From positions 1 to 42,671 of the forward strand of contig NZ_KB899434.1 in NCBI RefSeq assembly GCF_000378205.1: a stretch of DNA of 42,671 nucleotides, given 5' to 3'. A program made the translations under genes and the position numbers. Each line of letters begins with the position of its first letter. Positions within the stretch are counted from its first letter, which is position 1. A model generated the notes under the pieces. That model was not told the DNA's origin, ran no database searches, and was given only the letters and a program-made list of their open reading frames with translations. Below are positions 1-42,671 of the stretch, piece by piece. This stretch comes from Sediminispirochaeta bajacaliforniensis DSM 16054 (GTDB lineage: Bacteria > Spirochaetota > Spirochaetia > DSM-16054 > Sediminispirochaetaceae).

Positions 1-167
1 CCTAACTCTGCATCCAGGTTCAGTATACCGTTATTTACCTGCTCTATCCAGTTTCGGATGGTCTGATCGTTTATGCCGTATTCCAGGGCTACCTCACGGA
101 TACTCCGCTTCTCAGGGGGTAAGACTTTTTTCAAGACTGATTCTTTGATGGCTCTGCTGTACCTCAT
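1..167 (-). CDS. IS transposase, N-terminal helix-turn-helix part (runs off the window)
   Basis: The frame is open from an ATG at 167 leftwards to the window edge, giving about 55 residues. The stretch SIREVALEYGINDQTIRNW is a typical helix-turn-helix from the OrfA/IS3-type transposases: a basic start, an 'EVA..YGI...TI..W' core, then a linker helix. It would bind the ends of its own insertion sequence. The rest of the element lies outside the window, so it cannot be judged intact or broken. Family assignment below IS3-like is not possible from this piece. Confidence 0.6.
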   Translation of the reverse strand, partial: MRYSRAIKESVLKKVLPPEKRSIREVALEYGINDQTIRNWIEQVNNGILNLDAEL

Positions 168-240
168 ACTGTCTCCATAGTTCTGTTCTCTGATGAAGAA
201 ATTAAATTCTCACATCAGGCGTAATCTATGTTGACACAGG

Positions 241-522
241 GGGTTCGCCCCAGGGACCGAATACTGGCAAAGGGTGAACATCCGCACTCCAAACCTGGTT
301 CGGTATTACGTGTGGTGAGAGAAGTCTCGATCTACCGTTAATGGCTGGTTTAATTGCGATTTTGAACCGAAGACGATTGATACCGTTAATATTGCAAAAG
401 CATTAGCTACTACTGTTCAGGTTCTTGTCACAGGTAAAGAGGAACCTTATAGGACGTTCAAACAAAGCAGGATCAAAAGGCTTATCCATGATTACTCCTC
501 CACTTTTCTGAATAGTTTTTAG
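241..522 (+). pseudogene. Decayed CI-like (XRE) repressor N-terminal domain
   Basis: One frame reads through 241-522 with a single in-frame TGA at 316-318. Before it is EYWQRVNIRTPNL; after it STVNGWFNCDFEPKTIDTVN and then IAKALATTVQVLVTGKEEP. This matches the family of short CI-type HTH proteins (pattern 'FWERV...W...P....KIA.AL.TTVEYLVTG'). The recognition-helix region between the two parts is lost or garbled and no start codon fits, so it is a remnant. A second remnant of the same family lies at 9356-9600. It probably derives from an older prophage or integrative element. Confidence 0.5.
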
Positions 523-749
523 TCGAGTTGTGTGATGCCGAGCTGTTATTATGCCAATCGGATTCTTTGTCAAGAAAAATGGTATCCAAATGGAGTATTT
601 TTTCCGATAAAAAAAGCATGGATTTCATTATAGGGCCAGAGAGAGGCGTAGGTCAGGGCAGGGGAAAAATCCTGTATTTTCCAGATTAGTCTTTTAAATA
701 TTTTTGATCGATAGCCTCCTGAAAAAGGAGGCTATATTTTATTTCTTCT
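523..749. other. Non-coding stretch before the AraC regulator
   Basis: Apart from the hairpin at 711-735, no convincing gene was seen here. Small open frames on either strand have no ribosome site and no recognisable sequence. Together with the barrel fragment to its right, this fills the gap up to the AraC-family gene at 1067. Confidence 0.4.
711..735 (+). terminator. Hairpin terminator candidate
   Basis: ATAGCCTCCT (711-720) pairs perfectly with AGGAGGCTAT (726-735) around a 5-base loop, followed by a T-rich tract on the plus strand. It sits just past the stop codon of the minus-strand barrel fragment (750-935), so it may serve that strand as well, although the tract after it on the minus strand is A/T mixed rather than T-rich. 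Confidence 0.5.
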
Positions 750-935
750 CTAATAAGCAATAGCAGCAAGAATAAGGTCAATACTTAGAAAATCTGTTGT
801 TGCTGTTATGTCATCCTCTGTTGTTTCAGGACTCCCCATCTTCATGCTACAAAGTATTGAATAATGCTTCGAGAATTCATACCCAATTCCTACCGACCAT
901 CCAAAACCAGTCCAGGTGTCTACCTGACCGAACCC
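750..935 (-). pseudogene. C-terminal fragment of an outer-membrane beta-barrel protein
   Basis: A 61-residue frame reads GFGQVDTWTGFGWSVGIGYE and ends FLSIDLILAAIAY before a TAG at 750-752. Alternating glycine/aromatic strands and a last strand ending in an aromatic residue are what the final hairpins of a small outer-membrane barrel look like. A TGA at 936-938 stops the frame upstream, and no full gene extends towards the AraC gene. The identification is by pattern only; the family is unknown. Confidence 0.4.
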
Positions 936-1066
936 TCACGGCCCAGAAAGAAAAGGAACTCCATCCGGCGACATACTTGTTGACATCTCTGTTGCGGATT
1001 TTTTATAATTATAATCGGGTTAAGCGTGCGGATATTGGTCCGGACAGATGAATACGCGGGGGCCCG

Positions 1067-2227
1067 GTGAACACCGTACTCTTTATCGATAACCTTGTTT
1101 TTTTCGGGGGGGGGCTTGCACTGCTGTTCTCCCTCGGCCAGATGATCCTGAAGAAAAAGGACGGCAGGAACTACCTCTTTGCCCTGATAATGCTGCTCAT
1201 GGCTATCTACCAGTTCTGTATCTCTTTGCACCTTTTTTTCGATTCCATGTCCTGGCAGCGTATGTTTCCCTATGTTCATATGGTCAGCACCCTGTCGGTA
1301 TGCATGCTCATTCCCCTGATCTATTTTTACTTCAAGGCGCTTCCCGAATTTTCTTTTAGCTTTTCAAAAAAAATGCTGCTTCATTTTATTCCAGCTGCGG
1401 CGACAGTTATTGTCCTGGCCATTCTGACCACCCAAATAGGGTATCCTCTGGATGCGACCATAGCCGGCCGGGACTACAAGGGCTACGTATACAAAACCCT
1501 TTTTCCCGTGCGGATTGTTTCCGTTTCCACGGTTGTCCTTCAGGGAATATATCTGCTCGCCATTACCCGGCACTATGTATCCCTGTACAGGAAGGCCCGT
1601 GTCGATAAGAAAGACAAGTACGTAGTAGTACTGTTTTGGAGCTTTATCACACTCTTTTTTATTCTATTTTCCGGCTTATTTATAGCCATTTTCACCGTCA
1701 AACACGATGATATCTCAAAGCTGTACAATCTTTATACCCTGCGGTTTACCATTGTTACTGTTTTTACATTACTGTACAGCTACCGGTACCCCTTTGCCAT
1801 GAACATCGTCAACACGGAAACCCTGCGAACCTATTACGCCCGCTCCCAGACCGATAAGCTGCCGCTTGACACCGTTGTAGAACAACTGGAAAAGATGATG
1901 ACCGAAGACAAGGTGTTTACCGATGAATCCCTGACCATTGAAAAGACGGCGGATGCTCTGGGCATAACATCCCATCAGCTCTCGGAAATTCTCAACACCC
2001 GCCTGCAGAAAAATTTCAGTACCTGGCTGAAAGAAAAACGGATTGCCGAGGCCTGCACTCTTCTTATTAAAAAGCCGGACGCGAAGATTATCGAGATATC
2101 CCTTGACTGCGGTTTCGGTTCCCTGTCCACTTTCAATGCCGCTTTCAGACAGATAACGGGGTGTTCGCCCAGGGCATACCGAAAACAGTCCGGCCTTGAT
2201 GGAGCTTCTGCAAAAAAGCGCAAATAG
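1067..2227 (+). CDS. Membrane-anchored AraC-family transcriptional regulator
   Basis: The 386-residue product has an N-terminal half with about seven hydrophobic segments (roughly residues 5-240), followed by a soluble linker and a C-terminal AraC-type DNA-binding domain (about 275-375). The last part shows both helix-turn-helices: ADALGITSHQLSEILN, then EISLDCGFGSLSTFNAAFRQ and GCSPRAYRK. Proteins of this build sense something at the membrane and act on promoters from there; the signal is unknown. The start is GTG at 1067, since a TGA closes the frame at 1049-1051 and no ATG follows before the first membrane helix. Nothing next to it points to a target gene. Confidence 0.8.
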   Translation: MNTVLFIDNLVFFGGGLALLFSLGQMILKKKDGRNYLFALIMLLMAIYQFCISLHLFFDSMSWQRMFPYVHMVSTLSVCMLIPLIYFYFKALPEFSFSFSKKMLLHFIPAAATVIVLAILTTQIGYPLDATIAGRDYKGYVYKTLFPVRIVSVSTVVLQGIYLLAITRHYVSLYRKARVDKKDKYVVVLFWSFITLFFILFSGLFIAIFTVKHDDISKLYNLYTLRFTIVTVFTLLYSYRYPFAMNIVNTETLRTYYARSQTDKLPLDTVVEQLEKMMTEDKVFTDESLTIEKTADALGITSHQLSEILNTRLQKNFSTWLKEKRIAEACTLLIKKPDAKIIEISLDCGFGSLSTFNAAFRQITGCSPRAYRKQSGLDGASAKKRK

Positions 2228-2236
2228 CCGCCTGTC

Positions 2237-2317
2237 TCAAGCGAGTGAAAAACCAACGGCGGCAAGCCCTTTGTCGAATATCAGGTGGTTTTCAAATAAC
2301 GCGTAATGAATAGCCAT
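2237..2317 (-). pseudogene. Short N-terminal remnant, MAIHYALFENHL type
   Basis: An ATG at 2317 follows a good ribosome site (AAGGAAAATATC) and gives 26 residues starting MAIHYALFENHLIF. That opening resembles the N-terminus of HU-like DNA-binding proteins found in Bacteroidota and spirochaetes (pattern MA..YAL.EN.LT.DP). The frame then departs from the family and stops. Either a truncated gene or a chance short frame; the good ribosome site favours the former. Confidence 0.3.
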
Positions 2318-2515
2318 GATATTTTCCTTGAAAAAAATCGCCAAGGAAGGATTAGGGCCCGCCCCAATTGCCTTATCGCCCCCGCTGTTTCCGGCTACCT
2401 CCGGGCCGCCGGGCGCGGGCGGGCAATTTCCGCTTCCATCCCTCACGCGCCCCGCCGTGGTCCTTGCCGTGTTTACTCCGTGGCTTGTCCTGATAAAAGG
2501 CCACGGCAAAACCGC

Positions 2516-2623
2516 CTATGGTTCGCACACCACGCGGAAGCCGCAGTAGTTGAGGCCGGTCCGGGGGTTCCGTCGGGGCCCTGCGGCCCCGACCGCTTCG
2601 CGCCCAAACCGGCCCCAGACCCG
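2516..2623 (-). pseudogene. C-terminal tail of a formylglycine-generating-enzyme-like (FGE-sulfatase) protein
   Basis: The frame reads NPRTGLNYCGFRVVCEP and then stops at 2516-2518. This is the signature end of the SUMF1/FGE-sulfatase fold ('...R....GFRVVR'). Upstream it runs through low-complexity GC-rich sequence to an in-frame TAG at 2624-2626, so only the tail remains. The flanking 2320-2720 sequence is much richer in G+C than its surroundings and holds no other gene. Such tails can spread as part of repeated elements. Confidence 0.45.
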
Positions 2624-2719
2624 CTAAAGTTGCGCTATCGCGCTCTTTCTTCTGGGGCACTCAACGCTCCGGGCCCTCGCGTTGAGCCCTCACGCGGGGC
2701 TGCGAAGCGCTGCTGTAAC

Positions 2720-2777
2720 AGTTATTCCCGTGCAGGCGGGAACCCATGGATTGCCCGGTCAAGCCGGGCAATGACAA
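2720..2777. repeat. Double-hairpin dispersed repeat
   Basis: Two inverted repeats lie side by side: TTCCCG/CGGGAA (2725-2730 with 2737-2742), then TTGCCCGG/CCGGGCAA (2751-2758 with 2764-2771), ending AATGACA. The wording (ATTCCCG..GCGGGAA.CCATGGATTGCC..GGCAATGAC) is that of small palindromic repeats scattered in many bacterial genomes. It lies just after the stop codon of the lipoprotein at 2785 and could also end that transcript. Confidence 0.6.
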
Positions 2778-2784
2778 TTAGTGG

Positions 2785-4527
2785 TTAAAAAGCCCGTGCT
2801 GGACGAACTGGGTTGTAACCGTTCTTAGACCATTCCTCTGATGAACCATTATCTAATCTCCGCCTATACCCCTTCATAGAATCGACCTCAGACGACGACC
2901 AGCAATAAGATGATTCACTAAAGTCCCAGTCCCCCAGACCATCTAAATACAGATTGGTATACATGGCATTAAGTTCGTCGCTTGAGGGCAGAAACCAGTC
3001 ACTGTAGCCGCCTGATTCATAACTGTTACAGGCATGGGCGGCATTATCTGTCATGGTGTCATCGGCTATTATGTCCAGGGTGTTTTGTGCCCCTGTTCCT
3101 ATGGCTGTTCCATCTGCACCGGATACTGTATAATCATATGTACCCCACTTTTTTTGATTAGAAATATTCTCAGGTGCCGCCTCCAGGTAACGCCAGTCGT
3201 CGGTGAAGCTCCCCTTGTCGTAAAAAATGTACCCGCCGGCTGGACCGATGTCCCCGACATCAAGGGCATCCCAGTAAACGTAGAGGGTGGTATCCGCCGT
3301 AATGGTAAAGGTGTCTCCGGGTTGATAGGTGGTACCGTTACCGTCGGCCTGGGTGTTCCAGCCGCCGAACTTGAAGGCCTCCGCCGTTCCCGCTGCGGGA
3401 ATTTGTACCACTGAGCCGCTAATATTTGCGGCGGTTATCGTTGCTACGCCCGCTTCGTATTGTGCTGTGTCTTCCGGTACTGATCCCTCTGTGCTGCCGT
3501 TGGCGTCGTAGGTTATTGTATGCAGATTCGGTACGGTTATGGCGTCGGAGGTGCTGGAGCCTGAACTGCCGTAGTCGTTTACCGCCCATATCCGGTAGCT
3601 TCGGGTGGTTCCCCGGGGCACGTCTGTGTCATCAAAGGAAACAGTACTCCCTTCCGCCATTGTCAGCTCCGTCCAGGTGCTTCCCCCGTCGTCGGAATAC
3701 CGAATCGGGAACACTGCTTCGTTGGCGGAGTTATCCGCCCAGGTCAGGTTGATGGTTGTGCTTCCCGCTTCCCGTGTGGCGGTAAGGTTCGATGGTGCCT
3801 CCGGGGCGCTGTTGAAGTCGGCGGCGGCCAGAGCAATGGTCTTGCGGCTTGTCAGCTTGTCGTAGACCCGCACCAGCTCGCTCACGGTTACAAGGGCTGT
3901 TCCCCCGCTGTCCTTCAGCTTGACAACAAGCAGGGTTCCCGCGGAGGCGGCCCCCACTCCCGTTTCCGTCACGGTGTAGCTATAGACCCCCGATTCGGGA
4001 CCCGACAGAACCCCCTCCGTCCCTGCGGTTCCTCCCAGGGTGTAAGTCACCGAATCGACGGCTGTTATTGTCTCCGGCCAGGTGATGGTCACCTCCACAT
4101 CACCGGTTCCGGTTGCCAGAGGCGACAGAGCAAAGGCCAGTTCCCCCGACGCTTCTATCGTCTTTTCAAGGCTTCCTTCCAGCAGGAGATCCCCGGAGGC
4201 ATCCGCCCCGCTGAAAGCCTGGAGGATAAAAGTCCAGGTTCCCGTCTCCAGGGTAATCTGTGCGTTCGCAAGGTCGGCCCAGGTTTCGGTACGCGTGGTC
4301 TCTCCCTGCACCGCAGTCAGTTTATAAGAAGCGATGTCAATATCGTCTTCCTGCACCGTCACCGTCCGGGCGCTCATCGTTCCGGCTGATACCGTCAGGA
4401 TGACCGGCTCCCCATCGGAGGAGGCCGACGAGGGGTCGGTGAGGAGCATGTTGCAGCCGGCAAACACGAGGACCGTTAGCATGATCAGTATAGTGATACC
4501 GGTAAACCGGCGAATCTGTTTTCTCAT
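2785..4527 (-). CDS. Surface lipoprotein with fibronectin III, InlB-type repeat and DUF1566 domains
   Basis: The 580-residue protein begins MRKQIRRF, followed by a hydrophobic stretch and lipobox LVFAGC (Cys25), so it should be lipid-anchored. The start at 4527 is preceded by AAGGAGTACAGAT; the longer frame upstream has no such site. Order of domains: threonine/alanine-rich beta region (30-225), fibronectin III (about 230-325, PEAPSNLTATREAG...), one Listeria-Bacteroides repeat (about 335-415, ITYDANG...FGGWNTQADG), then a DUF1566/Lcl-type C-terminal domain (GPAGGYIFYDKG, SDWFLPSSDELNAMY, YCWSSSE, VRPARAF). These are adhesin-like extracellular modules. The partner is unknown. A second lipoprotein of the same style lies directly upstream. 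Confidence 0.8.
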   Translation of the reverse strand: MRKQIRRFTGITILIMLTVLVFAGCNMLLTDPSSASSDGEPVILTVSAGTMSARTVTVQEDDIDIASYKLTAVQGETTRTETWADLANAQITLETGTWTFILQAFSGADASGDLLLEGSLEKTIEASGELAFALSPLATGTGDVEVTITWPETITAVDSVTYTLGGTAGTEGVLSGPESGVYSYTVTETGVGAASAGTLLVVKLKDSGGTALVTVSELVRVYDKLTSRKTIALAAADFNSAPEAPSNLTATREAGSTTINLTWADNSANEAVFPIRYSDDGGSTWTELTMAEGSTVSFDDTDVPRGTTRSYRIWAVNDYGSSGSSTSDAITVPNLHTITYDANGSTEGSVPEDTAQYEAGVATITAANISGSVVQIPAAGTAEAFKFGGWNTQADGNGTTYQPGDTFTITADTTLYVYWDALDVGDIGPAGGYIFYDKGSFTDDWRYLEAAPENISNQKKWGTYDYTVSGADGTAIGTGAQNTLDIIADDTMTDNAAHACNSYESGGYSDWFLPSSDELNAMYTNLYLDGLGDWDFSESSYCWSSSEVDSMKGYRRRLDNGSSEEWSKNGYNPVRPARAF

Positions 4528-4559
4528 ATCTGTACTCCTTATTATTACAAGCATCAGAG

Positions 4560-4675
4560 TCCGAAGAAGTAACCACAGATGGACAGTCAGATAAACACAG
4601 ACTTTCGTGAGGGATGAACTGCTTCCCCATCCCTGCGGTTCTCTGCGTCCTCTGTGGCTTTCCCTCCTGATTACC
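4560..4675. repeat. Probable dispersed repeat between the two lipoprotein genes
   Basis: The spacer contains phrases such as CCACAGAGGACGCAGAGAA and AACCACAGATGGACAG, which resemble the CCACAGAG-type dispersed intergenic repeats of many bacteria. No gene is visible. Being a repeat is inferred from wording only, since no second copy is in this window. Confidence 0.35.
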
Positions 4676-4682
4676 CCTGTCC

Positions 4683-5765
4683 CTAATTGGTTACTGTAAT
4701 GGCAACCCTTGCCGAAGAACCGTTCCCGTCGACGTCTTCCACTACCACCATCAGCTCATGACTTCCCGCATCTACGCTACTGGTGTCCAGCTCCAGGGTT
4801 TGGGTCGTTACGCCCAGGGCGCTTCCGTCCAGATACCAGGCGTAGGAGGCGTAGGTTTCGCTAACGCTCACGGACAGGGTCTGGTCCTTTGCCACCGTAA
4901 AGGTGTCGGACAGAGTTATCATACCCCCCGCCGGAACAGAAATAGTCGCGGTGATGGTGCTGTCGGGCGTCCACTTGGCGTAGAGGGTTACGTTCCCGGT
5001 GGATCCGGCGGATATCCCGGTAACCTGCGTCTCGAAGCCTGAGTCGCTGTACCAACCGCTGAAGGTGTAGCCGGTTCTGGACGGGGCTTCCAGGGCAATG
5101 GCGGAGCTTTCAATGGTATAAGTCGCTGGATTGGAGGCACTGTTTGTCCCACCGTTCAGGGAGTAGGTGATGGTGTACGCGGTGGGCGTCCATACCGCAT
5201 ACAGGGTTACATCCGCCGTGCCCATGGTGAACTCCTCCTCGTCGGTATAGGCCGCTCTTCTCCCGGTACCTGTGGCCCAGCCGACAAAGGTGTAGCCCTC
5301 ATAGGTAAAGGTGTTCGCCGGTAGCGTTACCGTTGCCCCCTCGGCCACCATTTGGGCTGCCATGGTTCCGCTGCCGCCGTTCGCGTCGAAGCTCAGGGTG
5401 TGTACGTTCTGCGACCAAGTCGCGTAGAGGGTCACATCCCCCGTTCCCATGGTGAAGGTTGCGCCCTCCAGGTAGGTGGTTCCGCTTCCGTCGTCAGCGG
5501 TGTTCCAGCCGCTAAAGGCGTAGCCGTTCAGGGCAAGCCCTCCGGTGTTGCCCAGGACCGTTACCTCGTCGCCCGCAAGGTACGCATCACCGTCCGTGGG
5601 AACCGTCCCCGAGTTCGCGCCGTTGGCGTTGTAGGTGACGGTGTAGGTCTCTGCCGGCCTCACATGATCTGTTGTTCCGTTGGGACAGCCTGCAAAAATA
5701 AGCAAGGCCAGAACGGCCGCCGTCGCGACTATGACACTTTTTCTTATCATCTCTGTTCTCTTCAT
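4683..5765 (-). CDS. Surface lipoprotein with three InlB-type (Listeria-Bacteroides) repeats
   Basis: The start ATG at 5765 follows a strong AGGAGG; the product (360 residues) opens MKRTEMIRKS and has lipobox LLIFAGC near residue 27. Three Listeria-Bacteroides repeats follow (about 40-120, 120-190 and 190-260), each with the pattern 'F.ANGG....GYTF.GW.....VTLYA.W'. The last 100 residues form an Ig/PKD-like domain ending ARVAITVTN. Probably an exposed beta-rich adhesin or surface polymer. It lies about 155 bp upstream of the other lipoprotein on the same strand, so the two may be transcribed together. Confidence 0.8.
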   Translation of the reverse strand: MKRTEMIRKSVIVATAAVLALLIFAGCPNGTTDHVRPAETYTVTYNANGANSGTVPTDGDAYLAGDEVTVLGNTGGLALNGYAFSGWNTADDGSGTTYLEGATFTMGTGDVTLYATWSQNVHTLSFDANGGSGTMAAQMVAEGATVTLPANTFTYEGYTFVGWATGTGRRAAYTDEEEFTMGTADVTLYAVWTPTAYTITYSLNGGTNSASNPATYTIESSAIALEAPSRTGYTFSGWYSDSGFETQVTGISAGSTGNVTLYAKWTPDSTITATISVPAGGMITLSDTFTVAKDQTLSVSVSETYASYAWYLDGSALGVTTQTLELDTSSVDAGSHELMVVVEDVDGNGSSARVAITVTN

Positions 5766-6289
5766 CTCTGTCCTCCTGTGACTCGAATTGTCTCCCGGGT
5801 ATCCGTGACAGGCGGAAGGAAGATTTTTCTGCAATCAGGAGCAACTGTAGACGGTTTTTTACGGTAACTCTCACGAATTTATGAATCTGGCAGTTTTTTT
5901 AAGAAATTTCCGCGTCCGAGTTTTCAAGCCGGGAACTGCAAAGAGGATACGGAGGAAAATCCTTTACGAGGGGTGAGTAAGGTTCCGGACTCACCGGGCG
6001 TAAGACAGGGCTCTATCTGAATTAGAGCCAATGCGTAAGAGCAAATCTGGGTAGTATTGCAATCTCAATAAAGACGAATATAAGTGCTCTTGATGAAATA
6101 AGAAGGCTTAGAGGCGGAACCGGCGGCAGAAGATGGCCCTTAAAGCCAGGGGCTTCGTGAATCTCGTGCGGACCATAATGCTTAATTTCCTTTCCGTGGT
6201 ATAATCTCTAATAAAGAAAGATTATTTGCATGAATTTCATGTTGATAAAGAGAGTTATATGGCATTGTGACTTATCATAAGGAAGTATT
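5766..6289. other. Non-coding stretch upstream of the lipoprotein genes
   Basis: No gene is supported here. One inverted repeat stands out: GGCTCTA (6009-6015) and TAGAGCC (6023-6029) around 7 bases. A TATAAT box at about 6200 could serve the low-GC genes to the right, but a good -35 box at the right distance was not found. The lipoprotein promoter should lie at the left side of this stretch. Confidence 0.4.
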
Positions 6290-6472
6290 TTGGAAGATTT
6301 TTTTATCAAAACAATGCGTCTTGGATTCAGTAAACGGAGTAGGCAATTATTACCGCAAGCGACAAGTCTTTGGGGTGATTCTAATGTAACAAAATTCATT
6401 GGAGGATGTATGTCTTATGATGAGGAAACCGTCACCTATGTCCTGAAGTTGGACTCTTTTGGGGGAATCTAA
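6290..6472 (+). pseudogene. GNAT-type acetyltransferase, N-terminal fragment
   Basis: The 60-residue frame contains MRLGFSKRSRQLLPQATSLW and GDSNVTKFIGGCMSYDEETV, which fit the first strand and helices of RimJ/RimL-like GNAT acetyltransferases ('RL.FR.......A..LWGDP.VTKFIGG'). The acetyl-CoA binding half (R/Q-x-x-G-x-G/A) is absent: the frame closes at 6472, 10 bp before the next gene. Start is TTG at best. It is AT-rich like its neighbour. Confidence 0.5.
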
Positions 6473-6482
6473 TTTACCATCT

Positions 6483-7070
6483 ATGAAAAATAACAAAGAC
6501 CAACTAAACATATTGAGAGATTTTCTAAATCTCTGTACAGAATATGGAATTGAAACGTGGTTGATGGGAGGTTGGGGACTCGATTTTCTATATTCAGAAG
6601 AAACAAGAACCCATAGCGATATTGATTTGATTGTAGCCAGAAACGATTATTCTTCAATCTCAGGCGTCATTACCAGTTTTGCAGATATCATAATAAATAA
6701 TACCATACAGAAAATTACGTTTTCCAAAAGTGGAATAGAGTTTGATATTTGTTTCTTTTTTGAGATTGATCAGCAGTATTATCTTGATCTTGATGAAAAA
6801 GATCCTTTAGTTTATCCAATGCCTCAGAATTCATTCCCCAAGGACAAGTTCTCCATATTTTCAGACATTGAAGTTAGAACCATATCGTGGGAAGCTCAAT
6901 TCGTCGCAAAACAAGGTTTTGTCTATTACTCCGGACAAGCTTTGCGGGAAAAGGATAAACAGGATTTATGTGTGATCAAAAATAATCTTACGGAGTCTTT
7001 GGAAGAACTTGAGACACTGCTTCCAGGAATCAAAAAAGAGGGGCTTGATCCGACAGCTCCCCCAACGTGA
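6483..7070 (+). CDS. Aminoglycoside/lincosamide-type nucleotidyltransferase
   Basis: The 195-residue product has the nucleotidyltransferase core WLMGGWGLDFLYSEETR then HSDIDLIV, that is the GG/GW motif followed by a D-x-D metal-binding pair (about residues 28-58). This layout is that of the ANT(2'')-I / LinB-like family, which adenylates aminoglycosides or lincosamides; other members act on unknown small molecules. ATG 6483 is preferred over an in-frame TTG 24 bases upstream. No strong ribosome site is seen. It directly follows a truncated GNAT gene, and both are AT-rich compared with the lipoproteins to the left, which suggests transfer. True resistance activity is not shown by sequence. Confidence 0.7.
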   Translation: MKNNKDQLNILRDFLNLCTEYGIETWLMGGWGLDFLYSEETRTHSDIDLIVARNDYSSISGVITSFADIIINNTIQKITFSKSGIEFDICFFFEIDQQYYLDLDEKDPLVYPMPQNSFPKDKFSIFSDIEVRTISWEAQFVAKQGFVYYSGQALREKDKQDLCVIKNNLTESLEELETLLPGIKKEGLDPTAPPT

Positions 7071-7155
7071 ACTTTCGTATAACAAGACTGTAGGCCCCCC
7101 CGAAATAGAGAAGAATCTTTTCTTCTCATATCTTTATTTGTGCAAAGTGTCTGAA

Positions 7156-7356
7156 TTAATTTTCTCTATAACAATTTTTCCCGGTATGGACAGCCTTTAT
7201 AATCTTCTGTTTCTTCTTGAGGTCTTTGAACGTACCGCTCCATTCTTTTGAAGCGTTTGAAGGGAGTTTACATCCATCAACTGCGAACCTATTTTTTCGA
7301 TTAAGCCGAGATCTGCGCAGATAATAATGACTTCTCCACTTTGTAGCGAGAATCAA
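7156..7356 (-). pseudogene. IS1182-type transposase fragment
   Basis: The frame contains RFAVDGCKLPSNASKEWSGTF followed by a lysine-rich helix DLKKKQKI. This is the conserved DDE-domain block of IS1182-family transposases ('F.IDG.KLPSNASKEWSGT...L..K...'). Nothing of the N-terminal or C-terminal parts is recognisable on either side, and no inverted repeats were found, so this is a dead fragment. The stretch 7357-7515 to its right holds only a short plus-strand frame ending NRRFRRYNAGRELVDEATAA, which I could not assign. Confidence 0.6.
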
Positions 7357-7515
7357 AGGCAGATATATCTATTTTTTTCTCGATTAGATAATTGAGTTCA
7401 CATCTACATTATTGTGCTGTACAGTTGATTGGAGGTTTTCCTACAGGTTCAACAGCGAATAGGCGGTTCCGACGATATAATGCCGGAAGGGAACTTGTGG
7501 ATGAAGCTACGGCCG

Positions 7516-7917
7516 CTATCCTTGATGCGTAACAATTCTTGTAAGTTCCTTTTGTAGAACTTGTGAGAAATTTATATGTAATTCTTCAGCCTCATCATTG
7601 AGCCATTTAGGAATTGTAAGAGTTTTCTTGACTGATTTATTTTCCTGTTCTGAATAGACTAATTCCATCCAAGCAGTAACAAGAGAAACAAAGCATCCGT
7701 CAGATACCTTGATGCTCACAGGGTTTGATGGTGCAGGTATAGGGTCGCCATCATTTTCTAAGCTATAAAGATGACCGCGTAAGGCCTCTTCAGCCATTGC
7801 CAAAGCTTCTTCATACCCTCTCCCAAAAGTAAAACAGCCAGGCAAATCTGGGAAAGAAACATTATAGTAGTTGTCTTCAGGCTCGAAAACTGCCGGATAG
7901 ATGTATTTTTTCATCAT
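7516..7917 (-). CDS. hicB: HicB family antitoxin
   Basis: The 133-residue protein starts MMKKYIYPAVFEPEDNYYNV and has the HicB partial RNase H-like fold (FPDLPGCFTFGRGYEEALAMAEEAL, residues 22-46). Its C-terminus (KKTLTIPKWLNDEAEE...INFSQVLQKEL) looks like a ribbon-helix-helix DNA-binding tail, so it can both neutralise HicA and repress its own promoter. A strong AGGAGG precedes the start. It lies 29 bp after hicA in the usual toxin-first order. The length matches the longer HicB class. Confidence 0.85.
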   Translation of the reverse strand: MMKKYIYPAVFEPEDNYYNVSFPDLPGCFTFGRGYEEALAMAEEALRGHLYSLENDGDPIPAPSNPVSIKVSDGCFVSLVTAWMELVYSEQENKSVKKTLTIPKWLNDEAEELHINFSQVLQKELTRIVTHQG

Positions 7918-7946
7918 AATCCTCCTGCGGACTATTTGAGTCCTGC

Positions 7947-8114
7947 CTACTTCAAAATTGAATTACAAGTCCCTTTCGGAACATCCTTTCTTGGATGCGG
8001 GACAGTAACCTTTCCGGGTTTCAAGGGATGCTTAAAATGATAATGGTCTCCATGTACTGTCATAAGTACCCATCCATCTTTTTTAAGCATCTTGATTATT
8101 TCCCGCGAGTCCAT
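7947..8114 (-). CDS. hicA: HicA family mRNA interferase toxin
   Basis: The 55-residue product MDSREIIKMLKKDGW has the double-stranded-RNA-binding-like HicA fold with the catalytic histidine in VHGDHYHFKHP (about residues 22-32) and the VTVPHPRKDVPKGT block. It cuts mRNAs and halts translation unless bound by HicB. ATG 8114 is chosen for its AGGAAGTGATT ribosome site. The C-terminus NSILK stops a few residues earlier than many HicA proteins, which usually continue into a short helix; whether this weakens the toxin is unclear. Confidence 0.85.
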   Translation of the reverse strand: MDSREIIKMLKKDGWVLMTVHGDHYHFKHPLKPGKVTVPHPRKDVPKGTCNSILK

Positions 8115-8178
8115 AATCACTTCCTGTTGAATAACAAATATAATACGTATAATAACACGTGTCAATAAATGCAGTTTA

Positions 8179-8676
8179 CTACGTTGATAGTTCCTTTCCT
8201 ACATCCCGTACAAGGATGGGATCGGCTCCGCCGTCAATGAGGTGAGTAATCAAAGAACTTTTAAGCGAGTAGGGCGTGCGCTTTCGTCCCTCTGCGTCAT
8301 CCACCGGCAAACCGAGCGTCGCCATCATGTGGGCGAAACGTTTTGGGAAAAACGCATATGGTAAACGCTGGCCAGTGTCGTCATGACAGAAAACAGGATC
8401 ATTTTCATTTATACGTATCCTGGTATCAGCATACTCCTGCAGAGTTGTTACCAATCCTTCGATGATAGGAACGCTCCTTGGCCCTGTGGCTTTTGTCTGG
8501 CGGAATGTTACCATATCGCCTTCGATATCTCCCCAATTGAGGCGAAGAATAGCAGAGGGTCGTTCTCCTGTTGTGAACATCATCAAAGCAAATGTGTAAT
8601 GTTCAGGGAAAACGATGTAGTCTTGTGTATGCTGCCCGTTGCCTATAGGGAAAATTGCGAATCGAAAGAAATAATT
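8179..8676 (-). pseudogene. Tyrosine recombinase (phage integrase) catalytic-domain fragment
   Basis: Reading from 8676 the frame gives HYTFALMMFTTGERPSAILR then LNWGDIEGD, the box I region around the first catalytic arginine of tyrosine recombinases. Further on, TPYSLKSSLITHLIDGGADP occupies the box II position, but the H-x-x-R signature is changed (S-L-K), and the frame stops at VGKELST before the final H/W and tyrosine. The N-terminal arm is missing as well. So the enzyme is inactive, probably left from an older integrated element. Confidence 0.65.
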
Positions 8677-8710
8677 TTACAATATATATAAAAAGGCAAA
8701 GGGGGATATC

Positions 8711-9349
8711 ATGTCAAAAAATCTTATTGCTTCTGTTTGTATTGTTTTGCTGTTAGCTGGTTGTGCTTCAGTGAAACAGACGAACAATTCAAAGCGTATC
8801 TGGGAATCAACTACCATCACCACTGAATCAAGAGACGATGAAGCCGTAAAGCATATTTTAGCTGCTAGTGTCATAGAGTTGAGGAACATGTATGAAACTG
8901 AACTGGTTAATATACGTGTTGAGAAAGAACAAACCCTTGTACATCTTGACGAATTGCGAAAACAAAAGAAATGGTCGAAACTTCTGGTCTGGGTTGGTGC
9001 TGGAGGTGGCGGAATTATATCGGCCATTGCTAATTTTGTTCCGGAGAATGATGATTTCTCAATGGTTGGAGGCTATGCTGGTGCTGTAGGTATAGTTGCT
9101 ATTGGCGTTTCAACTGCATTTGACTTTCAGCCATCGCTAATTCAAGAGGAGTATGATGCGTATCAAAGGTACCTATATGCTTTAATCGAGACGGATGACC
9201 AGTTTTCTGTATATAAGGTTGAACTTTACGAAAACAGCGAAGAGAAAAATATCATAGAGGAAGCAAAAACCGTTTTAGCAGAAGGCCGGGCCAGATTGAA
9301 GGCTGCAAACCCTCTTATCAATTATGAAGGCATTATATCAGTTGAATAG
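8711..9349 (+). CDS. Small lipoprotein with membrane-type hairpin, function unknown
   Basis: The 212-residue protein begins MSKNLIASVCIVLLLAGC, a clear lipoprotein signal with Cys18. A helical, possibly coiled-coil stretch follows (about 45-90), then a glycine-rich hydrophobic region (about 95-140: LLVWVGAGGGGIISA..., GYAGAVGIVAIGVSTAF), then a charged helical C-terminus. GGGGGATATC ahead of the ATG is the ribosome site. I recognise no family. It stands alone between the recombinase fragment and the repressor remnant, with AT-rich composition. Confidence 0.65.
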   Translation: MSKNLIASVCIVLLLAGCASVKQTNNSKRIWESTTITTESRDDEAVKHILAASVIELRNMYETELVNIRVEKEQTLVHLDELRKQKKWSKLLVWVGAGGGGIISAIANFVPENDDFSMVGGYAGAVGIVAIGVSTAFDFQPSLIQEEYDAYQRYLYALIETDDQFSVYKVELYENSEEKNIIEEAKTVLAEGRARLKAANPLINYEGIISVE

Positions 9350-9355
9350 AATTTG

Positions 9356-9600
9356 CTATCTTTGGAACTGTATAATCTTGCATTTGATAGCCTTTCGGAG
9401 GCTGCCAGTTACCAGATATTCTACGGTAATATCGAGAGCTTCAGCTATCGCAACAGCCTGATCTGCATTCGGCATTATTTTCCTTGTAACCCAGCCATTA
9501 AAGGTCCGATAGCTAACATTCATATGATTGGCCACCCATTCTTGCGTAGTGTTTTTCTTTTTTTCTGTAATTTACGTCTATTCCACAACGTCTTATCATC
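9356..9600 (-). pseudogene. Second decayed CI-like (XRE) repressor N-terminal domain
   Basis: From 9571 downwards the frame reads NTTQEWVANHMNVSYRTFNG then W, and ALDITVEYLVTG, a full XRE helix-turn-helix of the same family as the remnant at 241-522. The expected start, a tryptophan-led first helix, is found in another frame just upstream (DKTLWNRRKLQ), so a frameshift has broken the gene. It also lacks any C-terminal domain, ending LRKAIKCKIIQFQR. Confidence 0.6.
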
Positions 9601-9642
9601 TATATCGGCCAATTATTCAGAGTTTTCTATACAGTAACACAA

Positions 9643-10875
9643 TTAATATGCCGTAGAAATATGTACCGTTCCGCCGATTAGAAAGAGAATCAGACCAGAT
9701 GCTATCATTATTATTTTCATAGACATTGTATCTGCAAGGGGGCCAAAAACAGCCATTCCAATAGGAAGAAAAAGCGCATAAGCGGAACTGAGCAATCCGA
9801 ACACCCGTCCTTGCATTGAAACCTCTGCATTTTCCTGAATTAACGTTGTTGCTGCTGTTTGAGTAATGGTAAGGGCAATTCCGTACAAAAGCATGCATCC
9901 AAGATACAAAATGAAGTTTGGTGAAAAACCCATTCCGACGGCAAGCACACCGAACAAAGCAAGTCCTGTGGCAAACGTCTTCTGTCTGTTTTTGAATCCC
10001 CCCCATGTACTCATCAAGATTCCACCGCCGGTCATACCGAAAAAGCCGACAAGCTCAACCGCTGTCATATACCAATATGCCGTACCGTATGTACGGTTCA
10101 CATACAGCTGCGCAAGAAATCCCGCAGGAGTACTTAGAAAAATAAAAAGCCCGTATACAATCAGAACACGCGCTATCAAAGGGGACGATGCAACATAGCG
10201 CAATCCGTATTTCATGTCGGTAAAAAAGGTTTGCTTTGTGTCAGAAGCATTTGTTTCCGGTACAGCATCCCCTTTCCCTTCCGAGGTAATCTGTGGAATT
10301 GCCACGAATAGACACATGCTGATTCCGATTGCGGCGGTTACGACATCCACCAGCAGAGCATACCGAATAGAACTATATGAAAGCAGCATACCGGCAGCCG
10401 CTGGGGACGCAAATTGCATAACTGCTTGGAAAGTTGCGTTTATTCCGTTGAATCGCATGAGCTCGGTTTCCGGCGCTATCGACGGCAACACTGCATATAC
10501 GGCCGGGGTCTGAATTCCGGCACCAAAAGAACGTACAGCAGACATCACAAGTAGGGCATACAGCAGCATATTCTGATGTCCGGCACCAACAATATACGGC
10601 ACAAGCAGAAACATGCCGAACGTAACAAGTGCAATAACCGCATCTGTACCAATTATGATGTGTTTACGGTCATACCGGTCAGCCCATACACCGCCTGCAA
10701 ATGAAATCAAAAACTGCGGTAGATACGAGCAGATTGTAAATACGGCCACCCACTTTCCGAGCGAAGTTTGCTTCGTCACAAACCAGATGACAGCCATCTG
10801 TACAACCGTTGACCCAAACAGCGTCATGGCCTGACTTACTAAAAAAAGAACTGTATTTGTCTTCCAATTTTTCAT
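9643..10875 (-). CDS. MFS efflux transporter, MFS_3/Mef-like
   Basis: The 410-residue protein has about 12 hydrophobic segments. The loop between helices 2 and 3 carries GGVWADRYDRKHIIIG, the classic MFS motif A (G-x-x-x-D-R-x-x-R-K), and the second half begins after a hydrophilic linker (about 190-215). Overall it resembles the MFS_3 group that includes macrolide efflux Mef and enterobactin exporter EntS. A drug or small-molecule exporter is likely; the substrate is unknown. It lies 54 bp downstream of an AraC-family gene on the same strand, which suggests local control. That regulator is now broken by the prophage. Confidence 0.75.
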   Translation of the reverse strand: MKNWKTNTVLFLVSQAMTLFGSTVVQMAVIWFVTKQTSLGKWVAVFTICSYLPQFLISFAGGVWADRYDRKHIIIGTDAVIALVTFGMFLLVPYIVGAGHQNMLLYALLVMSAVRSFGAGIQTPAVYAVLPSIAPETELMRFNGINATFQAVMQFASPAAAGMLLSYSSIRYALLVDVVTAAIGISMCLFVAIPQITSEGKGDAVPETNASDTKQTFFTDMKYGLRYVASSPLIARVLIVYGLFIFLSTPAGFLAQLYVNRTYGTAYWYMTAVELVGFFGMTGGGILMSTWGGFKNRQKTFATGLALFGVLAVGMGFSPNFILYLGCMLLYGIALTITQTAATTLIQENAEVSMQGRVFGLLSSAYALFLPIGMAVFGPLADTMSMKIIMIASGLILFLIGGTVHISTAY

Positions 10876-10929
10876 AGTGAGTAAATCTACAATGCGGAAA
10901 CTGTCTGTTAATAGAAAAAAAAGGACATT

Positions 10930-11412
10930 TTACACCGGCTGTGAGAAATAATCCGAATATGGAGAACTGCCTTTGACAAGTAGCAACGGAGTCAGCCCGG
11001 TAAACGCTTTGAATTCCTTTATCATGTGCGACTGGTCAGAGAAACCACAGGCATAGGCTATATCAGCAAAACGATCTAAAGTTTCCGCTTTATTCTGCAT
11101 CATGCTAAGTGCACGCTGAAATCGCACAATACGGTAAAACTCTTTCGGATTCATGCCGAGTATATCGGAGAAAATCCGACTGAATTGTTTTTGTGAAAGA
11201 TTTGTTGTTTCCGCCAATTGGGGAAGGCTTACGAACGGATTTCGGTTCATTTCACGAACAGCGCCGCGAACACGGTTTGTATTCAAGTCTCTATGCGAGT
11301 TAGAAATTTGCTGCAAAAGCCACGCCTCAATCAGATTGATGCAAGTGTCCTCATTTTCTGTTTCAATGATACGTTTTGAAAGTTCATTCAAGCTCCTGTT
11401 GAAACAACGCAA
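10930..11412 (-). pseudogene. AraC-family regulator, 5'-truncated by the prophage
   Basis: The remaining 160 residues hold a complete AraC-type DNA-binding domain (about 50-145): LPQLAETTNLSQKQFSRIF as the first helix-turn-helix, DRFADIAYACGFSDQSHM as the second. Relatives usually carry another 100-150 residues of sensory domain in front. Here the frame begins at a TTG in sequence that appears to belong to the prophage end, so insertion removed the sensory part. It probably once regulated the MFS transporter downstream. Whether a short DNA-binding fragment is still made is unknown. Confidence 0.65.
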
Positions 11413-11503
11413 GAAAAAAACACGGTTTTTGCAAGAAAATATCTATGCTGTTAATTACAAACTATGAAAATCAATTACAACATAGCGTTCAAGAAATAGA
11501 ATC
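11397..11503. other. Prophage terminus with repeated transposase-site-like boxes
   Basis: Just outside the last tail gene are three AAGAAA-containing boxes: CGCAAGAAAAAAAC (11409-11422), TGCAAGAAAATATC (11430-11443) and TTCAAGAAATAGAATC (11488-11503). Two further direct repeats, AATTACAAACTATG (11453-11466) and AATTACAACATAG (11473-11485), lie between them. Mu ends carry several MuA-binding sites in this way. A TG at 11397-11398, followed by TTGAAACAACGC, is a possible terminal dinucleotide, since Mu-type ends are TG...CA. The exact joint and the 5-bp target repeat cannot be fixed without the other end. Confidence 0.45.
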
Positions 11504-12094
11504 AGATTTCTCTGTTATTTCAGCAGGTTTCCCTGGCCAGGAGACTTCCTGCGGGAAGCCTGGCTGCAATGGAAGATCCCTGAGTGCCTGTCGGTAGGTT
11601 TTCCAGGCCGTTTTATCGGATAGGGGATAGTCGGCCATCATGATGTAGTCACTCTCTGAAAGTAGCCTGTCTCGTTCTAAGCGAACCCGTTCTGCGAGTA
11701 CCTCATCGGGGACTATCCAGCCCGTTTCACTCCACACAGCCATAGGGTCCGGCGGCTTTATATCGGTCATACTTTCATCGGGTTCCTCACCAAGAGACAG
11801 GCGTACAGATTTTCCAGTTGCTTTGTCCCAGTAGGGAACACCGGTATAGTCAGATTTGATTATGTACTTTCCGTCTTCCCAAACTGTTGTTTGATTCTCA
11901 CCTACAGAGGTGATCAGCCCCTTGTCCACGGCCTGCTCCACAGAAATACGGCAGCCTGTACTGTCAAAAAACCGTGCATCACACCCCTGGTGGATTTCTG
12001 CACTGTCGGGGTATGCTATGGAACCATCCGGTTTTGTCACACTCGAAATTATTGATTGAACTACATTGTCATCATCAATGATTGCATAGATCAT
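11489..12094 (-). CDS. Tail fibre assembly protein (Mu gpU-like)
   Basis: The 201-residue protein has a beta-rich N-terminus (MIYAIIDDDNVVQSI...) and a C-terminal segment ERDRLLSESDYIMMADYPLS, then KTAWKTYRQALRDLPLQPGFP and WPGKP. The 'R..LL..sD......D.plsd...W..YRQALRdlp.q.gfP....WP..P' ending is a hallmark of fibre chaperones and related DUF4376-type proteins at the end of tail operons. It helps the fibre trimerise. AAGGAGGCGGCACGAAA precedes the ATG. It is the last gene before the prophage end. Confidence 0.7.
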   Translation of the reverse strand: MIYAIIDDDNVVQSIISSVTKPDGSIAYPDSAEIHQGCDARFFDSTGCRISVEQAVDKGLITSVGENQTTVWEDGKYIIKSDYTGVPYWDKATGKSVRLSLGEEPDESMTDIKPPDPMAVWSETGWIVPDEVLAERVRLERDRLLSESDYIMMADYPLSDKTAWKTYRQALRDLPLQPGFPQEVSWPGKPAEITEKSDSIS

Positions 12095-12109
12095 TTTCGT
12101 GCCGCCTCC

Positions 12110-13153
12110 TTATGCTGTACGTTTCCACACGCGGAACGTTCTATTTCTCATACGTGTTTCGCTACCGACTCTAGGAGTCCCATTCACATCATCGCTTACA
12201 AAATCCCCCATGTAATTCTCCCCTGATATTCCGGTTTTGCTGTAATAGCCTGTTTGAGAATTAGCGGTTGTGCCCCTGAATGTTATTGAATCAGCCCCCG
12301 TCCTCCCTGTCGCTTCACCGGTATAACCTAACGTTTGACATAAGAGTTCAACAATAAATCCTTGGAATTGATCTTCTTGTATACCACTGCCAAACGCCAA
12401 TGCATTTCCACCAGGTGTACGGAATGTTATCCCTTCATTTTCAAACAGAGCCGTCCACGTCCCGGGTAGTCCAAGACTTCCAGGCGCTGAGGCTCCTGGA
12501 AGCTGCACATAGGATGATCCGACTGGCCAGACTGCATTTTTGATAGACGTCTCCAAGGCATCCAAATATGCTTTTATCCTTGCCTCAGACGGGACAACGC
12601 TCGCGGAGCTACCCATAGTACCCGATGCCGACAGCGTCATGTTGGCCGTCTTGATCAATCTGCCTGTTGCATCGGCAAACAAACCTATCTCGCCGTCTGC
12701 GAACCCGGACCCCGATGGCCTTACAAATCGATCATCATGCTGCGAGTCATGGCCCGATATCTGGGAATCTACATAGCTTTTAGTTGCTGCATCAGCTGAG
12801 GCCGATGGATTTGCAAACTGGGCGCGGCCGTTAGAGTCCCTGACCACCATCCTCGATGCGGTTGCCGCGCTGACAGCCCCGTGTGCTGTCGTTAAATCTG
12901 TATGTTCTTTTATTAAAGCAGCAACGGCATTTTTCACCTGGTCAGTAGCTGTGTTATTAGGAGACGATCCTGCTGAAGAAATTAAAGCTTCTATATTATC
13001 CAGTATCAGATTGATTGTTTCAGGATCGATAAAAGATGGCTTTTCTTCAGGATTTTCAGGATTCCCGATGGTGAATTTCCCATCTTTTAAGCCGGGAAAT
13101 GATACCGCCTCTCCATCTATAGTTATTGCCCTTTCATTTGGATATAACCCCAT
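12110..13153 (-). CDS. Tail fibre protein
   Basis: The 347-residue protein sits where Mu has gpS. It contains a stretch of low-complexity, fibre-like repeats (TAHGAVSAATASRMVVRDSN, FANPSASADAATKSYVDSQI) and a C-terminal domain beginning WPVGSSYVQLPGASAPGSLG, then TWTALFENEGITFRTPGGNA, typical of phage fibre tips that recognise cell-surface sugars. AGGAGTGAATC lies before the ATG. It is followed by its probable chaperone (11489-12094). No invertible segment or invertase gene, as in the Mu G region, was found beside it. Confidence 0.75.
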   Translation of the reverse strand: MGLYPNERAITIDGEAVSFPGLKDGKFTIGNPENPEEKPSFIDPETINLILDNIEALISSAGSSPNNTATDQVKNAVAALIKEHTDLTTAHGAVSAATASRMVVRDSNGRAQFANPSASADAATKSYVDSQISGHDSQHDDRFVRPSGSGFADGEIGLFADATGRLIKTANMTLSASGTMGSSASVVPSEARIKAYLDALETSIKNAVWPVGSSYVQLPGASAPGSLGLPGTWTALFENEGITFRTPGGNALAFGSGIQEDQFQGFIVELLCQTLGYTGEATGRTGADSITFRGTTANSQTGYYSKTGISGENYMGDFVSDDVNGTPRVGSETRMRNRTFRVWKRTA

Positions 13154-13162
13154 GATTCACTC

Positions 13163-13708
13163 CTAGGAATAAAAGAAACTTACGATGTAATTCGATTGTA
13201 AAATGCTGAGTAAATAGGACTCAAGAGTAGCTCTTATTGATTCCTCCGCATTTGATATATAAAGGTAGATGGTTGAAAACCATGCTGGTCCTGCTATGCG
13301 TTTGTCAAACCTGGTGTATCCATAAAATGCTGGCTTTACTGGAAACGTATATTTAATGAAATTGGCATCATATTGAGCACATATATCTATAAAAACCTGT
13401 CTGTTGATGTTTTCTATCTTTGTTGATTTGAGCAGCTTTCTTCTTTCCGACAATTCCAAGTTAGCATTTTCGATATTAAAAATCCGTTCCCAGTTATCAA
13501 TCAATTCGGTGGTGGTATTTATATATGCCTCTTTCAACAAAGCCGCCTCACGGGCTCTAAAGCGGTTGAGCTCTGCCCCTTTTGCATCACTCCATTTATA
13601 GATGTCACTCGTTTTATCAGCAAGTTGCTGATCCCAGAAATCTCCAGGAGGTAAAAGTTTTTGGACTGCTATTGTGTATTCTTCTGACGAGGGTATTACT
13701 AAAGCCAA
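13163..13708 (-). CDS. Baseplate protein, Mu gp48-like (DUF2313)
   Basis: The 181-residue protein starts with 'Y...LQKLLPPGDFWD' (YTIAVQKLLPPGDFWDQQLA), the opening of the DUF2313/YmfQ family. It follows gp47 directly, with a 10-bp overlap, and precedes the fibre, as in Mu. In this family the protein closes the baseplate wedge and links it to the fibres. The C-terminus here is less conserved, with aromatic residues (AFYGYTRFDKRIAGPAWFST). Length is usual for the family. Confidence 0.8.
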   Translation of the reverse strand: MALVIPSSEEYTIAVQKLLPPGDFWDQQLADKTSDIYKWSDAKGAELNRFRAREAALLKEAYINTTTELIDNWERIFNIENANLELSERRKLLKSTKIENINRQVFIDICAQYDANFIKYTFPVKPAFYGYTRFDKRIAGPAWFSTIYLYISNAEESIRATLESYLLSILQSNYIVSFFYS

Positions 13709-14754
13709 TTGATGTCTCCTAAATCAAGTAACTGAAGGATCGTAGAGCTGCCAGTTTCGAGAGTAACAGAAGCATCAGTTATTATGGTTCCATCGACGAT
13801 AGCATCACGTAGTTGATAGGATGTTATGGAACTTCCCGGCTTGATGTTTAACGCCATCCAGGATTTTATGCGTATTTCAGTGGTATTCCGATTACTTTCA
13901 GTATCTTCGGTACTTATTAATTCAATTGATGGATTTACATAGATAATATCAGGCGTTTTAACGGTATATAAAACAGGGGGAGCATTTTGATATATGTAGT
14001 CACTGACAATATCCAAATCAACAACCTGGGACAATCCTGTTTCATGGTTACCACCAGCGACTTGAATAAGTAACGCCCCAAACGGGCCATAATTTTTGAA
14101 TTCCCACGCTTGTTCTACTTCGATTGATGCATCTATCGCCCAAGCTGCAAAGTCTCCGGGCTTGCCATATCGAGATGAATTTCTGATATAATTTAGTACT
14201 CGGATCAGGTATTCGTCATCAGATTCTGCATCTACTCCACCAGTAATACTGTCTTCAAGAACAATGGTGGTATCCTCTATGCCTTTAGGCACATTGGATA
14301 TGATAGTAAGCTCCGTTCCCTGATCCTGGTTGCCATCAGACCCATTCGTTGATGCCTTAACCGTAGCATTGATAACTCCTTCATCACCAATTTCAGAGGC
14401 TTCAGGCAAATAGTATTCTTGGCCATTTGGCGCCTCGAGCAGGATACCAGCAGGAATGGATCTCCCAACGGAACCAGAAAACTGTACCATTCCTGACGCT
14501 CTTTGCGCAGTCAAAATAGGAACACGGTCACTCCAATGAGCTCTGAGGTTATCACTACTTGCTGTGTCGGGAAATATCTGGCGAGCCAGATATACGAGAT
14601 TACCATATAATTGGTGATAGATTCCGGCATCTACCTTTCCTATCATCGTCAACAAGTCGTAGCGTACCGTTTTTGATAAGGGTGTGAAACGAGATTTGTA
14701 GTCATTTTCTATACGGTCCTGCAGGTTAGAGATGCTCGGTCTTTCAAAATCCAT
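13699..14754 (-). CDS. Baseplate J-like protein, Mu gp47-like
   Basis: The 351-residue protein shows the order of Baseplate_J proteins: an N-terminal 'RPSISNLQDRIENDYKSRF' helix, a central beta region with RASGMVQFSGSVGRSIPAGI and LLEAPNGQEYYL, a conserved GGVDAESDDEYLIRVLNYIR block (about 174-193), then KPGDFAAWA. Six or more copies form the baseplate ring that triggers sheath contraction. It overlaps gp46 upstream and gp48 downstream by about 10 bp each, so translation is coupled. Confidence 0.85.
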   Translation of the reverse strand: MDFERPSISNLQDRIENDYKSRFTPLSKTVRYDLLTMIGKVDAGIYHQLYGNLVYLARQIFPDTASSDNLRAHWSDRVPILTAQRASGMVQFSGSVGRSIPAGILLEAPNGQEYYLPEASEIGDEGVINATVKASTNGSDGNQDQGTELTIISNVPKGIEDTTIVLEDSITGGVDAESDDEYLIRVLNYIRNSSRYGKPGDFAAWAIDASIEVEQAWEFKNYGPFGALLIQVAGGNHETGLSQVVDLDIVSDYIYQNAPPVLYTVKTPDIIYVNPSIELISTEDTESNRNTTEIRIKSWMALNIKPGSSITSYQLRDAIVDGTIITDASVTLETGSSTILQLLDLGDINWL

Positions 14755-15073
14755 ACCACACCCCTTCTATTATTTCAGAAGCCCCAGAGGGCTTTGTAAT
14801 CTTAACGTTGTAATTTATTCGATTTTTTCCTGTTAACTCTGTTTCACATTCAACATCTTCAGCTATTCCATCATCCTTCAGCCATGATAAAGCCCTGATT
14901 ATTTCCTGTTTGACGTCGGTAAGAAGGTCTGCAGTCGTTTTTCCGGTCTGCCGAAGTAGCCACAGATCACTACCAAATTCAGGGTCTGCCCACCATCTCC
15001 CGCGATCTGTACCAAGTGTCATTTGTACCAATACCGAAATAGACATATAATTTTCAATTGCTACCGTCGCCAT
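14744..15073 (-). CDS. Baseplate protein, Mu gp46-like
   Basis: The 109-residue product MATVAIENYMSIS contains RGRWWADPEFGSDLWLLRQ, the conserved 'GrWW.d.....GSrLWll' signature of the phage GP46 family, related to gp25-like wedge proteins. ATG 15073 follows GAGAAGGTATTAC and lies inside the end of the gp45 gene, a 20-bp overlap. The longer frame starting at 15121 lies wholly inside gp45 coding and has no site. Position between gp45 and gp47 is exactly as in Mu. Confidence 0.85.
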   Translation of the reverse strand: MATVAIENYMSISVLVQMTLGTDRGRWWADPEFGSDLWLLRQTGKTTADLLTDVKQEIIRALSWLKDDGIAEDVECETELTGKNRINYNVKITKPSGASEIIEGVWYGF

Positions 15074-15611
15074 GTAATACCTTCTCCGAGGCAAGGCCAG
15101 AAAAATTTTCCTTATCAACAAGGGATGACAGGACGGTTATTATGTTTGATTTGAATGTTGATCCTCCATCCCCCGAAGCCACCGCTGCTGTAGAAATGGC
15201 ATTAATTATTCCATCAATCCTGGCTGTCATTTTATTTAATTGGGTTGTTAGCTCTTCGACCTTAATCACTCCACCGTATTTGGTTCCATAAAGCTCGACT
15301 GATCCAGAGTTCCGGCAAACAATCCAGCCGCCAGTTTTTGTCCAGAGGGCCGAATCATATTCATCTAAGTCTGGCACCCCATCCTGGTCGACAACAGGCA
15401 GCATAACGGGATTACGTACATCTCCACCTTCAAAAAGAAACAGCACTGTGCCCTCTTTTCCTCTGGCAGCAAAACCATATGGGAATTGCTCTTTCCCTTT
15501 AACCGTCCGTCCATAATGTGTTGTGCCCTGAATAATAGCTCCATCACGTCTGGTAATTTGCCCGGCGACAACGAGGTTCCGAATTGCTGCAGCAAGGTCT
15601 CGTAATCCCAT
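15054..15611 (-). CDS. Baseplate spike protein, Mu gp45-like
   Basis: The 185-residue protein has an OB-fold-like N-terminal part (MGLRDLAAAIRNLVVAGQIT...) with the aromatic/glycine pattern FPYGFAARGKEGTVLFLF, then RNPVMLPVVD, and a repetitive beta C-terminus that would build the trimeric membrane-piercing spike (SGSVELYGTKYGG). Mu gp45 binds a metal with a C-terminal H-x-H; such a motif is not evident in the C-terminal part here. The start overlaps the stop of the P gene (TAATG). Confidence 0.8.
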   Translation of the reverse strand: MGLRDLAAAIRNLVVAGQITRRDGAIIQGTTHYGRTVKGKEQFPYGFAARGKEGTVLFLFEGGDVRNPVMLPVVDQDGVPDLDEYDSALWTKTGGWIVCRNSGSVELYGTKYGGVIKVEELTTQLNKMTARIDGIINAISTAAVASGDGGSTFKSNIITVLSSLVDKENFSGLASEKVLHGDGSN

Positions 15612-16615
15612 TAAAGATATGCCTCCCGAGGAACCAACTGAATATCACAGCTCATAGATTTTGCATCAGCTTTATATTCGATTTGGGATGTTAGTAGATT
15701 AGCCTCTATACTTAATGATGGAAGCTTAACTGGGGTTAAAAAATTTGTTTCCCAGAATATCTCTTTACCCGATAGATTCCCTAATTTCTTTAATTGGGCA
15801 AGAGAGAGCCCCCAGTCAGCTACTGATACAGTGATGCGCCGTTCCCTTCGACGACGTATTTCTGTCTCTGCCCGTCTGGATAATTGATCTTTCGTAATTG
15901 TCTGATCCGTGAGATTTAGGGTCAAAATACGGTTATTCTGACAACTTTTATCATAGGCTGTAACACTATTTCCATCGGGTCCTTTTATAACATAGGTATG
16001 ATATTGCTCCGATCCTTTATCGGAATCCTTTATTGATCGTACCGATTGCCCCTCGATGAGTTTAAACCCTTCCTTTCTGACCCCGCCTGCAACCTCCCAG
16101 ATATAAAGTCCCCCTGTTTGCGATGACGTGAGAATAAAACCTTGATTATCAGCAGCTTGTATAAGTTTTTGCCATGGGCTCTCATTCTCCCATGCAAAAG
16201 ACGAGACCAGCTTCGTAAAATCGCCATTGCTCGTCGGCATGCAGCTGACATCGATGCTGAAACGATCGGCAATATACTTCACCACTCCCAACAGGGTTTT
16301 GTCTGTAATCTCATCCGACCAGCTACTATCTATGATATCGCGTGCCGCAGATCGTGCAGTAACGACCAGTTTTTCATCACGAGCTGTATTATCCAAGGAT
16401 ATATCATCGATGAATCCCATAGTGACATTTCGTTTTACCATGGGGTTCGAATAGTAGACGGAAATATGCTGGTGTTTTTCAACCTTTGATCGTTCACTGG
16501 TTGGGAGTTCCACTTCGATATAATGACAAATTTCGTCAAGTGACTTTCGGATGTATACACTTAACCAGTGCAGATTTGTCCGTTTATTATTCACATAGAC
16601 ATCAACTTTAGACAT
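15611..16615 (-). CDS. Tail hub/baseplate protein, Mu gpP-like (gp44)
   Basis: The 334-residue protein resembles the T4 gp27 / P2 gpD hub family: an early 'VYVNNKRTNLHWLSVYIRKS' beta barrel, a middle FAWENESPWQKLIQAADNQG block (about 141-160), and a C-terminal SRRAETEIRRRRERRITVSV segment (about 244-263). It would form the trimeric ring that carries the spike encoded next door. It overlaps the N gene by 8 bp and the gp45 gene by 1 bp. Confidence 0.8.
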   Translation of the reverse strand: MSKVDVYVNNKRTNLHWLSVYIRKSLDEICHYIEVELPTSERSKVEKHQHISVYYSNPMVKRNVTMGFIDDISLDNTARDEKLVVTARSAARDIIDSSWSDEITDKTLLGVVKYIADRFSIDVSCMPTSNGDFTKLVSSFAWENESPWQKLIQAADNQGFILTSSQTGGLYIWEVAGGVRKEGFKLIEGQSVRSIKDSDKGSEQYHTYVIKGPDGNSVTAYDKSCQNNRILTLNLTDQTITKDQLSRRAETEIRRRRERRITVSVADWGLSLAQLKKLGNLSGKEIFWETNFLTPVKLPSLSIEANLLTSQIEYKADAKSMSCDIQLVPREAYL

Positions 16616-17912
16616 AAAAAATGCCCCCCGTTATCATGAGCTGGTCATCAATATCGGAGTTTAGCTCTTCAACCTTGTCGTAATCGCATCCCAAAAGTTG
16701 TGCAACTACCAACATAGGTAGCCCTCCCTGAAGCTGCACGGACCGTTCATTCCAGGTTTCTTTTTCCTGCAGCTGTTCCATGACGGCGATACGGCTTTCT
16801 GTAACCGCCTTGTAAATATTAGGGTCATCTACATTCAGAGAATCTTCCAGATCCATAAACAATGAATACAGGGCTTTGATTTGGTCTGCCGAAATTGTAT
16901 CTACGTTTGGCAATGTCGTAGCTGCTCCTACGAATGCAGCATGACGATAAAGGGCAACCATGGCCTGTTTCGTAGCTGATTCTTTGAAGGTTGACGGAGA
17001 TAGTTCATTCATTGTCTCACTCTTGGCAGAGATAAATTGCAATGTGGCATTATAGATAGAATCTCCATTTCCAGAAGATGTTGTCTCGTCGGAAGAAAAG
17101 AAGTCTTCAACAGCAGACACATCGCTTATCAATGTCGCAGTAATGGCGGTTATGCAACTGAAAAGTGCACGAGCAAAATCACCGGGAGCCGTAATTCCTT
17201 GTTCTATGAGGCTTATGATATTGAGAGCCTCATTGGTTAGCGAATTCATAGTATTTTGTGCCAACTGAAGACGACCAATAATATTCAATAATTTATCTTT
17301 GATAGCGGAGAACCCTGTCTCCAAGGCGCTTACTGAAAGATTATCATCGTCGAGAACCGATTCAAACCTGGCCACGGCTGCATCTTCAAGGTCAGCTATT
17401 GCATCATCAAGATTCCCCGATGTATTGTTTTCCTGGCGAGCCCCAGCACTTTGACCGACCCTATCTACTGCGAGAGTAATTTCACACCCGCCCTGGGCAG
17501 ACGTTTCTTCCGATATATCCCAAGTATCCATATTAACCGCAAAGCGGCCCCAAAATGGTAAGATCAAATATGCCGGTTCATCATCCGATGTTTCGACGCT
17601 AAAAGCGGCCGCCAGTTTGTTGCGGTATTGAATATAATTGGTCCCAAGCAAGCGGCCTGATATTTTTATTTTCTGAGGTAGATAATTTAACGGTTTATTT
17701 GACCATCCTCCAAATGCCGAATACTCAGATATATCATTCGATTGACCACCAGAGACATTTGTCTTCACAAGATTAAATGCTTCGGGCTCCCCTCCTGGTG
17801 GTTGGTAACTTGTTCTCCGTGGAGTCTCCTCACTTCCGTTACTATTTCGCAGGGCCGAGCGCCAATTACCAGAATAGGGTTCCGGTAGGCTTATATTAAA
17901 TTCATCGCTCAT
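16608..17912 (-). CDS. DNA circularisation/tail protein, Mu gpN-like
   Basis: The 434-residue protein has the DNA_circ_N type N-terminus, seen as PYSGNWRSALRNSNGSEETP then a region of beta strands with FGGWSNKPLNYLPQKIKISG, LILPFWGRFAVN and CEITLAVDRVG (about residues 67-155). The rest is helical. Mu gpN is required for tail assembly near the baseplate; the family name comes from a proposed role in DNA circularisation that is not established here. It overlaps the tape measure gene by 4 bp (ATGA). Confidence 0.75.
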   Translation of the reverse strand: MSDEFNISLPEPYSGNWRSALRNSNGSEETPRRTSYQPPGGEPEAFNLVKTNVSGGQSNDISEYSAFGGWSNKPLNYLPQKIKISGRLLGTNYIQYRNKLAAAFSVETSDDEPAYLILPFWGRFAVNMDTWDISEETSAQGGCEITLAVDRVGQSAGARQENNTSGNLDDAIADLEDAAVARFESVLDDDNLSVSALETGFSAIKDKLLNIIGRLQLAQNTMNSLTNEALNIISLIEQGITAPGDFARALFSCITAITATLISDVSAVEDFFSSDETTSSGNGDSIYNATLQFISAKSETMNELSPSTFKESATKQAMVALYRHAAFVGAATTLPNVDTISADQIKALYSLFMDLEDSLNVDDPNIYKAVTESRIAVMEQLQEKETWNERSVQLQGGLPMLVVAQLLGCDYDKVEELNSDIDDQLMITGGIFYV

Positions 17913-19912
17913 TGATTAGCCCTCACAGTACGTGCATTTCCTGTCTCTACCGTTGTCCCGGGGATGGTATTACGTCGTGTTTCTACAGATGCTGTTCCCG
18001 GTACATCAGCAGAAAACTCTACCTTCAATGATGCCTCGCCTGTCAGTTCAGCTTTTTGTATAGCAGCGGCAGGAACTCGTGATGGGATGGTTCTGGTTGC
18101 CCCACTGCTACGTCTTCTATTTCTGCTCCGTGCCGCCTCAAGAGCTTCTTCCGATACGTAATTGGAGGCATAATTTCCAGGAGCGGCAAGCTTCTTGCCC
18201 AGTAGACCACCAAGGAGTCCCCCCCCCTTATTACCGCCTTGATATCCAATCATTCCTCCAATCAAGCCTCCTACAGCAGTGCCCAGAATGGGGATAACCG
18301 AGCCAAGGGCTGCGCCAGCTGCCGCTCCTGCAGCTGCTCCGGCAATACCTCCGGCAGAGCTTCCAATAACCTTTCCTCCTTCCTCATATTTTTCTTCTTT
18401 TGTTAACTCTTTATTACGAGCAATCTGGAGGACCCCGAGCACCGCCTGTGGTATCTCTATCGCTGCAGCTGTGGCGGCAGACAGACCTGCTGTCCTCTTT
18501 ACCGTTGACAAGAGGCCAGGGGACTGAGTGGTAAGACCAGAGGTCTTCGTCACACTTTCCGTCAGGTTCGATTGTGGTTTAACTCCCAAGCCATTCGATC
18601 CAAGGTTCGTTACATAGACTGGCATTCCCGTTCCACCGGCTCCTGCTGTCCCAAGGTTTAGTTTTGTTGTCCCAGCCCTCAGATTCTTGAAATTACTCAA
18701 GAGGGTACTGACAGTGGCTAATCCTTTAACGGCAGCAATGGTTCCTATACCAACAGCCATTGAGGTAAAAACTTTCTGTATTCGCTCAGGATCTTCTGCA
18801 AGCGCATTAAAATGTTCCGTTATCTTTTCAAGCGGTGCGGTCAACTTATTATCGGCGAAGCGATAGAAAGCGGTTTGGAGATTGTTCAAATTTGACTTAA
18901 GAGTAGAAGCTCCTTTGGCTGCATCCTCCATAATAGCCTTTCCGTCGGCCTGAACATCCATAAAACTATTCAAACTGGATATCACACCGGAGTCCAGATA
19001 CTCAGCAGTTAGAGAGTTAAAGGCTCGTTTGGATTCTCTACCAAAGATTGTGCCAATGACATCTGTGTTTCCTTTTGTCATCGTCACAATATCTTTCATA
19101 ATATCAGTAACGGGGCGGAAATCTCCTTCTAAATCTCGAACACTAACGCCTAATTTCTTCAATTGCTTTTGCTTTGTAGGATCTCCCAATTCTGCTAGTA
19201 AACCTTCAAAGGCGGTTGCAGCTTGCTCTGGAGATCCGGTACCTCTCTGTATAACCTGGAGCGCAGCCCCCATTTCTCTAAGTGCCTGGGCGCCACTTCT
19301 TCCGGTTGCGGTATAAGCGGTTATCACCCTCGGTCCTAAGGCCGCCAAGTTGGACAGGGTAAAGGCCCCCATTTTCCCCTGAGCGGTAAGCAGATCAAGA
19401 GACTTAAAAGCATCATCGGCCCCAAGTCCCATTTTCTGAAACTCAGCAAACAACCCCCCAATAGCCTCACCAGAAGCGCCAGTAGCCTGCATGGCAAGGC
19501 CCATACTGCGAAGATTTTCTTCAGCAAAAGACATATCTCCAGTGCGTTCAATTATCTGGCCAACAGCTCCTGTCATAGAATCAAGATTGATTTTTACATT
19601 CTTATCCTGGGCTATGTCCCACAGCTTTTGTTTCAACTGATCGATTTTATCTGCCGAAATATTGGACTGAATGCCAAGCCTGGTCATTTGGTCCTGGATA
19701 TCGATAACTTTATTGACCGCCACACCGGCGCTAAGAGAAACTCCGAGCGTTCCAATCTTCGTCATGGTTCCGGACAAAAGCCCATCAACCTTTCCCATGG
19801 CACCGGAAACTTTGGAGCCGAAGGCTTGAGCTTCGGCCCCTGCTTTTTTTATTCCCGATGAAAAACCACCTCTCAAAGAAAGATCAACGCCAGCGCGTAT
19901 TGTATTACTCAT
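17909..19912 (-). CDS. Tail tape measure protein
   Basis: The 667-residue protein has the PhageMin_Tail core (about 75-330): DQMTRLGIQSNISADKIDQL, ATGASGEAIGGLFAEFQKMG, GPRVITAYTATGRSGAQALR and TIFGRESKRAF. A glycine/alanine-rich hydrophobic hairpin (about 525-580: GSSAGGIAGAAAGAAAGAAL) may insert into the host membrane during DNA entry. It sets tail length, so a tail of about 100 nm is expected from about 1.5 angstrom per residue (general rule). ATG 19912 or GTG 19915 are both possible; both overlap the frameshift extension of the chaperone gene. Confidence 0.85.
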   Translation of the reverse strand: MSNTIRAGVDLSLRGGFSSGIKKAGAEAQAFGSKVSGAMGKVDGLLSGTMTKIGTLGVSLSAGVAVNKVIDIQDQMTRLGIQSNISADKIDQLKQKLWDIAQDKNVKINLDSMTGAVGQIIERTGDMSFAEENLRSMGLAMQATGASGEAIGGLFAEFQKMGLGADDAFKSLDLLTAQGKMGAFTLSNLAALGPRVITAYTATGRSGAQALREMGAALQVIQRGTGSPEQAATAFEGLLAELGDPTKQKQLKKLGVSVRDLEGDFRPVTDIMKDIVTMTKGNTDVIGTIFGRESKRAFNSLTAEYLDSGVISSLNSFMDVQADGKAIMEDAAKGASTLKSNLNNLQTAFYRFADNKLTAPLEKITEHFNALAEDPERIQKVFTSMAVGIGTIAAVKGLATVSTLLSNFKNLRAGTTKLNLGTAGAGGTGMPVYVTNLGSNGLGVKPQSNLTESVTKTSGLTTQSPGLLSTVKRTAGLSAATAAAIEIPQAVLGVLQIARNKELTKEEKYEEGGKVIGSSAGGIAGAAAGAAAGAALGSVIPILGTAVGGLIGGMIGYQGGNKGGGLLGGLLGKKLAAPGNYASNYVSEEALEAARSRNRRRSSGATRTIPSRVPAAAIQKAELTGEASLKVEFSADVPGTASVETRRNTIPGTTVETGNARTVRANQ

Positions 19913-20116
19913 CACTCAACCCATGTGTTTTCCGGTAAAGATCAATCGCATCATCTTGCCAGGCCGTTAATTCTGCCCAGCCCATATCTTTTAGATCATC
20001 AAGTGAGATACCATGCAGCAAGTACATGATATCAACACAGGTAATGCGGACAATTGCCGCTAATCTTCCGACGGTAAGCCCCTCTTTACCGTCGGTTTGG
20101 AAGGGTCGCTCTTGTC
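19905..20116 (-). CDS. Frameshift extension of the tail assembly chaperone (-1 frame)
   Basis: Downstream of the chaperone stop (20060), the -1 frame is open from about 20116 to a TAA at 19905-19907. It reads GKEGLTVGRLAAIVRITCVD then IMYLLHGISLDDLKDMGWAE, a well-formed domain with no start codon of its own. Tail chaperone genes in many long-tailed phages make a longer form by ribosomal slippage. The slip must happen between 20116 and 20061. No perfect X-XXY-YYZ heptamer is present; AAAGAGGGGC (in the middle of this range) is the best candidate. Confidence 0.7.
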
Positions 20117-20392
20117 ATCCTCAGGTTCATTTTCATTTTGGGGAATGATGAACCTTGAATAGATTTCATTGGCCATCTGCCTGACATGGGCATAATCTTC
20201 AGGTGTTAATTCTCTAAGCAGCTCCACACTCTCCGATGTTAAAGAGGAGACCAATTGGAGCATTTGAGCGACAGTGCCATCCCTCTGGGTATCCATTCCC
20301 AGTAGGTGCCTAACCTTAGGTTCGTCGGTAAAATTAAGCTCTTTAACGGAGCGTTCGCCACGACTTACCGGAGTCTGTAATCTGTATATCAT
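20060..20392 (-). CDS. Tail assembly chaperone, Mu gp41-like (short form)
   Basis: The 110-residue protein begins MIYRLQTPVSRGERSVKELN, a typical opening of the phage tail assembly gpE/gp41 family, followed by a helical core (RHLLGMDTQRDGTVAQMLQL, LTPEDYAHVRQMANEI) and an acidic tail. It coats the tape measure before the tube polymerises. ATG 20392 is chosen because it lies 13 bp after the tube gene with AGGACGG upstream. A -1 frameshift near its end gives the longer form. Confidence 0.75.
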   Translation of the reverse strand: MIYRLQTPVSRGERSVKELNFTDEPKVRHLLGMDTQRDGTVAQMLQLVSSLTSESVELLRELTPEDYAHVRQMANEIYSRFIIPQNENEPEDDKSDPSKPTVKRGLPSED

Positions 20393-20405
20393 TTTGGTAT
20401 CCGTC

Positions 20406-20756
20406 CTAAAGCTTTTCGCTTTTTCCGCTGTTATAGGTAACACTCATTTCACCATCCCCAAGTTCAACGGCGTCGACTACCCAGGCTCTTGGCATCATGT
20501 GTTGATTTCCGTCATCCAGGTAGATGGTAACCGAGTCATCACTGATATCTTTGAACTCGGAAACATCCATGATCGCCTGCAGTTTTATCTTTAGCTCCGC
20601 AGCCTGAGGGGTTTCGAGATATCCAAAGTTCTCATGGACTTCAGCATCTTTGGTTTCCCGCTTATAAGATGACGGACGAAATGAATGACCTCCGGCAACC
20701 AGAGGCAATTCTCCAAGCGTTGATGATACAACTCGTTTAACCTTTGCTAATCTCAT
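20406..20756 (-). CDS. Tail tube protein, Mu gpM-like
   Basis: The 116-residue protein shows the phage tail tube pattern: LGELPLVAGGHSFRPSSYKR, an 'E...G......P..A.L...' region (FGYLETPQAAELKIKLQAIM), and DDGNQHMMPRAWVVDAVEL, then GEMSVTYNSGK. It builds the inner tube. It comes straight after the sheath gene, with GGAGGAGCATGT before the ATG. Length matches Mu gpM. Confidence 0.85.
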   Translation of the reverse strand: MRLAKVKRVVSSTLGELPLVAGGHSFRPSSYKRETKDAEVHENFGYLETPQAAELKIKLQAIMDVSEFKDISDDSVTIYLDDGNQHMMPRAWVVDAVELGDGEMSVTYNSGKSEKL

Positions 20757-20770
20757 ACATGCTCCTCCGA

Positions 20771-22249
20771 TTAATCGAACTGAGTTAGACCAGCCCCAAT
20801 ATAGAACTGACCGATTAGGGTTGGTTTGTGCTGATAATTCAGCCGTGTTTTACTGTCAGAATCAATTTCGACAATGATGCTGTCCTTGTAGCTCGCCAGG
20901 TCCTGACACCATTGTTTTTCCTGGATGAAAACCTGCTGGTACATTTCGACCAAGAATGCTTTCCAGATATCAGCAGTCATCACCTTGGCACCGGAACCAA
21001 AGTTCTCGTTTGTTGCTGCGAGTTTCCATTTCTTATATCTGGTCCGTGCTTCTGCATTGATTTCAGCTCTGACCCGTGAGATCGTTTCCGTTATTTGGAC
21101 ATCAAGATAGCTGGTATTACGGTTACCATCTGAATCCGCGTTATAACTGGTAACAGCTCGTTCAACCAAAACTGTCCCAGTGGAATCAACACGATAGGTA
21201 GCAATACCTGCACTCAAGAGGGCTTCCCGGGCGTTGGCATTCCGTTGTGCTATGGAAACAAGACCATCGATTTCCGTGTCATATGTATTGGCCGCAGGAT
21301 CATCAGCAAGCCTTCTGATCAGCGGAGCCGCAAACCGAGCGGCCCAAACTGCCGGTGTCTGGAAATTGTTGCCCCTAGGAACCAAGACAATATGGGGGCT
21401 ATTGATGCTGGATGCCTGGGCAATCATGCTGCCGGTGGTATTGTCATCACCGTCTTCGCCAGATAGAGCAAGGAACATCCTGCCGTCGCATTGGCGTGGG
21501 CCGCTGTAACGGCTTTTCAGTTCGGCGGAAAAAAGTACGATATTAGCCGCATCCGCAAGATCGGTAATAATGTAATGGTACTTCGTCTCTCCCATGGCCG
21601 CCAAGGCGGCGGTAATATCAGGGTTTCCAGATCCGACAGTGACAGTTGCCAACCCTGCAGCAATACCGGCTGGATCGGATTCCCCATATAATCCAGCCTC
21701 CACCGTCATCAAATTACCGTTTTCCCCCTTGGCCAGAGCTACCAGCAATACTTGCGCCGTATTCTCCGCATTAATCTCCGCTTCCAGTTCCATGTCGCGG
21801 ACGGAATTAATAGATGCCACAAAAGCTGCTGCAAGGTCGTCAAGAGTATCCCCAGATGATACAGCCATGGAAACCTTTATCCCATTAACATACCGAACAA
21901 AGGTTCCGTCCTTTATCGGAGATGCAGTAAACGTATATGACTTTACTGCCGCCGTACCTGCGGCCGCCTCATTTAGAGGAAGAGCATACAATTTCTCCGT
22001 TTTGTTCAGGTCCATGAAGTTCATAGCCATCACGGCAGCAGGGTAACCTTCTTCCAAAAGGTTGCGGGCTTTTGCATCACCGGAAATAGCGACAACCTTA
22101 TTTGCTTCAGCGGTTCCTCCTGAGCCTTTTATACCAATAACCAGCACTTTCTTTTCCTCACCGGTGGAACCAGCCAGCGAATTATCGATCTCCTGATACT
22201 GGCCCGGGACCAGCAACTCATCAGGAATCTGGGTAAATTCAATAGACAT
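20771..22249 (-). CDS. Contractile tail sheath protein, Mu gpL-like
   Basis: The 492-residue protein opens IEFTQIPDELLVPGQYQEID, which is how Mu-type sheath proteins start. Further signatures are ALAAMGETKYHYIITDLAD, PAVWAARFAAPLIRRLADDP and the C-terminal domain YLDVQITETISRVRAEINAE ... KPTLIGQFYIGAG. It surrounds the tube and contracts on infection. AAGGAGATAGAGC precedes the ATG. Length is that of the family. The position between gp37 and the tube gene is as in Mu. Confidence 0.9.
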   Translation of the reverse strand: MSIEFTQIPDELLVPGQYQEIDNSLAGSTGEEKKVLVIGIKGSGGTAEANKVVAISGDAKARNLLEEGYPAAVMAMNFMDLNKTEKLYALPLNEAAAGTAAVKSYTFTASPIKDGTFVRYVNGIKVSMAVSSGDTLDDLAAAFVASINSVRDMELEAEINAENTAQVLLVALAKGENGNLMTVEAGLYGESDPAGIAAGLATVTVGSGNPDITAALAAMGETKYHYIITDLADAANIVLFSAELKSRYSGPRQCDGRMFLALSGEDGDDNTTGSMIAQASSINSPHIVLVPRGNNFQTPAVWAARFAAPLIRRLADDPAANTYDTEIDGLVSIAQRNANAREALLSAGIATYRVDSTGTVLVERAVTSYNADSDGNRNTSYLDVQITETISRVRAEINAEARTRYKKWKLAATNENFGSGAKVMTADIWKAFLVEMYQQVFIQEKQWCQDLASYKDSIIVEIDSDSKTRLNYQHKPTLIGQFYIGAGLTQFD

Positions 22250-22260
22250 GCTCTATCTCC

Positions 22261-22785
22261 TTACAATGTTATCGATTCATGTGTCGAATCTGTACCGACA
22301 TTCGTATCTGCATCGTAGCCAGTAAAATCCTCAAGATCATCAGACAGTAAGATTCCTCCGATGATCCCCCTCCGTATCATCCATTCCCAGCTCACCGCCC
22401 AGAGAGAGATATTCAGACTACCGGTAGAGGCGCTATAGAGATTTTTCGCATTAATATTTTTTCCTCCGCCTATACTCCAATCTGCATCAAGAGCTTCTAA
22501 TGCTGGCAGCAGAGTAGATAAAACCTTGAGGGTATCATCAAAAAGTTTGTCTTGTGTGCTGGCTCTGACAATAATAAACGTGGAGAAGTTCAGGACACCA
22601 TTGTCCCAATCAATATCCATCAAACTGCTCAGTATAGCCGGTGCCTTGACTGCTATGCGCTTCAGTTCTTCCAGGTCAAAGACACCGGGATGGGCCTCGA
22701 CCTTCAGTTTTTTGTTATCCTGGAAAAGATTCTTTAGAGTATTTACCGCGGTATCTCGAATATCTGCGAATGTTACAAAGCTCAT
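22261..22785 (-). CDS. Tail terminator-type protein, Mu gp37-like (DUF1834)
   Basis: The 174-residue protein follows the DUF1834 pattern: 'I...A...L......L........G....ELKR.A..APA.....' (VEAHPGVFDLEELKRIAVKA), LNFSTFIIVRAS, LPALEALDADWSIGGGKNIN and a final WEWMIRR beta strand. Family members occur just before the sheath gene and probably cap the tail tube. It overlaps the G gene by 4 bp (ATGA). Confidence 0.75.
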   Translation of the reverse strand: MSFVTFADIRDTAVNTLKNLFQDNKKLKVEAHPGVFDLEELKRIAVKAPAILSSLMDIDWDNGVLNFSTFIIVRASTQDKLFDDTLKVLSTLLPALEALDADWSIGGGKNINAKNLYSASTGSLNISLWAVSWEWMIRRGIIGGILLSDDLEDFTGYDADTNVGTDSTHESITL

Positions 22786-23246
22786 GATGCGGCCTCGATG
22801 ATCCTCTGTTCTATAAAGTCTTCCAGAATGCCAAGCAAATCGGTTTCATCCTGGGGCCCAATGCCTACGAACTGCCGGGCCGAAGTTTTATTCTCGTATC
22901 CGAAATTTTGCCGGGCAGCATAGATCTTTGTTGCTCCCGCCAGAACGTTCCAGCTTCCAACCTGGGATTCGATAGTATCTCGTAGTTCGCCTGAAACAAC
23001 CAATTGAGGACGGGCATATGGAAACTTTTCTGCAAGATACGACTGGTATCGCTCATTTAACGCTTTCCATGGTGTTCCATCGGGTGCTTTTTTGGTTTCA
23101 AATCGCTCCACTGTTTGAGCTTCAAGTTCCGTTCCCAAGGCCATTAACAGAGCGCGCCGATTTCCTCCGTCAAGGTTCAGGCTCGACAATCGGTCTGCAA
23201 GTTTTTCAATATCCCTAACATCGAAAGATACGGCAGCGGCAGCCAT
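22782..23246 (-). CDS. Virion morphogenesis protein, Mu gpG-like
   Basis: The 154-residue protein (MAAAAVSFDVRD...) has the tail-completion signature FETKKAPDGTPWKALNERYQ (about 50-69), then LVVSGELRDTIESQV and FGYENKTSARQFVGI. It is needed for joining heads and tails in the family. ATG 23246 is used because it overlaps the gp36 stop as TGATG and follows AAGGAG; the longer frame at 23270 lies within gp36. In Mu, G sits right after F; here it lies between gp36 and gp37. Confidence 0.85.
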   Translation of the reverse strand: MAAAAVSFDVRDIEKLADRLSSLNLDGGNRRALLMALGTELEAQTVERFETKKAPDGTPWKALNERYQSYLAEKFPYARPQLVVSGELRDTIESQVGSWNVLAGATKIYAARQNFGYENKTSARQFVGIGPQDETDLLGILEDFIEQRIIEAAS

Positions 23247-23686
23247 CAGATGAGCTCTCCTTTTTTCCAATAGCGAGTATCGGGGATGTTCTCTTCCTCC
23301 GATGGCTCGACAATACTGGCATCCTGATAATCAGGGCCAGCAAGGCCGCCTTGATGTTCTCGGTCAATAGTTTCCAAAAGCTTCAGATTGCTTTTATAGT
23401 GTTCCCGTTCATCCTCGCTTGATGATACGGTATCATGGAGACGGTACAGAGCCAAATCGACACAGATCCCATATAGGGTGTCAGCAAACTGGGCGGGAAG
23501 CGGCAATGTAACTTCTCCAGTCTCCTCGTCAAGGAGCCAGGGGAGGTGGGTCACAATAATACCGGTAGCCTCACGTAAGGCCAGATCGATCCTCGCTTCT
23601 GCCAGTGTTTCTCCGTCACTGGAAAACGGAAGGGAATCGGGAGGAATGCGACTTCCAAGCTCTTCCACGCTCAGTATGGGGATCAC
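23246..23686 (-). CDS. Head-tail connector-type protein, Mu gp36-like (DUF1320)
   Basis: The 146-residue protein contains LAEARIDLALREATGIIVTH, LPAQFADTLYGICVDLALYR and a C-terminus ending IPDTRYWKKGELI; the helical bundle and final 'R.f.RG.l' are typical for DUF1320. It probably completes the head neck. The start is GTG at 23686, overlapping the stop of the gene before it (GTGA). It lies between the gp35-like gene and G. Confidence 0.75.
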   Translation of the reverse strand: MIPILSVEELGSRIPPDSLPFSSDGETLAEARIDLALREATGIIVTHLPWLLDEETGEVTLPLPAQFADTLYGICVDLALYRLHDTVSSSEDEREHYKSNLKLLETIDREHQGGLAGPDYQDASIVEPSEEENIPDTRYWKKGELI

Positions 23687-23982
23687 TTCTTTTTCACCTC
23701 AACCCAGATATCTTTTTTCAGTTTCTCATACTGATCTTGTGTGACCTGTTCTTCCCTGGCTTTTTTCCTGAGAACAAGGCCTGCCCGACGATAGGTTTCA
23801 TTCTTTGTCTTGTGACTGACCACGATGGTGATCAATTCGTTAGCCACATTTGCACCCTCTGCCGCAGAATTTTTCTCCTCTATTTTCGCAGTATTGGCAT
23901 CCTTTCCCTGTTCAGTATTCTCAGTGTCACCTTTTGAAGCTGCTGCGGTAGTCTTCTCCTCACTATCTTTGTTTTTTGCCAT
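23683..23982 (-). CDS. Small head-region protein, FluMu N-terminal domain (Mu gp35 position)
   Basis: The 99-residue protein has a low-complexity charged first half (KDSEEKTTAAASKGDTENTE...), then ITIVVSHKTKNETYRRAGLV and LRKKAREEQVTQDQYEKLKK, ending with D-I-W-V-E-V. The 'RRAG..f.......l...q...L..D..L.V' pattern is that of the Mu-like FluMu_N domain proteins found after the major head gene. AGGAGATACC precedes ATG 23982. Function unknown. Confidence 0.65.
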   Translation of the reverse strand: MAKNKDSEEKTTAAASKGDTENTEQGKDANTAKIEEKNSAAEGANVANELITIVVSHKTKNETYRRAGLVLRKKAREEQVTQDQYEKLKKDIWVEVKKK

Positions 23983-24049
23983 GGTATCTCCTTTTGTCAT
24001 CGATACCGCGGGCTCATCACCCGCGGATCAATGCAATATGATTTTTTCT

Positions 24050-24967
24050 TTACTCCATCCAGGGAGAAACAACCAGCTCGGTCGTATGGTAGTTAATATT
24101 TGATTCACCGCCTGTCAGGTTCTCTTTCTCTACAACCTCCCGGCCTGCGGATTCCAGAGATGATCCTACGACAAGATGTGTTGGGACAATTCCCAATTTG
24201 TCACCACCGTCACGCTTAAAGGCCTTCATTTTTGCCACGGCAGCCTTGTAGTTCTCAGCATTCAGGGTTTCCTTGCTGGCTACCGCCTGTTGCCAGAATC
24301 CATAGCCGAAGTTGCCACGGTAACGAATACCGTAAAGGTATTCATCGTTCATAAATACATGATCGTTTTTTGTGTCGGTTATGGATTCCATTTCAGGAGC
24401 AATGCGTTCCTGCAGGATGAAGGGCTTCAGGACTCCGGATAGATTAACAAGAAACCACGGTGTCCCGGTTGCTGCCACATCTCCCTGAATATTCGATACC
24501 GATTCTGCCGTTCCGGTACCGTCGGTATTGGGATATACCGGATGCTCGGCATCGAAAAAAGGTTGGCCGTCGTAACACAATCCTTCGAAGCCACCAGAAA
24601 GCAATGCAAAAACTTTCCTATTGCAGAACGAAACAAACTCATCTGCATAGGACTGAGAAAGGGTCCTGTAGATGCCGAGGTTATCATCCTCAATATCGGC
24701 CCGGTCAATGCCTAAGGTCGCCTCGTACTTCTTATTAAACAGTTCATAGGCCATTTCTTTCATATCTTTAATGACCCGTTCGCCAACCCATTCGATCATT
24801 TGAGGGAATTTGCCAAGCCAACCGTAGGTGTTACTCGAAGAGTTTGACTGAATGATTGTCACCAGCGTTTTGTAAAGTGCCTGAGTTTTCAACCCAGTGA
24901 GACGACTCTGAAATTCGCCGCGCACCATCGTGCGCAACGAAGAGAGAGTTTCGTTTGTTATAATCAT
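24050..24967 (-). CDS. Major head subunit, Mu gpT-like
   Basis: The 305-residue protein has a typical Mu head-protein course: SNTYGWLGKFPQMIEWVGER (about 46-65), KKYEATLGIDRADIEDDNLG, GQPFFDAEHPVYP and, late, THLVVGSSLESAGREVVEKE. These are shared by the Mu-like prophage major head subunit family. It builds the icosahedral shell. It overlaps the protease/scaffold gene by 4 bp (ATGA), giving tight translational coupling. Confidence 0.9.
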   Translation of the reverse strand: MIITNETLSSLRTMVRGEFQSRLTGLKTQALYKTLVTIIQSNSSSNTYGWLGKFPQMIEWVGERVIKDMKEMAYELFNKKYEATLGIDRADIEDDNLGIYRTLSQSYADEFVSFCNRKVFALLSGGFEGLCYDGQPFFDAEHPVYPNTDGTGTAESVSNIQGDVAATGTPWFLVNLSGVLKPFILQERIAPEMESITDTKNDHVFMNDEYLYGIRYRGNFGYGFWQQAVASKETLNAENYKAAVAKMKAFKRDGGDKLGIVPTHLVVGSSLESAGREVVEKENLTGGESNINYHTTELVVSPWME

Positions 24968-25473
24968 TTAGCAGCCTCCTTGATTTTCTTCCACTCCTCT
25001 GGCGAGTAACCTGCCGACTTTGAGACAGATACCTCTTCGGCATTTAGCGCTGTTTCCCCTTCAGGTGGGGTGTCATCAGGCACCTGCGGGGCTTTGGAGA
25101 TAATTGCCGGAGTTTTTTCCATAATCCTGGTAAAGGAATCAAGGCCAGATTGAGTGGAACACAGGGCAAGATATTCCTTTTTACTTGCCGGGGATATCTT
25201 TCTGTCGGCAATAGCCTTGTCTACGGCTGCCGTGGCTTTTTCTTTTTGCTGAAAATCCTCAATATCCTTCAACCGCTTTTCAGCATTGAGTGCTCGCTGT
25301 TCCATCTGGTTGAGGTCTGCCCGCGGAGCATACTTGGTAAGATCAACTCCTTGAGCTGTCGCGTTGCCGTTTGCCTGTGCATTGTTGGCTGTCTTTAAGA
25401 CAGAGATCGTCTGCACAGCATCCTGTTCCGTTGCCGTCTCAGCGAGGCCAAGTGCGGCAAGAATTTCTTTCAT
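24964..25473 (-). CDS. Nested scaffold protein, Mu gpZ-like (internal start of the protease gene)
   Basis: Inside the protease frame, ATG 25473 is preceded by GGGAGGAGAAAAGT, a far better ribosome site than the gene's own start. It would give 169 residues starting MKEILAALGLAETATEQD, made of helices with a coiled-coil look. Mu expresses its scaffold gpZ from an in-frame internal start of gene I in exactly this way. Presence of a separate protein is inferred. Confidence 0.7.
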   Translation of the reverse strand: MKEILAALGLAETATEQDAVQTISVLKTANNAQANGNATAQGVDLTKYAPRADLNQMEQRALNAEKRLKDIEDFQQKEKATAAVDKAIADRKISPASKKEYLALCSTQSGLDSFTRIMEKTPAIISKAPQVPDDTPPEGETALNAEEVSVSKSAGYSPEEWKKIKEAAK

Positions 25474-25947
25474 ACTTTTCTCCTCCCGCCCGGTTGGCGG
25501 CATTTCGGAATTAAGCGCCTCAAGACGCAAATTGGGTACATTGGTAAGAGCTGCACGTATTATTTTTGTAATCTGACCGTTTTCGTCATACTCAAAAACA
25601 GGAGAGATATAGCGATAAAGAAGACCTTCAACTGAACTGCGGCCCCATGAATTCCATTCAACGTCAGCCCAGGTTTCTCCTAATGCATTGACTGATAGGC
25701 TGAAAAACCACCCCATGGCCGGGGCTTCTTCTCCTTTTGGCGCTTTATAATCTGTAGCATGGTTAACATCGATTACCAGACGTGGCAGATCTGCATTTGA
25801 TGCGGTAACGACAGCTTCTGGATTTGGATTGGTCCACCGCCGTCCATCTCTGCCTTTTATCTCATTACCGGCAGGTAAGAGCTGGATACGCTGGGGAGCT
25901 TTGCCTTGTTCAATGTTTAGTGCAAAAAAAAGACTGCCGTGCTTCAT
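24964..25947 (-). CDS. Prohead protease with scaffold domain, Mu gpI-like
   Basis: The 327-residue protein has the Mu I protease core in its first half: RIQLLPAGNEIKGRDGRRW, LVIDVNHATDYKAPKGEEAP and AMGWF (about residues 21-80), with the D-x-N-H element that supplies a likely catalytic histidine. The C-terminal half is a helical scaffold (RADLNQMEQRALNAEKRLKD...). The start at 25947 is fixed by an in-frame TAG 12 bases upstream (25959-25961), but there is no purine-rich ribosome site; the ATG sits in the loop of a hairpin followed by eight T residues. It follows mor by 48 bp. Confidence 0.85.
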   Translation of the reverse strand: MKHGSLFFALNIEQGKAPQRIQLLPAGNEIKGRDGRRWTNPNPEAVVTASNADLPRLVIDVNHATDYKAPKGEEAPAMGWFFSLSVNALGETWADVEWNSWGRSSVEGLLYRYISPVFEYDENGQITKIIRAALTNVPNLRLEALNSEMPPTGREEKSMKEILAALGLAETATEQDAVQTISVLKTANNAQANGNATAQGVDLTKYAPRADLNQMEQRALNAEKRLKDIEDFQQKEKATAAVDKAIADRKISPASKKEYLALCSTQSGLDSFTRIMEKTPAIISKAPQVPDDTPPEGETALNAEEVSVSKSAGYSPEEWKKIKEAAK

Positions 25948-25958
25948 ACAGGCAGTCT
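25924..25958 (-). terminator. Intrinsic-terminator-like hairpin enclosing the protease start codon
   Basis: On the minus strand AGACTGCC (25958-25951) pairs with GGCAGTCT (25938-25931), an 8-bp perfect stem with a 12-base loop, and T8 follows (25931-25924). The loop contains the ATG of the protease gene (25947-25945). The structure lies 37 bp after the mor stop. It could end early transcripts and also hide or expose the start codon. Confidence 0.6.
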
Positions 25959-25995
25959 ATTCACATGGCAGTTGCCAGTCCTTTAACAACGGTTA

Positions 25996-26436
25996 TTAAA
26001 ATTCAAACAACTTTTGAGTGCGTTCTTCGGCAGCATAATGGTAGAGCCGATACACTTGCGTGTAGGATATTCTATACTCCCGACAGAGTTCACGCATAGA
26101 TTCCATGGTCCCATCATAGCGTTCATATATTTCATTGGCAATATCGTCCCGAAAGGCCCTTGCCTCCATCGGGATGTACAGCTGTGATCCTCCAAAAAAT
26201 GTCGTCAATGATTCCATGATTTTATCAGCATCGCTATCTCCTATTGCATCCGCCAAGACTCCGCGAATTTCCTTTGCCGTTTCGGCTTCAGGTGATTTTG
26301 GCATGGACAAAAGCTGACCTCCATACCATTTACACAATAGTCGTATAGCCTCTACTGCAATCGATCTGTCAAGTACTGATCCGGAACAAAGGTCAATCAT
26401 TTCTGCGACTAAGCTGTATTCTGATTCGAAACTCAT
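25996..26436 (-). CDS. Mor-family transcriptional activator
   Basis: The 146-residue protein has the Mor/C domain in its C-terminal half: IPMEARAFRDDIANEIYERY (about 89-108), then REYRISYTQVYRLYHYAAEE containing the helix-turn-helix. Mu Mor and C bind as dimers to switch on middle and late promoters. It is the last early gene here and overlaps gemA by 4 bp. Its likely targets are the head-tail operon that begins 48 bp downstream and the separate head operon and lysis block beyond 34.4 kb. Confidence 0.8.
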   Translation of the reverse strand: MSFESEYSLVAEMIDLCSGSVLDRSIAVEAIRLLCKWYGGQLLSMPKSPEAETAKEIRGVLADAIGDSDADKIMESLTTFFGGSQLYIPMEARAFRDDIANEIYERYDGTMESMRELCREYRISYTQVYRLYHYAAEERTQKLFEF

Positions 26437-26876
26437 GAATATCTCCTTTTTACTTTATTAGGATCAATACCAACATCCCGGCACATCTTTCGCAATGCCA
26501 AGATCACCTTTTGAGCGGAATATCGATCCAAAAAATCTGGAGAACTAATCCCTGTCAGCCGCATAGTAAACGAGCAAAGAGCCTTTTCTGTTTTAATTCT
26601 GGCAACCTCTTGCCATAAATCACGGATATAGGTACGAGCCGATTCTGACGCCATACCTGATTGGTTCTTTTTAGGGCGGATCGTAAAGCCGCTTTGTTTC
26701 ATTGCTGATAAGACCCGTTCCAAGTCATTCAAAGACATTTCGGTGCACGATTGTTTTCCGGTAATTCTGTATAAAGAGCTTCGGTATTCCTTCTCTGGCA
26801 CCCCCATTTCTGACTTGCCAATATGAATAAGTTGAATAAGCCGTGATCGCTTGCTTTGTTGTTCTACCGCCGACAT
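26433..26876 (-). CDS. GemA-like regulatory protein (DUF1018, Mu gp16)
   Basis: The 147-residue protein starts MSAVEQQSKRSRLIQLIHIG and shows the DUF1018 signature KSEMGVPEKEYRSSLYRITG, then MSLNDLERVLSAMKQSGF. A second helical part covers 75-147 (IRDLWQEVARIKTEKALCSF). Mu GemA modulates host gene expression and DNA relaxation. ATG 26876 follows GAGGGGGTTTATC; the longer frame to 26939 would translate the palindrome at 26894-26917 and has a weaker start. Confidence 0.75.
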   Translation of the reverse strand: MSAVEQQSKRSRLIQLIHIGKSEMGVPEKEYRSSLYRITGKQSCTEMSLNDLERVLSAMKQSGFTIRPKKNQSGMASESARTYIRDLWQEVARIKTEKALCSFTMRLTGISSPDFLDRYSAQKVILALRKMCRDVGIDPNKVKRRYS

Positions 26877-26893
26877 GATAAACCCCCTCAAAG

Positions 26894-26917
26894 GCCCAGG
26901 GCTGTACAGCCCTGGGC
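26894..26917. repeat. Perfect 24-bp palindrome before gemA
   Basis: GCCCAGGGCTGT is followed at once by its exact reverse complement ACAGCCCTGGGC. In RNA it would fold as a 10-bp stem with a GUAC loop right before the gemA ribosome site. No T-run follows on either strand, so it is not a standard terminator. A protein-binding site or a translation/processing element is possible. Confidence 0.6.
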
Positions 26918-26925
26918 TTATATTG

Positions 26926-27234
26926 CTATTCATCGACAAACAACCCGGCCCGCCTCTTTTGCGCCGCTGTCAGCGGATACCGGGACATTTCTTTTTCCAT
27001 AGAGAATGAGGCAAAAGTTTCTACTGATCCAAGCTTCTTTTGTTCAACATAGCATCGCAGTTCTTCATAGTTGTTAACTGGGACCAGTAATAGGTTTTTC
27101 TTTTCAGACGGTTTTCCGTTAATCGTTAAGAAACGGACCAAACCGGCTACGCGAGCGAAACCCATTTCCTTTGCCTTTTCCGACAACTGCTCATACTCTC
27201 TATCCTCGACCGTTATGGTTATTTTCCTCCCCAT
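26926..27234 (-). CDS. Small early protein, possible ribbon-helix-helix N-terminus
   Basis: The 102-residue protein begins MGRKITITVEDREYEQLSEK AKEMGF, a beta strand followed by a helix as in ribbon-helix-helix DNA-binding proteins, then a helix FARVAGLVRFLTI. The C-terminal half is charged (KKLGSVETFASFSMEKEMSR) and ends RRAGLFVDE. It lies between the ATPase gene and gemA. I recognise no family with certainty; a transcription or partition role would be a guess. Confidence 0.55.
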   Translation of the reverse strand: MGRKITITVEDREYEQLSEKAKEMGFARVAGLVRFLTINGKPSEKKNLLLVPVNNYEELRCYVEQKKLGSVETFASFSMEKEMSRYPLTAAQKRRAGLFVDE

Positions 27235-27245
27235 GTCTCTCTCCT

Positions 27246-28103
27246 TTACAGACTGTTCACCACATCGGCATCAACTAACCGTACACCCATTTCAGCGGCC
27301 AGGTTCATTGCCTTGCGGCTCCAGTTATTGACAAGCAAGGGGTATGCTACAGAGTAGGTGATTTTGTTTCTTGTCTGGCGCCTGAGCTTTGCGGCAAGAG
27401 CTTCACAGGCATCGTCACTGATAATGGTAGATCGCTCTTTTCCAAGTCTTCTAAATTTCACATCCAGGTACTTCCTGACTTCATCTCCTCCGCCAAGCGG
27501 CGTAAGCTCAAGAATCTCCATACGGCGTATCAATTCCCGAGCCTCCCAGTTTTTTGACTCATCCAGCTTTCCTTTCATTTCCACCTGGCCGATCAGGATA
27601 ATGGACAGGAGCTTTTTAAATCCATCTTCAAGTTCCCAGAACCGTTTCAGGTATTTCAGCGTGCTAATGGTCAGGTCATGTGCCTCTTCAATCATAAGCA
27701 CATGGCTCCAGCCGGCACGCGAGGAATTGGTAAGTATCTTTTCGATCTGTCGTGCCTTTGCTTCAAGGCTGCGCCTTGGGCGTTCCGTTGAGCAGTCAGC
27801 AATAACCGCATCACAAATCAGACTTGCATTCAGCCGCCCCTTGTCAATAATTCTTGGGGTGATGATACGGACTTTCTGCCCGTCCGCCTGCATACGGTCG
27901 ATTGCCAGACGACGTATTGTTGTTTTCCCACTTCCTGATTCGCCGATTAGGGCCACCATACCGCCGACCTTTGCCGTCTGGTAGAGGTATTCAGTTGCAA
28001 ATGCTGCTGTATCTGTCAGGTATACATCTTCAGCCGATGTGATATCGTCAACAAACGGATCTCGGAACAATCCAAACATTTTCCGTGCTTCCTGGTTTAA
28101 CAT
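27246..28103 (-). CDS. AAA+ ATPase, transposition partner (MuB/TniB/ExeA-like)
   Basis: The 285-residue protein has Walker A GESGSGKTT (54-62), Walker B LMIEEAH (136-142), sensor 1 IILIGQ (168-173) and an arginine-rich C-terminal lid. The opening FGLFRDPFVDDITSAEDVYL is like TniB/ExeA-type ATPases rather than classical MuB, which has an N-terminal helix-turn-helix. In transposable phages this ATPase binds target DNA and delivers it to the transposase; it also gives target immunity. It sits 12 bp after the transposase gene. Confidence 0.8.
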   Translation of the reverse strand: MLNQEARKMFGLFRDPFVDDITSAEDVYLTDTAAFATEYLYQTAKVGGMVALIGESGSGKTTIRRLAIDRMQADGQKVRIITPRIIDKGRLNASLICDAVIADCSTERPRRSLEAKARQIEKILTNSSRAGWSHVLMIEEAHDLTISTLKYLKRFWELEDGFKKLLSIILIGQVEMKGKLDESKNWEARELIRRMEILELTPLGGGDEVRKYLDVKFRRLGKERSTIISDDACEALAAKLRRQTRNKITYSVAYPLLVNNWSRKAMNLAAEMGVRLVDADVVNSL

Positions 28104-28115
28104 TGCTATACTCCT

Positions 28116-29801
28116 TTAGACGGAGAGGGCAGTATCCTCCCCACCTTCTTCATAGTCATGAGCGATATCGTCGATCAATGATGCAGGTACCCCATCAGGG
28201 TAATCCCGCTTTATTGCTGGGACGAAACCTTCGGGTACATAGCCCAGGCGGGCCTTGATCCGTTTTGCTGTCTCAATGGGGGAAAGGTAAATGTCCTGGG
28301 ATGTTACAACATCAGCCATACCCACAGGCACCTGTACGCCAATTTTTCTTTTTGGTGCAATGTCTGTCCGCGGTTTGATAAAACTGTGTGCGACAAACCC
28401 TTGTTTTTCCGGTGCGATCTCATCCAGGATTTTTGCGTGCTGTTCAATTTCCGTTTCCGGTAAACGCTTGTATTCCTTGCCTATCACCGGAGCAGATAAG
28501 TCGAAGCCAACCTCATCGGTCTCGATGGGGTCGACTTCAAAGGTCAATATCTCCCCTTTGCTTTTGTAAGAGATAAGCAGGCTGCTACCACCGCCAACCA
28601 GTACTGGCTGTACATTTACGTCCTGCCCGATGATAAGACCTGGACAGGATTGCAAGCTATATTGTTGGCTATATTTCTTTGATGGATGGGCATAGCTCAT
28701 GCTCATACCACCAGCGACCTTGCGCGTCTCCACTCCTGTGGTTAACAAAAGTCGGCAAATTTCAGGATCAGGTAACTCCCTCAGTTGCTTTTCTTTGATC
28801 CTCTGCCAGATAGATAATCGTGAGCCTATCTTCCTATTCATTCTGGTCAGGCGGCAATCCTGGCCATCTATCATGTCTGCATTCCATGCCGTGCACCATC
28901 GTTCTGCTGCATCGTTCAATTCATCCAGACTATGGACTTCTTCCAGGCGTAGCCGACTTTCGAACTGTGTTTCAACAATATCGTTTGCCTTTTCGACCTG
29001 GCCTTTTGCCCGTGGATTCCCCGGAAGGTGCGGCTTTGTATCAACCTTCAGACTTTTCAATGCCTGTGTAATGGCCCTGCTTTTGTTTGCACTTCCTGGG
29101 TCCCATATCAAAAGGTCTGGTAACCCATGGAAGGCATAGATGGGATCAGGCTTTGGCGCCCAGGCGTACAAAAGGAAATCCCACAAGACTGCAGCACTCT
29201 CGCCAGCAGTGGCGTAATACCGGACGCAGATAGAACTGGAATAATGGTCTGTCAGCACATACCGCCAGCACTTTAATTTTTCCCGCCCCTCCAAAAAGGG
29301 TTTATTTTTGTACACTTCATCATCGCGCAGGAGATGTTGCTGACCGGGAGTAAAATAGATCAATGCCAGAGACGGATCACATTCGTGCACCTGGTTTGGA
29401 TACTCTGTTCTTTGACGCTGATAGGGAGCGGCCTGACTCATTGATGCTATATCCAGTTTCGCTTTACGCAATGCACGGCGAATAGTCGAATCACTCACAG
29501 GGATATCATAGCCATTCTGCTGTAGAATAGTGCGTGCAACATTGGCATGCATTGTTTTCTTCCCATTCTTCCTTACACCGCTTTTTAGCATGGCTGCAAT
29601 CAACGAGACGGTATCCTGGTTTATGGCAGAGCTTCCGGCATCCCGGCGTTTTTTCCGCCCAGAATCCCATCCTGCTGCCTCCAACGTTCGGTAAGCAGTG
29701 GGCAGGCTCAGGCCATGGAGGCGGGCGAACTCTTTAACAAGGTTTGATCTCTGGCTCGCAGTATCGGCATGGCACAATTCATCAATCCATTCGCTATACA
29801 T
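28116..29801 (-). CDS. DDE transposase, Mu A-like
   Basis: The 561-residue protein has an N-terminal helix-turn-helix (LSLPTAYRTLEAAGWDSGRK) and a retroviral-integrase-type core with acidic residues D142 (HECDPS), D234 (IWDPGSANK) and E270 (KGQVEKAN); D234 to E270 is 35 residues apart, the classical D-35-E. A beta barrel region (about 370-440) and a charged C-terminal tail follow, where Mu A contacts its ATPase. It cuts and joins both prophage ends for integration and replicative transposition. GGGAGTAACAC precedes the ATG. Confidence 0.9.
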   Translation of the reverse strand: MYSEWIDELCHADTASQRSNLVKEFARLHGLSLPTAYRTLEAAGWDSGRKKRRDAGSSAINQDTVSLIAAMLKSGVRKNGKKTMHANVARTILQQNGYDIPVSDSTIRRALRKAKLDIASMSQAAPYQRQRTEYPNQVHECDPSLALIYFTPGQQHLLRDDEVYKNKPFLEGREKLKCWRYVLTDHYSSSICVRYYATAGESAAVLWDFLLYAWAPKPDPIYAFHGLPDLLIWDPGSANKSRAITQALKSLKVDTKPHLPGNPRAKGQVEKANDIVETQFESRLRLEEVHSLDELNDAAERWCTAWNADMIDGQDCRLTRMNRKIGSRLSIWQRIKEKQLRELPDPEICRLLLTTGVETRKVAGGMSMSYAHPSKKYSQQYSLQSCPGLIIGQDVNVQPVLVGGGSSLLISYKSKGEILTFEVDPIETDEVGFDLSAPVIGKEYKRLPETEIEQHAKILDEIAPEKQGFVAHSFIKPRTDIAPKRKIGVQVPVGMADVVTSQDIYLSPIETAKRIKARLGYVPEGFVPAIKRDYPDGVPASLIDDIAHDYEEGGEDTALSV

Positions 29802-29804
29802 GTG

Positions 29805-30722
29805 TTACTCCCTTCCAGGCTTCCAGAGTGGACGGATGTTCTGCACTTCATCTTCGAGAGTTTCGTAGAAGTCAAGCAGCTGCCCAAGGACCTCCGCTGT
29901 CCAGGTCTCCTGCATCCAGGCATCAAGCTGGTCCACCTCGATGCCTTCTATTTCCTGTCCTTCTTTGAGGCGTGCAAGTGCCCGTTCAAGATAGGCAACC
30001 GCGGATGCCACTTCCGTTGCAAAAGCCCTTCTGATTGGTTCGAGTTGTCCCTCTGCCAATTCCTTCTTTGTCGGTGGCTCTCTATACCGCAATTTTTGTT
30101 CAAGCTCGTTAAGTTTTTCTTCCTTTTGGCGGATGGCACTTTCCTGAGCCGCCCGTTGACGTTTATTTTTCTCGTCGTCTGCCTTAATTTTCTCAATAAG
30201 CTCTTTTTTTGTTCTACAATGAAGATCATCTATAGTAATACCTCGAGCCTCTTCCCCGTCATTTAAATCCTGCAACTGATCTTCTGTAAAATCTTCCAAA
30301 ACACTTAATGGTGTGTATCCTAAATCGGTCAATTTGTCCGATTTGCCATATCGTCGTGCGACATGCATAGCACGTGAAGCAGTCCTATAATTGATTCCTA
30401 TTTGATCAAGTAGCGGATACCAAGCCCCGTGCTCCTCATGAGATTTAATAAGTATTAGCTGCTTTCCAACTTCAATAAGGGATTCTTGAGCCACCCTCAT
30501 GAAGAATCTGGCCTTAGCCATACAACTATCGCGGTCGTATATTTCACCATTACCGTATAGCTCATCTGCCTCCTGTGCATTCAATTGCTTTTTCTGAAAA
30601 TCCGCAGCAATAAGCTCTATACCCTGCACGTCTTTACTAATCTCACCCTTGGGCTTGCGGCCTCTTTTGGATGGTTGTTTTTCCATTACTTCATATTCTG
30701 CATTCTCTATTACATCACTCAT
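29805..30722 (-). CDS. DUF3102 protein, early phage DNA-binding candidate
   Basis: The 305-residue protein MSDVIENAEYEV has a lysine/arginine stretch (KRGRKPKG), then the DUF3102 block FFMRVAQESLIEVGKQLILI ... GAWYPLLDQIGINYRTASRA MHVA (about 70-120), a helix-turn-helix-like region common in plasmid and phage proteins. A long charged coiled coil follows (about 175-225), then a C-terminal helical part. Start 30722 overlaps the stop of the gene before as TAATG. Role unknown; perhaps transposition or early replication control. Confidence 0.65.
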   Translation of the reverse strand: MSDVIENAEYEVMEKQPSKRGRKPKGEISKDVQGIELIAADFQKKQLNAQEADELYGNGEIYDRDSCMAKARFFMRVAQESLIEVGKQLILIKSHEEHGAWYPLLDQIGINYRTASRAMHVARRYGKSDKLTDLGYTPLSVLEDFTEDQLQDLNDGEEARGITIDDLHCRTKKELIEKIKADDEKNKRQRAAQESAIRQKEEKLNELEQKLRYREPPTKKELAEGQLEPIRRAFATEVASAVAYLERALARLKEGQEIEGIEVDQLDAWMQETWTAEVLGQLLDFYETLEDEVQNIRPLWKPGRE

Positions 30723-30997
30723 TACTCTGCATCCTCTCCCGCATGGCAACTCCATAACGACTGTTCCAGAGAGTGTATGGTGTAATATTCAGCCGCCCTT
30801 ATGGCGGTGGTCATGTTTACTATTGCTTCTTCACGGGTAAGCTTGTAGCTTTCGAGTACTACGTCAAAGTCTTTATCATTCAATTGGACTTTCTTTTTGA
30901 GTAGACCCATGCCGCTCTTGAACATCCTGATATTTTCTCGTATTCCAACAGATCGTATTGCTTCTGCTGTTTTTTTATCTAAAGCATTCATATCCAT
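30722..30997 (-). CDS. Small early protein, unknown
   Basis: The 91-residue protein MDMNALDKKTAEAIRSVGIR is all-helical in appearance, with 'LNDKDFDVVLESYKLTREEA' in the middle. ATG 30997 follows AGGGAGGTTATCAAA; earlier codons lie in the preceding gene. No family recognised. Gene order (between a winged-helix protein and the DUF3102 protein) puts it in the early operon. Confidence 0.55.
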   Translation of the reverse strand: MDMNALDKKTAEAIRSVGIRENIRMFKSGMGLLKKKVQLNDKDFDVVLESYKLTREEAIVNMTTAIRAAEYYTIHSLEQSLWSCHAGEDAE

Positions 30998-31010
30998 TTT
31001 GATAACCTCC

Positions 31011-31307
31011 CTATTGCATGGCAGAGGCATACCGGGCCTCTTCTTCTGTCAGTCGTAAACGAGCAGTCTGATATGCCTTCATGATCTCGTTGGCTATACC
31101 TCCGAATTGTGGAGACAGCCTCCATTCATTAGCGCTGCCTCGTATAATCCATTGCTTCCCCTCAAGGATTGCCATGTCCCTGCAGATATTCGTTTCAGAT
31201 GTGTTGATCTCAAATGCAAGTTGTTTATTGGTCATCCCGCTGTAGTGTCTCTTCGCCAACAACTTTACAATTTCAATAATCCGTTCCTGACTATTTAACT
31301 TTTCCAT
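31011..31307 (-). CDS. Small winged-helix DNA-binding protein
   Basis: The 98-residue protein MEKLNSQERIIEIVKLLAKR contains a winged helix (SGMTNKQLAFEINTSETNIC then RDMAILEGKQWIIRGSANEW), the IclR/MarR-like layout seen in early regions of several Mu-like phages. GAGGAGGCTGCCCTGC precedes ATG 31307. Its start lies inside the tail of the 41-residue gene upstream (17-bp overlap). Probably an early regulator. Confidence 0.6.
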   Translation of the reverse strand: MEKLNSQERIIEIVKLLAKRHYSGMTNKQLAFEINTSETNICRDMAILEGKQWIIRGSANEWRLSPQFGGIANEIMKAYQTARLRLTEEEARYASAMQ

Positions 31308-31416
31308 GCAGGGCAGCCTCCTCAAGGAACAATCCAAATCGTACCAAGAGTCCGCATCGGAGTTTTACTCCGGCATCCTTGATCACTATCGCGCAACGAT
31401 ATAATCGTCCTGTCAT
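31291..31416 (-). CDS. 41-residue early protein
   Basis: ATG 31416 is preceded by AGGAGAGGTCT overlapping the stop of the DUF3164 gene. The product MTGRLYRCAIVIKDAGVKLR continues CGLLVRFGLFLEEAALHGKVK and ends at a TAG inside the next gene. The ribosome site and tight packing make it likely to be translated. No family recognised. It may also couple translation to the winged-helix gene. Confidence 0.5.
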   Translation of the reverse strand: MTGRLYRCAIVIKDAGVKLRCGLLVRFGLFLEEAALHGKVK

Positions 31417-31425
31417 AGACCTCTC

Positions 31426-32019
31426 CTACAGAGCCGCCACGTCAAGTGGCACCTGTGTATATTTGCCCTGACTATTACGCTCATAGATCCTTAAGTATTG
31501 CTTGCTGCCTGTAACCTGGATGCTATCAGTTATTGCCCGCATAGCTTCTTCCCAGTCTGGATCATTTATCTGTAAACGACGCAAACCAAGGACTCGAGCC
31601 GTGTTGATTTTTCCGGATTTATCTACCTGAAAAGCATCATTGACCAGGACCTTGATCTCATCACGGGACCCTGTACTCCATTTATTAATGCAGGCAGCAA
31701 TCAGTTCTCTGGCAATCTGTAGCCGCTCATCAAACACAATTTCATCATTCATGGCAATGACGAGCTTGTATTTTCCGTCATAGCTCATCAGGGTAATATT
31801 ACCTTTTTTCCCTCCATATATTTTCCCATATTTCTCAGCGCTCAAGGAAATGAAGGTAAAAATATCATCACGTATGTGCTGTTTGAATTGCTGTAAGACA
31901 TCACGCATTTTTAAAGCCCGTGATGCAATTTCTTTTACCGTTTGGTCCCGTAACTTGTCGATTTCCGATACCAAGTCTATAGGGACCTGCCTTCCCTGGG
32001 CATCTTCCATATATTCCAT
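31426..32019 (-). CDS. DUF3164 protein, Mu-like early gene
   Basis: The 197-residue protein MEYMEDAQGRQVPIDLVSEI matches DUF3164: 'M.D..G..VP......D..RD..V..I', then GKKGNITLMSYDGKYKLVIA and the C-terminal ARVLGLRRLQINDPDWEEAM. The family is found in the early region of transposable phages after the transposition genes or ner; its function is unknown. Start 32019 overlaps the preceding stop as TAATG. The longer frame to 32133 falls within the previous gene. Confidence 0.8.
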   Translation of the reverse strand: MEYMEDAQGRQVPIDLVSEIDKLRDQTVKEIASRALKMRDVLQQFKQHIRDDIFTFISLSAEKYGKIYGGKKGNITLMSYDGKYKLVIAMNDEIVFDERLQIARELIAACINKWSTGSRDEIKVLVNDAFQVDKSGKINTARVLGLRRLQINDPDWEEAMRAITDSIQVTGSKQYLRIYERNSQGKYTQVPLDVAAL

Positions 32020-32477
32020 TATGCTTGTATCTCCTTTACCTTTTTTTCGTACAAAGCCTGCGCCTCTTTTTCTTGGAAACGCTGAATTCGTTCTTTTACT
32101 TGTCTGCATGATTTCTGTTCTACATACCAGCACCTATCATGCTTCCAAAGCAGGACCGTCTCATCCCTACCTGTTTTGTTGATATTCCGATAGCGTTGTA
32201 CCAGCTGTATGCCATCATCAGATCGTCCAATGCGGGGGGAGGCCGGAACATACATCAAAAAGCTTGCTTTCTGCCTGGCCAAGGTCAGCTGGTTATCAAA
32301 GATGAGATCAGACCAACAGGTAAAACCCAGATAATCAGCTATCCGATTCTTGAGCGCTCGATGACCGTCATCGTAGATAGCTTCCAGTAGTTCGAAAGGT
32401 GAGACATCAAGAGCATAGGCAAGGTCAAGGGGCTCTATGTGCCGTCGACGGCAGTACCGCCTGATAGGATTATTCAT
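32019..32477 (-). CDS. Early protein with helix-turn-helix-like N-terminus, unknown
   Basis: The 152-residue protein starts MNNPIRRYCRRRHIEPLDLA YALDVSPFELLEAIYDDG, which looks like an XRE-type helix-turn-helix that binds DNA. The middle (RYRNINKTGRDETVLLW, HDRCWYVEQ) is beta-rich and the end (ERIQRFQEKEAQALYEKKVK) a charged helix. It overlaps ner by 4 bp. No family recognised. Confidence 0.55.
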   Translation of the reverse strand: MNNPIRRYCRRRHIEPLDLAYALDVSPFELLEAIYDDGHRALKNRIADYLGFTCWSDLIFDNQLTLARQKASFLMYVPASPRIGRSDDGIQLVQRYRNINKTGRDETVLLWKHDRCWYVEQKSCRQVKERIQRFQEKEAQALYEKKVKEIQA

Positions 32478-32746
32478 GCCACGTTCCCTTTCCCTCTTGC
32501 ATCAGCAAGCATTTCTTCAAAGGAGTGATATCCCAGCGTTTTTGCAATGGCCGATTCAATACGTTTTGACCGGCTTTTTCCCGCGGTAACTCTGCCGACG
32601 GCTTGCTGAGTTACCCCAAGCCTCTCGCCCATAATCGTTAGGTTTAAGCCTTTCAGACTGAGCTGATACCGAATCCAGCATCCATCCTTTGGAGTACTGA
32701 GTAGGCCAGTTTGGAGCGGCTTGCTTTGTACTCGTTTCCGTGCCAT
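32474..32746 (-). CDS. Ner-like helix-turn-helix regulator
   Basis: The 90-residue protein contains the sequence LSLKGLNLTIMGERLGVTQQ AVGRVTAGKSRSKRIESAIA KTLGY (about 29-73): an XRE/Ner-like helix-turn-helix ending in 'S.RIE.AIAKTLGY'. In Mu, Ner is the first early gene and turns down the early promoter and the repressor gene. Here it is also the first gene of the leftward early operon, divergent from the repressor. AAGGATGGTATAAGT lies before the ATG. Confidence 0.7.
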   Translation of the reverse strand: MARKRVQSKPLQTGLLSTPKDGCWIRYQLSLKGLNLTIMGERLGVTQQAVGRVTAGKSRSKRIESAIAKTLGYHSFEEMLADARGKGNVA

Positions 32747-32788
32747 ACTTATACCATCCTTTTCCCGTATTTTCGGGAGTTGTTTTTT

Positions 32789-32820
32789 GCTGGCGAATTG
32801 TTGCTTCGCCAGCTTTTTTT
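32789..32820 (+). terminator. Terminator on the plus strand in the repressor-ner gap
   Basis: GCTGGCGAA (32789-32797) and TTCGCCAGC (32805-32813) make a 9-bp stem with a 7-base loop, followed by T7 (32814-32820). It points to the right, towards the repressor, and would stop any rightward transcript coming from inside the early operon. It lies within the untranslated leader of the leftward early transcript, where it can form the same hairpin without a T-run. Confidence 0.65.
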
Positions 32821-32847
32821 CGACTGCTACAGTTTTTGCAGAAAGTA

Positions 32848-32899
32848 GTCGATAAAATGATTATCGTCGATATTTCTTTATTAATCAAGAAATATCGAC
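32848..32899. promoter_or_regulatory. Repressor operator cluster
   Basis: A perfect 13-bp inverted repeat, GTCGATATTTCTT (32866-32878) and AAGAAATATCGAC (32887-32899), spans an 8-base centre. Beside it lies a second, shorter one, CGATAA (32850-32855) and TTATCG (32861-32866). Further GTCGAT/ATCGAC half-sites occur at 32848 and within the repressor gene (about 32945). The cluster covers the likely early promoter and is the natural binding site for the repressor at 32927. Confidence 0.65.
32860..32888 (-). promoter_or_regulatory. Early promoter (leftward, ner-transposase operon)
   Basis: On the minus strand TTGATT (32888-32883) and GATAAT (32865-32860) are 17 bases apart, a good sigma-70 type promoter. 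It lies within the operator cluster, so binding by the repressor would shut off ner, transposase and mor. The start point would be near 32850, giving a leader of about 100 bases. Confidence 0.6.
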
Positions 32900-32926
32900 C
32901 AATATTAAGGAGAAATCTTATATTAT

Positions 32927-33637
32927 ATGGATTGGATAAGAATAATCGACAAAGCAGAGGAGATAGTACTTAAAAAAGGGTTGCCGAAAGCTGATTTAGC
33001 AAAAATTTTAGGAGTTCGTTCGCAATATATTTCAGATCTAAAATCTGGAAAATCAAAAAATCCTGGCTCAGAATTCACCTTAGCGTTAATAAATCAACTT
33101 GGTATTAGTCCTTTGTGGATTCAAACGGGCAAAGGAAACGCTACATCCTCAAACGAAGCGAATATCATTATTCCCCTTCTTACACAGCCTGATGAAGTGA
33201 TTAAAATAAAGCCTGATCCAGATTGGGAAGCTATTGACCATTTTGATGCTGATATCAAAATCACAATACCTGACTGGTTAAAAAGATATGGCCCTAATCT
33301 TCGATCAATAGAAGTGCCTGATAATCGTATGGCTCCTCTTTTTTATAGTGGTGATATTGTTATCTATGAATCAACTGGTTGTTATGGGGCAGGTATTCAT
33401 ATAATAAAACTGAATGGCAAGGTTGTTATTCGTCGTTTAGTAAGAGAAGATTCCCAATATATGGCATATTGCGAATTAAGTAAAATAAAACCAGAACCAG
33501 TTCAAATCTATGATGTAGTAGGACTTGTTCGTGCTGTTATCCGCAGAGTCTGGGATCAGGAACCAATGATTGTCAAACAAGAAAATCAGTACGTTGAAAA
33601 TGATAGTCAACCTATACAGAAAAAGGAGATTGGATAA
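32927..33637 (+). CDS. Phage repressor, XRE HTH plus degenerate S24 (LexA-like) domain
   Basis: The 236-residue protein has an N-terminal helix-turn-helix (about 20-50: LPKADLAKILGVRSQYISDL) and a C-terminal S24-like domain (about 125-205: VPDNRMAPLFYSGDIVIYE, KLNGKVVIRRLVRE). In self-cleaving relatives the motif is G-D-S-M-x-P and K-R-L; here residues 132-137 read DNRMAP and 169-171 RRL, so catalytic Ser and Lys both seem replaced. AAGGAG lies 14 bases before the ATG, rather far. It faces away from the early operon and sits on operators it probably binds. It would keep the prophage silent. Confidence 0.75.
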   Translation: MDWIRIIDKAEEIVLKKGLPKADLAKILGVRSQYISDLKSGKSKNPGSEFTLALINQLGISPLWIQTGKGNATSSNEANIIIPLLTQPDEVIKIKPDPDWEAIDHFDADIKITIPDWLKRYGPNLRSIEVPDNRMAPLFYSGDIVIYESTGCYGAGIHIIKLNGKVVIRRLVREDSQYMAYCELSKIKPEPVQIYDVVGLVRAVIRRVWDQEPMIVKQENQYVENDSQPIQKKEIG

Positions 33638-33689
33638 TAGACTTCCCGGGATGCAAGGGAGGGGAGAAAATAACTTAAGAGAGGAAAAA

Positions 33690-34133
33690 ATGAAAAAAAT
33701 GGTTATGGCAGTTTTGTTTTTCTTGTTGGTGGGAACGCTTCTTTCCTCTGATGAACTTAGCGGAAAAACCCTCTATCGAATTGAACATATGGAGGTTTTA
33801 AGAGACGGACGGCTATATGGTTTTTTAGTTGGGAAATACACCTTCAATGATGACGGAACATATAAATTAGAAAAAATAATTAATTTTGATGAAAAACCAA
33901 AATCTTATACAGTTGTTCAGTATTCTCTTTCGGAAAAGGGGTTTTACACAGAGCTCAATGATGAAGAAAATGCAGTACTTATTAAGATGGATAATAATGC
34001 GTATCTATTATCACAACCTGGAGGCGACATCGAATTTGCTATATATGATGATCTAAGTTGGTTAGTCTCTGAAGATATTGCAAGAACAATAGTGCTTGAT
34101 AATCCTGAACGGCCTACCTATGAGGGGCATTAG
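33690..34133 (+). CDS. Secreted protein behind the repressor, unknown (lysogeny-expressed candidate)
   Basis: The 147-residue protein has a signal peptide MKKMVMAVLFFLLVGTLLSS followed by a polar, beta-rich body (GKYTFNDDGTYKLEKI, IDLS-type strands) with no cysteines. AGAGAGGAAAAA precedes ATG 33690. It lies 52 bp after the repressor on the same strand and is AT-rich, so it is probably transcribed in the lysogen. Such genes often give superinfection exclusion or change the host surface. No family recognised. Confidence 0.6.
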   Translation: MKKMVMAVLFFLLVGTLLSSDELSGKTLYRIEHMEVLRDGRLYGFLVGKYTFNDDGTYKLEKIINFDEKPKSYTVVQYSLSEKGFYTELNDEENAVLIKMDNNAYLLSQPGGDIEFAIYDDLSWLVSEDIARTIVLDNPERPTYEGH

Positions 34134-34150
34134 CACTTCCGAAGATACCA

Positions 34151-34193
34151 AATAAAAAAGGAATAAGGCTGAAACTGTGTACAGCCTTATTCC
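34151..34193 (-). terminator. Terminator after the head operon, gpF end
   Basis: On the minus strand GGAATAAGGCTG (34193-34182) and CAGCCTTATTCC (34171-34160) form a perfect 12-bp stem with a 10-base loop, and T6 with more T follows (34159-34151). It would end the leftward gp25-to-gpF transcript before it runs antisense through the secreted-protein and repressor genes. The flanking 34196-34389 holds no clear gene, only a short minus-strand frame (AVNQTYNRYQSYRYTSDQRL...) without a start codon. Confidence 0.75.
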
Positions 34194-34389
34194 AAGATGG
34201 TGCAAGCTCGCGTCCGCTTGCGGGACATCCAGGCATCGTATGGCTACGTCATTGCCATAACAGTATCAAAGACATTCCCGAAAGCTTGCTAACAATGGTT
34301 AAAAGCGTTATCTTAAAAGAAAGCAGGCGCTGATCAGAGGTGTAACGGTATGACTGGTAACGGTTATATGTCTGGTTGACAGCGACCTG

Positions 34390-35703
34390 CTATTTTATTT
34401 TTTGCAATGCGCTGATTCTGCTGTACTCATCAATACCAATTTTATAGGCGCTTCTGAGCGATGCAGCTGTTAGAACAGTTCCGTGAGAACTTTTTCTATA
34501 TTGGGCTTGGACGGCAATCTTTACAAAGTGTTCAGCATCCTGTTCATAGACGTATAACAGAGATTTACCGTCTGGGTCAAAATAGACAGAGGCATCCAAT
34601 AGATAATCAATAATTCTTGACCATTCCAGATTACTTAATGCATCGGCCGCTTTTGCATGTCTGGCCCCCTTGGGCCCATTAATAAGACCGGCACGCATAT
34701 TAATAATAGAGGTTTCTCCTACGTTAATATTTTTATGTTGCTTCATCCACTTTGCTATTGTCCTATCAATAAACCCAACCGGTGACAGATAATCACCTTT
34801 AATGGAACCGGCGGCGGCCCGTGAAACAAAACTATTATGGGCCTCCTGAAAGACGGTATTGTGCACCAGTGACCGGGCTATTTCCTCAAATTGTGCAGGG
34901 AATTTCTGTGATCCTTTTTTCAGAGCCTCTTCAAATACCGGTGCAACGCGGCCGGTCAATCCTTGATTCCAGTTGAATCCTGGAGTAATCCCTTTGGGGA
35001 TGTGTTCGATAATTCCCTTCCGCTCATTGTAATACTGTTTAGATACGGTTTTCGGAGCCGTGGTTTTTACCGGCAGAGTGCCTCCCCCGGTACCGTCCGC
35101 CCGTGGCGGAATCGTTATCCCTTCGCGTTCATACCGTTCTTTACGGGCTTTTGAAACCGCCGTGATATAACACTTACAGCCATATCCGTTAGGCGGTAAA
35201 TGGCTATTCCACCACGGATCGTCCTTCGGAAGAATCAATCCTTCCCAGGCCTCATGCTGTTCCCGATGGGTATGGCTTGGTCCCAGCCGATACATTAGAT
35301 ATGGGTGTGCGGGGCTGTCCATGGCCCTGTCGTAGGTTCCCTTTTGGTATGCACTCCGGAGGTTTGTGCTGTATATGGTACGTAACCGACGGTCACTCCC
35401 AAGCTGGGCATGTACCTCCCGTCCTGTTACGGGGTCTGTCATTGTTTTTTTGCCCCACCAGCCTTTTCCCTGCAGAGTCGGAGCCAGATTCTTTTTGAAC
35501 GAATCAAAGGTTTCTCCGTTCTTGATCGCCTGTTCCACTGCGCCCTTTATATCCGCCAAGACATCCGTCTGCATGGCTTTTGCTACGGTAAAAGCTGTGG
35601 CATGTTCTTCATTCCAGACATCCTTGTAGCTAAATGCCGGGGTAAGGTTTTTGCGTTTTATGTAATCAAGAGCCTGCTTTGGCACCATGTTCGGGGAACT
35701 CAT
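34390..35703 (-). CDS. Minor head protein, Mu gpF-like, with C-terminal nuclease-like domain
   Basis: The 437-residue protein has the Phage_Mu_F domain in the first half, with YSTNLRSAYQKGTYDRAMDS, SHTHREQHEAWEGLILPKDD and PPNGYGCKC (about 110-178). F helps head morphogenesis and DNA entry. The last 100 residues (LSNLEWSRIIDYLLDASVYF ... DAEHFVKIAVQAQ ... GTVLTAASLRSAYKI) look like the PBECR group (phage Barnase-EndoU-ColicinE5/RelE-like nucleases) that is often fused to such proteins. This second identification is tentative. It follows the portal gene with a 4-bp overlap and ends the first head operon. Confidence 0.8.
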   Translation of the reverse strand: MSSPNMVPKQALDYIKRKNLTPAFSYKDVWNEEHATAFTVAKAMQTDVLADIKGAVEQAIKNGETFDSFKKNLAPTLQGKGWWGKKTMTDPVTGREVHAQLGSDRRLRTIYSTNLRSAYQKGTYDRAMDSPAHPYLMYRLGPSHTHREQHEAWEGLILPKDDPWWNSHLPPNGYGCKCYITAVSKARKERYEREGITIPPRADGTGGGTLPVKTTAPKTVSKQYYNERKGIIEHIPKGITPGFNWNQGLTGRVAPVFEEALKKGSQKFPAQFEEIARSLVHNTVFQEAHNSFVSRAAAGSIKGDYLSPVGFIDRTIAKWMKQHKNINVGETSIINMRAGLINGPKGARHAKAADALSNLEWSRIIDYLLDASVYFDPDGKSLLYVYEQDAEHFVKIAVQAQYRKSSHGTVLTAASLRSAYKIGIDEYSRISALQKIK

Positions 35704-37280
35704 CCATCATCCTCACCATCAAATTCAGAATCTCCGGTGGCGCGGGAGTTAAAAAATGCGATGGCCATCAATTCAGCAATTTTGTCCGGTTTCCATTCGG
35801 TCACCAGTTTTTCCAGTTCTATCCGAAAGCTTTTAAAGTCGGTTGCTTTATTCGATGCCTCCTCTATGATGGAGGCTATTTCATCGGATATTTCGATAAA
35901 ATCACTTTTAGTAGCTTCATCAACAAGTTCTTCTTCTGTGGCCGAGGCCTTGCTCATTGCAACGCTCTGGGTATTTAACGCAGTCCTATGGTCCCGCGGC
36001 CATGCCGAATTCAAACCTCCGGGAGAAAGCAATGTAGATTGAGACTCAAGAACTTCATCATTTTCGTCAGGAACGGACAAGCTCAATAGGCTGAGCATTT
36101 CATCTTTTTTTACCCGTAGTCCCAAGGGTACAAGCTTGTTTACTGAATTAACAATGAGCTCAACATTCTTTTCTTCAACGTATTTGAGTCTGAGACGCGG
36201 ATAGACTTCCTGATCTCCAAAATTTAATTTTACATACGGGATTACCAGGTCGCGGTTCAGAGTTTGTTCCAGCTGAGCAGCATCAGCCCTGAGAATATCC
36301 TGACGCACCTCTTCCTGGGATGTTTCATTTCCCAGTTTTCCTGGCGTTCCTTCCGTGCTTGCTGTCTGGCCGAGTACTAACTTGGAAAACTGTTTATCCA
36401 CCCACTCGGCGTATTTCTCGTACACATCTGCATTGGTCCCTGTATTCTTTGCTTCGACGATATCAATAAGCATCGATTCAGGGATAACCGCACCTACGTC
36501 CGTTCCGATAGAGGCAACGGCCCGCCGCAGAGTTTTGATATCTTCTTTCGTCGCTTTCTTCCCGTATTTCCCCAGCCTTACAGGATAGCCGAAACGGTCA
36601 ACAAAGGCTGCCCAGCTCGTTACATCATAGTGTTTAATCAACCAATAAAACAAAGCGGAAAAGGAGAGCCCACCGGTAATCTGTTTTCCGGCAAGCAGGT
36701 TCGGTTCATGGATAATGAAATGATATGGTTTCAGTTCAATCAGATCAGATCCATAGGCTCCTCTGAGTTTTAATATGCCCGTTTCCCTCTCATATGCAAA
36801 CCAGCGGGGATCACGAAATCGGAACTCTGCGGGTTTCCATACTGAACCACTGGTATCCCACATAGTTTCGTTGGCAGAAAATCCCTTTCCCAAGGCATCG
36901 AGAGCGTTTTTCTTTAGATCCATAATATCAGGGTGTTTTTGTATATCCCTGGTAACAGCCTCGGCAATTTTTAGCTCCTGATCAGCATCTCCTGCCGGTT
37001 CCACATATAAGGGTAATCCCTCAACCGCATGTTTTCGTGTGGATAAGACAGATCGATAATGTAAGTCCCGTTCCTCAAGCTCTTGCGCCAATTCCAAATA
37101 TTCGGCTGGACAGTCACCATTCCTGACAGCATTAAGAATCGAACCAAGGCGATCAGGAGTAAGGCCCGCTACAAGGCCACCACTCCAGATCGATCGATTA
37201 GAATTATGTATAACATAGGCCTGTTCGGTCCTTAGATCTTTTTCACTTGGCTTTTTCAATCGGTTGATCAATCGTCCCAT
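35700..37280 (-). CDS. Portal protein, Mu gp29-like (DUF935)
   Basis: The 526-residue protein matches DUF935: EYLELAQELEERDLHYRSVL STRK (about 60-83), ALDALGKGFSANETMWDTSG, FRDPRWFAYERETGILKLRG, LSFSALFYWLIKHYDVTSWA AFVDRFGYPVRLGKY and VLGQTASTEGTPG. Twelve copies form the ring through which DNA is packed and ejected. The acidic C-terminus is less conserved. It overlaps the terminase gene by 13 bp. Confidence 0.9.
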   Translation of the reverse strand: MGRLINRLKKPSEKDLRTEQAYVIHNSNRSIWSGGLVAGLTPDRLGSILNAVRNGDCPAEYLELAQELEERDLHYRSVLSTRKHAVEGLPLYVEPAGDADQELKIAEAVTRDIQKHPDIMDLKKNALDALGKGFSANETMWDTSGSVWKPAEFRFRDPRWFAYERETGILKLRGAYGSDLIELKPYHFIIHEPNLLAGKQITGGLSFSALFYWLIKHYDVTSWAAFVDRFGYPVRLGKYGKKATKEDIKTLRRAVASIGTDVGAVIPESMLIDIVEAKNTGTNADVYEKYAEWVDKQFSKLVLGQTASTEGTPGKLGNETSQEEVRQDILRADAAQLEQTLNRDLVIPYVKLNFGDQEVYPRLRLKYVEEKNVELIVNSVNKLVPLGLRVKKDEMLSLLSLSVPDENDEVLESQSTLLSPGGLNSAWPRDHRTALNTQSVAMSKASATEEELVDEATKSDFIEISDEIASIIEEASNKATDFKSFRIELEKLVTEWKPDKIAELMAIAFFNSRATGDSEFDGEDDG

Positions 37281-38740
37281 GGATCTCGCACCCCCGTTCG
37301 GAAAATATTCTCTGCCGGTACTGCATCATAATCGTATGGTTGATATCCACCGTCTTCGTCCTCTAAGAGGGCAAAGGTGACCATCACTTTTGCAATAGCT
37401 CCATCCCCATGGCGTCGTTCTCTCGGTCCGCCGGTACGATCAAGTACTCGGGGAATTCCGGCCTTTAATCCAACGACCCGGAAATCATCCCGAATAAAGC
37501 CATCGCCAGGGATTGTGGTAATTCCATCTTCCATACGGCTTTTCAGTTTCGGGAAGTTTTCCCCATACCATGATTGGGTCAGCATGACCTGGTGAACAAA
37601 TCCTGGCCATTCCTGTTCTGCTTTTTCTGCTATCATTTGACCATTACCACGGGCATCGAATGCCCCACCGGAAAAGTTTGGAAGATTCTCCATGACCATT
37701 TTGATAGTTTGCCATTGTTGATCAAAACAAACATTTCGTAATTCAATAACACAAAATGTAAGCTGCTTATCATTCGGCAAAAGCTCATCAAGGAAGATAC
37801 AGGTCAGGTCTCCGGAACGGGCAAAGTCCTCTCCCAGGTATACCGGGCCGGTATGAGCCAGCAAGATATCCCGTACCTCTTTTTTGAACCATTTATCAAA
37901 TTCTCTGATTCGCTTCTCTTTAGGCAGGAAGGTAAAGCTGGCATCACAGACTTTCCTTAAAATCGGAATGGTCGGATCTTCAACCGATTCCAAGAGACTG
38001 GTTGGGAAATACCTGGTTCCCGCTTTTACCGGTATACAAAAAAGTTCTTCTTCGGCAGCATCCCCGTAGTCGACGATCAGTTTCTCTCTCCAGTCAGCCT
38101 CTATTGCCGGTGTCCATTCCCGTCCTTTTACCAGGCATATCCGTCTATACAGGCCCTCGGCCAGGGCATCATCCAGCGTTGTTTTATATAAACTGTAGGA
38201 TTTTTTCCCTTCTCGTATTTCCTTAATGAGTTCATTGAAAGGGTTGTCGTCTCCGTTATGCGTAGAGAGGATTCTCACACATCCACCCCACATTAAAAGG
38301 GCAAGGGCCGCCTTGAGCAGTTCCGACAAATCGTCGACAAAGGCCGCCTCATCGAGAATTACCCGGCCCTGTTTTGACCTCAGAGATCGGGGTACGGATG
38401 GCAGACACCAAACCTCGAAGCCGGAATCAAACCGCACCCGGTAAACGGTAATATCTTTATCCTCATCTTTCAGGACGACCTCTTCTACTTCGGATGCGGC
38501 AGCATTTAAATGCCGTGCCCAAAACGCACAGTCCTGGGCAAATTGCTGAGTCATTTCCTTGGAATAGGAAAGATAGTAAGAGCTTTGGCCTCCCGCCTCT
38601 TTGCTCTTTGCCGCATCCATAGCCGATGCCAAGGCCTCAACATAAGACGCTCCGATTCGTCTGCTTTTCTCCCAGACTTTTACTTCGGATTCGTCTTCTA
38701 TCCATCTTTTTTGATAGGGCAGAAGAATATCTTCGGTCAT
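37268..38740 (-). CDS. Terminase large subunit, Mu gp28-like
   Basis: The 490-residue protein has an N-terminal ATPase: the adenine-binding region LLPYQKRWIEDES, a Walker A-like WEKSRRIGAS (23-32), Walker B VILDEAA (127-133) and coupling motif STHNGDDNPF (159-168). A C-terminal RNase H-like nuclease starts at GPVYLGEDFARSGDLTCIFL (298-317), with D305 a likely metal ligand. It packs the phage DNA and cuts it by the headful method together with the gp27-like subunit upstream. Confidence 0.9.
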   Translation of the reverse strand: MTEDILLPYQKRWIEDESEVKVWEKSRRIGASYVEALASAMDAAKSKEAGGQSSYYLSYSKEMTQQFAQDCAFWARHLNAAASEVEEVVLKDEDKDITVYRVRFDSGFEVWCLPSVPRSLRSKQGRVILDEAAFVDDLSELLKAALALLMWGGCVRILSTHNGDDNPFNELIKEIREGKKSYSLYKTTLDDALAEGLYRRICLVKGREWTPAIEADWREKLIVDYGDAAEEELFCIPVKAGTRYFPTSLLESVEDPTIPILRKVCDASFTFLPKEKRIREFDKWFKKEVRDILLAHTGPVYLGEDFARSGDLTCIFLDELLPNDKQLTFCVIELRNVCFDQQWQTIKMVMENLPNFSGGAFDARGNGQMIAEKAEQEWPGFVHQVMLTQSWYGENFPKLKSRMEDGITTIPGDGFIRDDFRVVGLKAGIPRVLDRTGGPRERRHGDGAIAKVMVTFALLEDEDGGYQPYDYDAVPAENIFRTGVRDPWDD

Positions 38741-38741
38741 A

Positions 38742-39296
38742 TCATAGCCCTAAAATTTCGCGTTTAATCAGGTCCACCGTGGCGGGGGTAAGGCCTTTGG
38801 CCTTTGCTGTTTTATCAACAACTTCAGCGGCTTCGGCAAGAGTACGGTTTCTGATTTCCGATTCTCTTTCGGCATTCAATTTTTCAGCCGTTTCCAAATC
38901 CTTGAGCCCTCTGGAAACTTTGAATATGATATCGGTAACCAGTTCCGGTGCGATTTCTCCTTCTTCCTTGAGATCATCAATCTCAGATATCAAGTCAAAG
39001 GCGGCAAGACGGATCTGCTCGTTTACGACTTTTCCAAGTTTGTTCCTGCCCTCGGCACCAAATTTTTCGATATAGGCATCGGCCACTTCCTTAGCCTGGC
39101 GGTTCTTTTCCGCAAATCGTTTCATTCTCTTGGCATAACGATTTACCGAACTTTTAGATACCAGACTCTCTCCTGCTTCATCGTTTATGGCATCGACAAT
39201 TTCCGTCTGTGTTACCGCTGGATCAGCGAGCATCTCCTGCAACTTGGTTCTCAGATGCGCTGGCAATCGGTCAATAGCGCTTTTTTGTCCCATCAT
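38742..39296 (-). CDS. Terminase small-subunit-type protein, Mu gp27-like (DUF3486)
   Basis: The 184-residue protein follows the DUF3486 pattern: 'S.IDRLP..LR..L..ml.dp..TQ.EI.dain' (SAIDRLPAHLRTKLQEMLAD), LVSKSSVNRYAKRMKRFAEK and the end KGLTPATVDLIKREILGL. It begins with a DNA-binding helix-turn-helix, as fits recognition of the packaging site. Start 39296 or the second ATG at 39293 (TGATG with the previous stop). Confidence 0.85.
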   Translation of the reverse strand: MMGQKSAIDRLPAHLRTKLQEMLADPAVTQTEIVDAINDEAGESLVSKSSVNRYAKRMKRFAEKNRQAKEVADAYIEKFGAEGRNKLGKVVNEQIRLAAFDLISEIDDLKEEGEIAPELVTDIIFKVSRGLKDLETAEKLNAERESEIRNRTLAEAAEVVDKTAKAKGLTPATVDLIKREILGL

Positions 39297-39586
39297 TCCT
39301 CCAGTGGAGGATCAATCCCCTCTGCCCGAATAAATCCCTCAGCGACATCAAGCCCTGGCCGTGCAATGGTAACGATTACCAAAGGAGTGGCTCCCATCCT
39401 TTTGGTTTTGACATATCCTCTTTGTTCCAGCCAGTTAATCTGTTCGTTTACCTCTGATATGCCTACAGCATGACCATATTCTTTCAGCAACCGCTGTAGC
39501 ATTTCATTGGATAGATTATGGCCAGCATCATTCTTCAAACCCTGCAATATGAGCATCCGCTGATTCGGTGTAAAAATGGTTTCCAT
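39293..39586 (-). CDS. Small head-operon protein, Mu gp26-like (VpaChn25_0724 family)
   Basis: The 97-residue protein METIFTPNQRMLILQGLKND has the pattern 'R..IL..L......LNe..L...L...Gh..s...v...l.wLe..glv' (NLSNEMLQRLLKEYGHAVGI ... NEQINWLEQRGYVKTKRMGA) and ends PLVIVTIARPGLDVAEGFIR. This is a winged-helix family found before gp27 in Mu-like phages. AGGAGAAAAG precedes ATG 39586. Function unknown. Confidence 0.75.
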   Translation of the reverse strand: METIFTPNQRMLILQGLKNDAGHNLSNEMLQRLLKEYGHAVGISEVNEQINWLEQRGYVKTKRMGATPLVIVTIARPGLDVAEGFIRAEGIDPPLEE

Positions 39587-39594
39587 CTTTTCTC

Positions 39595-39921
39595 CTACTT
39601 CCCCGGCGTATTGCTGATAAACCAATTCTGTATTGACTGTAAAATCGGTTTTATTCCCTTGAGTTCACCTCCGAACTCACCCATTCTTCGCTGCATTTCG
39701 CTAAGTAAAGTATTCTCCAAATAATCAACACGTTTCTCTAACTTTCGATGGTCTTCGATACGTGCTTCCTTCTCAACAAGGATCAACTCAGATATTGATT
39801 GCCTAAAGGTTGCATCCTTTTCTTCTTGCTTCTTTTTCCAATAAGTGAAAACAGTAAATGATAATCCGGAGACGGATAAAAAGGTCCCAATTGCAGCAAG
39901 TACAAATTTTGCGATATCCAT
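39595..39921 (-). CDS. Membrane-anchored coiled-coil protein, Mu gp25 position (DUF2730-like)
   Basis: The 108-residue protein has one N-terminal membrane helix (MDIAKFVLAAIGTFLSVSGL...), followed by a long charged helix KKKQEEKDATFRQSISELIL and EARIEDHRKLEKRVDYLENT with coiled-coil heptads. AGGAGGGGGA lies right before ATG 39921. In Mu this position holds gp25 of the DUF2730 family with the same layout. It might also assist lysis, since the endolysin gene starts divergently next to it. Confidence 0.6.
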   Translation of the reverse strand: MDIAKFVLAAIGTFLSVSGLSFTVFTYWKKKQEEKDATFRQSISELILVEKEARIEDHRKLEKRVDYLENTLLSEMQRRMGEFGGELKGIKPILQSIQNWFISNTPGK

Positions 39922-40031
39922 TCCCCCTCCTACTTTCTGCAAAGTACCATGTCAGGAGAATGAACTAATTAAACAGTGGTTATTATGTCTTGATCTCTGT
40001 ATGTGGGATACTCGTTTTAGGAGGGTATGCC

Positions 40032-40073
40032 ATGATAATACGGAAAGAACAATATGAGAAGGGGCGAAGATGA
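40032..40073 (+). CDS. 13-codon leader frame coupled to the endolysin start
   Basis: ATG 40032 follows a strong AGGAGGGTATGCC. The frame encodes MIIRKEQYEKGRR and its TGA (40071-40073) overlaps the endolysin ATG (40070-40072). Translation of this short frame would bring ribosomes to the endolysin start, which also has its own AGAAGGGGCG. It may be a real leader peptide or a chance frame. Confidence 0.35.
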   Translation: MIIRKEQYEKGRR

Positions 40074-40738
40074 ACAAAATTATGAACCTCGCCCCTGAAG
40101 ATTATTACACACAGAGAAACAATCCATTTGTCTATGGAGATAATCCTCGTATTGACGGCGAAAAAGACTATCTGTTGAAAGCAAATGCACAGTGCATGCC
40201 TACAGCGTACGTAATGTTTCTCATCGGTAATAAAATCCCATATACAAATCTGACGCGACTTCCAGACGATGCCTATTTTTCGTCTTTACTCATAACCAAA
40301 GCCGCATGGGAATTTGCCGCAAAAAAATATTCCTGGTCAATCAACCGAAAAGATAAGAAAGGAAACATTCTGCCGGACATTCCGCCTAATGAAATTCATG
40401 GCATGTATGGATCATACCTTAGCAAGATTGTCTGTGGTCGTCGAGTATCTGATTTTATGACTGATCTCACATTCGATGACTATGTCGATCGAATTGATAC
40501 AGGGCAAGTAATCATGACTTCCGGATCGTTTCCAGGAATTGATGGGCACGCCTTCGATGCCGTCGGACGAGTAAAACGAGATTCTGCCATATCATTGAAG
40601 CTCGCAGATCCATGGGGCGATTTCAAGACAGGATATAAAAACCATTCTGGATACAACGTGTCTATGACACAAGAAAACTTTCTCCGCCATGTAAAACCGG
40701 TCGGAAAACTATATAAATGGGGGCATATCGTATTATGA
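40070..40738 (+). CDS. C39-like cysteine peptidase, candidate endolysin
   Basis: The 222-residue protein has NAQCMPTAYVMFLIGNKIPY (Cys42), GIDGHAFDAVGRV (His160) and LADPWGD (Asp180), the papain-like Cys-His-Asp order of C39_2 peptidases. No signal peptide or membrane helix is seen. As first gene of a cassette with a membrane protein and spanin-like frames, it is the best candidate for the enzyme that cuts the cell-wall peptide at lysis. A role in host range or processing is possible. It reads opposite to the head operon. Confidence 0.7.
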   Translation: MNKIMNLAPEDYYTQRNNPFVYGDNPRIDGEKDYLLKANAQCMPTAYVMFLIGNKIPYTNLTRLPDDAYFSSLLITKAAWEFAAKKYSWSINRKDKKGNILPDIPPNEIHGMYGSYLSKIVCGRRVSDFMTDLTFDDYVDRIDTGQVIMTSGSFPGIDGHAFDAVGRVKRDSAISLKLADPWGDFKTGYKNHSGYNVSMTQENFLRHVKPVGKLYKWGHIVL

Positions 40739-41127
40739 AAATTAAGACGGAACAGATGTTGTGGGTCGCTATTGCATTTATCGCTATGTGTGGATTCATA
40801 TTATTCGTTGAGTCTGGATCAGTCTTGACGGCTGTTTCCCTTGGATTTGTATTCATCATCGGATCATTTCTCGGAGTTGATCTGGTAAAAATGATCAAAG
40901 ATACATCGTCCCTTCCTGACGGTAAATACCAAGATATAAGAAAAAGCCGGTACATTTTGGCACTTATTTTTTTCGCTTTACTTTGTATAGAGGCTTTTAT
41001 CATTTCAAAGGTATATGATCGCAATCTTGATGGTGTCTATGGTTCCATCGGTGTTGGATTTATGATCGTCGTCTCACTTTTTGTATCTGGAATCGAAGCT
41101 AATAAGATCGCAACAACAAAAGGTTGA
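40735..41127 (+). CDS. Small membrane protein, candidate holin
   Basis: The 130-residue protein MKIKTEQMLWVAIAFIAMCG has four hydrophobic segments (about 8-27, 33-50, 75-95, 102-122) and few charges besides a central linker. ATG 40735 overlaps the endolysin stop as ATGA. Size, several membrane helices and place right after the endolysin fit a holin, which lets the lysis enzyme pass. No sequence family recognised. Confidence 0.55.
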   Translation: MKIKTEQMLWVAIAFIAMCGFILFVESGSVLTAVSLGFVFIIGSFLGVDLVKMIKDTSSLPDGKYQDIRKSRYILALIFFALLCIEAFIISKVYDRNLDGVYGSIGVGFMIVVSLFVSGIEANKIATTKG

Positions 41128-41132
41128 CATAG

Positions 41133-41579
41133 GTGTGGCAACTAAAAAAATTAACGGCATTTTTGGTATTAGTATCCTTTTCTGTTTCTGCATTTGCGGA
41201 TGGGGATTATATTACCATACCGCTCGAAACCTGGATGCAAATCGTGAGAATCTCAGGAAACAACGAGCTACTATTAGCCGACTTGAATCAAACAACACAG
41301 AACTTGAGCGAATCAACAGAGAACGAAGCTCAGATATTACCAAACTTGGTGGAAACATCGAACAGCTTAACAAATACATCGAAGAACTTGAGCGAATCAA
41401 CAGAGAACGAAACGCTAATATTGAACGACTCAACGGACTCGTTAAAAATTATGAAAGAAACCAACGAAAACTCGCTGAAATCGTCCAACAAGTCAATACT
41501 GCGAACAGTCTTAACCAGGACAGGTAGTATCCTTTTGGCGTTCTTCGCTGGTTATAGCCTTGGTTGCTTACGTAAATGA
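41133..41579 (+). CDS. Signal-peptide plus C-terminal membrane helix protein, overlapping spanin-like frame A
   Basis: The 148-residue product MWQLKKLTAFLVLVSFSVSA FADGD has a cleavable signal peptide, two asparagine/serine-rich repeats (LSESTENEAQILPNLVETSN and LSESTENETLILND) and a C-terminal membrane helix TGSILLAFFAGYSLGCLRK. The start is GTG at 41133. This layout (exported N-terminus, membrane C-terminus) resembles unimolecular spanins, except that no lipobox cysteine is present. Almost its whole length overlaps frame B (41135-41527). Confidence 0.5.
   Translation: MWQLKKLTAFLVLVSFSVSAFADGDYITIPLETWMQIVRISGNNELLLADLNQTTQNLSESTENEAQILPNLVETSNSLTNTSKNLSESTENETLILNDSTDSLKIMKETNENSLKSSNKSILRTVLTRTGSILLAFFAGYSLGCLRK
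41135..41527 (+). CDS. Membrane helix plus coiled coil protein, overlapping spanin-like frame B
   Basis: The 130-residue product (VATKKINGIFGISILFCFCI... with GTG start at 41135) has one N-terminal membrane helix (about 7-26) and a long helix rich in E, R and N, with coiled-coil repeats (ELERINRERSSDITKLGGNI, ELERINRERNANIERLNGLV). That is the form of an inner-membrane i-spanin such as Rz. It occupies the +3 frame relative to frame A across 41135-41527. Both frames have well-formed proteins, so both may be made. Confidence 0.5.
   Translation: MATKKINGIFGISILFCFCICGWGLYYHTARNLDANRENLRKQRATISRLESNNTELERINRERSSDITKLGGNIEQLNKYIEELERINRERNANIERLNGLVKNYERNQRKLAEIVQQVNTANSLNQDR
41300..41411 (+). 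repeat. 28-bp direct repeat in the overlapping spanin-like frames
   Basis: The sequence GAACTTGAGCGAATCAACAG plus AGAACGAA occurs at 41300-41327 and again, identical, at 41384-41411. The copies are 84 bases apart, a multiple of three, so the repeat is kept in both overlapping frames (LSESTENE in frame A, ELERINRERN in frame B). Confidence 0.75.
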
Positions 41580-41700
41580 TCAATGAGCAGGTAAGGGCGC
41601 TACCAACACCCTTACCAATTCGCGTTTTAACCCAACGCAAATTACAACCGAAGCTGCTACTCCATACTTTTATCGGCAGCTTCATATGAGGAGTAAAGCG
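41580..41700 (+). other. Two hairpins between the spanin frames and the methylase gene
   Basis: GGTAAGGG (41590-41597) pairs with CCCTTACC (41609-41616), and GAAGCTGC (41650-41657) pairs with GCAGCTTC (41676-41683). Neither is followed by a T-run. The second is just before the methylase ribosome site and might control its translation. Confidence 0.45.
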
Positions 41701-42495
41701 TTGAATAGTCCTATTGCTTATGTCGGTGGTAAAAGCAAACTGGCAGATACAATCATCAATTTTATCCCGGAACACCAAACCTACATCGAAGTTTTTGCAG
41801 GAGGTGCTTGGATCTTTTTCCGAAAAAAGTATTCGAACGGAGAAGTACTTAACGATAAAGATGGAGATCTCATATCGCTCTATCGAGTGATTCAGAACCA
41901 CCTTGAAGAGTTTCTTCGGCAATTTAAGTGGTTACTTACCAGCCGGGAAGTATTCGATAATTACAAAGGCCAGATGGAAAAATCAGGATTGACTGATATC
42001 CAGCGAGCTGCAAGATATTACTACCTGCAACGTCTATGTTTTGGCGGTAGAGTTCTTAATCGTTCCTTTGGTGTTGATTCCTCCGGCGGCAACAGGATCA
42101 ACCTATTGCGAATGGAAGAAGAATTATCTGCAGTGCATCTTCGATTGAGTAACGTAATCATTGAGAATCTGTCATGGGAAGATCTTATAATCAGGTATGA
42201 TAAAGCTGAAAATTTCTTTTATCTTGACCCGCCTTACTTTTCGGCACCCTGTTATAAGTACAATTTTTCCAGTATCGATGACTATAAGGCGATGTCAGAT
42301 ATTTTGAGCAACATCCAGGCTAAATTCATTCTTAGTATTAATGACCACCCACAAATCCGGCATGTCTTTAAAGGATTTCATATGAAAGAAGTTGAAGTCC
42401 CCTATTCATTAGCCAAAACCGATTCGCTTATTGGTAAGGAACTATTAGTATCCAATTTTAAACTAAAAGAAGGCCAAGGATACCTTTTTGAGTAA
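41701..42495 (+). CDS. D12-class N6-adenine DNA methyltransferase (Dam-like)
   Basis: The 264-residue protein starts NSPIAYVGGKSKLADTIINF, motif X of the D12 class, followed by TYIEVFAGGAWIFF (motif I, about 27-40) and FYLDPPYF (motif IV DPPY, 176-179). It methylates adenine in a short DNA site from S-adenosylmethionine and probably protects the phage DNA from host nucleases, as modification genes near Mu's mom do. TTG 41701 is preferred because AGGAG lies 7 bases before it; ATG 41686 overlaps that site. It reads with the lysis cassette. Confidence 0.8.
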   Translation: MNSPIAYVGGKSKLADTIINFIPEHQTYIEVFAGGAWIFFRKKYSNGEVLNDKDGDLISLYRVIQNHLEEFLRQFKWLLTSREVFDNYKGQMEKSGLTDIQRAARYYYLQRLCFGGRVLNRSFGVDSSGGNRINLLRMEEELSAVHLRLSNVIIENLSWEDLIIRYDKAENFFYLDPPYFSAPCYKYNFSSIDDYKAMSDILSNIQAKFILSINDHPQIRHVFKGFHMKEVEVPYSLAKTDSLIGKELLVSNFKLKEGQGYLFE

Positions 42496-42513
42496 ACTGG
42501 AGAAGGGAAAAGA

Positions 42514-42671
42514 ATGAGTGCATATACCAGATGCATATGTGGCAGAAAAAGAGGCGACCATAATGATCTTGTTGTTAGAATGAGACACTGTAATCGATCA
42601 GCATTTAATGGGTATCGGCTAACAATTTCAAAGTATTCTCAGGTTATTTGTACGAGAAAAGGATGTCCAGG
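42514..42671 (+). CDS. Small cysteine-rich protein (runs off the window)
   Basis: GGAGAAGGGAAAAG precedes ATG 42514. The part seen, MSAYTRCICGRKRGDHNDLV then VRMRHCNRSAFNGYRLTISK and ICTRKGCPG, has cysteines in C-x-C, C and C-x(4)-C spacing that could bind zinc. Such small finger-like proteins are common beside phage methylase genes. It is cut by the window edge, so length and family stay open. Confidence 0.55.
   Translation, partial: MSAYTRCICGRKRGDHNDLVVRMRHCNRSAFNGYRLTISKYSQVICTRKGCP

Follow-up and report, generated by a model that had tools for sequence, protein, structure and literature searches.

In Mu-like phages, the order of genes is usually regarded as highly conserved and as linked to when early, middle, and late genes are expressed. 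A locus of Sediminispirochaeta bajacaliforniensis DSM 16054 raises the question of whether this order can be broken within one phage, because its early genes lie between the head genes F and I. The window (i.e., the whole stretch of 42,671 nucleotides analyzed here) is the entire contig C29 of a 75-contig genome. Pfam and PHROGs assignments gave a minus-strand order of gp25/gp26-like, gp27-like, terminase, portal, and F genes, followed by a plus-strand repressor, the early genes through mor, and then I, T, gp36, tail, and baseplate genes. These assignments agree with the gene identities and order in an earlier note made from the sequence alone, and the whole early block is indeed situated between F and I, its interval of 25996-34389 running exactly from mor to the base before F. 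In the direction of the late genes, the features are as follows.

41686-42495, plus strand: DNA adenine methyltransferase (PF02086, phrog_56)
40070-41527, plus strand: three divergently transcribed ORFs, weakly supported candidates for lysis genes
38742-39921, minus strand: gp27-like (PF11985), gp26-like (NF050184), and gp25-like genes; gp25 probably starts at 39921
37268-38740, minus strand: terminase large subunit (PF03237)
35700-37280, minus strand: Mu portal (PF06074)
34390-35703, minus strand: F, minor head protein (PF04233)
33570-34133, plus strand: 187-aa ORF after the repressor, no family match
32927-33637, plus strand: CI-type repressor (phrog_4)
29805-32746, minus strand: early genes, namely DUF3102, two small ORFs, DUF3164, ORF152, and a ner-like regulator (32474-32746)
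28116-29801, minus strand: DDE transposase A (phrog_310)
27246-28103, minus strand: transposition ATPase B, AAA (phrog_296)
26433-26939, minus strand: gemA (PF06252)
25996-26436, minus strand: mor, late/middle transcription activator (PF08765)
24964-25947, minus strand: gene I, head maturation protease (PF10123), with its start codon in a terminator hairpin loop
24050-24967, minus strand: T (PF10124)
11489-24967, minus strand: second late operon, comprising T, N, gp36, gpG-like, sheath, tube, tape measure, baseplate, fibre, and chaperone genes
11400-42671: prophage portion inside the window; the last 1,329 bp are on contigs C42 (L012) and C4 (L013)
11394-11399: target-site duplication of copy 1, TCCTGT, belonging to the host and repeated past the other phage end on C42

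Transposase residues D142, D234, and E270 were invariant in the alignment. The methylase named in the earlier note thus has family matches on the plus strand, whereas its lysis genes are less secure: one of the three candidates is a coiled-coil ORF with a weak Rz-like match, the other two have none, and searches of Pfam, PHROGs, NCBIfam, and PDB sequences returned no firm match for lysis genes.

The phage is present in two copies in this genome. Bases 11397-42671 recur identically on contig C12 (31,275 bp), and contigs C29 and C12 end at the same base. Contig C42, and contig C4 in reverse, begin with a copy of the window's final 250 bp, share 1,329 bp more, and then diverge. These neighboring contigs supply the right end of the phage (...TTTAATCA), which lies 1,329 bp past position 42,671, and the left end (TGAAACAACG) is located at 11400, so that the full prophage measures 32,601 bp and has TG...CA ends. 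Pairing of the contigs by their flanks (C29 with C42 for copy 1; C12 with C4 for copy 2) revealed perfect 6-bp target repeats at the outer ends, i.e., TCCTGT and GCTTGT, respectively. The prediction that the transposase and repressor are central, with the ends beyond the tail genes and beyond 42.67 kb, was borne out, and flanking repeats, which had been proposed as a check, match in each copy. Two details required correction. The left end had been put at 11397, but positions 11394-11399 are the host target repeat, and with the 6-bp repeat that fits both copies, the end is at 11400. The repeat had been expected to be 5 bp, as in Mu (PMC8705779), but is 6 bp in both copies, as reported for phage B3 (PMC8705779); the two flanks alone would allow 3 or 5 bp, and the relatives and the end alignment gave 6 bp. 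When the host flanks are joined, copy 1 yields an open frame of 275 codons over an AraC-type gene and copy 2 yields one of 287 codons, indicating that each insertion split a host gene. The duplicated sites thus lie in two different host genes, and the two identical copies are consistent with transposition.

A search with the transposase identified relatives in Treponema metagenome-assembled genomes, in Haliotispira, and in IMG/VR. Wherever a relative offered enough context, Haliotispira excepted, I, T, and the tail genes come immediately after mor, and terminase, portal, and F are found past the repressor. The occurrence of the F-early-I order in other spirochaete prophages, another check suggested at the outset, was therefore confirmed; its recurrence in >20 diverged relatives is far beyond chance. 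Among 393 Spirochaetota genomes drawn, all strong matches to the I family with context showed the same order, and a further relative (G022) was found via ATPase B; a search of IMG/VR with I alone returned only two loci. The terminase-F block occurs in two orientations, namely that of the window (the window, C13, G340, G112, G005, G008, G160, G223, and G368) and an inverted one (G002, G003, G004, G006, G009, G013, G135, G276, and G282). In a tree built from A, B, GemA, and Mor, the split-order phages form one clade (23 rows; SH-aLRT, 100), with the orientation of the window basal and the inverted orientation nested, the placement of long-branch rows such as G112 being unsure. Profile searches (102 loci) found B3-like and Mu-like orders only outside this clade, and the close I-bearing phages outside it (B23, MT835710, Mushu, and Mu) have the canonical order.

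The end motifs and 6-bp repeats were also recovered in five relatives, i.e., G002, G003, and G004 (TCTTTG, CAAGTG, and GTATAG, respectively) and G160 and G223 (ACATAC and TCATGT), which include the inverted-head layout; the end motifs did not locate ends in G135, G006, G276, G112, G340, or C13. Phage lengths in the relatives are 33.7 to 38.1 kb, versus 32.6 kb here. Near the left end (L012 1470-1579 and its equivalents in relatives), GGGA/A-tract repeats recur ~10 to 11 bp apart, and AGAAAA-type repeats recur ~21 bp apart at the right end of the window phage and its relatives; both are possible candidates for transposase sites.

Several members of this collection deviate in other respects. A second, diverged prophage of the same genome (G000:C13:83001-133000; L098, L068, and L069) has the F-early-I order and a transposase 41% identical to that of the window; few of the window's tail genes were detected in it, and in the tree proteins it is the same as the IMG/VR record of isolate 2518645589. 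In "Candidatus Haliotispira prima" (L091-L093), the genes immediately after A, B, GemA, and Mor encode sheath, tape, and baseplate proteins, and no nearby head genes were detected with these profiles; this is possibly a headless remnant or a cluster for a tail-like particle. A Helicobacter prophage (BK070150; L090) carries early genes, an inverted F-portal block, and then I and T, which is another arrangement of the same modules. In G368 (reverse complement, 15.9 to 21.4 kb; L076-L077), ~3.7 kb of extra DNA, probably a later insertion, separates transposase A from ATPase B.

Does the locus then represent a single phage? Wrong joining of contigs of a repeated phage is conceivable for a two-copy repeat at whose right side contigs break, but it is ruled out by independent assemblies (single-contig genomes G160 and G340 and independent metagenome contigs have the same order) and by the correct pairing of the target repeats, and we consider it extremely improbable. 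Two nested prophages, in which a Mu-like phage or its early part was inserted in the head genes of another, would explain why the early block splits what is one head cluster in Mu. However, an end-motif search of the element detected only one left-type and one right-type end, with no ends or target repeat at the borders of the early block, whereas the outer ends have perfect repeats in two copies. The portal and F families have three matches each in the genome, corresponding to the two identical copies and the diverged prophage on C13, so that each prophage has one portal and one F gene; as the earlier note held, these head genes are single, and no second terminase/portal set exists beyond the window. 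The single portal and F genes and the single pair of ends exclude nesting, and the matching outer repeats and the clade-wide order, with the same junctions in relatives only ~45 to 80% identical, likewise rule it out, leaving it a negligible chance. The outer ends, target repeats, and clade-wide order all agree with the one permuted phage favored in the earlier note. Jointly, the best explanation, in which we have high confidence, is one complete, recently transposing phage related to Mu and B3, with an early module (repressor, ner, transposase, ATPase, gemA, and mor) between the gp25-terminase-portal-F operon and the I-T-tail-baseplate operon. In such a phage, the two ends on which the transposase would act, generating the 6-bp target repeats, lie ~11 kb and ~21 kb away from the early control region.

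The phage has two hallmarks of transposable phages, i.e., a DDE transposase with an AAA ATPase partner and TG...CA ends with a 5- or 6-bp duplication at varied sites. Its 32.6 kb are below the 36 to 39 kb given for this group (PMC8705779), a typical rather than defining value, and Mu-like records of ~33 kb occur in the phage collection. It shares with Mu (NC_000929) homologous I, T, portal, F, gp27, GemA, and Mor proteins, TG...CA ends, and late operons that begin before lys and before I. In Mu, however, the early block is at the left end and F-G-I are contiguous, and the order of Mu and D3112 (early block at the left end, F then I) is not that of the window. Phage D3112 is Mu-like in order, and B3 differs by an inversion of the early operon (PMC5977238). 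B3-like phages resemble the window phage in having regulators away from the ends and a 6-bp target repeat, and the transposase of B3-like JBD25 is ~31% identical over 97% of its length. In JBD25, by contrast, the whole early operon is inverted at one end, gemA/mor are at the genome end, and the F-I head genes are contiguous; this B3 order, with the early operon inverted relative to the late genes, is likewise absent here. As described in the text of their publication, the TG1 transposable prophages of Leptospira (Olo Ndela, Enault, and Toussaint, 2021; PMC8705779) also have spirochaete hosts, 6-bp repeats, and a terminase-portal block apart from other structural genes; by the same description, they differ in lacking Mor/C, which is present here, in having oppositely transcribed arms, and in their very diverged head genes. 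Pseudomonas phage Bise (OR683401) also has its early block between F/portal/terminase and I, but there the entire left half, with the early block in it, is inverted, which places the repressor next to I and mor next to the late genes of the opposite side. A split head cluster thus has precedent in Leptospira TG1 and Bise, and what is new is this order, its clade-wide conservation, and the junction. We found no published description of the F-early-I order in Treponema-type phages in the literature covered, i.e., outside subscription journals. In this clade of spirochaete phages as a whole, the Mu-like order is broken precisely at an operon boundary, and the ends and target repeats are defined; the importance of individual distances (transposase to ends, operator to ends, and activator to late promoters) can therefore be addressed.

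The C protein of Mu activates promoters before lys, I, P, and mom (PMC4461284), which makes the junction of F and I an operon boundary. The early block had been described as inserted inside the head operon; its position stands, and "placed between two late operons" is the better wording, since Mu itself has the late promoter PI at that boundary. Two features may make the order tolerable, namely the insulation of the early module and the coincidence of the break with an operon boundary. The elements that would be involved are as follows.

39941-39983, minus strand: late promoter proposed from sequence motifs for the gp25-F operon, dyad ATAACCACTGTTTA, 23 nt, TACTTT
34254-34302, minus strand: candidate late promoter motif just downstream of F, dyad TTAACCATTGTTAG and -10 box TACTGT
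34160-34193: 12-bp perfect inverted repeat with a T-run, located where the repressor operon and F converge; its match to the consensus makes it terminator-like
32866-32899: 34-bp palindrome in the region from which the repressor and ner-like genes diverge; divergent promoter-like sites overlap it, and it is a likely operator
25983-25996, minus strand: dyad ATAACCGTTGTTAA, centered 42.5 nt upstream of the I start codon and proposed as the site at which a Mor/C-type activator acts on the I promoter
25931-25958, minus strand: terminator-type hairpin AGACTGCC(TGTATGAAGCAC)GGCAGTCT, then a T-run

On the F side, the terminator-like repeat would separate the convergent genes, and on the I side, the early transcript would run into the terminator hairpin. 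Each late half would have its own Mor-activated promoter of one type, with a dyad TTAACN4GTTAA ~36 bp upstream of the end of the -10 box. This dyad is enriched in the spirochaete phages (22 sites versus 0.5 expected with no mismatch and 43 versus 12.6 with one mismatch), although not when two mismatches are allowed and the -10 box is ignored (253 versus 277). The combination of dyad, 23 to 24 nt, and TANNNT gave 76 sites versus 7.9 expected in 15 phages; these lie at the mor/I junction, ahead of gp25, close to the end of gp44, and immediately past F. Mor of Mu binds 5-bp inverted repeats centered at -43.5 (PMC4390567). Of the 23 phages of the larger subclade with an anchored region, 18 have a distance of 43.5 nt from the dyad center to the A of the I start codon (15 of these 18 with ≤2 mismatches), and three more, including the window, have 42.5 or 44.5 nt. 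From this geometry and the gene content, we infer that Mor activates the late promoters at these dyads. At gp25, ~55 nt separate the dyad center from the start codon, which leaves room for a short leader containing a Shine-Dalgarno-type sequence.

The mor/I junction is more compact. The mor-I gap is ~48 bp, the early and I-tail genes are codirectional, and the 5' arm of the hairpin with its preceding base (TAGACT) also fits a -10 box. In 22 of the same 23 phages, an AGRCTGYC/GRCAGYCT hairpin and T-run follow mor with ≤1 mispair over eight core pairs (in L105, the helix forms after a shift of one base); the ATG of I is located in the loop or upper stem, 6 to 7 nt from the -10 box, and no Shine-Dalgarno sequence was seen before I in the phages with the embedded hairpin. 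Across these 22 phylogenetically nonindependent sequences, 98.8% of helix cells are paired, versus 25 to 59% when the helix is slid, and four pairs have changed on both sides (21 such cells; shuffled mean, 7.1, with 0 of 500 shuffles as high). ATGs inside such a hairpin make up ~0.2% of ATGs in ten phages with flanks, I starts included. By inspection, Mu, B23, Mushu, JBD25, and Bise have no such arrangement before I. Predicted folding energies are -13 to -23 kcal/mol for read-through RNA and 0 to -3 kcal/mol for RNA begun at the AUG.

At gene I, the -10 box would thus coincide with the 5' arm of the hairpin and the start codon with its loop. A transcript from the I promoter would start at or next to the AUG without the 5' arm and would therefore not be terminated there, whereas the hairpin would stop RNA reading through from the early genes. 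The junction may accordingly act as an origin-sensing transcription gate, terminating early read-through RNA and passing a leaderless late RNA, a proposal based on sequence for which we regard the chances as even. If it is correct, the gate could permit late genes to follow a codirectional early operon at a distance of ~48 bp, and it could account for the freeing of the module order in this clade. Alternatively, in the single permuted phage, the hairpin may be an ordinary terminator that overlaps the start codon through compact packing, with I translated from a longer late or read-through mRNA. The basal C13 prophage, which has a plain terminator before I and then a Shine-Dalgarno-like sequence, fits this alternative, and basal G340, L117, and L118 also do not have the embedded form. 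The conservation of the start codon in the loop and of both spacings, the missing Shine-Dalgarno sequence, and the rarity of ATGs in such hairpins argue against it, and we consider it possible but rather doubtful. We found no published description, in titles and abstracts, of such an overlap of terminator, promoter, and start codon. The gate, as proposed, would make the mor/I element a compact, testable way to separate early from late transcription.

In both layouts, the late-promoter motif after F is followed by a strong hairpin within ~100 nt (window positions 34302-34150, minus strand). The window, G160, G223, and G368 have a common TGTCCC-GC..GC-GGAC element after F, which could form a pseudoknot. 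Rfam searches gave no RNA family match in the phage; the motif and hairpin are a candidate for a small late RNA. In the host portion of the window, an island at 2785-5834 (57% G+C) encodes proteins with Listeria-Bacteroides repeats (Flg_new), and it is adjoined by an aminoglycoside adenylyltransferase-like gene (6459-7070) and a HicB-like antitoxin gene (7516-7917).
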